DNA of 58,137 nt from Candidatus Kuenenia stuttgartensis (GTDB taxonomy: Bacteria > Pseudomonadota > Alphaproteobacteria > SMXS01), in contig CALQFM020000020.1 in the NCBI GenBank assembly GCA_943329845.2, positions 1 through 58,137 of the forward strand, given 5' to 3'. Positions 1 to 58,137 of this stretch are shown here, one piece after another. The translations under genes and the position numbers were made by a program. The notes below the pieces were generated by a model. The model worked only from the letters and a program-made list of their open reading frames with translations. It was not told the origin of the DNA and ran no database searches. Each line of letters opens with the position of its first letter. Position 1 is the stretch's first letter.

Positions 1-135
1 AATCGCCGTTTCTACCCATTCAACGCCTTCCGATCTTTGCTCGGCATTGCCAGTGCCGTTGAAGCCCCAACCTTCGCAGAACTCTACTCAGGTGACTGGA
101 ACCACCCCACTATATCTGGTGGGTGTCTGGCTTAA
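1..135 (+). mobile_element. C-terminal fragment of a transposase (IS1595-like)
   Basis: An open frame runs from base 1 to a TAA at 133-135 and encodes 44 residues, including RRFYPFNAFRSLLGIAS and PTFAELYSGDW. This pattern resembles the C-terminus of IS1595-family transposases as I remember them; I cannot confirm it by search. The rest of the gene lies outside the window. If correct, the left edge of the window is an insertion-sequence boundary. The next gene starts only about 55 bases later, so its promoter region may have been replaced by IS sequence. Confidence 0.5.
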
Positions 136-189
136 GCGGATAGGCACGAAATGAACGACGTCTCCGCCGTCTATGTCAGGGAACAGGTC

Positions 190-1005
190 ATGCAGATTCG
201 TGTCGGCTACGAACTCATCTATGAATGTCCTCAGCCGACACCCATGATCGTGACCCTGAACATCCATCCGGACCGGGCCGAAGACGTCATTGTTCCCGAC
301 ACCATGTCGACCGACCCGCAGGTGCCGTTGACAAGCTATGTCGACGGGTTCGGCAACCGCTGCACGCGGCTGGTCGCGCCGGCCGGACCGATCCGCCTGT
401 TCGCGGACGCCGTCGTCCGCGACAGCGGTCTGCCCGATGCCGTGGCCGAGGACGCGCGCCAGTCGCTGGTCGAGGAGCTTCCGCCGGAGACTCTGGTCTA
501 TCTGCTAGGCAGCCGCTATTGCGAGACCGATCGTCTCGCCGGCTTCGCCTGGGCTCGGTTCGGCGACATCGTCGGCGGCTGGCAGAAGGTGCAGGCGGTG
601 GTCGACTACGTCCACAACCACCTGCGTTTCAGCTATCCCGACGCGCGACCGACGCGAACGGCGCTTGACGCGTTCACCGAAGGCAAGGCGGTGTGCCGCG
701 ACTTCGCCCATCTGTCAATCACGCTGTGCCGCGCTCTCAACATCCCGGCGCGCTATTGCACCGGCTATCTGGGAGACATCGGCGTGCCTGCTGACCCGGC
801 GCCGATGGATTTCTCGGCCTGGTTCGAGGTGTTCCTGGATGGCCGGTGGTACACCTTCGACGCCCGCCACAACACGCCGCGCATCGGCCGCATCGTCATC
901 GCCCGTGGCCGCGATGCATCCGACGTGGCGATCACCAGCACCTTCGGGCCGCACCAGCTGCGCCAGTTCAAGGTGTGGACCGACGAGGTGACGGACAAGG
1001 CCTGA
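190..1005 (+). CDS. transglutaminase-like (cysteine protease fold) family protein
   Basis: A 271-residue protein of the bacterial transglutaminase-like superfamily. The likely nucleophile is the Cys in GKAVCRDFAHLSI, about two-thirds along. The His/Asp part of the triad is in the segment ending WYTFDARHN. The family fold supports peptidase, amidase or amide-forming chemistry, but no substrate can be named. I place the start at ATG 190 (MQIRVGYELIYE), because this opening is typical of the family and an AGGGA sits about 9 bases upstream. An in-frame ATG at 151 would add 13 residues. A strong hairpin follows the stop. A second, related transglutaminase (42133-43047) belongs to a different cluster. 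Molecular function unknown. Confidence 0.85.
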   Translation: MQIRVGYELIYECPQPTPMIVTLNIHPDRAEDVIVPDTMSTDPQVPLTSYVDGFGNRCTRLVAPAGPIRLFADAVVRDSGLPDAVAEDARQSLVEELPPETLVYLLGSRYCETDRLAGFAWARFGDIVGGWQKVQAVVDYVHNHLRFSYPDARPTRTALDAFTEGKAVCRDFAHLSITLCRALNIPARYCTGYLGDIGVPADPAPMDFSAWFEVFLDGRWYTFDARHNTPRIGRIVIARGRDASDVAITSTFGPHQLRQFKVWTDEVTDKA

Positions 1006-1023
1006 GCCATTGTAGCCCGTGAC

Positions 1024-1057
1024 AAGACGGCCGAATTGCGGGAAAATCGGCCGTCTT
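1024..1057. terminator. hairpin terminator candidate
   Basis: Perfect 11-bp inverted repeat AAGACGGCCGA (1024-1034) and TCGGCCGTCTT (1047-1057) with a 12-base loop, 18 bases after the transglutaminase stop. There is no long U-tract, so termination efficiency is uncertain. Confidence 0.6.
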
Positions 1058-1077
1058 CGCGCTACGGGAGTGGTCCC

Positions 1078-1459
1078 ATGGCATCGCGCTACATGGTCTT
1101 TGGCGGAGCAGCCCTCTGGCTGGTGCTGTTCATAATGTCCTTTGCCGTTTTCGCCTCGATCGGGTCCATCGGGAACGGGAACAACCGGGACATGGTCGGC
1201 ATTGTCTCGCTTCTCGGCTGGCAGGCTGGCAGGCTGGCAGGCTGGCGCCATGGCGGCGGCGCTTTCGGCGCTGTTTTTCATGGTGCGCCAGCGCGCGCCG
1301 AGGGGCTTCGTCGTGTCGCTCGCCGGCATCGGGCCGATGGCGGTGATGATCCTGGAACTGCTCCTTGCGGTGGCTCTGGTGATGTACCTGGCGACGCGCG
1401 ATCCGACCGAGCGGATCGAGCGCTTCCTCTATCCCGCCGGCATCCCGGCGCAGGACTGA
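1078..1459 (+). pseudogene. small membrane protein gene, frameshifted at an 8-bp tandem repeat
   Basis: ATG 1078 opens a frame encoding one hydrophobic segment (LWLVLFIMSFAVFASIG), then a stretch ending LLGWQ at the repeat 1216-1246. The frame that remains hydrophobic and protein-like after the repeat is the next one over: LSALFFMV, then GPMAVMILELLLAVALVMYL, ending at a stop at 1459. Joining the two gives a plausible three-helix membrane protein of about 126 residues. One more 8-bp unit, or two fewer, would restore the frame. As sequenced it is broken. A restart at ATG 1250 (MAAALSALF) could yield the C-terminal part. No family recognised. Phase variation, a fixed mutation and an assembly error are all possible. 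Confidence 0.55.
1216..1246. repeat. tandem repeat, 8-bp unit GGCTGGCA, about 3.9 copies
   Basis: Three full units at 1216-1223, 1224-1231 and 1232-1239, followed by 7 matching bases. The unit length is not a multiple of three and the repeat lies exactly where the reading frame of the surrounding gene shifts. Confidence 0.95.
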
Positions 1460-1499
1460 AAACACTGTCCGGCGCATGACATCCGCGCCGTGATCGTCG

Positions 1500-1919
1500 A
1501 TGATGGTGCGCGGCCATTGTGGCGCGTTGGGCTTGGGGCTTTTCAGGGTTGGTGTTGGGATGCTGCCGTCTCTCGCAGGTACCGAAATCTATCGTGGTTA
1601 TTTCATCGGCACCTTCCATCTGAGCCACTTCTATCCGGTCGATGGCGACGGGTACTGGTGGGTAGAGGCCGACGAAGCCATCTGGCCCCAGATATGGACC
1701 CATGCAGTGGGCGATCCGCCTGTCGTCACCGTCTACATGGAGGTGGAGGGCGACCTGCAGCCCAATTTGGCAAAGGAACTGACCAGCCCGGAAGGCGACA
1801 TCATCAAGATTCCGCCCCGTGGAGCCACCAGCACGAAGCTGGTTGTCGGCAAGATCCAGAGCATCCGGCCGGTTCCGACCGACGAGTTCGAGCAGTTCGC
1901 GGGGATCGCGGAAGACTGA
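1500..1919 (+). CDS. hypothetical protein
   Basis: A 139-residue product if the first ATG is used, or 119 from ATG 1560 (MLPSLAGTEIYRGYF). The mature part is rich in aromatic and acidic residues (HLSHFYPVDGDGYWWVEADEAIW) and has a regular amphipathic C-terminus, which supports real coding. The N-terminal stretch before TEIYRG is mildly hydrophobic and could be a poor secretion signal, but no clear cleavage site is visible. I do not recognise a family. It ends 6 bases before the convergent N-formylglutamate amidohydrolase-like gene. Confidence 0.6.
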   Translation: MMVRGHCGALGLGLFRVGVGMLPSLAGTEIYRGYFIGTFHLSHFYPVDGDGYWWVEADEAIWPQIWTHAVGDPPVVTVYMEVEGDLQPNLAKELTSPEGDIIKIPPRGATSTKLVVGKIQSIRPVPTDEFEQFAGIAED

Positions 1920-1925
1920 TTTGGG

Positions 1926-2705
1926 TCAGGTCAACCGCAGCGCCTGCGATTCGATCCGCAGATAGGCATCCGCCAGTCTTCCTGCCCAGGCCGAAGCGGC
2001 TTCCGGCGTCCGAATGCCGTCCTGGCGGGTTTCGACCAGCACATGCGGAATGCCGCGCCGTTCGCCGTGCACGGGGATCGAATAGTCGCTCCACGCCGAT
2101 ACGGCGTAGGGCTGATTATCGCCGACCACGGTGCCGTCCTCGCGCAGCGCCGGGATCAGCAGGCGGGCCAGACGGTCATCTTCACCATAGGCGATGGAGA
2201 TGGGCCAAGGGCGCGGCCCATCATCCAGCTCTGGCGTGAAGCTGTGGATCGACAGCAGCAGTGTCGGGCGTCGGTTCCGCGCATCCAGCATATCGGCGAT
2301 GGTATCGTGATAGGGCTGGTGCAACTCGCTCAGGCGCGCCGCGCGGTCGGCATCGGTGACACAGGCATTGCCCGGCACGATGACGCCGCCACTCACCGGC
2401 GCCGTCAATTGGGTGCTGTCCAGCGGACGATTGCAGTCTATCACCAGCCGCGAATAGCCGCTCAGCACCAGCGGCGCGTCGAGCAGCGCCGAAAGCCGGC
2501 GCGCCATATTGGCCGCGCCTGGGTCCCAGGCGATGTGGTCCGCCCGCTCGGCCTCGCTCAGGCCCAGAGTCCCCAGCTTGCGCGGAATCCGGTTCGAGGC
2601 ATGGTCGCAAAGCAGGAACGCGGCGCTTTTGCCGTCCGGGTTGACAACCTCGACCGCCGGCGGCTCGTCCTGCTGAAGCAGCGCATTTTTCCGCAAATCG
2701 TCCAA
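1926..2705 (-). CDS. N-formylglutamate amidohydrolase family protein
   Basis: A 259-residue zinc-amidohydrolase-like protein. Family features are LLCDHASNRIP near the N-terminus, the segment DCNRPLD, LLSIHSFTPEL in the middle and VLVETRQDGI near the C-terminus. Characterised relatives hydrolyse N-formyl-L-glutamate in histidine degradation (HutG), but many stand-alone homologues have no known substrate. No other hut gene is present here, so the substrate is not established. The start is a TTG at 2705, supported by GGAGGG about 10 bases upstream. The gene is divergent from the yqhA-like gene across a 183-base AT-richer spacer that probably holds both promoters. Confidence 0.85.
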   Translation of the reverse strand: MDDLRKNALLQQDEPPAVEVVNPDGKSAAFLLCDHASNRIPRKLGTLGLSEAERADHIAWDPGAANMARRLSALLDAPLVLSGYSRLVIDCNRPLDSTQLTAPVSGGVIVPGNACVTDADRAARLSELHQPYHDTIADMLDARNRRPTLLLSIHSFTPELDDGPRPWPISIAYGEDDRLARLLIPALREDGTVVGDNQPYAVSAWSDYSIPVHGERRGIPHVLVETRQDGIRTPEAASAWAGRLADAYLRIESQALRLT

Positions 2706-2888
2706 GGCCTGCTGCCCTCCAGTCTACTGGGCATTTATATCAGATAATGAGGAGATAGAGCGCTTGCTCGCGGCAGCCGCTCGGTTGGGGCGGACGGCTC
2801 AACTGCAAAAAATTCTCTTTAACTTGCCGTGCAAAGCAATAACTTGGGCATGGATCCACGTGGTATCCAATAATTTACCGGAGTGTGA

Positions 2889-3413
2889 ATGAGGCAGACC
2901 GTGGAACGATTCCTCGAAAGGGCGATGTTCGGCAGCCGCTGGCTGATGGCGCCGTTCTATATTGGCCTGGTCGGGTCGCTGGTCCTGCTGCTGGTCAAAT
3001 TCGTCCAGGAGCTGGTGCACCTGGCGCCCCACATCATCGACATGAAGGAATCGGAGGCCATCCTGGGCATCCTGACCCTGATCGACATGTCGCTGGCGGG
3101 GAACCTGGTGCTGATCGTCATCTTCTCGGGGTATGAGAACTTCGTCTCCAAGATCCATGTGGACGATCATGAGGACAAGCCCGACTGGATGGGCAAGGTC
3201 GACTTCAGCGGTCTGAAGCTGAAGCTGATCGCCTCCATCGTGGCCATCTCGGGCATCCAGCTGCTGAAGCAGTTCATGAATATCGCCGCCGTGCCGCAGA
3301 GCCAGCTGATGTGGATGGTGATCGTCCACCTGACCTTCGTGCTATCGGGCGTGATGCTGGCGGTCATGGACCTGATCACCGTCAAGGCCCACAAGATGGG
3401 CGGCAGGCACTGA
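2889..3413 (+). CDS. yqhA: YqhA-like (UPF0114/TIGR00645) inner-membrane protein
   Basis: A 174-residue protein with about four membrane segments: APFYIGLVGSLVLLLV, a long helix around LTLIDMSLAGNLVLIVIFSGYENF, LIASIVAISGIQLL and a C-terminal VHLTFVLSGVMLAVMDLI. SGYENFVSK and the overall layout match the UPF0114/YqhA family, whose function is not well defined. GGAG lies 5 bases before the ATG. It stands alone between divergent and same-strand neighbours with spacers of 176-183 bases. Confidence 0.85.
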   Translation: MRQTVERFLERAMFGSRWLMAPFYIGLVGSLVLLLVKFVQELVHLAPHIIDMKESEAILGILTLIDMSLAGNLVLIVIFSGYENFVSKIHVDDHEDKPDWMGKVDFSGLKLKLIASIVAISGIQLLKQFMNIAAVPQSQLMWMVIVHLTFVLSGVMLAVMDLITVKAHKMGGRH

Positions 3414-3589
3414 GGCAGGCGCGAGCCCACCCCCTTGTGACGGAAGTGTCATGCCTGTATGAGGGTTGGGCCGGGGCAGGGAAACCGCCGCGATGGGATG
3501 CCGGTCATCCTGGCGGGGGAAGAAGGCGCGAGGGCGCCGCGCGGGGTTCGTGATCCGGCTGAATCATCCACCCATGGCAGGATCGCCCG

Positions 3590-5173
3590 ATGTCGTCTTC
3601 AGCGGAATCTCTCGGCAAGCGTAACAGGCTCGTCATCACCGCCTCGACCCTGGGCACGGTCTTCGAGTGGTACGACTTCTTCATCTATGGCACCTTGGCA
3701 GCGCTGCTGGCGCAGCACTTCTTTCCGGGCGAAAGCGGCACCGCCGCTTTCCTGAAGTCGCTCGCCGTATTCGGCGCCGGCTTCCTGGTGCGCCCGCTCG
3801 GCGGCATCGTCTTCGGCCACCTGGGCGACTTGATCGGCCGCAAATATACCTTCCTGGTCACCATCACCATGATGGGTGTGGCGACCTTTTCCATCGCCAT
3901 CATCCCGGACTACGCCACCATCGGCATCTGGGCGCCAATCCTGCTGGTGGCGGCGCGGCTGCTGCAGGGCCTGGCGCTGGGCGGCGAGTATGGCGGCGCG
4001 GCGATCTACGTGGCCGAGCATGCGCCGCCCGGCAAGCGCGGCTTCTATACCAGCTTCATCCAGATGTCGGCCGGCGCAGGTTTCCTGCTGTCCATCCTGG
4101 TGGTGCTGGTGTCCAAGGGGTTGCTGTCCAAGGAGGTTTTCGACGACTGGGGCTGGCGCATTCCGTTCGCGTTCTCCCTGGTGATCCTGGCGATCTCGCT
4201 CTACATCCGCCTCAAGCTGTCGGAAAGCCCGGTCTACGCCGAGATGAAGGCTCAGGGCAAAACCTCCAAGCACCCGCTGAAGGAGGCGTTTTCGTCGTGG
4301 CCGCGCGCCCGACTGGTGCTGATCGCCCTGTTCGGCGTCGCCGCCGGCCACACGGTGATCTGGTACACCGCCCAGTTCTCGGTCCTGTACTTCCTGCGCG
4401 ACACCATGAGGCTCGACGCCAGCCATGCCGAGATGATCATGGCGGCCTCGGTCGCGCTCGGCATGCCGCTGATGATCCTGATGGGCTGGGTGTCCGACAA
4501 GGTCGGCCGCAAGAAAGTGCTGCTCGCGGGCTATGGCCTGGCCGTCCTGCTGGTGTTCCCGCTGTTCCACGCGCTGGCGGGCGCCGCCAACCCGGCCATG
4601 TCCGAGGCCATGAAGGTGGCGCCCGTCAAGGTCGCGTCGACCGACTGCCCCTACAGCGCCTTCGCCGAGAAGCAGACCGCCGAATGCGCCCGCGCCATGG
4701 CGTTCCTCGCCAAACGGGGGATCAGCTACGAGCGGGTAGCGGGGCAGCCGGGCAAGGATGTCGTGATCAGCTTCGGCGGCGTCAATATCGAGGGTTTCGA
4801 CGAACAGGCCCTCCTGGTCGCCATCACCGCCGTGGGCTATCCGCAAACCGCCGATCCGGCGCGGACCAACTATCCGCTGGTGGTCGCCATCGTGCTGGCG
4901 CTGATCTTCCTGTCCGCCATCGCCTATGGCCCGGTGGCGGCGATCCTCACGGAGCTGTTCCCGGCCAAGGTGCGCTACACCTCGCTGTCGGTGCCGTACC
5001 ATTTCGGCACGGGCTGGTTCGGCGGTCTGCTGCCCTTCGTGTCCCAGTACATCATCGTCTCGACGGGCGACGTCTATGCCGGGCTCTGGTACATGACCGG
5101 CGTCGTGGTCGTCGGCTTCCTGGTGGTGCTGTTCTTCCTGCCCGAGACCAGGGACCGCGACATCACGGCGTGA
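3590..5173 (+). CDS. MFS transporter, metabolite:H+ symporter (MHS) type
   Basis: A 527-residue, 12-helix transporter. It opens with the MHS-like stretch GTVFEWYDFFIYGTLAALL. Both MFS loop signatures are present: HLGDLIGRKYTFL after helix 2 and WVSDKVGRKKVLL in the second half. The family imports organic acids, betaines or related solutes with protons; the substrate cannot be read from sequence. A hydrophilic insert of about 85 residues (roughly 340-427, with two Cys) interrupts the C-terminal half, making the protein longer than the usual ~430-450. GGCAGGA precedes the ATG at suitable spacing. The 3' end overlaps the convergent permease by 11 bases. Confidence 0.9.
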   Translation: MSSSAESLGKRNRLVITASTLGTVFEWYDFFIYGTLAALLAQHFFPGESGTAAFLKSLAVFGAGFLVRPLGGIVFGHLGDLIGRKYTFLVTITMMGVATFSIAIIPDYATIGIWAPILLVAARLLQGLALGGEYGGAAIYVAEHAPPGKRGFYTSFIQMSAGAGFLLSILVVLVSKGLLSKEVFDDWGWRIPFAFSLVILAISLYIRLKLSESPVYAEMKAQGKTSKHPLKEAFSSWPRARLVLIALFGVAAGHTVIWYTAQFSVLYFLRDTMRLDASHAEMIMAASVALGMPLMILMGWVSDKVGRKKVLLAGYGLAVLLVFPLFHALAGAANPAMSEAMKVAPVKVASTDCPYSAFAEKQTAECARAMAFLAKRGISYERVAGQPGKDVVISFGGVNIEGFDEQALLVAITAVGYPQTADPARTNYPLVVAIVLALIFLSAIAYGPVAAILTELFPAKVRYTSLSVPYHFGTGWFGGLLPFVSQYIIVSTGDVYAGLWYMTGVVVVGFLVVLFFLPETRDRDITA

Positions 5174-6569
5174 GCGTGGGCGCCGGCGGCTTGCGCATGG
5201 GGCTGCGCCGGCCGCTGTACAAATAATAGACGACCAGCCCGATCACGACCCAGACGCCGAACCGGATGATGGTGGTGACCGCCAGGTTGGCGAACAGCAC
5301 CATGCATCCCAGGATGGCCAGCCCGCAGACCAGCAGCGGCGCCGGACAGCGGAACGGCCGCGGACGGTCGGGCTGGGTGCCGCGCAGGATGATCACCGCC
5401 ATCGACACGACGATGAAGGCGAGCAGGGTGCCCGCATTCGACAGTTCGGTGATGTCCTCGATGGGAAACACGCCCGCCATGACGGTGATGACGGCGCCGG
5501 TCACCAGCGTCACCACGTGCGGCGTGCCGCGCTTGCCGTGAACCTTGGCGAACACCGGCGGCAGCAGACCGTCCCGCGCCATGGCGAAGAAGATGCGGGT
5601 CTGGCCGTAGATCATGACCATGATCACCGTCGGCAGGGTGATGATGGCCCCGGCGGCGATCAGGTCACCGGCCGTGTCGTTGCCCAGCGAGCGCATGAGG
5701 TATGCCAGCGGCTCGTCACTGTGCATGACCTTCTCGAACGGCAGCGCGCCCACCGAAACGGCGGCGACGATCATGTAGATGACCGTGCAAACCACCAGCG
5801 AGCCGATAATGCCGAGCGGCAAGTCGCGGTTGGGGTTGCGGGTTTCCTCGCTGGCGGTCGAGATCGCGTCGAACCCCAGATAGGCGAAGAAGATCAGGCT
5901 TGCCGCGGACAGCACGCCGCCGAAGCCATAGGGAAGGAATGGCTCGTAGTTGCGTGCTTCCACATGCGGTGCCGCGAAGACCACGAACAGGGTCAGCGCC
6001 GCCAGCTTGATGGCGACCAGCACGGCGTTGACCGTGGCGCTCTCGCGGGTGCCCACCACAAGCAACAGGGTCACCAGCGCGGCGATGAACATGGCCGGCA
6101 GGTTGAGGAAGCCGCCGTCGAACCAGCCGCTGCTCAGCACGAGGGGTATGTGCAGCCCGGCGTCGTTCATCCAGCCGGCCACGTAGCCCGACCAGCCGAC
6201 GGCGACGGCGCTCGCCGCGATGGCATATTCCAGGATCAGGCACCAGCCGACGATCCAGGCCGCGAGCTCGCCCAGGGTCGCATAGGTATAGGTGTAGGCG
6301 CTGCCCGCCACCGGGATCATCGACGCCAGTTCGGCGAAGGCCAGCGCCGCCATCGCGCAGACGAAACCGGCGATCACGAAGGACAGGATCAGTCCCGGCC
6401 CGGCCCGCTCGGCGCCGATGCCGGTCAGCACGAAGATGCCGGTGCCGACGATGGAGCCGACGCCGATCAGCGTCAGGTGGATCGGACCGAGGCTCCGCTT
6501 GAGGGTGCTTTCGCCATTCTGGTCGCCCAGATGCTCGATCGCCTTGACCCGCCACCTGCCTTCAGCCAT
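5163..6569 (-). CDS. APC-superfamily amino acid permease (CAT/YfnA-like)
   Basis: A 468-residue, roughly 12-helix permease. The helix-1 signature is GVGSIVGTGIFVLTG, followed by GPGLILSFVIAGFVCAMAALAFAELAS as in cationic amino acid/polyamine transporters. IFFAYLGFDAISTASEE (helix 6) and ARDGLLPPVFAKVH (helix 8 loop) are typical of the CAT-type branch. It probably exchanges or imports amino acids across the inner membrane; the specificity is unknown. I choose ATG 6569 because GAGGGGAG sits just upstream. An in-frame ATG at 6602 would add 11 residues. The gene is convergent with the MHS transporter. Confidence 0.9.
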   Translation of the reverse strand: MAEGRWRVKAIEHLGDQNGESTLKRSLGPIHLTLIGVGSIVGTGIFVLTGIGAERAGPGLILSFVIAGFVCAMAALAFAELASMIPVAGSAYTYTYATLGELAAWIVGWCLILEYAIAASAVAVGWSGYVAGWMNDAGLHIPLVLSSGWFDGGFLNLPAMFIAALVTLLLVVGTRESATVNAVLVAIKLAALTLFVVFAAPHVEARNYEPFLPYGFGGVLSAASLIFFAYLGFDAISTASEETRNPNRDLPLGIIGSLVVCTVIYMIVAAVSVGALPFEKVMHSDEPLAYLMRSLGNDTAGDLIAAGAIITLPTVIMVMIYGQTRIFFAMARDGLLPPVFAKVHGKRGTPHVVTLVTGAVITVMAGVFPIEDITELSNAGTLLAFIVVSMAVIILRGTQPDRPRPFRCPAPLLVCGLAILGCMVLFANLAVTTIIRFGVWVVIGLVVYYLYSGRRSPMRKPPAPTLTP

Positions 6570-6820
6570 GCGGACTCCCCTCTCATGGACCCTCGTCCGC
6601 AAGACGGTAGCGCAGGCGGTCTCGGGCCACGACGAGTTTCGCGGGGGGCAGAGACTTTTCTGTCCTTTGGAACCGCTCCATCAAAGCGTTGCTGACCCTA
6701 TGCCCAAGGCCGCAGGCCGCAACCGGGTGATCATCATGGACCCGGCATAGGGCTTTCCGTCGGCGCAAGGACTGGTTTATGATCCGGCCGTCAGACGAAG
6801 CCAGCCACGGGAGCCATGTG

Positions 6821-7066
6821 ATGGACGAACCCGCGTCTCCTGCGACCGAGACCCTTGCCCCCGAGAGTCGCAAGCCCAAGCCGCTCACGCCCTTTCAGAG
6901 AAGGATATACGCGATCCTTGCGCTGTCGGGCCTGGCGCTGATCGGTCTGACCTTCTACCTGATGGATTCCAACCTGCCCGGCTTCGTCATCGGCGGGATG
7001 GCCGGCGGCGGCGGATCGCTGCTGGCGATTGGCGGCATGATGCTGTTCCACCGTCCGGACAGGTAG
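6821..7066 (+). CDS. small two-helix membrane protein, unknown function
   Basis: An 81-residue protein with a Pro/Glu-rich cytoplasmic-type N-terminus, then two hydrophobic segments (IYAILALSGLALIGLTFYLM and a Gly-rich FVIGGMAGGGGSLLAIGGMMLF). ATG 6821 is preceded by GGGAG at 7 bases; an in-frame ATG at 6779 is less well supported. It abuts the convergent 588-residue membrane protein with no spacer. No family recognised. Confidence 0.6.
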   Translation: MDEPASPATETLAPESRKPKPLTPFQRRIYAILALSGLALIGLTFYLMDSNLPGFVIGGMAGGGGSLLAIGGMMLFHRPDR

Positions 7067-8833
7067 TCACTCCGCCGCGGCGGTTCCCGGCCTCAGGCCG
7101 GCATACGGCCCGGGCGCCGGCACGATCCGCTGGGCATTCCAGCGTCCCCACCGCAGCACCAGCAGGGTGAGCAGTGTCGTCGGCCCGAGGATCTTGATGC
7201 CCAGTTCCACCAGCTGGTCGGTATCGGAGAGCGCGCGAGCCTTCTCCATGTACTCCTCGGTGCCCTCCATGCTCCCCCAGAATACGACGATGGCCACGGC
7301 CAGCATCACGTAGGAGAAGAACAGCGACACCCGGCTGCGGCGGGGAAACAGCCTGCCGTCCACATTGGTGATGTCGTTGCCCGACATGAGGATGTCCCAC
7401 AGGATGGCTACGAAGACGATGATGGCGGCCGCGATCACGCCGGACTCGGCGGTGCCGCGGAGCCATTCGTAGACAAAGCCGTCGAGCAGCTGCAGCAGCA
7501 GGATGCCGAAATTCGCCAGCAACAGCAGCAGGAGCGGGCGCCGCACGTCCAGCGCCCAGCGCCGCCGCCATGCCCAGGCCAGCACCACGAAGGTGCCGGC
7601 GAAGGTGCAGAAGAACAGGTTGGAGCTGAAGCCGCTGGTGAATACCAGGTTGTTGCCGAAGCCCGGCGCCCAGATGAAGCACAGGTAAAGTCCGAGGATG
7701 AAGGCGAACAGCAGAGGCGGCATCATCCAGCCGAGCCGTGGTATCCGCCCGCAGCCGCAAAGCAGCGCGCCCGAGGCGATGGTGAGAATGGCGGTGACCA
7801 GGAAAAGCAACCTGTCATGGCCGTTGTAGACCAGGAAATAGGTCGGCAGGAAATAGCCCAGCACCGCCAGCGCCAGCAGCGCCCAGGGAAAGCCTATCGG
7901 CCACTGTCCCTCGAAGCGGGCGGCGCGCAGCGTCGCCCACAACGCCCCCGCCGCCGCCGCGCCCGGAATCACCGTCAGCAGCACGCCGTCGCCCGCGACC
8001 CGCAGCGTCTCCACACCCATGAAGACGGCGGCGGCCATGTTGAGCACGAACAGCGCCGGCAGGCTGTCGCCGACCTTGAGGGTCCGCGTCGAGGCCCGCA
8101 GCACCTCGTCGCTGATCTCGGCCCAGTCGGTGCCCGACAGCAGGAACACGAAGATCAGCGGAACGCGGAGCGCGAACAGCAGTTCCGAAAACGACGCCGC
8201 ATTGATGCCGAACACCATCGCGATGGGCGCGATGCCGATCACGATCAGCAGCACCAGCACCCACATCTTGCGCCGCTCGGGGCTGTAGCGCTGCCGGTAG
8301 AGCGCGGGCAATCCCGCCGCCAGCGTGCACCACATGAATACCAACGCCAGGAATATCCAGGCGTCGCCCGGCGAGTCCGTGAAGGTCGGTATGCCGATGA
8401 GGAACACCGTCGCCAGCACACCGATCACCAGCACGCGGCCGTACTTGTGGGCGCCGACGATGCCGATGGTGAGCAGGACAAGTCCGGAGAAGACGCACAG
8501 ATAGGCGACGGCATAGCTGATGATCGGGACGGTCAGGTCGCGCGCCATATGGGCGGTCAGCAGCCCGCCCCCAGCGCCAACCTCGAAACGCGGTCGCACC
8601 ACATCGACCATGGGCAGGTTCATCTTCGACGTGACGATGGCGAGGGCCCCGGCAATGATCTCGGCGAACACCAGGCCGGTGATCACCCGCAGCCGCGGAT
8701 CCATGTCGCGGAACCGCATCATCCGGTGGACGATGGGCTGCACGTCCTCCTCCTCGTCCTCGGGCGGCTGCTGGAATCCCTGCAGCGTCGCCGACAGGCG
8801 TGAAGCCATTCTGCGCAGACCCCGTATCATCAT
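7067..8833 (-). CDS. large polytopic membrane protein, unknown function
   Basis: A 588-residue protein. The cytoplasmic N-terminus of about 50 residues has an acidic patch (PPEDEEEDVQ). It is followed by roughly 14 hydrophobic segments separated by short basic loops such as YRQRYSPERRKMW and WRRRW. Hydrophobicity and frame length leave little doubt that it is real. I see no transporter, kinase or enzyme motif that I can name. GGAGGGG lies just upstream of ATG 8833. The gene is divergent from sodC across 314 bases and has no operon partner. It could be an uncharacterised transporter-like or scaffold protein. Confidence 0.75.
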   Translation of the reverse strand: MMIRGLRRMASRLSATLQGFQQPPEDEEEDVQPIVHRMMRFRDMDPRLRVITGLVFAEIIAGALAIVTSKMNLPMVDVVRPRFEVGAGGGLLTAHMARDLTVPIISYAVAYLCVFSGLVLLTIGIVGAHKYGRVLVIGVLATVFLIGIPTFTDSPGDAWIFLALVFMWCTLAAGLPALYRQRYSPERRKMWVLVLLIVIGIAPIAMVFGINAASFSELLFALRVPLIFVFLLSGTDWAEISDEVLRASTRTLKVGDSLPALFVLNMAAAVFMGVETLRVAGDGVLLTVIPGAAAAGALWATLRAARFEGQWPIGFPWALLALAVLGYFLPTYFLVYNGHDRLLFLVTAILTIASGALLCGCGRIPRLGWMMPPLLFAFILGLYLCFIWAPGFGNNLVFTSGFSSNLFFCTFAGTFVVLAWAWRRRWALDVRRPLLLLLLANFGILLLQLLDGFVYEWLRGTAESGVIAAAIIVFVAILWDILMSGNDITNVDGRLFPRRSRVSLFFSYVMLAVAIVVFWGSMEGTEEYMEKARALSDTDQLVELGIKILGPTTLLTLLVLRWGRWNAQRIVPAPGPYAGLRPGTAAAE

Positions 8834-9147
8834 CCTCGGCCCCTCCGGGAACGGATGCGTCGCCCGTCGATTGAAACGCGATTCGAGAGGCTCGGCAATG
8901 GCGCCGCCGCGGAACGCAGCCGCGGTGGTGGCGTTTGCATGACGGTTGCCGATAACGGCCCGTCAAGCTGGCCGGCATGTGCGGTGAGACTGGAATGCGG
9001 GATCGGTTTATCATGCGGTGGCGCGCCAAGCCACGGCGCTCGCCCTATTCAGCAAAAGCCTACGGGAAGACTGGCGAACATCACTCAGAAGGCCGACTTA
9101 CAGAGGAAGGCGAGCTGACCACGCCGCCCGAGAAACGGAGAGACGAT
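8834..9147. other. intergenic region between divergent membrane-protein gene and sodC
   Basis: These 314 bases separate two divergent genes and must hold both promoters. Frames that pass through it have no homology I recognise. I see no strong palindrome or -24/-12 promoter; the last bases carry the sodC ribosome binding site (GGAG at about 9138-9141). Confidence 0.5.
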
Positions 9148-9783
9148 ATGACGAACTGGAAGACCATTGCCGGAACGGCCGGCATCGCGGGCCTGATGAT
9201 GGCTATAGCCACCCCGTCCTGGGCCGAGACCCCCGCCGCGCCTCAGCCGAAGGTGAGGCCCGGCAGCGAATGGAGCAAGCCCGCGCCGGCAGGCGGCACC
9301 GTGGAACTCAAGGACCAGAAAGGCAATACCGTGGGCACCCTTGTCTTGACGACGGGTGAGTCGGGCATCGCCATGACGGGCAAATTCACCGGCCTGCCGC
9401 CTGGCGTGCATGGCTTCCACATCCACGACAAGGGTGTGTGCAAGGGCGACTTCGCCACCGCGGGCGGCCATTTCAATCCGGGCCACACCAAGCACGGCAT
9501 CCTCGCCGAAACCGGCCGCCACGCCGGTGACCTGCCGAACCTCGATGTGCCTGCCTCCGGCGCGGTCAATGTGGACCTGTTTCTGACCGGCGTGTCGCTG
9601 ACACCCGGTAGTCCCATCAATCTCCATGACCAGGACGGCGCGTCGTTCGTGGTTCATGCGGGTCCGGACGATTACAAGAGCGATCCGTCGGGCAATTCCG
9701 GAGGTCGCATCGCCTGCGGCGTGCTGGAGGTGTCCAAGCCGGCGGCCGCTCCCGCTCCGGCCGAGCCCGCCGCACCGAAATAA
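9148..9783 (+). CDS. sodC: periplasmic Cu/Zn superoxide dismutase
   Basis: A 211-residue secreted enzyme that converts superoxide to peroxide and oxygen in the periplasm. The signal peptide runs to about residue 26 (TPSWA cleavage). Metal ligands are visible: HGFHIHDKG (residues 88-96), GGHFNPGHTKHG with the bridging and zinc His residues, HAGDLPN with the zinc Asp, and FVVHAGPDD with the last copper His. The disulfide Cys residues are in GVCKG and RIACG, next to the conserved active-site Arg. The C-terminus ends in a Pro/Ala-rich tail. The start at ATG 9148 has GGAG upstream and gives a clean signal peptide. A hairpin follows the stop. Confidence 0.95.
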   Translation: MTNWKTIAGTAGIAGLMMAIATPSWAETPAAPQPKVRPGSEWSKPAPAGGTVELKDQKGNTVGTLVLTTGESGIAMTGKFTGLPPGVHGFHIHDKGVCKGDFATAGGHFNPGHTKHGILAETGRHAGDLPNLDVPASGAVNVDLFLTGVSLTPGSPINLHDQDGASFVVHAGPDDYKSDPSGNSGGRIACGVLEVSKPAAAPAPAEPAAPK

Positions 9784-9796
9784 GCGTTAGATACGG

Positions 9797-9824
9797 CACG
9801 GCCCCTCCTGCGGGCGGGGCCGTG
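9797..9824. terminator. hairpin terminator candidate after sodC
   Basis: Perfect 9-bp inverted repeat CACGGCCCC (9797-9805) and GGGGCCGTG (9816-9824) with a 10-base loop, 14 bases after the sodC stop. It lies between two converging genes and could serve both; no U-tract is present. Confidence 0.6.
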
Positions 9825-9829
9825 GCCGC

Positions 9830-9934
9830 TCAGGACTTGGCCGACGACTTGCGTCCCGAGCCGATCTTCTTGCCGCCGCCGTCATCCTTGTTGACGGTTG
9901 CCCAGGACTGACCGTGCCTAGTCTTGCAATTGCC
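9830..9934 (-). pseudogene. C-terminal remnant of a small basic stress-type ('plasmid stabilization') protein
   Basis: The frame ending at TGA 9830-9832 reads SWATVNKDDGGGKKIGSGRK before its stop. This is the conserved C-terminal signature (ATVNK..GGGKKSGSGR) of short proteins often labelled 'plasmid stabilization protein'. The N-terminal two thirds (normally a charged helix with ...EERAW) are missing: upstream of the motif the frame meets a stop after about 10 unrelated residues. The remnant overlaps the 3' end of the neighbouring hypothetical gene. The family identification is from memory. Confidence 0.5.
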
Positions 9935-10481
9935 TCAGTTCCGAAAGTCGGACCACCCCGCTCTGGCTGTTGAACGTGATCGTTCTGTCGCCGCCTTGTG
10001 CCTGGGATACGCCGGAGATCCGGTGGTCGCCGGTATCGTATACGGTGGAGCGTCCGGCGTCTTCGATCACCAGTCTGCGGGACTCTGGAAACACCGCGTA
10101 GCGCAGGTCGTTCTGGGCCCCCGTCGACGAGGGTGATCCGAGGCCTGACGGCCACCACGACGCCGACGATTGCGATGGCGAGCGGTAGCTCACCTCGTTG
10201 TCCTGGCGGTCATGGGACGGGGACCGGGGCGCGTTCCTAAGGTGCTCCGCCAGTTCCGACGCGACCGCGTTCAAGGTGGCCTTCATGCGGTCGTTGAACA
10301 TGTCGCCGACCATGGTCATGCCTGAGGACCATTGCGCCATGCCGCCGAACTCCGGATGGGAAAATTGCGCCATGGTCCCATTGCCTGAGCGGAGCGCTTC
10401 GAACACGGTTCGAACCGCCCCTTCGGAGACTCCATTGCGTTCAGCAATCTTCCTCAACAAGCTGCTGTCCTGTTCGCTCAT
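9918..10481 (-). CDS. conserved hypothetical protein
   Basis: A 187-residue cytoplasmic protein. The N-terminal half has an HTH-like opening (LLRKIAERNGVSEGAVRTVFEAL), then GNGTMAQFSHPEFGG and MVGDMFNDRMKATLNAVASELAEHL, a pattern I associate with SHOCT-type hypothetical proteins in alphaproteobacteria. The C-terminal part is Ser/Pro-rich, then a beta-rich segment (DLRYAVFPESRRLVIED). ATG 10481 is preceded by AGGAG at 6 bases. It sits between two degraded genes, and its own 3' end overlaps the remnant at 9830-9934. Function unknown. Confidence 0.7.
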   Translation of the reverse strand: MSEQDSSLLRKIAERNGVSEGAVRTVFEALRSGNGTMAQFSHPEFGGMAQWSSGMTMVGDMFNDRMKATLNAVASELAEHLRNAPRSPSHDRQDNEVSYRSPSQSSASWWPSGLGSPSSTGAQNDLRYAVFPESRRLVIEDAGRSTVYDTGDHRISGVSQAQGGDRTITFNSQSGVVRLSELRQLQD

Positions 10482-10525
10482 GGTGAACTCCTGGTTCGCG
10501 TGGGTTATTTTCAGCATAGATCCCG

Positions 10526-10919
10526 CTAGCTCGTCATGAGGTCGCCGCCGTTCGGGTGCAGCACCTGGCCGGTCATGTGGCTGGAATCCTCGCAGGCGAG
10601 GAACAGGTGGCACGGCGTCACTTCGTTGGGCTCGCCCGGCCGGCCCATGGGCGTGTCGCCGCCGAATTCCGCCACGTGCGTCGCGTCGAAGCTGGCCGGG
10701 ATCAGCGGCGTCCAGATCGCCCCCCCCCTCGCGGGCGAACAACGCCGAGACGGCGCGTCCGATGCCGCTGTCGCCGCCGGTGATCAGCGCCACCTTGCCT
10801 GAGAGGCGCCCCGATCCGGCAAACCGCGGCGCGTAGCGCGGCTTCGGGTGCATTTCCCGTTCGTCGCCGGGCTGGCGTTCCTGATGCTGGGCGGGCTTCG
10901 TGCCGGAATGGTCGACCAT
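10526..10919 (-). pseudogene. short-chain dehydrogenase (YdaD/Gsp39-like), internally deleted
   Basis: ATG 10919 (AGGA upstream) begins MVDHSGTKPAQHQE and continues through the Rossmann motif VALITGGDSGIGRAV to LFARE. It then meets a run of nine G (plus-strand C 10720-10728). After the run a different frame carries a proper SDR C-terminus: IWTPLIPASF, GDTPMGRPGEPNEV, SSHMTGQVLHPNGG, ending at TAG 10526-10528. Compared with full-length relatives of about 285 residues, some 165 residues are missing, including the catalytic Tyr-x-x-x-Lys. The two pieces are also out of frame. The enzyme cannot be functional. Confidence 0.85.
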
Positions 10920-10976
10920 GGCTGGTTCCTCACGGTGATCTCCTGCGATCAAACCATGAACCGGTGGCTTTGTTCC

Positions 10977-12002
10977 TCAGGCCGCGGCCAGATAGTGGAC
11001 GCTGAACAGCGACTTCCGGTCCGTCCAGGTCCGTATCACGCGAAAACCGGCGCTCTCGGCGGCGAGGACGAATTCCGGCACCGAATATTTGTAGGAATTC
11101 TCGGTGTGGATGGTTTCGTCGCGGGCCATGGCGATCTGCTTGCCCGCCACCTGGAAACGCTGGTCCGCGGTGGATTGCAGGTGCATCTCGATGCGGCCGT
11201 CGGTCTCGTTGTAGAACGCCAGATGGCGGAATTTCTCCAGGTCGATGGTGCCGTCCAGCTCGCGGTTGATCCGCCGCAGCACGTTCAAATTGAACGCAGC
11301 GGTCACGCCTTCGTCGTCATTGTAGGCCGGATCCAGGATCTCGCGCCCCTTGCGCAGGTCGACGCCGACCAGGAAGCCGTCGCCCGGCGCCAGCATGGCA
11401 TGTACGTCGGCGAGGAACTGGCGCGCGCGGCCGCGCTCCATGTTGCCGATGGTCGAACCGGGGAAGAAGGCCAGTTTCTTGCCGCCCCACGACGCTTCGG
11501 GAGGCAGTTCCACCGGGGCGCTGAAATCGGCGACGATCCCGCCCACCGTGAGATCGGTGTAGTCGCGGGACAGGTCTTCGATGGCGGGCTCCAGCGCGGC
11601 GCGGCTGATGTCGATGGCCACATAGGCGCAGGGGCTCGGCAGCGCGTCGAGCAGCCGCCTGATCTTGGCGTCCGAGCCGCTGCCGAACTCGATTACCGTG
11701 ACATCGCTACCGGCAATGTCGGCGATGTCCGGGCCGATGTCCGAGAGCAGCTTCAGCTCGGTGCGGGTGACGTAATATTCCGGCGTCCGGCAGATTCGCT
11801 CGAACAGGTCCGAGCCGCGCGCATCGTAGAAATATTTCGGCGGGATCTGCTTCTGTGGCTTCGACAGACCTTCCAGCACGTCGGCAGCGAAGTCGTCCTT
11901 CGGCGGATGACGGTCGAGCAGGAAGGCGGGGCCCGGGGCGGGCGACGGATGTGCCGCCTGGTCGGGAGCGGCGACGTCGAAAGCGGTCTTGTCCATGATC
12001 AT
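10977..12002 (-). CDS. egtD: L-histidine N-alpha-methyltransferase
   Basis: A 341-residue SAM-dependent methyltransferase that trimethylates histidine to hercynine, the first step of ergothioneine synthesis. Family marks are PPKYFYDARGSDLFERIC near the N-terminus, the SAM loop VIEFGSGSDAKIRRLL, IDISRAAL, FFPGSTIGN, and the C-terminal block ENSYKYSVPEF with SLFSVHYLA. The ATG at 12002-12000 overlaps the egtB stop (ATGA), so the two are translationally coupled. Its length is close to the usual ~320-330. Together with egtB this is a compact two-gene ergothioneine operon; no egtC or egtE is in the window. Confidence 0.93.
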   Translation of the reverse strand: MIMDKTAFDVAAPDQAAHPSPAPGPAFLLDRHPPKDDFAADVLEGLSKPQKQIPPKYFYDARGSDLFERICRTPEYYVTRTELKLLSDIGPDIADIAGSDVTVIEFGSGSDAKIRRLLDALPSPCAYVAIDISRAALEPAIEDLSRDYTDLTVGGIVADFSAPVELPPEASWGGKKLAFFPGSTIGNMERGRARQFLADVHAMLAPGDGFLVGVDLRKGREILDPAYNDDEGVTAAFNLNVLRRINRELDGTIDLEKFRHLAFYNETDGRIEMHLQSTADQRFQVAGKQIAMARDETIHTENSYKYSVPEFVLAAESAGFRVIRTWTDRKSLFSVHYLAAA

Positions 12003-13282
12003 TCGTCCTTTGCCAGCCGGAGTCCCGAGAACTGCCAGCGGGCGTCGGGAGGGAAGAAATTGCGGTAGGTGGCGCGCACATGGCCTGCCGGTGTCGCGCA
12101 ACTGCCGCCGCGCAGCACCATCTGGTTGCTCATGAACTTGCCGTTGTATTCGCCGATGGCGCCTTCGGCCGCCTTGTAGCGCGGATAGGGCGCGTAGGCG
12201 CTCATGGTCCATTCCCACACGTCGCCGAACATCTGGCGCAGGCCGTCGCCGCCATCGGCGGCACGGGGTTCGAGGTTGGACGGGTCCAGGCCGTTGCCGT
12301 CGACGGCCAGGCCGCGCGCCGCCGTTTCCCATTCCGCCTCGGTCGGTAGCCGGTATCCGGCCCATGTGGCGTAGGCCGCGGCCTCGTAGTAGCTGACGTG
12401 GCACACGGGCTCGGCCGGATCGACCGTCTCCCGGCCATGCAGCGTGTAGCGCGTCCAGGCGCCGTCACGTTGTTCCCAGTAGAGCGGCGCGTGCCAGCCG
12501 CGTTCGCCGACGATGGTCCAGCCTTCCGCCAGCCACAGCGCCGGATCGCGGTAGCCGCCCGCCTCCATGAACGCCAGGTATTCGCCGTTGGTCACCGGCC
12601 GCGACGCCAGCGCGAACGGCTCCAGATGATGGCGGTGGCGCGGCCCCTCGTTGTCGAAGCAGAAGCCGTTGCCGTCATGGCCGATCTCGCGCAGGCCGCC
12701 CGCGAAGGGCTGCCAGGCCAGCGCAGGCAGGTCGGCGCTCCCGCGCGGCCGCACGCCATAGGGCGCCGTGTCCAATGGGTTGAGCGACAGTGCGTGCTTG
12801 ATGTCGGTGACCAGCAGCTCCTGGTGCTGCTGTTCGTGGTTCAGCCCTAACGCGACCAGAGGCGCGAGCGACGGGTCGAGCCGCTCGAGCAGTGACGCCA
12901 TGGCGGTGTCCACATGGGCCCGATAATCCAGGACCTCGTCGACGGTGGGGCGAGACAGCAGCCCCCGTTGCGGCCGGGGGAACGGCGATCCGATCTGCTG
13001 GTAATAGGAATTGAACAGGCGATCGTAGGCGTCGTTCAGCGGCCGGTAGCCCGGCAGATAGGGCTTCAGCAGGAAGGTCTCGAAAAACCAGGTGGTGTGC
13101 GCCAGGTGCCATTTGGTCGGGCTGGTGTCTGGCATGCTCTGGATCACCTGATCCTCTGCCGCCAGCGGCGCAGCGAGCGCAATGGTGATACCCCTTACGC
13201 GCGCGTAGGCGTCGCGCGGGGGTTCACGCACTGGATGAAGGGTCAGCTTGTTTGCTGACGCCGTCGGCGACTGGACGGTCAC
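11999..13282 (-). CDS. egtB: ergothioneine biosynthesis sulfoxide synthase
   Basis: A 427-residue non-haem iron enzyme that joins hercynine to a thiol donor (cysteine or gamma-Glu-Cys; I cannot tell which) using O2. The N-terminal DinB-like domain has WHLAHTTWFFE (His 62) and the HxxxHxE iron site in LNHEQQHQELL (His 149, His 153). The C-terminal FGE-sulfatase domain has RPVTNGEYLAFMEAGGY, GYRLPTEAEWE, FGDVWEWTMS and VLRGGSCATP. I place the start at GTG 13282 with AGGGG 7 bases upstream, because the family N-terminus (LAAPLAAEDQVIQSMP) needs it. It is the first gene of the egtBD operon. Confidence 0.92.
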   Translation of the reverse strand: MTVQSPTASANKLTLHPVREPPRDAYARVRGITIALAAPLAAEDQVIQSMPDTSPTKWHLAHTTWFFETFLLKPYLPGYRPLNDAYDRLFNSYYQQIGSPFPRPQRGLLSRPTVDEVLDYRAHVDTAMASLLERLDPSLAPLVALGLNHEQQHQELLVTDIKHALSLNPLDTAPYGVRPRGSADLPALAWQPFAGGLREIGHDGNGFCFDNEGPRHRHHLEPFALASRPVTNGEYLAFMEAGGYRDPALWLAEGWTIVGERGWHAPLYWEQRDGAWTRYTLHGRETVDPAEPVCHVSYYEAAAYATWAGYRLPTEAEWETAARGLAVDGNGLDPSNLEPRAADGGDGLRQMFGDVWEWTMSAYAPYPRYKAAEGAIGEYNGKFMSNQMVLRGGSCATPAGHVRATYRNFFPPDARWQFSGLRLAKDE

Positions 13283-13483
13283 GGCAGTTCCCCTGCTGTC
13301 CGAAACCAGCGCGGGCTCCGGTACGAGATCGATGAAACGTCTTGAGGCCGCCACAGGTTCCCCCCGATAACGGCCATACTTGCCCCTACTTCTTGCCTCA
13401 TATGGACGCCGCCGCCCCCGGAACAAGGGCCGGGCGGCGTCGTTCTCGCTGGCAGCCGCCGGCGTACCGTTCGAGGGAGGGGC

Positions 13484-14812
13484 ATCATCGAGGAATCCGC
13501 GGACATTCCGGCGACGCACGGCGGCGTACGAGGGCGGCCGGTCTACATCGTCGATGGCGCCCGCACGCCGTTCCTGAAGGCGCGCGGCAGGCCCGGGCCG
13601 TTCACGCCCGTCGACCTTGCCGTGCAGTGCGGCCACTCGCTGCTCTACCGGCAGGACATGCCGCGCGACGCCTTCGACCGTGTGATCCTGGGCTGCGTCA
13701 ACGTCATCGCCGACGAGATGAACCCGGCGCGGGTCGCGGCGCTCCGGCTGGGCATGGGCGCGGCGACGGTCGCCTACACCATGCAGATCAACTGCGGCTC
13801 CGGCATGCAATCGATCGATACCGCGTTTCGCACCATCCAGGCCGGGCAGGCGGATCTGATCCTGGCGGGCGGTGCCGAATCCCTCAGCCATGCGCCGCTG
13901 GTCTTCCGGCGCGACGCGGCCGCCTGGTTCGGCGGCCTGATGTCGGCGCGCGGAATGGGCGCCAAGGTTAAGGCGGTGGCCGGGTTCCGGCCCCGGTTCC
14001 TGAAGCCGGTCATCGGGCTGGAGCGCGGCCTGACCGACCCGGTGGTCGCGCTCAACATGGGCCAGACCGCCGAAATCATCGCCCATCTGTTCCAGGTGTC
14101 GCGCGATGCCTCCGACGCCTATGCCGCCGAGAGCCACCGCCGGCTGGCGCTCGCCCAGAACAGCGGCTGGCTGGAAGATGAGATCGAGCCGGCCATGGCG
14201 CGAGACGGCGCCGTGTTCGCGGCCGATGACGGCGTCCGGCCCGACAGCACCCTTGAAAAGCTCGCGGCCTTGAGGCCGGTGTTCGAGTCGCCCTGGGGCA
14301 AGGTGACGGCGGCCAATGCATCGCAGATATCCGACGGTGCGTCCTGGGTGATACTGGCGTCCGAGGAGGCGCTGGAAAAGCATCGCTTGAAGCCCCGCGC
14401 CGTGATCCTCGACAGCGAGTGGTCTGCGCTCGATCCATCGATCATGGGCCTGGGGCCGACCCTGTGCGCGACCAAAATCCTGAAGCGGCATGACATGGGC
14501 ATGGCCGACATCGACCTGTGGGAGCTCAACGAGGCGTTCGCCGCCCAGGTGCTGTCCTGCCTCGCCGCGTGGAACGACACCGACTACTGCGAGACCGTGC
14601 TCGGCCTCGACGGCAAGCTGGGCCGGATCGAGCGCGACCGGCTCAATCCGGACGGCGGCGCCATCAGCCTCGGCCATCCCGTCGGCGCCAGCGGCAACCG
14701 GATCGTGCTGCATCTGGTGAATGCGCTGCACCGGATGGACCTGCACCGCGGCATCGCCACCGAATGCATCGGCGGCGGCCAGGGCGGCGCCATGATGATC
14801 GAGAGGATCTGA
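13484..14812 (+). CDS. acetyl-CoA acyltransferase (thiolase), non-canonical or uncertain start
   Basis: Thiolase-family enzyme cleaving 3-ketoacyl-CoA or condensing acetyl-CoA. Catalytic marks are the Cys in INCGSGMQS, ELNEAFAAQ, the His in SLGHPVGASG and the final Cys in ECIGGGQGG. Homology requires the N-terminus VYIVDGARTPFLKARG, which is in frame from about 13541. However, no ATG, GTG or TTG exists in frame before GTG 13622, which would remove the first strand and about 27 conserved residues. ATC codons at 13484 and 13487 follow GAGGGAGGGG, so I give 13484 as a tentative start; a sequence error is equally possible. The stop is 2 bases before the hydratase/dehydrogenase gene, forming a beta-oxidation pair. 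Confidence 0.8.
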   Translation: MIEESADIPATHGGVRGRPVYIVDGARTPFLKARGRPGPFTPVDLAVQCGHSLLYRQDMPRDAFDRVILGCVNVIADEMNPARVAALRLGMGAATVAYTMQINCGSGMQSIDTAFRTIQAGQADLILAGGAESLSHAPLVFRRDAAAWFGGLMSARGMGAKVKAVAGFRPRFLKPVIGLERGLTDPVVALNMGQTAEIIAHLFQVSRDASDAYAAESHRRLALAQNSGWLEDEIEPAMARDGAVFAADDGVRPDSTLEKLAALRPVFESPWGKVTAANASQISDGASWVILASEEALEKHRLKPRAVILDSEWSALDPSIMGLGPTLCATKILKRHDMGMADIDLWELNEAFAAQVLSCLAAWNDTDYCETVLGLDGKLGRIERDRLNPDGGAISLGHPVGASGNRIVLHLVNALHRMDLHRGIATECIGGGQGGAMMIERI

Positions 14813-14814
14813 CC

Positions 14815-16911
14815 ATGCGCCCCCTATCGAGGAACGTTCTGGCGGCGCTCGAGCCCCGCGAACTGGAGCTGGGGCTCGACATGGGCTCCAGCCACATGCT
14901 GCGCCACTGGCGCTACGGCCGCGACGGGCAGGGCGTCGCCTGGCTGCTGTTCGACAGGATGGGTGCGTCGGTCAACACCATCGACGAGGAGGTGCTGAAC
15001 GAACTGGCGGACGTGCTGCGGCTGCTGCTGCCCGAAAATCCTGCCGGAATCGTCATCCGCTCGGCCAAGCGCGCCGGGTTCTGCGCCGGTGCCGATGTCA
15101 GCCGGTTCGCCGGCCAGATCGACCCGAACGAGGCCGAACGGGTGCTGCTTCAGGGCCATATGGTGCTCGACGCGATCTCCGAACTGGCCATCCCGACGGT
15201 CGCCGTCATCCACGGTCACTGCCTTGGTGGAGGGCTCGAGCTGGCGCTTGCCTGCCGAACCCGCATCGCCGTGGATGGATCCAAGTTCGGCTTTCCCGAG
15301 GTACTGCTCGGCCTGCATCCCGGTCTCGGCGGCACGGTGCGATCGGTGGGCCTGATCTCCCCGGTCGAAGCCATGACCATGATGCTGACCGGCAAGACAG
15401 TCGACACGACTCGCGCCAGGGCCATCGGGCTGGTCGACGTGGTGACACAGGAGCGGCACGTGGCGGCGGCCATCCGCGACGCCGTTGCTGGCCGGATCAG
15501 GCCGCCGGCGGCCACCTTGCGCGCCAGGATCGAGCGGCTGCCGGCGCTGCGCGGGCTGCTTGCCAACCGGATGCGGGCACAAGCGCGCAAGCGCGCGCCG
15601 GAGGCGCACTATTCCGCGCCCTACGCGCTGATCGACCTGTGGGAGAAGTTCTCCGACCGGCCGGGCGCCATGCGCAACGAGGAGCTTCGGAGCTTCGCCG
15701 CGCTGCTCGCGAGCCGCACGGCACAGAACCTGATCAGGGTGTTCTACCTGCGCGAGAATCTTCGCAAGATGGGCGAGGCCGGCAAGCCGATGACCCATGT
15801 CCACGTGGTCGGCGCGGGCGCCATGGGCGGCGACATCGCCGCATGGTGCGCCCTGAAGGGCCTGCGGGTGACCCTGTCGGACCAGAAGCCCGAGGCCATC
15901 GGTGGCGCGATCCGGCGGGCCGAGGCGCTGTACCGCAAGCGCCACATGAAGGACGTCGAAGTCCGCGACGCGCTCGACCGGCTGGTCGCCGACCCGCGTG
16001 GTCACGGCGTCGCCCAGGCCGATCTGGTGATCGAGGCGGTGCCCGAGAACCTCGCGCTGAAGAAGGCGCTCTACGAGACCATCGAGCCGCGCATGAAGCC
16101 GTCGGCATTGCTGGCCACCAACACCTCCAGCATCTCGCTGCGGGATCTGGGCGAGGATCTGCGCAATCCTGGCCGGCTGGTGGGCCTGCACTTCTTCAAC
16201 CCGGTGCCGCGGATGGAGCTGGTGGAAGTGGTCGCCCACGAGGACATCTTCGACGTCACCTTCAGCCGCGCCCGCGCCTTCGTGCGCCAGATCGACAAGC
16301 TGCCCGCGCCGGTTGCCAGTGAGCCCGGCTTCCTGGTGAACCGGGCGCTCATGCCCTACATGGCCGAGGCGCTCGCCATGCTGGCGGAAGGCATCGCCGC
16401 GCCGACCATCGACGCGGCGGCCGAAGCCTTCGGCATGCCGGTGGGCCCGGTGGAACTGGCTGACCGGGTCGGCCTCGACATCTGCCTCGCCGTCGCCGAC
16501 CTGCTGGCCAGGAAGCAGGCCACGCCGCCGACACCGGGCCTGGAAAAGCTGCGCGGAAAGGTGGCGCGCGGCGAACTCGGCATGAAGACGGGAAAGGGCT
16601 TCTACGGCTGGAACGGCGACACGCCGCGCAAGGGCCGCGCCGGCGATCCGCCGGCCGATGCGGCCGATCGGCTGATCCTGCCGATGCTCAATGCCTGCGT
16701 CGCGTGCCTGCGCGAAGGCGTGGTGGCCGAGGAAAGCACGGTCGATGCCGCCATGATCTTCGGCGCAGGATTCGCCCCCTTCACCGGCGGGCCCATGCAT
16801 TACGCGCGCACCCAGGGCGTCGAGGACATCGTCCGCAAGCTGATGGAACTGGTCCGCCGCCACGGTCCGCGCTTCGAACCGGACGAGGGATGGATGTCGC
16901 TGAATTCCTGA
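14815..16911 (+). CDS. bifunctional enoyl-CoA hydratase / 3-hydroxyacyl-CoA dehydrogenase (FadJ-type)
   Basis: A 698-residue multifunctional beta-oxidation alpha subunit. The N-terminal crotonase domain (about 35-220) has the oxyanion segments GFCAGADVSRFAG and GHCLGGGLELALACR, and FGFPEVLLGLHPGLGG. The NAD-binding domain starts near residue 325 (VVGAGAMGGDIAAW). It is followed by NTSSISL and LHFFNPVPRMELVEVV with catalytic His 459, and the C-terminal helical domains (KTGKGFYGWNGD, FTGGPMHY). It hydrates trans-2-enoyl-CoA and oxidises the 3-hydroxyacyl-CoA; the upstream thiolase completes the cycle. AGAGGA precedes ATG 14815, overlapping the thiolase 3' end. Confidence 0.92.
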   Translation: MRPLSRNVLAALEPRELELGLDMGSSHMLRHWRYGRDGQGVAWLLFDRMGASVNTIDEEVLNELADVLRLLLPENPAGIVIRSAKRAGFCAGADVSRFAGQIDPNEAERVLLQGHMVLDAISELAIPTVAVIHGHCLGGGLELALACRTRIAVDGSKFGFPEVLLGLHPGLGGTVRSVGLISPVEAMTMMLTGKTVDTTRARAIGLVDVVTQERHVAAAIRDAVAGRIRPPAATLRARIERLPALRGLLANRMRAQARKRAPEAHYSAPYALIDLWEKFSDRPGAMRNEELRSFAALLASRTAQNLIRVFYLRENLRKMGEAGKPMTHVHVVGAGAMGGDIAAWCALKGLRVTLSDQKPEAIGGAIRRAEALYRKRHMKDVEVRDALDRLVADPRGHGVAQADLVIEAVPENLALKKALYETIEPRMKPSALLATNTSSISLRDLGEDLRNPGRLVGLHFFNPVPRMELVEVVAHEDIFDVTFSRARAFVRQIDKLPAPVASEPGFLVNRALMPYMAEALAMLAEGIAAPTIDAAAEAFGMPVGPVELADRVGLDICLAVADLLARKQATPPTPGLEKLRGKVARGELGMKTGKGFYGWNGDTPRKGRAGDPPADAADRLILPMLNACVACLREGVVAEESTVDAAMIFGAGFAPFTGGPMHYARTQGVEDIVRKLMELVRRHGPRFEPDEGWMSLNS

Positions 16912-16950
16912 TCGCCGGAACCATGCCGCGCGCCCTCGCGTTTACGACCC

Positions 16951-17154
16951 ATGAACCAGGAACCGATAAACCTCAATCTGCACCCAGAACACCCTCCCGT
17001 TCTCACCGGGCAGGAAGCGCGCGGCGGCAAGCTTTATGAGCGGACCAGCGGCAGGCGCTGGATGGCGCTGTTCTTCCTGTTTGCGCTCGTCACGGCGTTG
17101 GCGCTGATCATCTACTTTGTCGGCGGCAGCGGGGCCCCGCCCGTTCGGGGCTAG
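16951..17154 (+). CDS. small single-pass membrane protein, unknown function
   Basis: A 67-residue protein with a polar N-terminus, a basic stretch (YERTSGRRW) and one hydrophobic helix (MALFFLFALVTALALIIYFV) near the C-terminus. The composition is convincing, but no ribosome binding site is obvious, and the spacing of 39 bases from the upstream gene leaves its operon membership open. No family recognised. Confidence 0.5.
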   Translation: MNQEPINLNLHPEHPPVLTGQEARGGKLYERTSGRRWMALFFLFALVTALALIIYFVGGSGAPPVRG

Positions 17155-17220
17155 GACGACTTTTCCGTATCGGCGTCCGGATGGATGGATTAGCTATCGC
17201 CCCAGCTATGGGGTGACGGC

Positions 17221-18375
17221 ATGCGCCGGTTCGGCGGAACACTGCTGCTGATGATCGCGATGGTGACGGTGTCGGCCAATCTCCGGCCGGCGATCAGTTC
17301 CGTGCCGCCGCTGCTCGATACCATCCGCGCCGCCCTCGGCCTCAGCCACGCCGCCGCCGGCCTGATCACCACCATTCCCGTGCTGCTGATGGGCATCGTT
17401 CCCGCGTTCGCCGCCATGCTGGCCGCGCGCCAGGGCAGCGAGCGCCTGGTGCTGGCGGCCATCCTGCTCGTGGGCGTGGGCACGCTGGCGCGGCTGGTGG
17501 AGATGTCCGCCTTCATCTACCTGTCGTCGGCCCTGTGCGGCATCGGCATCGCCGCCGCGCAGACCCTGATGCCCGACATCGCCAAGCGGCGGTTCGGTGA
17601 CAAGGCGGCGCTGGTGATGGCCATCCAGGCCTGCGCCATGACGGCGGGCGCCGGCCTTGCGGCGGTGCTGACGCCGGGCCTTTCGGCGTCGTGGTCCGTG
17701 GCGCTCGCCTGGTGGGCGGCGCCGGCCTTCATTGGCGGGGCGCTGTGGCTTGCCGTGGTCGGTGCGCGGAAGCAGCCGGGCGACGCGACGGGGCCACGGT
17801 TCGGCTTCCCCCTGCGCCGACTGATGGCCTGGCGCATCACCCTGTTCTCCGCCCTGTCGTCGGCCATGTTCTACACCACGCTGACCTGGATTCCGCCGAC
17901 CTACGCCGAGGCCGGCTGGTCGAGCGGCGAGACCGGCGGTCTGCTGCTGGTGCTGTCTGTCGCCCAGATGGCGGCGTCTCTGGGCGTGACATGGTTCGCG
18001 CGCCACGCCGGCGACCGGCGCTGGCTGGTGATCGGTTCGGTGGCGCTCGGCGCGGTCGGCTGCGCCGGGCTGGCGGCCGCGCCGCTTGCCGCGCCATGGG
18101 CGTGGATGGTGTGCGTCGGGCTGTCGACCGGGGCCATGTTCCCGCTGTCGCTGATGCTGCCGGTGGACTACGAGGACTGGCCCGACGCGCTGCGCCGGCT
18201 GTCCGCCATGAGCCTGACCGGCGGCTACGTGCTGGCGGCGGCCGGGCCGGTGCTGTTCGGCTGGCTGCGCGAGGGCACCGGCGGCTACGCGGTGTCCTAC
18301 CTGATCCTGGCTGGCGCGGCGGTCGCCGCCGGCCTGATGTGCTTTGGCTTCAAGCCGCGCGGCCGGGATTTATAA
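17221..18375 (+). CDS. MFS transporter, CynX/NimT-like
   Basis: A 384-residue, 12-helix transporter. The opening TVSANLRPAISSVPPLLDTIRAALGLSHA followed by GLITTIPVLLMG is the hallmark of the cyanate transporter (CynX/NimT) branch of the MFS. GIGIAAAQTLMPDIAKRRF also fits. The substrate is not predictable; no cyanase gene is nearby. A CCCCA-GCTA-TGGGG inverted repeat (17200-17213) overlaps the probable ribosome binding region just before ATG 17221 and could form a small translation-controlling hairpin. Confidence 0.85.
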   Translation: MRRFGGTLLLMIAMVTVSANLRPAISSVPPLLDTIRAALGLSHAAAGLITTIPVLLMGIVPAFAAMLAARQGSERLVLAAILLVGVGTLARLVEMSAFIYLSSALCGIGIAAAQTLMPDIAKRRFGDKAALVMAIQACAMTAGAGLAAVLTPGLSASWSVALAWWAAPAFIGGALWLAVVGARKQPGDATGPRFGFPLRRLMAWRITLFSALSSAMFYTTLTWIPPTYAEAGWSSGETGGLLLVLSVAQMAASLGVTWFARHAGDRRWLVIGSVALGAVGCAGLAAAPLAAPWAWMVCVGLSTGAMFPLSLMLPVDYEDWPDALRRLSAMSLTGGYVLAAAGPVLFGWLREGTGGYAVSYLILAGAAVAAGLMCFGFKPRGRDL

Positions 18376-18387
18376 CAAGCGTCTTGT
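18375..18387. promoter_or_regulatory. short inverted repeat, possible TetR-type operator
   Basis: ACAAG-CGT-CTTGT at 18375-18387, starting on the last base of the MFS stop and 55 bases before the flavoprotein start. The form resembles TetR-family half-sites, but no regulator gene is adjacent; the assignment is inference. Confidence 0.3.
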
Positions 18388-18441
18388 AGAAACCATTTCA
18401 CCTGTCCAGACTGCGTCCTCCATGAGTCGGAACGGGGATGG

Positions 18442-20073
18442 ATGATGAAGGACTATGATGTTGTCGTGCTCGGCACGGGCGCGGCCGGCTTCACGGCGGC
18501 CATCGCCGCCCACGAGCAGGGCGCGCGCGTGGCGATCTTCGAGAAATGGGACAAGGTCGGCGGCACCTCCGCGTGGTCGGGCGGCCAGGTCTGGATCCCC
18601 AACAACCGGCAGATGCGCGAACTGGGCAAGGACGACAGCTACGACCAGGCGGTCACCTATCTGATGTCCATGTCGAACGGTCTGATCGACCAGGACCTGG
18701 CCGAGGCCTTCGTCGAGGCCGGTCCGAAGATGGTCGAGTTCATCGAGGGGGTGTCGCCGGTCAAGTTCCAGTGCGTCCCCGATTTCCCCGACTATCACCC
18801 CGAACAGCCAGGCGGCAAGCCGGGCGGCGGCCGCACCCTGGAGTGCCCGCCGTTTTCGTTCTACGAGCTGGGCGACTGGCGCGACAAGGTCACCATTTCT
18901 CCCTACTGGCCCAACATGCACGTGACCGTGGGCGAGACGACGCTATGCCAGGCGGTGCCTCAGGACCTGCCTGAGGAAGTCAAGAAGTCGCGCAAGCAGA
19001 ACGACGAGCGCGGCCTCGGCCAGGCGCTCATCGCGCGGCTGCTGCGCGGCTGCCTCGACCGCGGCATCGAGCCGCAGGTCAACTGCCGCGCCGTCGAGCT
19101 GGTGATGAAGGACGGCGGCGTTGCCGGCCTGATCCTGGAAGGGCCTGACGGTCGCTTCGAGGTCTCCACCCGCAACGTGGTGCTGGCGACCGGCGGGTTC
19201 GACTGGAACGAAGACTTTAAGACCGCCTTCCTGCGGGGGCCGCTGGACACCAGCGTGGCGGTGCCGACCAATACCGGCGACGGCCTGAAGATGGCCATGA
19301 AGGTCGGCGCGTCGCTCGGCAACATGCGCGAGGCGTGGTGGATGCCCATCGTCGAAGGCCCGGTCAACTCGGCGGGCAAGGTGCTGTTCACCTCCGAGCG
19401 CACCTTCCCCGGCTCGATCATGGTCAACCGGCAGGGCAAGCGCTTCACCAACGAGGCCGCCAATTACAACGCTTTCGGCGCGGCGTTCCACGAGCAGGAT
19501 CCGATAAGCTGCTCTTACGTCAACCGGCCTGCCTGGGTGCTGTTCAACCAGAACTTCTACGACAAGTGGGGCTTCGCGCAGGGCCGGGGCTCCATTCCGG
19601 CCGGCGGCCGCGCGCCCGACTGGATCACCTCGGGCGAGACCCTGGACGAGCTGGCGGCCAAGCTGGGGATTCCCGAAGGCGCGCTGGGCGCCACGGTCGA
19701 GCGCTGGAACGCCAACGTGGCCAAGGGCTCCGATCCGGATTTCCGCCGCGGCGAAAGCTGGTACGACCGCTGGTGGGGCGATCCCTGGAACAAGGGCAAG
19801 CCCGAAGCCACGCTCGGCCCCATCGAGGGCGGCCCGTACTACGCCGTCGAGGTCAAGAGCGGCGCCATCGGCACCAAGGGCGGGCCCAAGACCGACACGG
19901 TCGCCCGCGTGCTCGACCTGGACAAGAAGCCGATCCCCGGCCTCTACGCGGCCGGCAACGTCATGGCGTCGCCCATGGGCATGACCTACGGCGGCGGCGG
20001 CGGCACGCTCGGCCCGGGCATGGTGTTCGGCTGGCTGGCGGGCATGGACGCGGGGATGCGCAAGAACGCTTAG
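18442..20073 (+). CDS. FAD-dependent dehydrogenase, 3-ketosteroid-delta1-dehydrogenase/fumarate reductase-like
   Basis: A 543-residue flavoprotein. The N-terminal dinucleotide motif is [23 protein letters not shown] with [16 protein letters not shown], typical of the KstD/fumarate-reductase flavoprotein family. A second FAD region ([12 protein letters not shown]) and the C-terminal block [28 protein letters not shown] close the FAD site. Relatives introduce or reduce C=C bonds next to a ketone. The KstD-like C-terminus favours an oxo-steroid or similar substrate, but this is not proven. GGGGATGG precedes the clustered ATGs at 18438-18447. The end overlaps the convergent P-type ATPase by 4 bases. 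Confidence 0.82.
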
Positions 20074-22424
20074 AGCTTCACCCGCCTCAACCTCAACGCG
20101 TTGCCGATCACGCTGACCGACGACAGCGACATGGCGGCGGCCGCGAAGATCGGCGTCAGCACGATGCCGAAATGCGGGTACAGCACGCCTGCCGCGATCG
20201 GTACGCCGACAGCGTTGTAGACGAAGGCCAGGAAGAGGTTCTGGCGGATGTTGCGCATGGTCGCCCGGCTCAGGCGGCGGGCGCGCAGGATGCCGGACAG
20301 GTCGCCCTGCAGCAGGGTGATGCCGGCGCTTTCCATGGCCACGTCGGTGCCCGATCCCATGGCGATGCCCACGTCGGCGGCGGCGAGCGCCGGGGCGTCG
20401 TTGACGCCGTCGCCGGCCATGGCGACGACGCGGCCTTCGCGCTTCAGCCTTTCGACCAGCGCCTGCTTGTCCGCCGGCAGCACCTCGGCGTGTACCTCGT
20501 CGATGCCCAGGCCGTCCGCCACCGCCTGCGCGGTGGTCAGATTGTCGCCGGTCAGCATGACGATGCGCACCTTCTGCCGGTGCAGTTCCTCGACCACGGC
20601 CCTGGCGTTGCGCTTGACCCGGTCGGCGAGGGCGATCACGCCGCCGATGCGACCGTCGATGGCGACGAACACGGCGGTCGCGCCGTGGTCGCGCAGCCGG
20701 TCGGCCTGGTGGGCCAGGCCCGATGTCACCACGCCCTGTTCCTCCAGAAACGCCGCGTTGCCGATCGCAAGCGTCTTGCCCTCGACCGTTCCCAGCGCGC
20801 CCTTGCCAGCCGGGCTGTGGAACCCGGTGACCGGCGGAATGGCCAGCTTGCGTTCCTCGGCGGCGCGGACGATGGCGCGGGCCAGCGGATGCTCGCTGGC
20901 GCGCTCCAGCCCGGCGGCCAGGCGCAGCAATTCATTCTCGTCGACACCGCCCGCCGGAACCACGGCGGTCACGCCGGGGCGGCCTTCGGTGAGGGTGCCG
21001 GTCTTGTCGACAACGACCGTGTCGACCTTTCCCATGCGCTCCAGCGCCTCGGCGTCGCGCACCAGCACGCTCGCCTGCGCGCCGCGGCCGATGCCGACCA
21101 TGATCGACATCGGTGTGGCCAGCCCCAGCGCGCAGGGACAGGCGATGATCAGCACGGTGACGGCGGCGACGAGGCCGTGCGGGACTCTCGGGTCCGGCCC
21201 CCAGACCGACCAGGCGGCGAAGGCCGCGAGCGCCACGCCGATCACCGCCGGGACGAACCAAGCGGCGACGGCATCGGCCAGCCGCTGCACCGGCGCCCGG
21301 CTGCGCTGGGCGGTCGCCACCATGTCGACGATGCGCCCGAGCACGGTGTCCTCGCCGACGCCCTCGGCGGTCACGGTGATCGCGCCGCTCTGGTTGACCG
21401 TGCCGCCGATCACCCTGTCGCCCGTTTCCTTGGTGACGGGCAGGGATTCGCCGGTAACCATGGATTCGTCGACCGCCGAGCGGCCCTCGGTGACGACGCC
21501 GTCGACCGCCACCTTTTCGCCGGGCCGCACGCGGATGCTGTCGCCCCTGGCGATCTCGGCGATTGCGACCTCTTCCTCTGCGCCGTCATGCAGCAGGCGC
21601 CGTGCGGTGCGTGGCGACAGGCCGAGCAGGGCGCGGATCGCGCCCGAGGTGCGCTCGCGGGCGCGCAACTCCAGCACCTGGCCGATCAGCACCAGCACGG
21701 TGATGACGGCGGCGGCCTCGAAATAGAGCGATACCGATCCTTCATGGTCGCGGAACGTCGCCGGGAAGATATCGGGGAAGACCAGCGCCACGGTGCTGTA
21801 GAGCCACGCCACCAGCGTGCCCAGCGCGACCAGCGTGAACATGTTGAGGTGCCGGCCGACGACCGAGCGCCAGCCGCGCACGATGAACGGCCAGCCCGAC
21901 CACAACACCACCGGCGTCGCCAGGGCGAACTGGATCCAGCCCGAGGTCGGCATGGCGACGAGGCCGTGCCAACCGAGCAGGTGCCCGCCCATCTCCATGC
22001 TGAACAGCGGCAGGGTCAGCACCACGCCCAGCCAGAACCGGCGGGCCATGTAGGACATTTCCCTGCTGCGCGGCGTGTGCGCCGTGGGCACCATGGGCTC
22101 CAGCGCCATGCCGCAGATCGGGCAATCGCCAGGGCCGTCCTGGTGGATCTCGGGATGCATGGGGCAGGTGTAGACCGCGTGCTCGTCCGCCGGTTCGGGC
22201 GGCGGCGCGGGCGACAGGAATTTCGCGGGATCAGCCTCGAACCTGGTCTTGCAGCCCGCCGAGCAGAAATGGAACGTCGCGCCGCCATGGACGGCCGAAT
22301 GCTTCGCGGTCGCCGGATCGACGGTCATGCCGCACACCGGATCCCTTACGGCATGAACCATGGCCTCGGCATCATGCGCGCTGTGGCTGCAGTGGTCGTT
22401 GTGGATATGACCTTCGCTCAGCAT
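20070..22424 (-). CDS. copA: copper-type heavy-metal P1B-ATPase
   Basis: A 784-residue metal-exporting ATPase. The N-terminus carries a His-rich stretch ([13 protein letters not shown]), a YHS-like domain ([10 protein letters not shown] ... FHFCSAGCK) and a metal-binding [22 protein letters not shown] repeat in place of a classic GMxCxxC domain. The transmembrane metal site is CPC at residues 429-431 ([12 protein letters not shown]). The phosphorylation Asp is residue 473 (DKTGTLTEG), with the TGES loop (MVTGESLPV) before it and [12 protein letters not shown] after. CPC plus this N-terminus suggests Cu+ export. A CsoR-like operator lies 32-52 bases upstream. No csoR gene is in the window. Confidence 0.92.
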
Positions 22425-22455
22425 GGTAACCCGTTCCTGCCCTGTTGCCGCTTAT

Positions 22456-22476
22456 CTATACCCCATGGGGGTATAG
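22456..22476. promoter_or_regulatory. CsoR-like copper operator upstream of copA
   Basis: Perfect 9-bp inverted repeat CTATACCCC and GGGGTATAG separated by ATG. The C-run/G-run flanked by TATA matches the known CsoR/RcnR-family operator form (TACCC...GGGTA). It sits about 30 bases before the copA start. Seen: the palindrome. Inferred: CsoR binding and copper-inducible derepression. Confidence 0.75.
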
Positions 22477-22618
22477 TACAAGGGACGCGCGGCGTGCCCG
22501 GTCGTTACCGGACCCCGCATGATATAGGGGACGAAGCAGGCGTTGTCGCGGCGGCGAGCCGTTTGCGGCCTAGATGGCGCGTATGGTCACCTTCCGCCGG
22601 ACCGGTAACCGGGTGCAC

Positions 22619-23425
22619 TTACTTGTCGATCAGCAACCTGACCGCGATGGCGGCCGCTGCCGTGCGGTTTTCCACGCCAAGCTTGGAGTAGATCTGCTCC
22701 AGGTGCTTGTTCACCGTCCTCGGGCTGCACTGCAGGATTTCGGCGATGTCGCGGTTCGACTTGCCCTGCGCGGTCCACAGCAGCACCTCGGCCTCGCGGG
22801 CGGTCAGCTCCAGCTTCTGCTTGAGGAGCGTATGGTCGTTGGCGGCGGTGCCGTCGCTCAGGTGCAGCAGGAACTCGCCAGGACCGGCCTCGCCGAGCCA
22901 CGAGGCCAGCACATTGGCGCCGCCCGCCGACACGATCACCCGGTCGCTGGCGCGCTGGGCGACCAGCTCGGCAAGGCGCGGCTTCACCGTGCCGGTCCAC
23001 GACGCGGCCTCGGTGTTGAACACGCCCAGCACCCGCTTCAGCAGATTGGCCGCCTGCGGCGTGCTCCACAGCACCTCGCCGCGCCGGTTCACGGCCAGCA
23101 GGGTGCGGCCGGCAACGTCGAGGGCGATGCGTGCGCTCTGGGCCATGCGGGAATTCGCCAGGTGCACCCGGATGCGCGCCAGCATCTCGAACGGCGCCAC
23201 CGGTTTGGTGACGTAGTCGACGCCGCCCGCTTCGAGGCCCATCACCACGTGCTCGGTGTCGGTCAGGCCGGTCATGAAGATCACCGGCACATGGGCGGTA
23301 TCCTTGTTCTGCTTGATCCGGCGGCAGGTCTCGAAGCCGTCCATCTCGGGCATCACCGCGTCCATCAGGATCACGTCGGGCTTCACCCGCTCGATCAGCG
23401 ACAGCGCCGCGCCGCCGCTGCGGGC
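22619..23425 (-). pseudogene. LuxR-type response regulator, 5' end missing
   Basis: The frame encodes a receiver domain from GGAALSLIERVKPDVILMDAV onward (phospho-Asp in LMDAVMPEMDGF, Thr in VIFMTGL, Lys in VDYVTKPV), a middle sensor-like segment, and a C-terminal LuxR HTH (LTAREAEVLLWTAQGKSN, NRDIAEILQCSPRTVNKHLEQIYSKL). The first roughly 40 residues, which should hold the acidic pair and strand 1 of the receiver, are absent; sequence jumps at about 23425 into the truncated urtA on the other strand. Similar regulators sit beside urea-transport genes in related bacteria, as far as I recall. Without strand 1 and the acidic pocket, phosphorylation is unlikely. No start codon or promoter is left at the natural position. 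Confidence 0.8.
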
Positions 23426-23432
23426 GATCCGG
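23416..23432. other. deletion/rearrangement junction between two divergent genes
   Basis: Left of about 23425 the minus strand codes for the response regulator (...IARSGGAALSL). From 23426 the plus strand codes for UrtA (DPASDWPLFAEKAR). Both reading frames begin in the middle of their proteins, so two 5' ends and the intergenic promoter region are missing at one point. It may be a genomic deletion or a misassembly. Confidence 0.75.
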
Positions 23433-24487
23433 CCTCCGACTGGCCGCTGTTCGCGGAAAAGGCCCGCGAGCTGCTGGCCGAGCAGAAGGTGGCGGCGGTG
23501 TTCGGCTGCTGGACCTCGGTCTCGCGCAAGTCGGTGCTGCCGGTGTTCGAGGAGCTGAACGGCATCCTGTTCTATCCGGTGCAGTACGAAGGCGAGGAAT
23601 CCTCGCGCAACGTGTTCTACACCGGCGCCGCGCCGAACCAGCAGGCGATCCCGGCCGTCGACTACCTGATGAAGGAAGAGGGCGTTAAGCGCTGGGTGCT
23701 GGCGGGCACCGACTACGTCTACCCGCGCACCACCAACAAGATCCTCGAGGCCTACCTGAAGTCGAAGGGCGTTGCGGCTGCCGACATCATGATCAACTAC
23801 ACGCCGTTCGGTCATGCCGACTGGCAGAACATCGTCGCCGATATCAAGAAGTTTGGCTCGGCGGGCAAGAAGACCGCCGTGGTGTCGACCATCAACGGCG
23901 ACGCCAACGTGCCGTTCTACAAGGAACTCGGCAACCAGGGCATCAAGGCCCAGGACATCCCGGTGGTCGCGTTCTCGGTCGGCGAGGAAGAACTGGCAGG
24001 CCTCGACACCAAGCCTCTGGTCGGCCACCTGGCTGCCTGGAACTACTTCATGTCGGAAAAGGGTGCGGTCAATGCCGACTTCATCAAGAAGTGGCAGACC
24101 TTCATCAAGAATCCGAAGCGCGTGACCAACGACCCGATGGAAGCGCACTACATCGGCTTCAACATGTGGATCCAGGCCGTGAAGAAGGCAGGCACCACCG
24201 ATCCGGACAAGGTGATCGACGCCATGGTCGGCATCTCGGTCCCCAACCTGACCGGCGGCTATTCGGCCATGCTGCCGAACCACCACATCACCAAGCCGGT
24301 GCTGATCGGCGAAATCCAGGCCAACGGCCAGATCCAGACCGTGCAGAAGACGCCCGGCCTGATCGTGGGCGACGAGTGGTCCGACTATCTGCCCGACTCC
24401 AAGGACCTGATCTCCGATTGGCGCGCGCCGCTGTCGTGCGGCAACTACAACGTCAAGACCGGCAAGTGCGGCGGCAAGTCCAAGTAG
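23426..24487 (+). pseudogene. urtA: urea ABC transporter substrate-binding protein, N-terminus missing
   Basis: About 353 residues of UrtA, from DPASDWPLFAEKARELL to the normal C-terminus (NYNVKTGKCGGKSK). Typical segments are AAVFGCWTSVSRKSVLPV, GILFYPVQYEGEE, NVFYTGAAPNQQ, and GDEWSDYLPDS. Full-length UrtA is about 430 residues; the signal peptide and the first roughly 70 residues are lost at the junction at 23425. Without a signal peptide it cannot be exported to the periplasm, and part of lobe 1 is gone. An open frame continues upstream only through the antisense of the regulator. The gene precedes urtB by 164 bases. Confidence 0.85.
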
Positions 24488-24651
24488 CCGTGCTCTCCAA
24501 TCCATAAGTCCTTTGCCAGGGAGTGGGCGGGCGGCGTGTTCGCGAGAACCGTCGCCTTCCCCTCCCGAGCAATTTTGTGCAACGCAATAAAAATTGCTGC
24601 AATGCAAACAAACAGCGTTACACTCGGAAGACAAGAGGGGGAGTCGTCGCC
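24488..24651 (+). promoter_or_regulatory. urtA-urtB spacer, possible promoter region for urtB onwards
   Basis: A 164-base spacer with an unusually AT-rich stretch around 24571-24621, including GCAAT-AAAA-ATTGC (24584-24597). No clear sigma-54 -24/-12 element or rho-independent terminator is visible. AGAGGGGGAG lies just before the urtB ATG. Since the urtA promoter is missing, this is the nearest place for a promoter driving the remaining operon; that role is inference. Confidence 0.35.
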
Positions 24652-26274
24652 ATGCGATTTCTGATCTGCCTGATCGCCGCAGTCTTTCTGACGACCGCCG
24701 CCGGACCCGTCCGGCCCGCGAGCGCCCAGGAAGGCGATCTCCAAAGTGCCGTGAGCGGCTTTGCCGCCGGCGACTATGACGCCACCGTCGAAGCCATCAA
24801 GGCAGTCTCCGCCACCAAGAGCGAGCGCGCGCTCGTGATCCTCCAGGCGCTGCAGACCGGCAACCTCCAGATCGTCACCGATTCGAGCGCCGTGGTCATC
24901 ACCACGCCGGCAGGCGACGAGGGCTTCAAGGCGACCGACGCCGCCACCGGCGCCGATGCCGGCACGGTGGCGACCGACGCGATCGAAGAAGTGCGCATCA
25001 ACAACCGCGTGCGGCGCGAGTTGGCCTCGGCGATTGGAACGTTGACCCTGTTCAGCAAGAGCGACTCGCTGCGTATGCAGGCCGCCGACAGCGTGTTCAC
25101 CAGCCGCGACCCGGAAATGGCCGAGCTTCTCGGCGAGGCCATCGCCGGGGAGAAGGATGCGGACGTCAAGCGGGCCATGCTGCAGGCGCAGGCCGCCATC
25201 ACCCTGGCCGGCGACGCCAGCGACGAGGACAAGATCAAGGCCATCGAGCTGGTGACGGAGCGGGGCAACCAGGACGCGCTGACCCTGCTCACCACCGTGG
25301 CCGGCACATCCGAGGGCGAGCTGAAGGCCGCCGCCGCCAAGGGCGTTGCTTCGCTGCAGGCCCGGCTGGACATGCTCGGCTGGGTGCAGAACGTCTGGTA
25401 CGGCGTCTCGCTCGGATCGGTGCTGCTCCTCGCCGCCATCGGTCTGGCCATCACCTTCGGCGTCATGGGCGTCATCAACATGGCCCATGGCGAGCTGGTG
25501 ATGCTGGGCGCCTACACCACCTTCATGGTCCAGCAGGTGTTCCGCGCCAGCTTTCCGGAGGCCTTCGACTATTCCTTGTTCGTGGCCTTGCCGGCCGCCT
25601 TCCTGGTGGCTGCGGCCGTCGGCATCGCCATCGAACGCGGCGTCATCCGCTTCCTCTATGGCCGGCCGCTCGAGACCCTGCTCGCGACCTGGGGCATCAG
25701 CCTGATCCTGCAGCAGGCGATCCGCACCATCTTCGGCCCCTCCAACGTGGAAGTGGGCGCGCCGTCGTGGATGAGCGGCACGGTGGAGATCACCGCCGGC
25801 CTGCCGTTCACGCTGGGCCGCATCTGGATCGTGGTGTTCGCCATGGCGGTGTTCGCGGTCCTGACCGTGGTCATCAAGAAGACCAGCTTTGGCCTGCAGA
25901 TGCGCGCGGTGACCCAGAACCGGCGCATGGCCAACTCGGTCGGCATCCGCTCCAACTGGGTCGACGCCATGACCTTCGGCCTGGGCTCGGGCGTGGCCGG
26001 CATCGCGGGCGTGGCGCTTAGCCAGATCAGCAATGTCAGCCCGAACCTGGGTCAGTCCTTCATCATCGACTCGTTCCTGGTGGTGGTGTTCGGCGGCGTG
26101 GGCAATCTCTGGGGCACGCTGGTCGGCGCGCTGACCCTGGGCGTCGCCAACAAGTTCCTCGAGCCCATGGCCGGCGCCGTTCTCGCCAAGATCTTCATCC
26201 TGATCGCGGTGATCCTGTTCATCCAGCGCAAGCCGCGCGGGCTGTTCGCCCAGCGCGGCCGAGCGGTCGAGTAG
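24652..26274 (+). CDS. urtB: urea ABC transporter permease
   Basis: A 540-residue inner-membrane permease. It has a signal peptide (MRFLICLIAAVFLTTAAG...ASA), a helical extracytoplasmic domain of about 200 residues characteristic of UrtB (for example GDYDATVEAIKAVSATKSERAL), then a LivH-like membrane domain. That domain has GLAITFGVMGVINMAHGELVMLGAY, LETLLATWGISLILQQ and GLQMRAVTQNRRMANSVGI. ATG 24652 is preceded by a strong AGAGGGGGAG. It pairs with UrtC and the UrtD/E ATPases to import urea. It is the first intact gene of the operon. Confidence 0.95.
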   Translation: MRFLICLIAAVFLTTAAGPVRPASAQEGDLQSAVSGFAAGDYDATVEAIKAVSATKSERALVILQALQTGNLQIVTDSSAVVITTPAGDEGFKATDAATGADAGTVATDAIEEVRINNRVRRELASAIGTLTLFSKSDSLRMQAADSVFTSRDPEMAELLGEAIAGEKDADVKRAMLQAQAAITLAGDASDEDKIKAIELVTERGNQDALTLLTTVAGTSEGELKAAAAKGVASLQARLDMLGWVQNVWYGVSLGSVLLLAAIGLAITFGVMGVINMAHGELVMLGAYTTFMVQQVFRASFPEAFDYSLFVALPAAFLVAAAVGIAIERGVIRFLYGRPLETLLATWGISLILQQAIRTIFGPSNVEVGAPSWMSGTVEITAGLPFTLGRIWIVVFAMAVFAVLTVVIKKTSFGLQMRAVTQNRRMANSVGIRSNWVDAMTFGLGSGVAGIAGVALSQISNVSPNLGQSFIIDSFLVVVFGGVGNLWGTLVGALTLGVANKFLEPMAGAVLAKIFILIAVILFIQRKPRGLFAQRGRAVE

Positions 26275-26284
26275 GGAGCCGATC

Positions 26285-27451
26285 ATGACCGGACCGATCA
26301 CCTCCCGCCTGCTGCTGCTCGACAAGCCCAGCCGCATCTTCCTCATGGTCGTGCTCGCGGCGACCGTCGCCGTGCCGCTGCTCAACCTGCTGACGCCGGC
26401 GGATTCGTTCATCCATGTGCCGACCTATGTGGTCAGCCTGCTGGGCAAGTACCTGTCCTTCGCCATCCTGGCGCTGTCGGTCGACCTGATCTGGGGCTTC
26501 TGCGGCATCCTCAGCCTGGGCCACGGCGCGTTCTTCGCGCTGGGTGGTTACGCCATGGGCATGTACCTGATGCGCCAGATCGGCGACCGGGGCGTCTATG
26601 CCAACCCGCTGCTGCCGGACTTCATGGTGTTCCTGAACTGGAAGGAGCTGCCCTGGTACTGGCACGGCTTCGACAGCTTCCCGTTCGCCATGCTGATGGT
26701 GATCCTGGCACCCGGAATCCTGGGCTTCGTGTTCGGCTGGTTCGCCTTCCGCTCGCGCGTCACCGGCGTCTACCTGTCGATCATCAGCCAGGCCATGACC
26801 TTTGCCCTGCTGCTCGCCTTCTTCCGCAACGACATGGGATTTGGCGGCAACAACGGCCTGACCGACTTCAAGGACATCCTCGGCTTCAACCTGCAGGCCG
26901 ACGGCACCCGCGCGGCGCTGTTCGTCGCAACGGGTATCGCGCTGATGCTGGCCTTCGTGGCCTGCCGCTTCATCGTCACGTCCAAGCTCGGCCGTGTGCT
27001 GGTGGGCGTGCGCGACGCCGAAAGCCGGGTGCGGTTCCTCGGCTACCGGGTCGAGCACTACAAGCTGTTCGTGTTCACCATCTCGGCGGTGATGGCCGGC
27101 ATCGCCGGCGCGCTCTACGTGCCGCAGGTCGGCATCATCAATCCCAGCGAATTCTCGCCTGCCAACTCCATCGAGATCGTCATCTGGGTGGCGCTCGGAG
27201 GCCGCGGCACGCTGTACGGCGCGGCGCTGGGCGCGGTGCTGGTGAACTTCGCCAAGACCTTCTTCACCGGCGCGATCCCCGACGTCTGGCTGTTTGCCTT
27301 GGGCGCCCTGTTCGTGCTGACCACCCTGTTCCTGCCCAAGGGCGTGGTTGGCGGCCTTTCCAAGCTGGGACTGCTGAAGCGGTCGAAGCCACCTGAAAAG
27401 TCATTGGAACCACCGCCGCTGGCCGAACCGAAAGTGGAGGCGCAGCCATGA
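26285..27451 (+). CDS. urtC: urea ABC transporter permease
   Basis: A 388-residue LivM-like permease with about 10 membrane helices. Family signatures are FAILALSVDLIWGFCGILSLGHGAFFALGGYAMGMYLM, GNNGLTDFK, VGVRDAESRVRFLGY and GIINPSEFSPANSIEIVIWVALGGRG. It forms the membrane pore with UrtB. The start is 10 bases after the urtB stop, and its stop overlaps the urtD ATG by 4 bases (ATGA), consistent with coupled translation. Confidence 0.95.
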   Translation: MTGPITSRLLLLDKPSRIFLMVVLAATVAVPLLNLLTPADSFIHVPTYVVSLLGKYLSFAILALSVDLIWGFCGILSLGHGAFFALGGYAMGMYLMRQIGDRGVYANPLLPDFMVFLNWKELPWYWHGFDSFPFAMLMVILAPGILGFVFGWFAFRSRVTGVYLSIISQAMTFALLLAFFRNDMGFGGNNGLTDFKDILGFNLQADGTRAALFVATGIALMLAFVACRFIVTSKLGRVLVGVRDAESRVRFLGYRVEHYKLFVFTISAVMAGIAGALYVPQVGIINPSEFSPANSIEIVIWVALGGRGTLYGAALGAVLVNFAKTFFTGAIPDVWLFALGALFVLTTLFLPKGVVGGLSKLGLLKRSKPPEKSLEPPPLAEPKVEAQP

Positions 27452-28227
27452 ACGAGACCGCGCCCGATATCATCGACGTCATCGAGGCCAGCAAGCCGGC
27501 GCTCTACCTGGACGCCGTCTCGGTCAGCTTCGACGGCTTCAAGGCGCTCAACAATTTATCGCTGGTCATCGACGTGGGCGAGATGCGCGCGGTCATCGGC
27601 CCCAATGGTGCCGGCAAGACCACCATGATGGACGTGATCACCGGCAAGACCCGGCCGGACACCGGCCAGGTCGCGTTCCACGGCGACACCGACCTGACGA
27701 AGCTCGACGAGGCGCAGATCGCGAACCTGGGGATCGGCCGCAAGTTCCAGAAGCCGTCGGTATTCGAAAGCCACACGGTCTGGAACAACCTGGAACTGGC
27801 GATGAAGGCCAAGCGTGGGCCGTTCGCCACCCTGTTCGCCCGCACTTCTTCGGAGGAGGAGGACAGGATCGACGCCATGCTGAAGCTGGTCGGCGTTTCC
27901 GACCGGCGCGCCGAGCTGGCGGGCGCGCTCAGCCACGGCCAGAAGCAATGGCTGGAGATCGGCATGCTGCTGATGCAGGAGCCGAGCCTGCTGCTGGTCG
28001 ACGAGCCGGTCGCCGGCATGACCGACGCCGAGACCGAGCAGACGGCGCACCTGCTGCGCGAGATCAACAAGACCAAGTCGCTGATGGTGGTCGAGCACGA
28101 CATGACCTTCGTCGAGGCGCTGGGCGTGAAGGTCACCGTGCTGCACGAAGGCTCGGTGCTGGCCGAAGGGCCGCTCGATTTCGTCCGCAACGACCAGCAG
28201 GTCATCGACGTGTATCTGGGGCGCTAG
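27448..28227 (+). CDS. urtD: urea ABC transporter ATP-binding protein
   Basis: A 259-residue ABC ATPase. Walker A is GPNGAGKTT at 51-59. The signature is LSHGQKQWLEIGMLL, Walker B LLLVDEPVAGMTDAE, and the H-loop is VVEHDM. It begins with a roughly 20-residue variable N-terminus before ALYLDAVSVSFDGF. It drives urea import together with UrtE. The ATG overlaps the urtC stop. Confidence 0.95.
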   Translation: MNETAPDIIDVIEASKPALYLDAVSVSFDGFKALNNLSLVIDVGEMRAVIGPNGAGKTTMMDVITGKTRPDTGQVAFHGDTDLTKLDEAQIANLGIGRKFQKPSVFESHTVWNNLELAMKAKRGPFATLFARTSSEEEDRIDAMLKLVGVSDRRAELAGALSHGQKQWLEIGMLLMQEPSLLLVDEPVAGMTDAETEQTAHLLREINKTKSLMVVEHDMTFVEALGVKVTVLHEGSVLAEGPLDFVRNDQQVIDVYLGR

Positions 28228-28230
28228 ACC

Positions 28231-28923
28231 ATGCTCACCTGCAAGGACATCAACCTGTATTACGGCTCCAGCCAGGCGCTGCGCGGCGTGTCCATGGCGG
28301 CTGAGATCGGCAAGGTCACCTGCGTGCTGGGCCGCAACGGCGTCGGCAAGACCAGCCTGATGCGCGCCATCGCCGGCCAGGTCAGCCCGCGCAGCGGCTC
28401 CATCGTCTGGGGCGACAAGGAGATCACCGGCATGCCGGCCTATGCGCGGGCTGCATCCGGCATCGCGCTGGTGCCGCAGGGCCGCGAGATTTTCCCGCTG
28501 CTGACCGTCGAGGAGAACCTGAAGTCGGGCTTCGCCGCGCTGCCGAAGAAGGAGCGCATGATCCCGCCGGAAATCTACGACCTGTTCCCGGTGCTGAAAT
28601 CCATGCTCGGCCGGCGCGGCGGCGACCTGTCGGGCGGCCAGCAGCAGCTTGCGATCGCCCGTGCACTCGTGATGCGGCCCAGGCTGCTGGTGCTCGACGA
28701 GCCGACCGAGGGAATCCAGCCATCGATCATCAAGGATATCGGCAACGTGATCGGCATGCTGCGCAACGCCCGCACCATGGCGATCGTGCTGGTCGAGCAG
28801 TATTTCGACTTTGCCCGCGACCTTGCCGACCACTTCGTGGTGATGGACCGGGGCGAGGTCGTTCTCGCCGGGCCACCGTCCAATTTCGCGGAAGCAGATG
28901 TTCGTCGACACCTCACCGTCTGA
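28231..28923 (+). CDS. urtE: urea ABC transporter ATP-binding protein
   Basis: A 230-residue ABC ATPase of the LivF type. Walker A is GRNGVGKTS, the signature LSGGQQQLAIARAL, and Walker B LLVLDEPTEGIQPS. The short N-terminus (MLTCKDINLYYGSSQALRGV) and C-terminal LADHFVVMDRGEVVLAGPP are typical of UrtE. It is 3 bases from urtD, and its 3' end overlaps ureD by 26 bases, which ties the transporter to the urease genes. Confidence 0.95.
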   Translation: MLTCKDINLYYGSSQALRGVSMAAEIGKVTCVLGRNGVGKTSLMRAIAGQVSPRSGSIVWGDKEITGMPAYARAASGIALVPQGREIFPLLTVEENLKSGFAALPKKERMIPPEIYDLFPVLKSMLGRRGGDLSGGQQQLAIARALVMRPRLLVLDEPTEGIQPSIIKDIGNVIGMLRNARTMAIVLVEQYFDFARDLADHFVVMDRGEVVLAGPPSNFAEADVRRHLTV

Positions 28924-29752
28924 AGTTGCCGTCTCCAGCGATGCCGGCATGCAGCGGGCGCGCGGCGCCGCGCGCGTGGCGCTGTCGGGCGCGCGCATCG
29001 CCGACCTCTACCAAAAAAGTCCGTGCAAGGTGCTGATGCCGCGGGTCGACGGCCGCGACCGGGCCGAGATCGTGTTCATCAACAGTTCCGGCGGCATCGC
29101 CGGCGGCGACGAGTTGGACTACGCCGTGCGTGTCGCCGGCCCGGCGGTGACGACGGTCACCACCCAGGCATCGGAAAAGGTCTACGGCGCCATCGACCGG
29201 GATGCGCGGCTGCGCATGTCGATCGCTGTGGACGACGGCGCGACCCTGGAATGGCTGCCGCAGCAGACCATCGCCTTCGACGGCGCCCGGCTGCGCCGCC
29301 GGACCGACATCGACGTCGAAGGCTCGGGCCGGGTGCTCGCGCTCGACTGGCTGGTGATGGGAAGGCAGGCGCGCGGCGAGACGATGACGCGCGGCGCGCT
29401 GCGCGACGACTGGCGGGTGCGCCGCGACGGACGGCTCGTCTGGGCCGATGCGCTGCGGCTGACCGGAGACCTCGGCGCGCTGGCCGGACGGCGCGCCTCG
29501 CTGGGCGGCAACCGGGCCTTCGCCACCATGGTCTACGCCGCGCCCGACGCCGCCGACCGGCTCGATCTGGCGCGCGAGCTGGTCGAGGACTGCGGCGAGG
29601 CGGGCGTCACGCTGGTGAACGGCGTGCTGGTCGGGCGCTTCCTGGCGTTCGACGGCATGGCGCTCGCCGCCCATGTGGGATTTTTCCTGGAAGGGTTCCG
29701 GGCGGGCCTTGGCGGCTTCGCGCCCTGGCCGCCCAGACTGTGGACATGCTGA
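28898..29752 (+). CDS. ureD: urease accessory protein UreD
   Basis: A 284-residue scaffold that binds apo-urease and recruits UreF and UreG for nickel insertion. Typical segments are [28 protein letters not shown] near the N-terminus, [18 protein letters not shown], and [22 protein letters not shown] 28898 lies within the end of urtE, giving a 26-base overlap. Length and order fit the alphaproteobacterial ureDABC arrangement. Confidence 0.93.
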
Positions 29753-29765
29753 GAGGGACGACGCC

Positions 29766-30068
29766 GTGAACCTGACGCCCCGCGAGAAGGACAAGCTGAT
29801 GATCGCGCTCGCCGCCATGGTCGCCCGGGACCGGCTGGCCCGCGGCGTGAAGCTGAACTATCCGGAAAGCATCGCCATCATCACCAACGCGGTGATGGAA
29901 GGCGCCCGTGACGGCCGCAGCGTCGCCGACCTGATGGCGAGCGGCGCCCACATCCTCACCCGCGACCAGGTCATGGAAGGCATCCCCGAGATGATCCATG
30001 ACGTGCAGGTGGAAGCCACCTTCCCGGACGGCACCAAGCTGGTGACCGTCCACCATCCGATCCGCTGA
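29766..30068 (+). CDS. ureA: urease gamma subunit
   Basis: A 100-residue structural subunit of urease. The sequence begins [19 protein letters not shown] and contains [22 protein letters not shown] and [20 protein letters not shown], diagnostic of UreA. The start is a GTG at 29766 with GAGAGGGA upstream; the family length and N-terminus fix it. It is 13 bases from ureD and 10 from ureB. Confidence 0.96.
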
Positions 30069-30078
30069 GGGCCGCGCC

Positions 30079-30390
30079 ATGATCCCAGGTGAAGTCATTA
30101 CTGCTCCGGGCGAGATCGAGTTGAACGCCGGCCTGACGTCGGTCAGCCTCGTCGTCGCCAATGGCGGAGACAGGCCTGTCCAGGTCGGCAGCCATTATCA
30201 TTTCTACGAGACCAACGAGCAGCTGCAGTTCGACCGCGAGGCAGCCCGCGGCATGCGACTCGACATCGCCGCCGGAACCGCGCTGCGATTCGAGCCGGGC
30301 CAGAGCCGTTCGGTCACGCTGGTTCCCTTTCAGGGATACAGGGCTGTCTATGGTTTCAACCAGGCCGTCATGGGCAAGCTGGAGGGCTGA
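30079..30390 (+). CDS. ureB: urease beta subunit
   Basis: A 103-residue structural subunit. Diagnostic segments are [39 protein letters not shown] and [25 protein letters not shown]. It forms the (UreABC) trimer with the gamma and alpha chains in the cytoplasm. It is separate from ureA, as in most proteobacteria, and 3 bases from ureC. Confidence 0.96.
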
Positions 30391-30393
30391 CGA

Positions 30394-32106
<1,713 letters not shown>

Positions 32107-32114
32107 GGCCCGCC

Positions 32115-32624
32115 ATGCGCCGCGCCGTTTCCCATTATCCCGCCGGCCACTGGACAGCGCCCGCCGCCGGCACCGTGACCCTCGACTTCGACGCGCGGCA
32201 CCGCCGCCGCACCCTGCTGCGCACCGATGCGGGCGAAGACCTGCTGCTCGACCTGGAGCGGGCGGTCGCCATGGGCGACGGCGACGGACTCGAGCTCGAC
32301 GATGGCCGCTGGATCAAGGTGGTCGCCGCGCTGGAACGGGTCGTCGAGATTGCCTGCGTCTCGCCGGCCGAACTGGTCCGCGTCGCCTGGCACCTGGGCA
32401 ACCGGCACATCCCGACCCAGCTCTGCGAGGGCGCGCTGCGCATCCGCCCGGACGCGGTGCTGGAGCGCATGGTCCGCGACCTGGGCGCCCAGACCCGCTT
32501 CGCCGACCGGCCGTTCCAGCCGGAAAGCGGCGCCTATGCCGGCCAGCGCAGCCACGCGCATTCTCATGGGCATGACCACGACCATGATCACCACCATCAC
32601 GATCACGCGCACCATGACCAGTGA
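32115..32624 (+). CDS. ureE: urease accessory protein UreE (nickel metallochaperone)
   Basis: A 169-residue nickel carrier. The peptide-binding and metal domains are seen in ELVRVAWHLGNRHIPTQL and LRIRPDAVLERMVRDLGA. The C-terminus is a long His/Asp-rich tail (SHAHSHGHDHDHDHHHH...) that stores or binds nickel. The ureF ATG at 32614 lies inside this tail, so the two genes overlap by 11 bases in different frames. Confidence 0.93.
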   Translation: MRRAVSHYPAGHWTAPAAGTVTLDFDARHRRRTLLRTDAGEDLLLDLERAVAMGDGDGLELDDGRWIKVVAALERVVEIACVSPAELVRVAWHLGNRHIPTQLCEGALRIRPDAVLERMVRDLGAQTRFADRPFQPESGAYAGQRSHAHSHGHDHDHDHHHHDHAHHDQ

Positions 32625-33453
32625 CGGGCTGCATCTGCTGCGCCTGCAGGCCTGGCTGTCGCCGTCCTTCCCGATCGGCGGGTTTTCCTACTCGCACGCG
32701 CTGGAACAGGCGGTGCAGCGCGGCTGGGTGCATGACCGGGAAACGCTGGTCGACTGGCTCGACGCGGATCTGCGCCACGGCGCGGGACGGTCCGACGCGA
32801 TCCTGCTGGCGGCGGCGTATAGGGCAAGCACCGCCTCTTATTCAGCCGTCATCCCCGCGCACGCGGGGACCCAGACGGGGAAGGGGCTCGTTCCCTCAAC
32901 CGCTCCGTTACGAACAAACTTCTTTGGTGAGCAACCCGCGCCGACCGAGCCCTACGAAGAGCTGGGTCCCCGCGTGCGCGGGGATGACGCGAGTATTTTG
33001 GAAGTCGCGGAGCTCGCCGCGGCGCTGCGCGGCACTGCGGAACTGGCGCTCGAATCAACCACCCAGGGCATCTCGTTCCTGACCACCATCCGCAAGGCCT
33101 GGCCGAACCGGAAGCTCGAAGACCTGCACCGTCTGCTCGCCGAAAACCACACCACACCGACCTTTCCCGTCGTCGTCGGCGTGGCCTGCGCCGCGTACGG
33201 CATCCCGCTGGCTTTGGCGCTGCAGTTCACCCTGCAAGCGGTCATCGCCAACTATATCGGCGCCGCGCTGCGCCTCATGAAAATGGGCCAGACCGACGGT
33301 CAGCACGCCATCGCGGCGCTGGAGGACGCGGTGATGGAAACCGCCGACGAGGCGCTCGCCGCCACGCTCGACGACATCGGCTCGGCCAGCCTGTCGGTCG
33401 ACGTCGCGTCCATGCGCCACGAAACCCAGTACAGCCGCATCTTCAGGTCCTAG
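32614..33453 (+). CDS. ureF: urease accessory protein UreF carrying an in-frame 47-codon insert
   Basis: UreF activates the UreG GTPase in the UreDFG complex. The N-terminus [24 protein letters not shown] and the parts [40 protein letters not shown] and [13 protein letters not shown] are typical. The product is 279 residues against about 230 normally. The excess is residues 79-125, encoded exactly by the palindromic element at 32848-32988 (VIPAHAGTQ ... LGPRVRGDD). Removing 47 residues gives the normal length. The insert falls between [10 protein letters not shown] and [10 protein letters not shown], in a helical region, so activity may be kept or lost; this cannot be decided from sequence. 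It ends 10 bases before ureG. Confidence 0.92.
32848..32988. repeat. 141-bp palindromic element inserted in frame within ureF
   Basis: The ends are perfect 27-bp terminal inverted repeats (32848-32874 and 32962-32988), each containing a local hairpin TCCCCGCG-CA-CGCGGGGA. The length is 47 codons exactly and both borders fall on ureF codon boundaries, so the frame is kept and no stop is introduced. The translated ends are VIPAHAGTQ and [10 protein letters not shown] relative lies at 34651-34797. I see no target-site duplication. Confidence 0.93.
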
Positions 33454-33463
33454 GAGGCACGCC

Positions 33464-34099
33464 ATGTCACCATATCGAGGTCCCCTGCGCGTCGGCATCG
33501 GCGGCCCGGTCGGCGCCGGCAAGACCACGCTGGTCGAGAATTTGTGCAAGCGCATGCGCGCGCACTGGGACCTGTTCGTCATCACCAACGACATCTACAC
33601 CAAGGAAGACCAGCTCATCCTCAACCGCGCCCAGGCGCTGTCCGAGGACCGCATCATGGGCGTGGAGACCGGCGGCTGCCCGCACACGGCGATCCGCGAG
33701 GACGCGTCGATCAATCTGGTCGCCATCGACCAGATGTCGGCGCGCTTCCCCAAGGCCGAGCTGTGCTTCATCGAATCCGGCGGCGACAATCTGGCCGCCA
33801 CCTTCAGCCCGGAACTGGCCGACCTGACGCTCTACGTCATCGACGTGGCCGGCGGCGAGAAGGTGCCGCGCAAGGGCGGCCCCGGCATCACCCGTTCCGA
33901 CCTGCTGATCGTCAACAAGACCGACCTGGCGCCCCATGTGGGCGCGAGCCTCGAGGTCATGGAGGCCGACACGCGGCGCATGCGCGGCGAGCGGCCCTAC
34001 GTGTTCACCAACCTGCGCACCGGCCAAGGCGTGCAGACCGTCATCGACTTTATCGTCCGGATGGGCGGGCTGACGCCCGCGCCCGTCGCCGTCATCTGA
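33464..34099 (+). CDS. ureG: urease accessory GTPase
   Basis: A 211-residue SIMIBI-class GTPase that delivers nickel to urease with UreDF. The P-loop is [10 protein letters not shown] at residues 13-22. The metal-binding CPH is in [17 protein letters not shown], followed by [20 protein letters not shown] and the guanine motif [11 protein letters not shown]. Length is standard. AGGAGG precedes the ATG. Confidence 0.97.
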
Positions 34100-34108
34100 G
34101 GAAGAGCC

Positions 34109-34636
34109 ATGTCCCGAACCTGCCAAGCCCTTTTCGCCGCCTTCCTGTTCGCCATGTTCGTGGTGCCCAGCACGGCCTTCGCCCATGTGGTGCCGGGCGA
34201 CACCCACTATCACAGCGTCGCCGATGGTTTCGTCCATGCCGCGACCGGGCTCGACCATGTGTTCGTCGCCGTCGTCGTCGGGCTGTGGGCCGCGTGGCGG
34301 CCGCTGAAGTCGACGGCGGTCGCGCTCGGCATCTACGGCGCCGGCATGGCGGTGGCGGGGTTGATCGGCCTGGGCGGCGAGAGCGCTCTGCTGGACATCG
34401 CGCTGGTCGGCTCGGGCTTCGCGGCGGTCGTCGCCGGCATCATGAAGGGCAGGGACTGGCTGGTGGCGTCGCTGGTGCTGACCGCCGCCGCCCTGCAGGG
34501 CATCATCCACGGCATGGCCGCTTCGGAAGTGGGCTACGGCGTACTGTTCATCACGGGGCTGACCGTGGCGACGCTGGCCATCGCGGCGGTTGCGGGCGTC
34601 GCTTCACGGCGGTTCAAGATCAGGGCTCTCGCCTAA
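34109..34636 (+). CDS. HupE/UreJ-family nickel transport protein
   Basis: A 175-residue membrane protein with a signal peptide (LFAAFLFAMFVVPSTAFA) and about five further helices. HAATGLDHVFVAVVVGLWAA matches the HPxxGxDH...VGLWA signature of HupE/UreJ, and IIHGMAASE carries a second His motif. The family brings nickel into the cell for hydrogenase or urease. Position at the end of the ure operon, 9 bases after ureG, supports nickel supply for urease. AGGAAGAG precedes the ATG. Confidence 0.9.
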   Translation: MSRTCQALFAAFLFAMFVVPSTAFAHVVPGDTHYHSVADGFVHAATGLDHVFVAVVVGLWAAWRPLKSTAVALGIYGAGMAVAGLIGLGGESALLDIALVGSGFAAVVAGIMKGRDWLVASLVLTAAALQGIIHGMAASEVGYGVLFITGLTVATLAIAAVAGVASRRFKIRALA

Positions 34637-34650
34637 CCCCAAATACTATC

Positions 34651-34797
34651 GTCATTCCCGCGCACGCGGGAACCCAGATGGGGCAAGGGCGCGGGCGCTT
34701 CCACCCGCTCGGTCCACGAAAAAGAGTTTGTTCGTTGTCGATGCGCACGGCCTTTCCGTGACGGCCCCGACTGGGTCCCCGCGTGCGCGGGGATGAC
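34651..34797. repeat. 147-bp palindromic element, second copy of the ureF-insert family
   Basis: Terminal repeats at 34651-34677 and 34771-34797. The right end is identical to that of the ureF copy. The left end differs at two bases that pair with each other in its local hairpin (TTCCCGCG-CA-CGCGGGAA), a compensatory change. The interior shares short blocks with the ureF copy in inverted orientation (GAGTTTGTTCG versus CGAACAAACTT). It lies just after the hupE-like gene, between convergent genes. Confidence 0.9.
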
Positions 34798-34818
34798 GGA
34801 ATTATTTATGTTTAACAG

Positions 34819-35916
34819 TTACATCCGCAGGATCGGCTTGATCACCTCACCCGTCACCGCGCTGTCATGGACCGCCTGGTTGATGTCGGCGAACTCGTAG
34901 TACTTCACGAATTTCTCATACGGCAGCTGGCCGTTGCGCCACAGGTCGGCCAGATAGGGCACGAAGGTTTGGGTGACAGAATCGCCCATCACCACGCCCT
35001 TGATGCCGCGCCCAAGGCCGATATTGTCCATGCTGAACGGGATCTCGATGCCGCCTGGTGTCGCGCCGACCTGGGCGCACCAGCCGGGACGGGCGAGGCA
35101 GTCGACGGCCTGGCGCACGGCGACGGGCACGCCGGAACATTCGGCCGAGAAATCAGCGCCGCGCCCGGTGATCTTGCGGATTTCCGACACCGGATTCTGC
35201 GAACTCGCGTCGATGCAGTGGGTCGCGCCCAGTTCCGCCGCCATGTCGAGGCGGGATTTGCGCACGTCGACGGCGATGATCTTCGCACAACCCGCGAGCC
35301 GCGCGCCCATGATCGCCGACAGGCCCACGGTGCCGCAGCCGAACACCGCGACCGACGATCCGGAGGGCGGCTTCAGCGCATTCAGCACCGTGCCCGCGCC
35401 CGTGGTCAGGCCGCAGCCCAGCGGCCCCATCAGTTCCAGCGGCAGGTCGCTGTCGATCTTGTTGACGCTGCGCGCCGGTGTCAGCGAGTACGTCGCGAAC
35501 GACGACTGGCCCACGAAACGGCCGCGTAGCGGCTTGCCGTGCTGGTTCAGCGGCGAGGTGCCATCGCCGCGCAGGCCCATCAGGTTGCGGCCGATGAACT
35601 CGTCGCAATAGGCGGTCTTGGCTTCTAGGCAGCTGTGGCAATGGCCGCAGCTGTCTCCGCTCAGCACCACGTGGTCACCCACCTTCAGGTGCGTCACCGC
35701 GCTGCCCACCTTCTCGATCACGCCCGAGCCTTCGTGGCCCAGCACCATGGGCAGCGGGATGTTGATGTCCTGGTTCTTCACCGCGATGTCGGTATGGCAG
35801 ATGCCGCTGGCGACGATGCGCACCAGCACCTCATCGGGACGTGGATCGTCCACGTCCACTTCCTCGATGATGAAGTCGCCCTTCGATTCACGAACAACTG
35901 CCGCCAGCGCCTTCAT
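34819..35916 (-). CDS. zinc-dependent alcohol dehydrogenase (aryl-alcohol type)
   Basis: A 365-residue medium-chain dehydrogenase oxidising an alcohol with NAD. The catalytic zinc site is seen in ASGICHTDIAV and LGHEGSGVIEKVG. The structural zinc Cys cluster is in CGHCHSCLEAKTAYC, and the Rossmann motif is VFGCGTVGLSAIMGARLAGC. The overall layout, with GPLGCGLTTGAGTVLNALK, fits the aryl-alcohol/class III-like group. ATG 35916 follows AGGGGAGG. It is divergent from the epoxide hydrolase-P450 pair, which suggests a common role in alcohol or xenobiotic metabolism, unproven. Confidence 0.9.
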   Translation of the reverse strand: MKALAAVVRESKGDFIIEEVDVDDPRPDEVLVRIVASGICHTDIAVKNQDINIPLPMVLGHEGSGVIEKVGSAVTHLKVGDHVVLSGDSCGHCHSCLEAKTAYCDEFIGRNLMGLRGDGTSPLNQHGKPLRGRFVGQSSFATYSLTPARSVNKIDSDLPLELMGPLGCGLTTGAGTVLNALKPPSGSSVAVFGCGTVGLSAIMGARLAGCAKIIAVDVRKSRLDMAAELGATHCIDASSQNPVSEIRKITGRGADFSAECSGVPVAVRQAVDCLARPGWCAQVGATPGGIEIPFSMDNIGLGRGIKGVVMGDSVTQTFVPYLADLWRNGQLPYEKFVKYYEFADINQAVHDSAVTGEVIKPILRM

Positions 35917-36033
35917 TGCATCCTCCCCTGTTCGATGTGAGCGCAGAGTAACGCAGGCCGTGGAGCAAATGCACGCGTGACTGTCAGGCTTCGCGCCCTT
36001 TAGGATACCGGCCTCTGGGGAGAGGAGAGCACC

Positions 36034-36999
36034 ATGCCGGCAGATTTTCCGGAACCGACATTCATCACCACCAACGGCATCCGCATGGCGGTCTACGAGG
36101 CCGGGCCCAAGGACGGCCCGCCCGTGGTGCTGGCCCATGGCTGGCCCGAGCTGGCCTATGCCTGGCGGCACCAGCTGAAGGCGCTGGGCGAGGCGGGCTA
36201 TCACGTCATGGCGCCCGACCAGCGCGGCTACGGCCTCACCCAGAAGCCGTGCGTGGTGCGCGAGTACGACATCCACCATCTGACCGCCGACATGGCCGGC
36301 CTGCTCGACGCCTTCGGCCACGATCGGGCGGTGTTTGCCGGCCACGACTGGGGCGGGATCATGGTGTGGCAGATGGCGCTGCTGCACCCGGACCGGGTTG
36401 CCGGCGTGATCGGCGCGGGCGCGCCGTTCTTCCCGCGCAGCCGCCGCGATCCCGAGCTGGTGATGCGCGAGGCGTGGGGACCGGACTGGTACATCTGCGA
36501 CTTCCAGGACTCCCGCCGCGCCGACGAGGCCATGCTGACCAATGTGGAAGCCATTTTCACCAACCAGTTCCGCAAGCTGACGCGGACCTACGCGGAATAC
36601 CAGGCGCTGCCCAAGGAAGACCGCAACCGGACCATCCAGAAGCGCATCGATCCGCGCCCCGGCCGCGTCTTCCTCAGCGACGCCGAGCGGCAGGTCTATA
36701 TCGACACCTACCGCAAGACCGGCTTCACCTCGACCATCGACTGGTACCGCAACTGGTCGTGGAACTGGGAGAGCACCGCCGACGTGAAGCAGGAGATCCA
36801 CGTTCCCTGCCTCTACATCCAGGCCGCCGACGACCCGGCCGTCCCGCCGGGATTCGGCGACGACATGGCGGAGTACATCGACAACGTGGAACGCTACAAG
36901 GTCGAGGACTGCGGCCACTGCATCCAGCAGGAACATCCGGAGGAAGTGACGCGGGTGATGCTGGAGTGGCTGGGGCGGAAGTATCCGGCGCGCCGCTGA
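36034..36999 (+). CDS. alpha/beta-fold epoxide hydrolase
   Basis: A 321-residue hydrolase. HGWPE (35-39) supplies the oxyanion hole. The nucleophile is Asp 105 in AGHDWGG, where Asp rather than Ser indicates epoxide hydrolase or dehalogenase; the WPE motif favours epoxide hydrolase. A cap domain follows (with the Tyr-rich VYIDTYRKTGFTST), then an acidic residue region at DDPAVPPG and the catalytic His in DCGHCIQQEHPEEV. GGGGAGAGGAG precedes the ATG. The P450 gene begins 10 bases downstream, so the pair could oxidise and then hydrate an alkene-type substrate. Confidence 0.92.
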   Translation: MPADFPEPTFITTNGIRMAVYEAGPKDGPPVVLAHGWPELAYAWRHQLKALGEAGYHVMAPDQRGYGLTQKPCVVREYDIHHLTADMAGLLDAFGHDRAVFAGHDWGGIMVWQMALLHPDRVAGVIGAGAPFFPRSRRDPELVMREAWGPDWYICDFQDSRRADEAMLTNVEAIFTNQFRKLTRTYAEYQALPKEDRNRTIQKRIDPRPGRVFLSDAERQVYIDTYRKTGFTSTIDWYRNWSWNWESTADVKQEIHVPCLYIQAADDPAVPPGFGDDMAEYIDNVERYKVEDCGHCIQQEHPEEVTRVMLEWLGRKYPARR

Positions 37000-37009
37000 G
37001 GAGGATCAG

Positions 37010-38263
37010 GTGAACCTCGAGTCGATCGATCTCTACGATCCGAAAACCCAGGAGAACTGGTTTCCCGCCTACCGGGCGTTGCACGAGCACGCGCCGGTCT
37101 ACCGGATCCCCGGCAGCGACACCTATGTGATCTGCAAGTACGAGGATGTGCTTGGCGTCATCCGCGATCCCGAGACCTTCTCCAACCAGCCGGAAATCCA
37201 TGGCGGCGAACAGCTCATCGAGCACCCCGAGGCGCGCCAGTACTACATCGATCACGGCCTGGGCAAGGACACCGGCCGCGCCCGCTGGCCGCTGCTGGGC
37301 ATGGACCCGCCCGATCACAAGAAATACCGCGTGCTGATCGACAAGGACCTTCTGAGCAAGACCACGCTGCGCCGCGCCCAGCCGATGATCGAGCGCACGG
37401 TCGACGAGCTGATCGACGGCTTTGCCGCGTCCGGCGAGATCGAGTTCATCCGGGACTTCGCCGTGCCGCTGCCGGTGCGGATCATCACCCTGATGATCGG
37501 CTTCCCGCTGGAGGACATTCCGCAGCTGAAGGAATGGTCCACCGCCTGGACCTTGCCCTTCATGCGCGGCCTCACCCTGGAGCAGGAGCTGGAGGTCGCC
37601 CGCCAGGGCGTCGCGTTCCAGGACTACATCAGGCGCACCGCCGACGCGCGCCGAAGGGAGCCGAGGGACGACGTCATCACCCATCTGGTGCAGGCGCGCT
37701 ACGAGGGCGAGCGCCCGCTGACCGACCATGAGATCGCGTCGATCGTCGACAACATGTATGTGGGCGGCAACGAAACCACCACCTTCACCCTGGCGTCGGG
37801 CCTGTGGCTGATGCTGCGCGACCCGGCGGTGTACGACGCGCTGCGGGCGGACCCGTCGAAGATCCCGAACTTCGCCGAGGAGGTGCTGCGCTTCGAATCA
37901 CCGACGCAGGGCCTGTACCGCATCGCCACCCGAGACACCGAAATCCGCGGCGTGCCGATCCCGAAGGGGTCGACGGTGCATATCCGCTTCGGCGCCGCCA
38001 ACCGCGACGGCGACGTGTTCCAATGCCCCGACAGGCTGGACATCGACCGCGAGAACGCCGGCAAGCACCTGGCCTTCAGCCAGGGCGAGCACCACTGCCC
38101 CGGCGGCCCGCTCGCCCGCATGGAACTGGTGATCGCCTTCGAGAAGATGGTGGCGCGGCTGCCGAATTTAAGGCTGACGCCGGGGAAGAACGATTTTACG
38201 CACTATCCGGGGTTCGTCCTGCGGGGGTTGAAGGAACTGCATCTTTCCTTTGACCCTGCTTAA
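37010..38263 (+). CDS. cytochrome P450
   Basis: A 417-residue class I bacterial P450. The haem thiolate is Cys 363 in FSQGEHHCPGGPLAR, matching FxxGxHxCxGxxLAR. The I-helix oxygen-binding motif is VGGNETTTF and the K-helix ExxR is in EEVLRFESP. The C-helix region has WPLLGMDPPDHKKYR. The start is a GTG with GAGGA 5 bases upstream, directly after the epoxide hydrolase stop. No ferredoxin or reductase gene is adjacent, so electron partners must be elsewhere. The substrate is unknown. Confidence 0.93.
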   Translation: MNLESIDLYDPKTQENWFPAYRALHEHAPVYRIPGSDTYVICKYEDVLGVIRDPETFSNQPEIHGGEQLIEHPEARQYYIDHGLGKDTGRARWPLLGMDPPDHKKYRVLIDKDLLSKTTLRRAQPMIERTVDELIDGFAASGEIEFIRDFAVPLPVRIITLMIGFPLEDIPQLKEWSTAWTLPFMRGLTLEQELEVARQGVAFQDYIRRTADARRREPRDDVITHLVQARYEGERPLTDHEIASIVDNMYVGGNETTTFTLASGLWLMLRDPAVYDALRADPSKIPNFAEEVLRFESPTQGLYRIATRDTEIRGVPIPKGSTVHIRFGAANRDGDVFQCPDRLDIDRENAGKHLAFSQGEHHCPGGPLARMELVIAFEKMVARLPNLRLTPGKNDFTHYPGFVLRGLKELHLSFDPA

Positions 38264-38326
38264 TCAGTAGCCGGCATCAAACCCCTACGCGATTGTAGGA
38301 TGTCCGGGTCCTTTCTGGTCCCCATG

Positions 38327-38899
38327 CTACCGTTTCGAGCCGGCCGCCAGCCTACGCGCCTTCACCTCGCGGCCGATCTCGCCCATCTCTGCGGTGCGTC
38401 CCGATAACGGCGTGACGGCTACCTTACGTGTAGGAAGCGGCCAGGTCGGCGGCAAAATCGGATTGGTCAGTTCGAGTTCGAGTACGTCGTAATAGCCGTA
38501 ACGCAAGCTGCCCCGCTTGCGCACGCGTGATCGTTGGATGTTTTTCCAGGGAATGATGCTCCGGCACTGGGACGGGTGCAGTTGCAGGCCATTGTCAAGA
38601 ATGCGCACGTCGAAATCAGGACCTAGCAAGCGCCACAGGCAGAGAACGGAAAACCGCAGGAGAACAAGTCCGAACAGCACGAAGAAGCTGCCGAGTAAGA
38701 ACTCCGTCCCCGGGCCATATTGCTCCACGAACTCCCAATCAAAATAGAAGGCCGGCACCGAAAGCATGCAGAAGAGGCCGACGAATCCGGTGATAAACAC
38801 TCGCAGCGCCAGTACGAACTTGTTGATGAGACTGAATTCCAGCGTACGCGCGCCCGGCGGCGCGATCCCGGCTTCCGATGCTCGCGTGGGGTCCGCCAC
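38327..38899 (-). CDS. hypothetical membrane protein with a PH-like C-terminal domain
   Basis: A 190-residue protein with two hydrophobic segments (LALRVFITGFVGLFCMLSV and FLLGSFFVLFGLVLLRF). They are followed by a cytoplasmic-type beta-rich region (VRILDNGLQLHPSQCRSIIPWKNIQ) that looks like a bacterial PH-type fold. It starts 12 bases beyond the end of the thiolase gene in the same direction and probably lies downstream of nothing else. Family not recognised. Confidence 0.65.
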   Translation of the reverse strand: MADPTRASEAGIAPPGARTLEFSLINKFVLALRVFITGFVGLFCMLSVPAFYFDWEFVEQYGPGTEFLLGSFFVLFGLVLLRFSVLCLWRLLGPDFDVRILDNGLQLHPSQCRSIIPWKNIQRSRVRKRGSLRYGYYDVLELELTNPILPPTWPLPTRKVAVTPLSGRTAEMGEIGREVKARRLAAGSKR

Positions 38900-38911
38900 C
38901 GCCGCTCCGCG

Positions 38912-40123
38912 TCAAACCCGCTCAAAAATCGCCGCCAACCCTTGGCCGCCGCCGATGCACATGGTTTCGAGGCCGTAGCGGGCGCCGCGGCGTTCCATTT
39001 CCATCAGCATGGTGGTCAGGATGCGGCCGCCGGTCGCGCCGACCGGGTGACCCATGGAGATGCCCGAGCCGTTGACGTTGATGCGCTGCTCGTGGTCGGT
39101 GTCGGTCAAGCCCAGCGCCTTGGTGCAGGCGAGCACCTGGGCGGCGAAGGCTTCGTTGAGCTCGATCAGGTCCAGGTCCTTCAGCGCCAGGCCGGCGCGC
39201 TCCAGCGCCTTCCGGGTCGCGGGGACCGGGCCGATGCCCATCACCTCGGGGCCGACGCCGGCCAGCGACCACGACTTCAGCCGCGCCATGGGCTTCAGGC
39301 CTTCGCGCTCGGCGATCTCGCTTGTGGTGATGATACAGGCCGAGGCGCCGTCATTCTGGCCGGACGCATTGCCGGCGGTCACGGTCGATGCCGGATCCTG
39401 CTTGATGCGGATGGGGTTGAGGGTCGCCAGCTTTTCCACGGTGGTGCCGGGGCGAACGTGCTCGTCCTTGTCGACGACGACGTCGCCCTTGCGGGTCTTC
39501 AGCGTGACCGGCGCGATCTCCTGGGCGAACCGGCCATCCTCCATCGCCGCCGCGGCGCGCGCGTGCGAGCGGGCGGCCAGCGTGTCCTGTTCGTCGCGGG
39601 TGATCTGGTACTCGCGGCGCAGATTTTCGGCGGTCTCGATCATGCCGCCGGCCACCGGATGGTTCCTGCCGCCGGCGGTCACCCGGCCGCGCGCCAGCGC
39701 GTCCTCGAGCACGATGCCCGTGCCCTGAACGCCCCAGCGCGTCTCGGTGGTGTAGAACGGCGCCCGGCTCATGGACTCGGCGCCGCCCGCGATCACGAGG
39801 TCGCTGCCGCCGCTGCCAACCTGCATCATGCCGTAGATCACCGCCTGCAGGCCCGAGCCGCAGCGGCGGTCGATCTGCAGGCCGCCCGCCGTGATCGGCA
39901 GCCCGGCGTCGAGGGCGACGACGCGGCCCAGCGCCGGCGCGTCCATGGTCGGATAGCAGTTGGCGAACAGCACGTCCTCGACCAGTTCGGGGTTGAGCTT
40001 CGTGCGCGCCAGGATGTCGCGGACGACGGCGGTACCCAGCTCATGGACCGGCGTGGCCTTGAACGCGCCGCCGAAGCCGCCGACGGCGGTACGCCTAGGT
40101 TCGCAAATCACAACGTCGCGCAT
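38912..40123 (-). CDS. acetyl-CoA C-acyltransferase (thiolase)
   Basis: A 403-residue thiolase. Active-site Cys 88 is in IDRRCGSGLQAV, the His in SMGHPVGATGG, and the second Cys in TMCIGGGQGL. ELNEAFAAQV and GNASGQNDGAS are also present. I start at ATG 40123 rather than 40129, because AGGGG then has normal spacing. It could act in acetoacetyl-CoA formation or beta-oxidation. Unlike the thiolase at 13.5 kb it has no hydratase partner next to it. Confidence 0.93.
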   Translation of the reverse strand: MRDVVICEPRRTAVGGFGGAFKATPVHELGTAVVRDILARTKLNPELVEDVLFANCYPTMDAPALGRVVALDAGLPITAGGLQIDRRCGSGLQAVIYGMMQVGSGGSDLVIAGGAESMSRAPFYTTETRWGVQGTGIVLEDALARGRVTAGGRNHPVAGGMIETAENLRREYQITRDEQDTLAARSHARAAAAMEDGRFAQEIAPVTLKTRKGDVVVDKDEHVRPGTTVEKLATLNPIRIKQDPASTVTAGNASGQNDGASACIITTSEIAEREGLKPMARLKSWSLAGVGPEVMGIGPVPATRKALERAGLALKDLDLIELNEAFAAQVLACTKALGLTDTDHEQRINVNGSGISMGHPVGATGGRILTTMLMEMERRGARYGLETMCIGGGQGLAAIFERV

Positions 40124-40185
40124 GGTCATTCCCCTGATCTGAAGGCTGGCGATCCTATAGGACGGCGATCAGCGCCTGCCAACCC

Positions 40186-40422
40186 TCATTCTGGGCGCGG
40201 GCCATAGCCGGGCTGCTTGGCGAGGCTGTCCCATTTGCCGAGGATGTCGGGCTCGAACACCTTGGCCATCCAGTCGTCCGACGGCACCTCCTCGAAGCCG
40301 ACCGACACCGATGTGTCCTTCGATCCCAGGATGCGGACGAAGTCGTCGGCAATCGCCTGCGCCAGCTCGGCCTTCTGCTCCGGGGTCTTGCCGGGCCACA
40401 ATTTGACGATGACGTGAGGCAT
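40186..40422 (-). CDS. 4-oxalocrotonate tautomerase-like protein
   Basis: A 78-residue protein starting M-PHVIVKLWPGKTPEQKAELAQAI. The Pro after the initiator Met is the catalytic base of the tautomerase superfamily. A GGAGGA 8 bases upstream fixes the start. Relatives isomerise enol/keto acids in aromatic degradation, but many short homologues have unknown substrates. It sits 62 bases upstream of the thiolase gene in the same direction, so they may be co-transcribed. Confidence 0.88.
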   Translation of the reverse strand: MPHVIVKLWPGKTPEQKAELAQAIADDFVRILGSKDTSVSVGFEEVPSDDWMAKVFEPDILGKWDSLAKQPGYGPRPE

Positions 40423-40469
40423 GGGTCGTTTCCTCCAATTCGAGATCAAGGCGACAGCTTAGCAGCCGG

Positions 40470-41330
40470 CTACCGGAACGCCCACCTCAGCACTTCGGCG
40501 ATGCCCCGGGTGCCGCCATGGACGATGGGGCGCGTCAGCGTCGACGGCCGCAGGCCGTGCATGCGCCGCGCCCATTCCGGCAGCAGGTCGATGGACGCCT
40601 GGAAGGTCAGCTGCTGGATCGGCAGCGCCGCCCAGTGTTGCGGGGAATGATCGAGCAGGATGCGCGCCACTTCCTTCGTCCGGCGGTCGACCCGCAGCCG
40701 GGGCCGCAGGCCTTCCATGTAGTCAAGGGCCGCCGCCCGGCTCGTCGGCACCTCGGCCGCGCCCAGCCCGTGCGCCACCACCGCGACCTCGGCGAAGTAG
40801 CGGTCCTGGTCGGCGCGCGTCATGTCCGGCTCGGCATAGCGGCACCAGGCGTCGAGGAAGCAGACCGACTCGGTGACGTGGACCCACGCCAGCAGATCGG
40901 GATCGCCGGCGGAGTAGGGCGTGCCGTCCGGCAGCGTCCCGTGGACGTGGCCATGCACCGCGCGCACCCGGGCGATGGCGGCTTCGGCGTCCTCGGGACC
41001 GCCATAGGTGGTCAGGGCGATCAACCGGGCGGTGCGGCGCAGCCGTCCCAGCATGTCGTGGCGGAAGTTGGAGTGGTCCCAGACGCCCGCGAGCACGGCG
41101 GGATGCAGCATCTGCAGCAGCAGCGCGGCGACGCCGCCGACCATCATCGAGGTGACGTCGCCATGCACCCGCCAGGCGACGGCGCGCGGCCCGAACAGCC
41201 CGTCATCACGGCGCTGGACCGGCTTTTCGCCCCGCGACCGGTCGTTGAAGACGGCGCGGACCCGGTCGATGACGATACCCTTTACCAGCTGTCGCATAGG
41301 GCCGAGATGGTGATTGCTGGGGCGATCCAC
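40470..41330 (-). CDS. oxygenase MpaB family (DUF2236) protein
   Basis: A 286-residue protein. Family features are AWRVHGDVTSMMVGGVAALLLQMLHPAVLAGVWDHSNFR and LLAWVHVTESVCFLDAWCRY, with conserved His and Asp residues expected to bind haem or metal. Members are related to the fungal MpaB and rubber oxygenase Lcp proteins, but bacterial functions are mostly unknown. The first start is a GTG at 41330; an ATG at 41297 (MRQLVKG) is an alternative, and neither has a clear ribosome binding site. Confidence 0.85.
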   Translation of the reverse strand: MDRPSNHHLGPMRQLVKGIVIDRVRAVFNDRSRGEKPVQRRDDGLFGPRAVAWRVHGDVTSMMVGGVAALLLQMLHPAVLAGVWDHSNFRHDMLGRLRRTARLIALTTYGGPEDAEAAIARVRAVHGHVHGTLPDGTPYSAGDPDLLAWVHVTESVCFLDAWCRYAEPDMTRADQDRYFAEVAVVAHGLGAAEVPTSRAAALDYMEGLRPRLRVDRRTKEVARILLDHSPQHWAALPIQQLTFQASIDLLPEWARRMHGLRPSTLTRPIVHGGTRGIAEVLRWAFR

Positions 41331-41394
41331 CAGAAAATAGCGGAAGGTGGACCGTCAGATTGGGACGCTGGCCGCGAAAAGTCGATCCCGAAGG

Positions 41395-42012
41395 TCAGTC
41401 CTTCAGCCTGATCTTTTCCTCGATCTTCACGGCCGCCTTCTCTTCCTTTTTCCGACGGTTGAACACGCCCCTCATGTAGCGCACGTCGCTGGCGGAAAGG
41501 TGGTTCTCGGCGGCGACGAACTGTTCCTGCTCCTCCTCGCGGATATGGTGCAGGTATTTCTCCTTGAACGCGCCGAAACGCTTCATCCATTCGCGCGACG
41601 CCAGGTCGCGGGCGGCAAGGTCGGCGACCATCTCGTCGATCTGCTTGTGCTCGTGCACCGCATGGCGCGCGTCCTCGGTCGTCTCCGGATTGCGCAGCAC
41701 CGTGGACCACAGCGCCTGTTCCTCGGCGGCCGCGTGGCTCTTCACCTCCCTGACCAGCTCGCGGAACAGCCTGTCGCGCTCGGGCGACTGCGGATCGGTG
41801 TCCTGCACCATGGCGAACAGGGCGCGGTGGCGGTCGTGGTCCTCGACCAGCCGGCCGAAGATGTCCGGGTTGCCCCTGAACGTCGTCGCGGGCGTACTGC
41901 CGATCCGCGTCGACCGGTTCGGCGCCACGGCCTTGGCCTTGGCGATCGCCGTTTGCTTGGCGCGGGCTTCATTGGGCGGCGTGCCCGGTTTCGCTGCGGT
42001 TCTGGCGGTCAT
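41395..42012 (-). CDS. hemerythrin HHE-domain protein
   Basis: A 205-residue protein with a basic, low-complexity N-terminus of about 45 residues, followed by a four-helix hemerythrin domain. The iron ligands are spread over VEDHDRHRALF, VKSHAAAEEQALW, VHEHKQIDEMV and YLHHIREEEQEQF. The C-terminus is Lys/Glu-rich. Such proteins bind O2, iron or NO-related ligands; the role here is unknown. The gene is single, with 64 bases to the MpaB-like gene downstream. Confidence 0.9.
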   Translation of the reverse strand: MTARTAAKPGTPPNEARAKQTAIAKAKAVAPNRSTRIGSTPATTFRGNPDIFGRLVEDHDRHRALFAMVQDTDPQSPERDRLFRELVREVKSHAAAEEQALWSTVLRNPETTEDARHAVHEHKQIDEMVADLAARDLASREWMKRFGAFKEKYLHHIREEEQEQFVAAENHLSASDVRYMRGVFNRRKKEEKAAVKIEEKIRLKD

Positions 42013-42132
42013 TCTCAGCTCCGGCGATGGGGTTGGTCCCGGTGACCGGAGCGCAAGGGTATCGCGGCGTCGGGAGCGCTCCGTCGTCAGGTGAACTGAA
42101 TCGCGGCGTCGGAAGTTCCGAGCGGCTGCGGC

Positions 42133-43047
42133 CTAGGCCGGCATCACGAGCGGTTGCTTGGGCTCCAGTTCGACCACGTCGACGGTGGCCTTCAGCGTGT
42201 GCGCGCCGGAGACGCGGATGACACCCTTCACCGGCGCCACGTCGACATAGTCGCGGCCCCAGGCCAGCGGGATGTGGTCGTTGCCGGCATAGCGGGCGTT
42301 GGTCGGATCGATCTCGATCCAGCCGTGCTCATCGCCGCACCAGACGGCGACCCAGGCATGCATGGCGTCGGCGCCCTGCAGCCGCTTCTTGCCGGGCGGC
42401 GGGCGGGTGCGCAGATAGCCGCTGATATAGGCGGCGGCGAGGCCCAGCCCCCGCAGGCCGGCGATCATCACATGGGCGAAGTCCTGGCAGACGCCCTTGC
42501 GCAGGTCGAACGCCTCGCGCGGGTCCGACGCCACGTCGGTCACGCCGGGCGCGTAGTCGAAGCCGGTATAGATGCGGTTGGACAGCTCGGTCAGCGCCTC
42601 GAGGATCGGCCGGTCGGCCTTGAAGCTGCGCGCGGCATAGGCGGTGATCTGCGGATCCAGCGACACGCGGCGGCTGGGGAACAGGAAATGGGCGGGCGAG
42701 TCCGGACCCGGATCCAGGTTCTCGGCGCAGGCGGCGCGGACCTCTTCCCAGGCCGGCGTGTCCTTGGGATCTGGCGGCGGCGGCGCATCGCGCTCGACGA
42801 CGGCGTGGGTGTCGATGATCAGCGCGCCGTGCGGCTCGAGGAACGACAGCCACAGGTTCTCGTTGCCGAAGAAATCGAGGAACGCCCGCTGCGTCGTCGG
42901 CGTCGGGTCCACGTCGATGCTCTGGCTGATCACGCTGAGGCCGGGCCGGTCGACCAGCGACAGCCGCACGAGCTGCGACGACAGCGCCACGTTGTTGGCA
43001 TACTCGTAGTGTGTCTTCTGGCTGATGTCGTAGCGCATGGCGACCAT
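42133..43047 (-). CDS. transglutaminase family protein (ATP-grasp/alpha-E cluster)
   Basis: A 304-residue protein with the bacterial transglutaminase N-terminal beta domain (MRYDISQKTHYEYANNV...) and the catalytic core. The nucleophile Cys is in LRKGVCQDFAHVMIAGLRGLG. The His is in MHAWVAVW and the Asp in WIEIDPTN. It begins 3 bases after the ATP-grasp/alpha-E gene and is the third gene of a conserved cluster. From comparative work known to me, such clusters are proposed to make or break peptide-like amide bonds; no product has been established. ATG 43047 has GGGG 8 bases upstream; ATG 43038 is an alternative. Confidence 0.92.
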   Translation of the reverse strand: MVAMRYDISQKTHYEYANNVALSSQLVRLSLVDRPGLSVISQSIDVDPTPTTQRAFLDFFGNENLWLSFLEPHGALIIDTHAVVERDAPPPPDPKDTPAWEEVRAACAENLDPGPDSPAHFLFPSRRVSLDPQITAYAARSFKADRPILEALTELSNRIYTGFDYAPGVTDVASDPREAFDLRKGVCQDFAHVMIAGLRGLGLAAAYISGYLRTRPPPGKKRLQGADAMHAWVAVWCGDEHGWIEIDPTNARYAGNDHIPLAWGRDYVDVAPVKGVIRVSGAHTLKATVDVVELEPKQPLVMPA

Positions 43048-43050
43048 GAT

Positions 43051-45534
43051 TCAGCCCCGTACCGACACGTTGCCCTGCACGAAGAACCGGGCGGTCAGCA
43101 GGTCGGACAGCTTCAGTACCTGCATGCGCACCCAGCCCACGGTGGCCGCGTCCACGTCGGCGGCGGCGGTCGTTGCCAGCTCGGCGACCAGCAGCGCCGC
43201 GATCTTCTCCTCCTGGGTCGGCAGGCCGTCCGACTGCTGGATCGGCATGGCCGCCAAGGTCCGGGCGATGACGCCGATCTGGAAGGCGACCGAGCGCGGG
43301 TTATTGGCGTCGAGCACGACCATGTCGAGCACGGCGGGGCGCCCCGCCGAGGTGGCGTAGCGCACCCGGTAGGAAATCTGGCTGTCGGCGAACTCCAGCA
43401 GCACGTCGAGGCCGCCGCGGACGATCTCGCCGCGGATGAAGCGCTCGACGACCGAGCAGGTGGCGGCCGCGCGTTCCATGCGGCGGCCCATCTCGAGGAA
43501 GCGCCAGCCCAGCAGCCGGTTCATGTTCTCCTGGCTGAGGCCGGAGAAGCCGGCGACCAGGTCGAGCGCCTCGTCGGCGGCGTCGATCACGTCGCCGTCT
43601 GTGGCGGTCGGCGGCAGGCGGCGCTCCAGGTGGGCGCTCAGCTTGGTCAGCTCGCGCCAGGCCTGCGGCGACAGGCGCTCGCGAATGCCCGAGGCGGCGT
43701 TGCGCGCCGAGCGCACCAGCGAGGCGGCGGTGCCGAACTGCCTGGCCTCGTAGAGCGCCGCGACAAGGTCGGCGCTGGTCAGGCTCTGGCGTTCCTCCAG
43801 CTTGAGCGCGCCGAGGCCGACGAGGGCGCCGCGCAGCCGCGCGATCAGCCGGTTGTCCAGGTCGTCCCGGTCCAGCAGGCGCTGGGCGACGGCGCGGATC
43901 AGCCGCAGGCAGGCCTCGGCCCGCTCCATGTAGCGGCCCAGCCAGAACAGATTATCGGCGGCTCGGCTCGGCAGGGTGCCGGTGCGGCGGGTGATCTGCA
44001 CCTCGTCCGGCTCGGTCAGCAGCGTGGTCTGCGGCGTGTCGTCCTCGGCCGGGATCCACACGTCGACGGCGCGGCCGCCCTGCTGCATGGTGACGGCGCG
44101 GGCGTCGAGTCGCTCGGAGACGCGCGAGAACGCGCCCGGCATCACCGACCAGCCGCTGGGCGTGCGCACCGCATAGGCGCGGACCACGCAGGGTCGCGGC
44201 TCCAGCGCCTTGCCGGTCCATACCGGCGTGGTCGACAGCCGCACCACTTCCTGGCCGACGAAGTCGACGCTGCGGCGCTTGAGCGCGTCGAGCACCGCCT
44301 TGCGGTCGCCGCGCGCCAGCTCGCCGGCGATCACCGGGCCGCTGTTGAGGATGTCCAGGCTGGAGCGGTTGAACGCCGGCGCGATGGCCAGGTCCTGGAA
44401 ATTCTCCAGCACATGGGCGCGCTCGCGCTCCTGGCCGCACCACCAGGTGGCGATGTTCGGCAGCATCAGTTCCTCGCCCAGCACGTGCTGGCACAGCGCC
44501 GGGAGGAAGCCCATCAGCGCGCGGGATTCCAGCATGCCGGCGCCGATCGAGTTGACCACCGTCGCATAGCCCTCGCGTACCGCCTCGACCAGCCCGGGCA
44601 CGCCGAGCTGGGAGCCCGGGTTCAGCTCCAGCGGGTCGATGAAGTCGCTGTCGACGCGGCGCCAGATCACGTCGGCGGGCTGGGCGCCCTCGACCGTGCG
44701 CACGGCGAGCCGGCTGTCGCGCACCACCAGGTCGGCGCCCTCGACCAGCAGGAAGCCTAGGTAGCGCGACAGGTAGGCGTGCTCGAAATAGGTTTCGTTC
44801 AGCGGGCCTGGCGTCAGCAGGCAGACCCGGGCGTTCTCGCGCTCGTGCAGCTCGTTGAGGGTGTCGCGCAGGGTCTGGAAGAAACCCGCGACGCGGCGCA
44901 CGTTCATGGCGCGGTAGATGTCGGGCAGCGAGCGCGACAGGGCGATGCGGTTCTCCAGCGCATAGCCCATGCCCGATGGCGCTTGGGTGCGGTCGGACAG
45001 CACCCACCAGTTGCCGTCGGGGCCGCGGCCCAGGTCGACGGCGTAGACCCGCAGATGGTAGCCGCCCTTGGGGTCGATGCCGACCATGGGCCGCAGGAAA
45101 TCCTCGCTGCCCGCGACCACGGCGGCGGGCAGGTGACCGTCGCGCACCAGGTTCGCCGGGCCGTAGACGTCGGCGACCAGCGCCTCCATCAGCTCGGCAC
45201 GCTGGGCGATGCCGGCCTCCAGCGCCTTCCATTCGACCGGGTCGATGACCAGCGGCACGTGGTTGAGCGGCCAGATGCGCTCGCCCTCGCCCGATCCGTA
45301 GACCCGGTGGAACACGCCCGCGTCGCGCAGGTGCCGGTCCGCGGTGGAAAAGCGGCGCTCCAGCTCGGCGGTGCCCAGGGAGGCGAAGGAATCCACCAGC
45401 TCGCGCCAGTGCGGCCGGATCTTGCCGTCCGAATCCATCAGCTCGTCATAGGCGTCGGCCAGCGGGACGTAGCCGTCCAGCAGCTTGGCCCGCTTGCGGG
45501 CTTCTCCGGTAAGGGTCTGTTCTAAGGCGCTCAT
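43051..45534 (-). CDS. circularly permuted ATP-grasp protein fused to alpha-E domain
   Basis: An 827-residue two-domain protein. The N-terminal part (about 60-470) is a circularly permuted ATP-grasp type 2 ligase: GIDPKGGYHLRVYAVDLGRGPDGNWWVLSDRTQAPSG, VRTVEGAQPADVIWRRVDSDFIDPLEL, VVNSIGAGMLESRALMGFLP and KPxxR-like segments. The C-terminal part (about 515-820) is the all-helical alpha-E domain (ADNLFWLGRYMERAEACLRLI). ATP-grasp members form amide bonds through acyl-phosphates. In many genomes these are two adjacent genes; here they are one. It is flanked by two transglutaminases on the same strand, spaced by 10 and 3 bases. Confidence 0.93.
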   Translation of the reverse strand: MSALEQTLTGEARKRAKLLDGYVPLADAYDELMDSDGKIRPHWRELVDSFASLGTAELERRFSTADRHLRDAGVFHRVYGSGEGERIWPLNHVPLVIDPVEWKALEAGIAQRAELMEALVADVYGPANLVRDGHLPAAVVAGSEDFLRPMVGIDPKGGYHLRVYAVDLGRGPDGNWWVLSDRTQAPSGMGYALENRIALSRSLPDIYRAMNVRRVAGFFQTLRDTLNELHERENARVCLLTPGPLNETYFEHAYLSRYLGFLLVEGADLVVRDSRLAVRTVEGAQPADVIWRRVDSDFIDPLELNPGSQLGVPGLVEAVREGYATVVNSIGAGMLESRALMGFLPALCQHVLGEELMLPNIATWWCGQERERAHVLENFQDLAIAPAFNRSSLDILNSGPVIAGELARGDRKAVLDALKRRSVDFVGQEVVRLSTTPVWTGKALEPRPCVVRAYAVRTPSGWSVMPGAFSRVSERLDARAVTMQQGGRAVDVWIPAEDDTPQTTLLTEPDEVQITRRTGTLPSRAADNLFWLGRYMERAEACLRLIRAVAQRLLDRDDLDNRLIARLRGALVGLGALKLEERQSLTSADLVAALYEARQFGTAASLVRSARNAASGIRERLSPQAWRELTKLSAHLERRLPPTATDGDVIDAADEALDLVAGFSGLSQENMNRLLGWRFLEMGRRMERAAATCSVVERFIRGEIVRGGLDVLLEFADSQISYRVRYATSAGRPAVLDMVVLDANNPRSVAFQIGVIARTLAAMPIQQSDGLPTQEEKIAALLVAELATTAAADVDAATVGWVRMQVLKLSDLLTARFFVQGNVSVRG

Positions 45535-45544
45535 CCCCTCTTCA

Positions 45545-47140
45545 CTATTCCGGCGGGCGGCGCAGGTCCAGCGTCATCGGAAATTCTTCGGTGCGGTTCT
45601 CCGCCGCCGGGAAGAACCAGCCCGGCGTGTGGCCATGCGGCTGGAAGCGGGCTAGGCGCCGCGCCTCGGCCTCATAGGCGTTGACCGGGAAGGTCTCGTA
45701 GTTGCGGCCGGCCGGATGCGCGGCGTGGTAGAGGCAGCCTCCCAGCGACCGTCCGTTCCACAGATCGTAGAGGTCGAAGGTCAACGGCACGTGCACCGGA
45801 ATGGTCGGCTGCAGGCCCGACGCCGGCTGCCAGGCCTTGAAGCGCACGCCGGCCACATACTCGCCGTGCCTGCCGGTCGAGGTCATCGGCATGCGGCGGC
45901 CGTTGCAGGCGAGGACGTGGCGCTTGGGATTGAAGCCCTCGGCGCGCATCTCCAGCCGCTCCACCGACGCGTCCACATAGCGGACGGTGCCGCCGATCGC
46001 GCCTTCCTCGCCCATCACGTGCCATGGCTCCAGCGCCTGGCGCAGCTCCATGTGGACCCCGCCATAGTCGACCGCGCCGAAATACGGGAAGCGGAACTCG
46101 CGCTGTGCCTCGTACCAGCTGCTGTCCATCGGGTAGCCGGCCTGGTTCAGGTCGTCGAGCACGTCGAGGAAGTCGGTCCACAGGAAGTGGGGCAGCAGGT
46201 ACTTGTCGTGCAGCTGGGTACCCCAGCGCACCAGGTTGCCGGTCTGCGGCTGGTGCCAGAACCACGACACCAGCGCCCGCAGCAGTAGTTGCTGCGCCAG
46301 GCTCATGCGCGCGTCGGGCGGCATCTCGAACGAGCGGAACTCGATCAGCCCCAGCCTGCCAGTCGATGAATCCGGAGAATATAATTTGTCGATGCAGATC
46401 TCCGACCGGTGGGTGTTGCCCGACACGTCGATCAGCAGGTTGCGGTACAGCCGGTCCACCAGCCACGGCGGAATGCTGTCGGCGTCATTGGGACCCGGCG
46501 TCATCGCCAGGGCGATCTCCATCTCGTAGAGGCTGTCGTGGCGCGCTTCGTCGATGCGGGGCGCCTGGCTGGTCGGACCGATGAACAGGCCCGAGAACAG
46601 GTAGGACATGGCCGGGTGGCGCTGCCAGTACAGGATCAGGCTCTTCAGCAGGTCCGGACGGCGCAGGAACGGGCTGTCGTTGGGGGTCGCACCGCCGATC
46701 ACCACATGGTTGCCGCCGCCCGTGCCGGTATGCCGGCCATCGATCATGAACTTGTCGGTGCCCAGGCGGCTCTGGCGGGCTTCCTCGTAGACGATGTTGG
46801 TGGTGTCGACGCAGTCCTGCCACGACGCGCCCGGATGGATGTTGACCTCGATCACGCCGGGGTCGGGCGCCACCTTGATGACGTTGAGGCGGGGATCGTT
46901 GGGCGGCAGGTAACCCTCGATATGGACGGCGATCTGCTGCTCCTCGGCCGATGCCTCGACTGCCGTGAGCAGCTCCAGATAATCCTCGAGCTGCTCGACG
47001 GGCGGCATGAACACGCACAGCACGCCGTCGCGCACCTCCATGGTCATGGCGGTGCGCACGGACGGGCCGCCGGCATGCTGCTCGGTCTGTTGCTCGCGCT
47101 CGCGTTCACGCACGCCGGCGCGCTGGTAGGACTGCAGCAT
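45545..47140 (-). CDS. DUF2126 half of an interrupted transglutaminase-DUF2126 protein
   Basis: A 531-residue frame from ATG 47140, in the same frame as the upstream half and separated from it only by TAG 47174-47176 and 11 sense codons. It holds the whole DUF2126 domain: [60 protein letters not shown], and [20 protein letters not shown]. In relatives this is the C-terminal half of a protein of about 1100 residues. GGAGG is present 3 bases before ATG 47140, a short spacing, so re-initiation is possible but may be weak. It precedes the ATP-grasp gene by 10 bases. Confidence 0.8.
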
Positions 47141-47173
47141 GACCTCCGGATCGGGCAGCGGCGGCCGCTCGAT

Positions 47174-47176
47174 CTA
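47174..47176 (-). other. in-frame amber stop splitting a conserved gene
   Basis: TAG between YIYPADP and [11 protein letters not shown] in one continuous frame from 48844 to 45545. The surrounding sequence is otherwise intact on both sides, with no frameshift. Confidence 0.9.
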
Positions 47177-48844
47177 CGGGTCGGCCGGGTAGATGTACGG
47201 GTAGGAGCCGGCGGACACGTAGGGCAGCGAGCCCAGCGGCAGCCGGTAGCCCATCGGGCTGTCGCCCGGCGCCAGGAACAGCTTGCCGCGGCGGAAACCC
47301 CAGCGCTCGCTGATCCAGCCGCCGCCGGCCCGGGCGTTCCACCGCTGCACCGGCAGCACGTAGCCGGTGGGCTTGGTCAGGCCGCGCTCGAACACGCGGG
47401 CGATGCGCGCCCGGTCTTCGGCGTTTTCCAGCCTGGAGTTGGAGGGATCCACGTTTTCCGGCAGCTCGGCCTCCTTCATCAGCCAGTGGGCCGGATCCTC
47501 ATATGCGGTCGTGACGTAGTCGGACGAGAGGCCGAGCCGGTCGGCGAAGTCCTCGATGAGGCGCCGGGCGTCCTCCGTCGTGGTATGGGTGCGGCGGGTC
47601 TCGCGGGCGATCAGGTCCGGGTTGCGCCAGACCGGCTTGCCGTCGCGGCGCCAGAACAGCGAGAACGTCCAGCGCGGCAGGGACTCGCCCGGATACCACT
47701 TGCCCTGGCCGTAATGCAGCATGCCGCCGGGCGCGAATTTCTCCCGCAGCCGGCGGATCAGCACGTCGGCCCGGTCGCGCTTGGTGGGGCCGACGGCGGC
47801 GGTGTTCCATTCCTCCGACTGGTAGTCGTCGATCGACACGAAGGTCGGCTCGCCGCCCATGGTCAGGCGGACGTCCTGGGCCTCCAGATCGCGGTCGACC
47901 ATCTCGCCGACCTCGTTCAGCCGCTCCCAGGCCTCGTCCGAGAACGGCAGGGTGATGCGCGGACGCTCGTCGATGCGGGTGACCGTCATCTCGAAGTCGA
48001 ACTGGACCTCGGCCGGCTCGACGCCGCCGACGATGGGCGCCGCCGACCGGTAGTGTGGCGTGGCGGCGAGCGGGATGTGGCCTTCGCCGGTCAACAGGCC
48101 CGATGTCGGATCGAAGCCGATCCAGCCCGCGCCGGGCAGGTAGACCTCGGCCCAGGCGTGCAGGTCGGTGAAGTCCACCTCGGTGCCGGACGGGCCGTCG
48201 AGCGCCTTCAGGTCATGCTTGAGCTGGATCAGGTAGCCGGAGACGAAGCGCGCCGCCAGACCCAGGTGGCGCAGGATCTGCACCAGCAGCCAGCTGGTGT
48301 CGCGGCACGAGCCCGACTGGAGCGACAGCGTCTCTTCGGGCGTCTGCACCCCGGGCTCCAGGCGGATCAGGTAACGGGTCTCGCGCTGCAGCCGGGCGTT
48401 CAGGTCGACCAGGAAGTCGACGGTCTTGACCTTGTGCGTCGGCAGCGTCTTGAGGAAAGCTTTCAGCGCCGGCCCGGCCGGTTCGGGTTCCAGATAGGCG
48501 GCGAGATCGACCTTCAGGTCGTCGGGCAGGGTGAACGGCAAATGGTCGGCGTATTCCTCGACGAAGAAATCGAACGGGTTGACCACCGACAGGTCGGCCA
48601 GCAGATCCACCTCGATGGCGAACTCGGTGACCTTCTCGGGGAACACGTAACGCGCCAGCCAGTTGGAATGGGCGTCCTGCTGCCAGTTGATGAAATGCTT
48701 CTCCGGCGTGACCTTGAGCGAATAGCTCAGGATCGGCGTGCGCGAATGCGGCGCCGGGCGCAGCCGGATGATCTGCGGCCCCAGGGAAACGGGACGCTCG
48801 TAGCGATACCGCGTCAGGTGGTGAATCGCTGCCTTGATGCCCAT
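47174..48844 (-). CDS. transglutaminase half of an interrupted transglutaminase-DUF2126 protein (premature TAG)
   Basis: A 556-residue frame from ATG 48844. It has a transglutaminase N-terminal domain (HHLTRYRYERPVSLGPQIIRLRPAP) and the catalytic core with Cys in LQSGSCRDTSWLLVQILRHLGL and His/Asp in DLHAWAEVYLPGAGWIGFDPTSG. A linker region follows (MTVTRIDERPRITLPFSDEAW, MGGEPTFVSIDDYQS, WTFSLFWRRDGKPVW). It stops at TAG after YIYPADP, exactly where homologues continue into DUF2126. One base change would restore a single 1099-codon gene. First gene of the ATP-grasp/transglutaminase operon. Confidence 0.85.
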   Translation of the reverse strand: MGIKAAIHHLTRYRYERPVSLGPQIIRLRPAPHSRTPILSYSLKVTPEKHFINWQQDAHSNWLARYVFPEKVTEFAIEVDLLADLSVVNPFDFFVEEYADHLPFTLPDDLKVDLAAYLEPEPAGPALKAFLKTLPTHKVKTVDFLVDLNARLQRETRYLIRLEPGVQTPEETLSLQSGSCRDTSWLLVQILRHLGLAARFVSGYLIQLKHDLKALDGPSGTEVDFTDLHAWAEVYLPGAGWIGFDPTSGLLTGEGHIPLAATPHYRSAAPIVGGVEPAEVQFDFEMTVTRIDERPRITLPFSDEAWERLNEVGEMVDRDLEAQDVRLTMGGEPTFVSIDDYQSEEWNTAAVGPTKRDRADVLIRRLREKFAPGGMLHYGQGKWYPGESLPRWTFSLFWRRDGKPVWRNPDLIARETRRTHTTTEDARRLIEDFADRLGLSSDYVTTAYEDPAHWLMKEAELPENVDPSNSRLENAEDRARIARVFERGLTKPTGYVLPVQRWNARAGGGWISERWGFRRGKLFLAPGDSPMGYRLPLGSLPYVSAGSYPYIYPADP

Positions 48845-48976
48845 GGGCTGGAACGCTCCGGTCTGCCGTATTTCCCGTTACGGCGAGTGTAGTGACCGAA
48901 ACCCGCAGGCAGGAACGGGAATCTTGGCAGGCCAGTACAGTTTATTGTGCATAAGCGAAAGGACGGCGCCCTCGCC

Positions 48977-48992
48977 TACGTCATTTGACGTA
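48977..48992. promoter_or_regulatory. palindrome upstream of the transglutaminase/ATP-grasp operon
   Basis: TACGTCA-TT-TGACGTA, 7-bp perfect arms. It lies about 130 bases before the operon's first start codon and 4 bases after the ydbL stop. It is short and not GC-rich, so it is more like an operator than a terminator. No regulator can be assigned. Confidence 0.45.
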
Positions 48993-48996
48993 TGCG

Positions 48997-49368
48997 CTAC
49001 TTCTTCTGCACCCAGGCGCCGTCGGCGCCCTGGAACCACCAGCCGGCCGGCGCGGCGCTCATGATCTGGCCGGCATAGACCTTGCCGACCTCTTCGGCGG
49101 GCGCGCCCTTGGCGGTCGCCTGCTCGGTGTAGACCTTGCGGCGCTCGGCGTTGGTGTCCTCGACCAGCTTGCGCACGTCGGCCGGCGCCTTGGCATCGCG
49201 CACTACGGCGTAGCCGTCATAGCGTTCACCCACGACACCGCTCGATCGCGGCGCATCGAGCGGCTTGGACTGGGCATAGGCGCTGGCCGCATTCAGGGCG
49301 ACGATGCCGCCGGCCCCGGTCAAGCATAGCGCCGCGGCCGTCAGAATGGAGGACAGGGTCTTTTTCAT
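48997..49368 (-). CDS. ydbL: YdbL-like (DUF1318) periplasmic protein
   Basis: A 123-residue secreted protein: signal peptide MKKTLSSILTAAALCLTGAG...AYA, then the DUF1318 region (GVVGERYDGYAVVRDAKAPADVRKLVEDTNAERRKVYTEQA, GKVYAGQIMSAAPAGWWF). AGGA 7-9 bases before ATG 49368 supports that start; ATG 49377 is in frame. It is the last gene of the ydbH-ynbE-ydbL set, 10 bases from ynbE. In E. coli the partner proteins YdbH and YnbE bridge the two membranes; YdbL appears to modulate them. Confidence 0.88.
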   Translation of the reverse strand: MKKTLSSILTAAALCLTGAGGIVALNAASAYAQSKPLDAPRSSGVVGERYDGYAVVRDAKAPADVRKLVEDTNAERRKVYTEQATAKGAPAEEVGKVYAGQIMSAAPAGWWFQGADGAWVQKK

Positions 49369-49378
49369 CGGGTTCATC

Positions 49379-49597
49379 CTAGAAAATCGGCTTGCTGGCG
49401 ACGTCTTCCTTCGCCTGCTGCTCCAGCTTGACGCGCACATCGGCGTCCAGCTTGATGTTGAGGTTGATGGTGATCGGCTCCTTCGGGGCCTGCACCTTCA
49501 CCGTCGGCGAGCACGCGGCGAGCGACAGAGCCGCCGCGATTACCGCCGGCAACCCGCCACTCCGCTTAAACGATTGATCCATGAAGCTTGTTCTCAT
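49379..49597 (-). CDS. ynbE: YnbE-like outer-membrane lipoprotein
   Basis: A 72-residue lipoprotein precursor with a signal ending in lipobox LSLAAC, the Cys being the lipidation site. The mature part VKVQAPKEPITINLNIKLDADVRVKLEQQAKEDV is the conserved YnbE core, which in E. coli stacks on the C-terminus of YdbH by beta-strand pairing. An ATG at 49582 (MDQSFKRSGG) would give a more standard signal peptide than ATG 49597. It lies between ydbH and ydbL in the same direction. Confidence 0.87.
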   Translation of the reverse strand: MRTSFMDQSFKRSGGLPAVIAAALSLAACSPTVKVQAPKEPITINLNIKLDADVRVKLEQQAKEDVASKPIF

Positions 49598-49657
49598 CCC
49601 GCTGGAGCCGTCACAAGAACATAGGGTAATTCGGTACGCTTCGCCATCACTCGCGGG

Positions 49658-52636
49658 TCATTTCTTGCCGAGCTCCCGGGCACCCCAGCCCAACGCGGTG
49701 TTCGCCGCGCCGGAAAGTTCGAGCACCAGCCTGGTCAGATAGTCGAAGTCGGTTTCCAGGCTGATGTTGAACACGAAGGGCTGGCCGTCCATCACCTTCG
49801 GGTTGTTGCCTTCCAGCCGGAACATGGCCTTGCCGGCGCCGGAGAACGGCTTGTCGGCGTCGATCACCATGCGGTCGTAGTGGAAGTCGGTGAGGGCGCG
49901 GAACGCCATGTCGACGTTCTCGCCATAGGTCTGGAGCTTGTCCGCCAATGCCGTCACGCCAACCTGCAGCGTGCCGGGGACCGAGGATTCGAGATGGCCC
50001 TTCTCCACCGATACCCTGCCGCCCGCGAGCCGCAGTGGCAGCAGCCCGCCGATCCGGCCGGTGCCCTTCAGTTGCTCCAGGTCCAGCACGGCGAAGGCCG
50101 TCTCGATGTTGATGTCGCTGACTTTCAAGTCGACCCGGCCGTCGCCGGTCGCGGCATCGATCTCGGCATTCTCGGTCTCGAACTGGCCGTCGAACACCTT
50201 GGCTGTGGCCCGCTCCAGCACCAGCTTGCCCGGGTCCAGCCGGAACGTGACGTCGAACGGCACCGCGTTCTCCGTCGGCAGCTGCAGGGTACCGGTAAGG
50301 CGCTGGCCGCCGGCCGAACGAATAGGCGACAGGCTGTCGAGCCGCAGACCGCCATTGATCGCGGAGACGTTGAGGCTCTCGCCGGTCACCGATACGTCCT
50401 TGAGCGCCAGCGTCAGCGTGCCCGGCGGCGCGCCTTCGCCCCAATGGATCGCGCCGTCGCCGCTGACGGTGCCGCCTGTCTTGGTCACGCCCGCCGCCAG
50501 CTTCGGCGAGAGGGCTTTCAGCGTGCCGTCGCCCGACAGGTCGATGGGCTTCAGCGCGACGCTGGTACTGCCCTTGCCGCTGTCCAGGTTATGGCTTCCC
50601 TTGGCCGTCAGGCTGAGAACCTTGCCCGCGCCGGTCAGGCCGGCGGCGAACGTCGCCGTCGATCCCGAGACGCGGGCGTCGACGGTGGCCCTCATGGTCG
50701 AGAAAAGCGCTGGCTCGCCGGTGCCGCGCAGTTCGGCGATGGATGCCTTGATGCCGGTTGTGTCGCCCGCCTGGGTGATCGTCGCGGAAATCCCACGTGC
50801 CGCCACGCCGCTGTCAGGCAGCTCCAGGCGGCCTTTGTCCAGCACGGCCTTCAGCCCGTCCTTGTCCACGGTCAGCGCCATCCGCACGGCGCCGAGCATT
50901 GCCTTGCCCGGTTCGGCGCCCTCGCGTCTGACAGTGGCGGTCCAGGCGAAAGGTTGCAGCACGGCGGATGCCGCGACCGCGCCGGTTGCTCGGTCCCTGG
51001 CATAGGTCGCAGCCGGTTGCAGTAGCAGGCTCGACGTGCCGGGGAGCGAGACAGTCTCGCCCCAATGGGCGTTGCGCACGGTCAGCGCGCCGCTGTCGGC
51101 GGTCAGCCTGATGGTTTGAGGGCCTACGTCGTACTTGCCCGCCAGCGCCAGTTCCGTAGACGGCAGGCTCCGGCCTTCCGGCAACTTGAGCGACAGTTCG
51201 GCTTTCAGGTTGAGGTCGCCCTTCGCGGCAATGTCGTGCGCCGACGCCAGCCATTGCGACGGATCGAGCGAGGCGTCGCCCGCGATGTCGCCTCGGACGA
51301 ACAGGGCGGGCGTCTCGTAGCTGATGCCGCCGCTTACCGTAAGCTTGTCGGAGCCGTCTTGCGGCGTGATGGCAAGGAACGGCGCGTCCGGCGCGGGCGC
51401 GACCGACAGGTTCGAATTTCCGGCGAACAGGCTGCCTTTCGCGGCGATGGATGGGTCCAGCGTCATGCCGCTTGCGGTGATGCCCTTGGGCGTGGTGACC
51501 GACAGCGCGCCGTCGGCCAGCTTGACATCGAGCGACACGACCGCGTCATCCACCGTCACGGTTCCCGGAATGCGCAGGCCGCTTGCCGTGCCGTCGAGCG
51601 AGGCCTGCGCCTTGCCCACGCGCAACCAGTCGCCCAGCCCCGAGGCGAATGCCGCCTGCATCGTCGGCCCGGGTGGCGTCATGCCCGACGCCCTGAGATG
51701 CACGCCGCCGGTCGCCGGCCTGTCGGCGCCGGCCAGCCCGCTGACAAAAGCGGCGTCGGCGGTGCCTTCCATGGTGAACGGCACGCCGGCCTGGGGCTTG
51801 GCGCCATCCGCCTGCAGCGAGAACGAGACCGGTTTCGACTGCAGGGCCACGTTCAGCACGTTCTGCGGTTGGCGCAGCGAGGTCGAGAGCCGGCCCGGAC
51901 CCAGTGGACCTGTGCCGCCGGAAATCTGCGCGAAGCCGAAGGCGCCGTCGACCAGGTCGATGCCCTGCGCGCTGGTCACCAGCCGCAAGGTACCGGTCAG
52001 CGTCTCCGCCTTCACCGTGCCGACGGCCAGGTCGCCGTCGCTGACGGTGAACATGCCGGCGCGCGCGCCGTCCGGCATCATGGTGCCGGTGATCCGGCCC
52101 GTCATATGCCCCTGCGGCGCGCGCACGGTCATCGCCAGGTTGGCGCCCATATTGTCCTTGCCCGTCACCGCGCCGGAGACATCCGCGATGATCTGCGTGC
52201 CTTCCATGTCGAGCGTCAGGCGGGAGTTCCGGATGTCGAGCCGATCGAGCGGCAGGCTGATCGGGCCGTCGCTGGGCGTGATGGCGGGGAACAGCTTGCC
52301 GTCCTTCCAGGCAAAACGGAGGCGGGCGCCGTCGACGCTCATGCGCCGCACTTCGCCGCTCAGCAGGTCGCCGATCCGGTAATCCACATGGATGCGGTCT
52401 ATGGTGCCGGCGGCCGACGACACCAGGCGCATTTCCGCCCGCGCGAATCCCAGGTCGGTGACACGCACGTCCGACGGACCCAGGCCAAAATCGTCGATAC
52501 TGTTCTCGATCGCCCTCTCGGTCAGCGCCGCCCGCGACATCCACAGCAGCAGTAGCGCCGCGGCAAGCACGGCGAGCGTTCCGGTGGTGATGCGGAAGGC
52601 GCGCGACCGGCGGCGCCAGGAGGAGCGGAGCGTCAT
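49658..52636 (-). CDS. ydbH: YdbH-like AsmA-family intermembrane transport protein
   Basis: A 992-residue protein anchored by one N-terminal helix (ITTGTLAVLAAALLLLWMS), followed by a very long periplasmic region of repeated beta-strand patterns, as in AsmA-like bridge proteins. The C-terminal YdbH domain is recognisable (LDLEQLKGTGRIGGLLPLRLAGGRVSVEKG, MDGQPFVFNISLETDFDYL). E. coli YdbH acts with YhdP and TamB in moving phospholipids to the outer membrane. ATG 52636 is chosen for the basic n-region (MTLRSSWRRRSRAF); the ribosome binding site is weak. First gene of the operon. Confidence 0.88.
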   Translation of the reverse strand: MTLRSSWRRRSRAFRITTGTLAVLAAALLLLWMSRAALTERAIENSIDDFGLGPSDVRVTDLGFARAEMRLVSSAAGTIDRIHVDYRIGDLLSGEVRRMSVDGARLRFAWKDGKLFPAITPSDGPISLPLDRLDIRNSRLTLDMEGTQIIADVSGAVTGKDNMGANLAMTVRAPQGHMTGRITGTMMPDGARAGMFTVSDGDLAVGTVKAETLTGTLRLVTSAQGIDLVDGAFGFAQISGGTGPLGPGRLSTSLRQPQNVLNVALQSKPVSFSLQADGAKPQAGVPFTMEGTADAAFVSGLAGADRPATGGVHLRASGMTPPGPTMQAAFASGLGDWLRVGKAQASLDGTASGLRIPGTVTVDDAVVSLDVKLADGALSVTTPKGITASGMTLDPSIAAKGSLFAGNSNLSVAPAPDAPFLAITPQDGSDKLTVSGGISYETPALFVRGDIAGDASLDPSQWLASAHDIAAKGDLNLKAELSLKLPEGRSLPSTELALAGKYDVGPQTIRLTADSGALTVRNAHWGETVSLPGTSSLLLQPAATYARDRATGAVAASAVLQPFAWTATVRREGAEPGKAMLGAVRMALTVDKDGLKAVLDKGRLELPDSGVAARGISATITQAGDTTGIKASIAELRGTGEPALFSTMRATVDARVSGSTATFAAGLTGAGKVLSLTAKGSHNLDSGKGSTSVALKPIDLSGDGTLKALSPKLAAGVTKTGGTVSGDGAIHWGEGAPPGTLTLALKDVSVTGESLNVSAINGGLRLDSLSPIRSAGGQRLTGTLQLPTENAVPFDVTFRLDPGKLVLERATAKVFDGQFETENAEIDAATGDGRVDLKVSDINIETAFAVLDLEQLKGTGRIGGLLPLRLAGGRVSVEKGHLESSVPGTLQVGVTALADKLQTYGENVDMAFRALTDFHYDRMVIDADKPFSGAGKAMFRLEGNNPKVMDGQPFVFNISLETDFDYLTRLVLELSGAANTALGWGARELGKK

Positions 52637-52778
52637 GCGCTGGAGAATATCCGGATCGCGCGCGGCCCGACAGGTCGTTGCTCGGCGCTGCCGTTCATTT
52701 CGCCTCCGCACCCCTTGGGAACCGGGAAACAGGCACCATATTGAGGGGCAAACAGTCCATCCCCGAGAGGATCGCCCC

Positions 52779-53711
52779 TTGAGTGAAGACCCCTACAAGG
52801 TCCTCGGCGTCGCCCGGGACGCCAGCCAGGACGCCATTCGCAAGGCTTACCGGAAGCTTGCGAAGGAGGCGCATCCCGATCTCAACCCGGGAGACAAGAA
52901 GGCCGAGGACCGGTTCAAGGCCATCTCCGGCGCCTACGATATCGTCGGCGATGCCGAAAAGCGTGCCCGCTTCGACAAGGGCGAGATCGACGCCTCGGGC
53001 ACCGAGCGGCCGCGGCAGCAGGACTTCTACCGGCAATATGCCGACGCGGACGGCGGTGGCCGCTATCAGTCGTCGGCCGGCTTCGACGATTTCGCCGACC
53101 TGTCGGACCTGTTCTCCGACATGTTCCAGCGCAACGGTCGCGGTGGCGGCGCCGGCCGTGCCCCGCGTCAGATGCGCGGCCAGGACCTGCGTTACCAGCT
53201 TCCCGTTGACTTCCTCGACGCGGTGAACGGCGCCAAGCGTCGGGTCACCATGCCCGACGGCAGGACGCTGGATATCGCCGTCCCGCCGGGCACGCGGTCG
53301 GGACAGACCCTGCGGTTGAAGGGCAAGGGCGTGCCGGGCGTGAACGGCGGCCCGGACGGCGACGCACTGGTCGAGATCCAGGTCGGCATCCATCCGCTGT
53401 TCGAGCGCGACGGCGACGACATCGTCGTCGAGTTGCCGATCTCCATCGACGAGGCGGTGCTGGGCGGCAAGGTCGCCGTGCCCACCATTACCGGCAAGGT
53501 CAACCTGACCATCCCGAAGGGCGCCAGTTCGGGCCAGACCCTGCGGCTGCGCGGCAAGGGCGTGCCCGCCGGCAAGAACCGCGCCGCCGGCGACCAGCGG
53601 GTGAAGCTGAAGATCGTCATGCCCGCGTCGGTTGATGACGACCTGGAGACGTTCATGAATTCGTGGCGCGAGAGCCACGCCTACAACCCGCGCGCCGGGA
53701 TGAAGGAATAG
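52779..53711 (+). CDS. DnaJ-family co-chaperone, CbpA-like
   Basis: A 310-residue type II J protein. The J domain covers residues 4-70 with HPD at 32-34. A Gly-rich linker follows (RNGRGGGAGRAPRQMRGQ), then two C-terminal beta-barrel domains (DLRYQLPVDFLDAVNGAKRRVTMPDGRTLDI; GQTLRLRGKGVP). There is no zinc-finger domain, so it is CbpA-like rather than DnaJ. It stimulates DnaK and handles unfolded substrates. The start is a TTG at 52779 with GAGAGG 8 bases upstream. It is 2 bases from its modulator gene and divergent from ydbH. Confidence 0.92.
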   Translation: MSEDPYKVLGVARDASQDAIRKAYRKLAKEAHPDLNPGDKKAEDRFKAISGAYDIVGDAEKRARFDKGEIDASGTERPRQQDFYRQYADADGGGRYQSSAGFDDFADLSDLFSDMFQRNGRGGGAGRAPRQMRGQDLRYQLPVDFLDAVNGAKRRVTMPDGRTLDIAVPPGTRSGQTLRLKGKGVPGVNGGPDGDALVEIQVGIHPLFERDGDDIVVELPISIDEAVLGGKVAVPTITGKVNLTIPKGASSGQTLRLRGKGVPAGKNRAAGDQRVKLKIVMPASVDDDLETFMNSWRESHAYNPRAGMKE

Positions 53712-53713
53712 CC

Positions 53714-54046
53714 ATGGCCCTGACCGAACAGGATGTGGTCGCGGCGGTCGGCGAGATTTCCGCCCGCCGGCTGCGCATGATCGTCCGCCGCGGCTGGGTC
53801 CGGCCGCGGCGCCGGGCCGGGACGACCGAGTTCAGCGACGCCGACGTGGCGCGCGTTCGACTGGTGTATCACCTCACCGAGAAACTCGAGGTGCAGGAAG
53901 AGGACGTACCGGTGATCCTGTCGCTGGTCGACCAGGTCCACGGCCTGCGCCGCGCCCTGCGCAACCTGGGCCGCGCCGTCGAAGGCCAGCCGGACGAGGT
54001 CCGCGCCCAGATCACGCGCACCTTCAGGGACCTGGACCGCGCCTAG
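53714..54046 (+). CDS. CbpM-like modulator (MerR-type HTH) of the J protein
   Basis: A 110-residue protein with a MerR-like helix-turn-helix (RRLRMIVRRGWVRPRRRAGTTEFSDADVARVRLVYHL) and a helical C-terminus. Position directly after the CbpA-like gene matches cbpA-cbpM, in which CbpM binds and inhibits the J domain. Function is inferred from context and fold. It ends 5 bases before the convergent homospermidine synthase. Confidence 0.87.
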   Translation: MALTEQDVVAAVGEISARRLRMIVRRGWVRPRRRAGTTEFSDADVARVRLVYHLTEKLEVQEEDVPVILSLVDQVHGLRRALRNLGRAVEGQPDEVRAQITRTFRDLDRA

Positions 54047-54051
54047 CGACC

Positions 54052-55485
54052 CTATCGGACGATGACGTTCGAAAACTGCCAGGGATCCTCGGCGTCGTAG
54101 TCGTCGGGGAACAGGCCGCCTTCGCGGTTGGCGAGCGGCGTCCAGTCCGTATAGACGCCGACGACTGGGCCCAGATAGGGAAGCTGCACTTCCAGGCACC
54201 GCTCGAAGTCGGTCTCGTCGGCCTCGACCACGCCCCGGTCCGGATTCTCCAGCGCCCAGATCATGCCGGCGAGTACGGCCGACGTAACCTGCAGGCCCGT
54301 CGCGTTCTGATAGGGCGCGATCTCGCGGGTTTCCTCGATCGACAGCTGCGAGCCGTACCAGTAGGCGTTCTTGCCATGGCCGTAGAGCAGCACGCCCAGC
54401 TCGTCGATGCCGTCGACGATGTCGTGCTCGTCCAGGATGATCCAGTCGTCCTGGCGCTGCCATTCGGAACCGGCCATCTCGTGCAGCGACAGCACCGCGT
54501 CGTCGCAGGGGTGGTAGGCGTAGTGGCAGGTGGGCCGGTACACGGCCTCGCCGTTCTCGCGGACGGTGAAATAGTCGGCGATGGAGATCGACTCGTTGTG
54601 GGTCACCAGGAAGCCGTGCTGGGCCTGGGCGGTCGGCGTCCAGGAGCGGACGCGGGTGCCGGCGCCGGGGCGCAGCAGGTAGATCGCCGCGCCGCAGCCG
54701 CCCTCATGGGTGCGGCCTTCGGGCGGCAGCGCCTTTTCGTGGGTGCCCCAGCCGAGCTCGGCCGGTTGCAGGCCTTCCGAGATGAAGCCTTCCACCGACC
54801 AGGTGTTGACGAAGATGCCCTTGGGCTTGGGGTTGCGGGCGCGCTGGGTGTCGCGCTCGGCGATGTGGATACCCTTGACGCCGACCCGCTGCATCAGCCG
54901 GCCCCACTGCTCGCGGCTGGCCGGCTTCTCGACCGTGAGGCCCATGTCGGCGGCCAGGTTGAGCAGCGCCTGCTTGACGAACCACGACACCATGCCGGGA
55001 TTGGCGCCGCAGCAATTGACCGCGGTCGGGCCGCCGGGCCTGCGCGCGCGCAGGTCGAGCACGGCCTGGCGCAGGGCGTAGTTGGAGCGCTGTGACACCG
55101 ACAGGCTGGTGTCGGTGTAGAAGCCCAGCCAAGGCTCGGCGACCGTGTCGATGTAGAGCGCGTCCAGGTCCTTGCACAGTTCCATGATCGCCACCGACGA
55201 GACGTCGACCGACAGGTTGACCACGAAGCCGCGGCCCGGGCCGGCGGTCAGCAGCGGCGTCAGCAATTCGCGGTAGTTGTCGACGCGGATGCTGTCATGG
55301 ATGAAGTTCACCCCGGCGTGGGAGACCATGTCGCTGTGCTCGTCCTCGGGATCGATCACGGTGAACTTGTCCCGGTCGCATTCGATGTGGCGCAGGATCA
55401 GCGGCAGGGTTCCGCGGCCGATCGAGCCGAAGCCGATCATGACGATGGGGCCGTCGAAGCGGGCGTGAATGGGCGATACGCTCAA
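54052..55485 (-). CDS. hss: homospermidine synthase
   Basis: A 477-residue NAD-dependent enzyme making sym-homospermidine from two putrescines (or spermidine plus putrescine). The N-terminal NAD motif is IVMIGFGSIGRGTLPLI. Other family segments are FVVNLSVDVSSVAIMELC, VNCCGANPGMVSWFVKQAL and THEGGCGAAIYLLRPGAG. The start is TTG 55485 with AGGAG 7 bases upstream; homology begins immediately (GRFDGPIVMIG-like). It lies downstream of ornithine decarboxylase and a GNAT gene on the same strand, forming a polyamine locus. Confidence 0.93.
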   Translation of the reverse strand: MSVSPIHARFDGPIVMIGFGSIGRGTLPLILRHIECDRDKFTVIDPEDEHSDMVSHAGVNFIHDSIRVDNYRELLTPLLTAGPGRGFVVNLSVDVSSVAIMELCKDLDALYIDTVAEPWLGFYTDTSLSVSQRSNYALRQAVLDLRARRPGGPTAVNCCGANPGMVSWFVKQALLNLAADMGLTVEKPASREQWGRLMQRVGVKGIHIAERDTQRARNPKPKGIFVNTWSVEGFISEGLQPAELGWGTHEKALPPEGRTHEGGCGAAIYLLRPGAGTRVRSWTPTAQAQHGFLVTHNESISIADYFTVRENGEAVYRPTCHYAYHPCDDAVLSLHEMAGSEWQRQDDWIILDEHDIVDGIDELGVLLYGHGKNAYWYGSQLSIEETREIAPYQNATGLQVTSAVLAGMIWALENPDRGVVEADETDFERCLEVQLPYLGPVVGVYTDWTPLANREGGLFPDDYDAEDPWQFSNVIVR

Positions 55486-55595
55486 GGGGTGACTCCTGTT
55501 TCTTATGGGAACGGCTCCCCCATCCGTGCGGACAGTAGAGCCGTTCCGTTTCATTGATGTGTCGCATGCCGGCAGTGCCGGAATGCGGTGCGGCC

Positions 55596-56144
55596 TTAGG
55601 CCGCCTGCCTGAGTTCGATCAGCGCGGTGCGGCGTCGGTCGTCTTCCGCTCCGACACGCATGCCGACTTTCACCATGCCGGTGGCGCCCGCGAGCGCCCC
55701 GGGCACCAGCTCGAGGCCCTGGAAGCGGTCGCGCTCGACCGGGCCGGGCAGGGTAAGGCCGGCGGTCAGTTCCGACGAGAAGCCAAAACGCCCGTAGTAG
55801 GGCGCGTCGCCGACCAGGATCACCGCACGGTGGTTCATGGCCGATGCTTCCGCCAGCGCGTGGTCCATCAGCAGGGTGCCGATGCCGAGGCCCTGGCATT
55901 CGGGGAGCACGCCGATGGGGCCGAGCAGCAGCGCGTCGCCGGCCGAACCGGCTTCCACGTGCCACAGGCGTACCGTGCCGGCAAGCCGGGCGCCCTGCCA
56001 GGCGCTGAAGGCGAGGCCGTCGGCGGGGCGCTGGCCCCGCCGGAGCTTCTCGCAGGTTTTCAGGTGCCGGCCGGGCAGGGCCCGGTCCAGCAGGATTTCC
56101 CGCGCCGGAATGTCCAGCGCCGTTTCGTTGCGGATCACGATCAT
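55596..56144 (-). CDS. GNAT-family N-acetyltransferase
   Basis: A 182-residue acetyltransferase. The acetyl-CoA binding motif is LGPIGVLPECQGLGIGTLLMDHAL, followed by VGDAPYYGRFGF. The layout (early IRNETALDIPAREILLDRAL) resembles the YhbS-like group of uncharacterised GNATs. It sits between ornithine decarboxylase (9 bases upstream) and homospermidine synthase, so a polyamine or precursor substrate is possible but unproven. Confidence 0.9.
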   Translation of the reverse strand: MIVIRNETALDIPAREILLDRALPGRHLKTCEKLRRGQRPADGLAFSAWQGARLAGTVRLWHVEAGSAGDALLLGPIGVLPECQGLGIGTLLMDHALAEASAMNHRAVILVGDAPYYGRFGFSSELTAGLTLPGPVERDRFQGLELVPGALAGATGMVKVGMRVGAEDDRRRTALIELRQAA

Positions 56145-56153
56145 GTCCGTGCC

Positions 56154-57287
56154 TTAGATGACGATCGCCTGGAGGGGCGAAAATCCGTTGAAGGCAACCG
56201 AGGCATAGGTGGTGGTGTACGCGCCCGTCGCCTCGATCAGGACCTCGTCGCCGATCTCCAGGGAAATGGGGAGCGGGTAGGGGGTCCGTTCATAGAGCAC
56301 GTCTGCCGAATCGCATGTCGGACCGGCCAGGACACAAGGCGCGACCGCATCACCATCGCGCGGCGTGCGGATGGGATAACGGATGGACTCGTCCATGGTT
56401 TCCGCCAGGCCGCCGAATTTTCCGATGTCGAGATAGACCCACCGCACATTGTCCTCGTCGGACTTGCGGGAAATCAGCACGACCTCGGCCTTGATCACGC
56501 CGGCATCGCCAACCATGCCCCGGCCCGGTTCGATGATGGTCTCGGGCAGACGGTTGCCGAAGTGTCGTCGCAGCGCGCCGAAGATCGCCTGCGCATAGGC
56601 GTCCACTTTCGGCACGTCCTTGAGGTACTTGGTCGGGAAACCGCCGCCCATGTTGACCATGGACAGCTGGATGCCGCGCTCGGCGAGGGCGCGGAACACC
56701 ATCGACGCATCGGCCAGCGCACGGTCCCACGCACCCACGTTGCCCTGCTGCGAGCCGACGTGGAACGAGATGCCGTAGGGCGACAGGCCAAGTTCCTTGG
56801 CCTTCTCCAGTACGCCCACGGCCATGGCCGGGACGCAGCCGAATTTGCGGCTCAGCGGCCATTCGGCGCCGGCGCCGTCGGCAAGCACGCGGCAGAACAC
56901 GCGGGCGCCGGGCGCCTGACGCGCGATCTTCTCCACCTCCTCGACGCAGTCGACCGCATAGAGGTCGATGCCAAGCTGGAAGGCGCGCGCGATGTCGCGT
57001 TCCTTCTTGATGGTGTTGCCGAACGAGATGCGGTCCGGCGTGGCGCCGGCGGCCAGCGCCAACTCGATCTCCGTCACCGAAGCGGTGTCGAAGCTCGAGC
57101 CCAGCTCCGCCAGCAGGCTCAGCACGGCCGGCTCCGGATTGGCCTTCACGGCATAGAAGATGCGCGTCTCGGGCAACGCCCGGGCGAACGCCATGTAATT
57201 TTCACGAACGACGTCGAGGTCGACGACGAGGCACGGGCCTTCCGGCCGCGTGTTGGCAAGATAGTCAAGGACGCGTTGGGTCGCCAT
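56154..57287 (-). CDS. ornithine/lysine decarboxylase (PLP fold type III)
   Basis: A 377-residue PLP enzyme converting ornithine to putrescine. PLP-binding Lys 48 is in FYAVKANPEP; the His stacked on PLP is in GISFHVGSQQ; the Gly-rich phosphate loop is VNMGGGFPTKYL. EPGRGMVGDAGVI follows, and the active-site Cys 325 from the partner subunit is in TCDSADVLYE. The alanine-racemase-like fold type III ODC of alphaproteobacteria often also uses lysine. AGGGGA lies upstream of ATG 57287. First gene of the polyamine operon, preceded by a long gene-free leader. Confidence 0.93.
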   Translation of the reverse strand: MATQRVLDYLANTRPEGPCLVVDLDVVRENYMAFARALPETRIFYAVKANPEPAVLSLLAELGSSFDTASVTEIELALAAGATPDRISFGNTIKKERDIARAFQLGIDLYAVDCVEEVEKIARQAPGARVFCRVLADGAGAEWPLSRKFGCVPAMAVGVLEKAKELGLSPYGISFHVGSQQGNVGAWDRALADASMVFRALAERGIQLSMVNMGGGFPTKYLKDVPKVDAYAQAIFGALRRHFGNRLPETIIEPGRGMVGDAGVIKAEVVLISRKSDEDNVRWVYLDIGKFGGLAETMDESIRYPIRTPRDGDAVAPCVLAGPTCDSADVLYERTPYPLPISLEIGDEVLIEATGAYTTTYASVAFNGFSPLQAIVI

Positions 57288-57600
57288 AAGACTGATCCCC
57301 TACCTTCATTGCTGCCGGCAGGTTTCCGCACAGGGGACGCGATGGAGGCGCCGAACCCGCGAAGATTCCTACAGACCGAAATGGAGAGACGCCAACCGCG
57401 GCGAAGCTCCGGTGGGTGCCTTAGGTTGGAACGGGAGGACCGATCCGCACATGGGGCAAAGATGGTGTGCCTCTTCAGTGTCGCCGGCTTTTGGACAGCC
57501 GACTGAGACCAAAAAAGCCCTCACCGTCGTTGCTATATGACGCCTCATCCCTGGGGACGTTGTGCCGGCGCCTATGGGCACGTGCGACTATTGGGCAGAC
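57288..57600 (-). promoter_or_regulatory. long leader upstream of ornithine decarboxylase; candidate structured RNA (speF-type)
   Basis: There is no convincing gene between the decarboxylase start and about 57600. On the minus strand two hairpins are visible: GTCGGCT...AGCCGGC (57483-57503, one G-U pair) and GCACA...TGTGC (57447-57470). A 'speF' RNA motif several hundred bases long is known upstream of ornithine decarboxylase genes in alphaproteobacteria, and position and strand agree. I cannot verify the consensus from memory. A 70-codon frame here (57369-57581) has a CPMCG motif but no other support. The further stretch 57601-57815 holds nothing I can identify. Confidence 0.35.
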
Positions 57601-57815
57601 AGTGAAATATGAGTTTCGACCCCCGGAATCAAGCTAATTTTTTTTTGCATTTTCGCGTGGCCCGCCAAGGTGTTGCCCGGGGTTTTCCAGCGGGTAAAAA
57701 ATGGCTGTTTTCCGGCATCGTCGGGGTGGTCGGTCACCTTGTCTCACGGCGGTCCTGCCGCTACACTCCGCCGCCGCATTCCCGCGACGCCAACCGAATT
57801 GTGAGTAGAGTCGAC

Positions 57816-57992
57816 ATGAACAGCTTCCTCCGCACGACGGCTGCCGCCGCCCTGGTGATCGCCGCCATGGCCACGCAGGGGGCCCAGGCCTCCGATCCCA
57901 AGGGTAACTACATCGTCCGCGGCATCGGCGCCCGGCCGTGCTCGGACTACATGGCCGCCGTCGGCAAGAGCGCGCAGGACGTGATGCCCTAG
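57816..57992 (+). pseudogene. small secreted protein, C-terminus truncated
   Basis: ATG 57816 starts a signal peptide (MNSFLRTTAAAALVIAAM...AQA), then SDPKGNYIVRGIGARPCSDY and MAAVGKSAQDVMP before TAG. The GNYxVRG..ARxCxDY pattern is that of small periplasmic proteins of about 100 residues or more, as I recall; here the mature part is only about 33 residues. The stop coincides with sequence of different character (AT-richer), so the gene seems cut off at about 57988-57992. Confidence 0.5.
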
Positions 57993-58137
57993 CCCGAATT
58001 ATTCATCAGCCGGGCTATTCCGGGTTGGCGAACGTAGCTTAACCTACTGATTTGGTGTAGAGAATAGGTGCTTAGACCACTCTCGAACACCGGACAGAAA
58101 GTGCCACGCCCGCCATGGTCGACGATAGCGTTGCTGG
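57988..58137 (+). mobile_element. possible insertion-sequence left end, cut by window edge
   Basis: From about 57988 the base composition drops in GC, and the segment CCCGAATTATTCATCA resembles terminal repeats of IS1380-type elements as I remember them. ATG 58115 (MVDDSVAG) could be the start of its transposase but runs off the window. It coincides with the truncation of the secreted-protein gene. Evidence is weak without the other end. Confidence 0.3.

Follow-up and report, generated by a model that had tools for sequence, protein, structure and literature searches.

Among the described systems close to the locus studied here is the Anbu operon, which, in the part of its description that was available (PMC6376114), groups the genes for an ATP-grasp protein, alphaE, a transglutaminase-like protein and Anbu. 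Genes encoding ATP-grasp, Alpha-E and transglutaminase-like proteins also lie together in the window, as we term the whole stretch of DNA that was analysed, although here the genes tested beyond the second transglutaminase gene encode a hemerythrin and an MpaB-type oxygenase and not Anbu. A further difference is the presence of a DUF2126 gene, which does not figure in the Anbu operon as set out in that part of the source. DUF2126 was not found by name in the literature searched, no characterised member of the DUF2126 ligase family emerged from the literature or from the searches of solved-structure sequences, and no NCBIfam family was obtained for the four proteins tried.

The transglutaminase-DUF2126 gene of the window is interrupted by a TAG codon (Table 1). 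Singleton frameshifts validated by BLAST are expected to be sequencing errors and not genuine indels, according to the accessible text of PMC3711429. The present locus resembles singleton disrupted genes, which may be recent pseudogenes or sequencing errors, in that it displays one disablement in one genome with no decay elsewhere, and it differs from singleton frameshifts in that the change is a substitution, is located in a linker and has a start codon nearby. The best reading, towards which we lean without great assurance, is that a very recent nonsense mutation truncates the protein at codon 557 and disables the predicted ligase.

Table 1. Features of the interrupted gene and of its cluster, with positions numbered from the first nucleotide of the window.
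Feature	Position	Strand	Description	Basis
Upstream ORF, 556 aa	47174..48844	-	Transglutaminase-like N-terminal region and core, and first ~280 residues of DUF2126
Bact_transglu_N and Transglut_core	48107..48829	-	Residues 6-82 and 146-246, respectively	Domain search
PF09899 (DUF2126)	45560..48019	-	Putative amidoligase, profile 1-826, broken by TAG	Pfam search
GGEPTF	47840..47857	-	Residues 330-335, before the stop; invariant in 40 aligned sequences; candidate GS-like metal site
In-frame TAG	47174..47176	-	Codon 557 of 1099 of the transglutaminase-DUF2126 gene
Variable linker	47057..47176	-	Codons 557-596, inside DUF2126; length-variable and poorly conserved; TAG is its first codon	Alignment
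Downstream part	45545..47173	-	542 codons and own TAG stop; same frame; rest of DUF2126
GGAGG	47143..47147	-	Shine-Dalgarno-like; separated from the internal ATG by 2 nt; shared with intact G002
Internal ATG (Met569)	47138..47140	-	First in-frame ATG/GTG/TTG past the TAG
HTGTGGGNH	46706..46732	-	Residues 705-713, after the stop; invariant except T706 and N712; candidate GS-like substrate/metal loop
Glu-Phe-Arg (EFR)	46334..46342	-	Residues 835-837, after the stop; invariant; candidate counterpart of GS E357/R359 (mapping inferred)
Next cluster gene	43051..45534	-	Circularly permuted ATP-grasp and Alpha-E; open	Domain search
Second transglutaminase-like gene	42133..43047	-	Open	Domain search

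Position of the stop codon within the DUF2126 gene

The trinucleotide CTA at positions 47174-47176 of the plus strand of the 58,137-nt stretch corresponds to TAG on the minus strand, where it constitutes the single internal stop of a gene that is otherwise open over the 1099 codons obtained by reading through. A preliminary description of the locus had noted that both halves occupy one frame, which is borne out by the sequence and the ORFs, and had likened the flanks of the stop to uninterrupted homologues, in agreement with an amino-acid identity on either side of 96-97% to congener G001 and of 94-95% to congener G002. The stop had also been placed in a linker just before DUF2126. It does lie in a linker, but one internal to DUF2126: the match to PF09899 starts at residue 276 (position 48019) and spans both halves, the N half covering profile positions 1-279 and the C half positions 308-826. 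The whole-profile match presents a score of 1337.6 bits over positions 1-826 (cut-off of 27) with one TAG inside, and each half also passes the cut-off alone, with 397.9 and 925.5 bits, respectively. The border between the transglutaminase and ligase parts is near residue 276, away from the stop.

In an alignment of 40 sequences, comprising this gene and 39 relatives taken from the 78 complete loci described below, the TAG directly follows an Asp that is invariant and a Pro that is almost so, and the 31-residue windows with the lowest conservation in the protein have their centres in the linker formed by codons 557-596. Leaving out codon 557, which is already a stop, 319 single-base changes could create stops elsewhere in the gene, 13 of them within codons 557-597. 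A random stop would fall in the linker by chance in ~4% of cases, making its position notable, not strong, evidence.

Intact and interrupted relatives

The family was found in all seven genomes of the genus that were searched, including the one that carries the stretch, a draft of 107 contigs here termed G000. The five other congeners whose sequence spans the site are all open there (5/5), displaying TCG (G002, G003 and G006) or ACC (G001 and G005) at codon 557, while the sixth, G004, contains a fragment of the gene that does not cover the site. These five congeners share with the present gene its domain order, its length and the two genes that come next, and the TAG at codon 557 is found here alone. 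Seven further, more distant relatives are likewise open at the site. A scan of named genomes, of which the best 80 of 593 stretches were considered (65-71% identity), revealed no interruption in any of the 78 loci that reach the end of the gene (78/78), the remaining two stopping at a contig edge. In L051 and L060, from the Rhizobiales isolates AFS032198 and AFS066368, respectively, the contig breaks off near codon 555, on the border of the variable linker.

The family is present in 43 of the 289 genomes of a class sample, with internal stops in two of them (G000 and G132), and in 120 of the 398 genomes of a phylum sample, where frame breaks were recognised in G652 and G338 besides G000. When the two samples are pooled, allowing for four family genomes common to both, interruptions are recognised in 4 of 159; interruption of the family is uncommon but ordinary. 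Among these four genomes only G000 is broken at the place of codon 557, and no split at the linker (557-596) was seen in any other family genome from either sample. Many of the phylum genomes that yielded two matches in fact have a single open frame whose alignment is broken by the variable linker. In G132 (locus L136, contig C319) a TAG and a TAA lie in frame, 28 codons apart, in the conserved ligase core. The distant relatives G652 (L150) and G338 (L151) carry frame breaks in the DUF2126 gene, and the reading frame adjoining the broken gene in L151 is presumably Anbu.

A different arrangement is found in G539 (L149, C1:3610500-3616000), where two adjacent, slightly overlapping genes encode a protein of 300 aa, called transglutaminase-like by reading and not by domain search, and a DUF2126 protein of 713 aa. 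The likeness to the gene of the window lies in the encoding of the transglutaminase and DUF2126 parts in two adjacent stretches. In G539, however, the split coincides with the beginning of DUF2126 (matched from profile position 32 onwards) and both DUF2126 parts stay in one protein, while the TAG described here lies ~280 residues deeper than that border. Hardly any of the variable linker within DUF2126 is present in G539.

Selection acting on the two halves

A tree of both halves and the two following genes places the stretch beside G001, with a support of 0.999. Changes were attributed to a lineage at codons where the other three of the window, G001, G002 and G005 agree, leaving out disagreeing codons as well as G003 and G006. 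In the N half, the window lineage accumulated 28 synonymous and 4 nonsynonymous changes, compared with 60 and 10 for G001 and G002 summed (Fisher p = 1.0), while the respective numbers for the C half are 35 and 5, compared with 40 and 6 (Fisher p = 1.0). The two following genes display no significant difference (p = 0.59 and 0.22), and pairwise rates agree with the lineage counts. The earlier view of a gene otherwise under constraint is upheld by normal purifying selection in both halves of the window lineage; relaxed constraint after the TAG was looked for in the C-half counts and not found, these being similar to those of the control lineages. The counts exclude a C half that was free of constraint over the entire branch (P about 1e-16). 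Under a simple model, P is 0.056 if the C half drifted over 5% of the branch and 0.0085 if it did so over 8%, and the C half, if silent, became so in about the last 5% of the branch. This unchanged constraint is equally compatible with a mutation that is very recent, with an error in the assembly and with a C half that is still in use.

Predicted ligase fold

The read-through protein was modelled from 40 sequences with moderate confidence (mean pLDDT of 70.1 and pTM of 0.65). In the structure comparison, the model matches glutamine synthetase (GS; 9n4x_F) with a Z-score of 13.8 and an rmsd of 3.7 over 248 aligned residues, within a model range of 303-921 that spans the stop. Of the 50 structure matches listed, 49 begin at residues 296-308 and finish past the stop, the remaining one being of transglutaminase type; these ranges denote the first and last aligned residues only and do not give the share aligned before the stop. 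Foldseek alone gave much weaker results: a single cysteine-protease entry accounts for its three matches with E of at most 0.001, followed by YbdK (E 0.018) and by GS-type entries from E 0.36. A search of PDB sequences with the full profile retrieved two transglutaminase-type chains only (E up to 1), and the same search with the C half retrieved no match (E up to 10).

The C half was also modelled alone, using an alignment of 36 sequences that differs from the 40-sequence alignment of the full model (mean pLDDT of 68.3). Residues 651-690, which in the full model present block pLDDT values of 75-89 and form strands 653-661 and 664-669, have pLDDT values of 40-60 in the C-half model, with no strand of at least three residues listed. 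The two models suggest that this region packs against sequence located upstream of the stop. GS is absent among the 50 matches listed for the C-half model, the best of which (Z-score of 5.0) involves C-terminal strands; the comparison re-aligns Foldseek candidates only, so that the absence of GS does not exclude a GS fold. Foldseek returned nothing at E 0.001 or better for this model. The C-half model does match YbdK (Z-score of 4.6, 159 residues), which we take to be a ligase of the wider GS superfamily, and part of the GS fold may survive in the predicted C half. The interpretation given below accordingly does not depend on the comparison made with the C-half model.

The metal and substrate residues of GS include E129, E131, E212, E220, H269, E357 and R359, as given in the part of PMC6529630 that was available. 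The invariant segments proposed as their candidate counterparts are located on either side of the stop (Table 1). This arrangement, together with the GS-fold match that spans the stop, means that the TAG probably divides one predicted active site.

Internal start codon and possible read-through of the stop

The GGAGG-ATG reported 30 bases beyond the stop is present, except that the ATG begins 33 nt past the TAG. Ranked with a generic anti-Shine-Dalgarno sequence, the Shine-Dalgarno-like match of Met569 is second of 61 in-frame start-like codons when spacing is ignored, and 32 of 61 when a spacer of at least 4 nt is demanded. The ATG is found in four of the five congeners and the GGAGG in uninterrupted G002, and therefore neither arose with the TAG. 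A new or well-placed ribosome-binding site for the C half was not found, the GGAGG being separated from the ATG by 2 nt and shared with G002.

TAG also terminates this gene, in the five congeners as in the window, and likewise the second transglutaminase gene of the window; it is an ordinary stop here. No tRNA with a CUA anticodon was identified among 41 tRNAs, an incomplete list from which Ser-GCU and Ile-GAU are missing. The region around the TAG displays no unusual RNA structure (z of 0.18).

Quality of the assembly

Three family searches of the same genome yielded 90 rows (47, 12 and 31, respectively) with no internal stop, two of which belong to a frameshifted pstB-like gene. This gene, encoding a pstB-like ABC ATPase at G000:C3:36174-36633 (L142), seems frameshifted in that profile positions 3-110 and 107-136 are matched in different frames. 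A related pstB-like copy at C16:57958-58591, with 72% DNA identity, is matched by the profile without a break. For the most part the assembly is clean, yet with some disruptions. As for other same-frame interruptions in the window, five pairs from the coding-signal scan were inspected (17215-20067, 27445-28860, 30109-32103, 33485-34582 and 55611-57266), and these look like ordinary gene borders. Substitution errors of the kind that would be required here are, in general, rare at normal read depth.

Origin of the interruption

The preliminary description had left the choice among gene fission in progress, a null mutation and a sequencing error. A null mutation and an error both fit the constraint on both sides of the TAG and its absence from the five congeners. 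Under the nonsense mutation that we favour, a single-nucleotide change, present in G000 and not in the congeners examined, would have created the TAG, and translation would end after 556 residues. The short product would retain the transglutaminase-like domain and about the first third of DUF2126, the predicted GS-like amidoligase, whereas the remaining two thirds would be untranslated or weakly made from Met569; the next cluster genes are open. With most of DUF2126 untranslated or weakly made, the predicted ligase activity would most likely be lost or strongly reduced in the strain. We infer that the base belongs to the organism and did not arise in the assembly. Some observations count against a null mutation: a TAG at the least conserved stretch, followed by an ATG with a strong Shine-Dalgarno-like match, is what a tolerated split would show, and constraint past the TAG is normal, which also fits an error or a C half that is still synthesised. 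As a basis for a null mutation, the GS match counts for less, the model being of moderate confidence and the Foldseek matches weak. An assembly or consensus error, under which codon 557 would be a sense codon in the organism and the protein would be ordinary and of full length, is unlikely, though by no means negligible. It would account for the unchanged constraint on both sides of a TAG that is one base away from the TCG of G002, G003 and G006, in an assembly of 107 contigs that contains the frameshifted pstB-like gene; the 90 family-search rows lacking internal stops, the ordinary borders of the five same-frame pairs and the general rarity of substitution errors argue against it. The likelihoods that we assign to a real mutation and to an error rest partly on general knowledge of error rates.

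Synthesis of the two domains as separate proteins, as had been proposed, is weakened by the position of the TAG, which divides DUF2126 itself and is spanned by the GS-fold match. A working fission is improbable; in it, the halves would be made separately, the second by re-initiation at Met569, and would come together again as an active enzyme. Purifying selection on both halves, the variable linker and the ATG preceded by GGAGG count in favour of such a fission. The span of the GS-fold match in a model of moderate confidence, the 2-nt spacer with the low rank of Met569 once spacing is considered, and the presence of the GGAGG and the ATG in uninterrupted congeners speak against it, as do the class and phylum samples, with no other genome split at the linker, and G539, which is split elsewhere and keeps the DUF2126 parts joined. 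Decidedly improbable is the more specific proposal that a one-base change made the GS-like amidoligase a two-piece enzyme, with a transglutaminase-fused piece ending past the candidate first metal site and a piece starting at Met569 that would reassemble. Least probable of the explanations weighed, and very much so, is that the TAG is read through by a suppressor tRNA, reassignment or programmed read-through to give a full-length protein: the purifying selection downstream of the TAG would agree with it, against which stand the use of TAG to end this gene and others nearby, the lack of a CUA anticodon among the tRNAs of the incomplete list, the aligned relatives without a stop at the site and the ordinary RNA structure.

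A nonsense allele is an ordinary kind of event. If the TAG is real, the gene would offer a naturally occurring loss-of-function allele in a ligase family that is widespread, useful for asking what role the transglutaminase/ATP-grasp/Alpha-E cluster plays. The two-piece enzyme, if true, would show the splitting of a protein at the level of a species, with constraint still complete, while an error would leave the gene simply ordinary.

Neighbouring genes

Upstream of the cluster, the region 49000-52711 contains genes for a DUF1318 protein and for a YdbH-like protein of intermembrane phospholipid transport. At positions 30061-34588, a urease gene cluster, the urease names being read from the translations, comes after two genes for ABC transporter ATPases.
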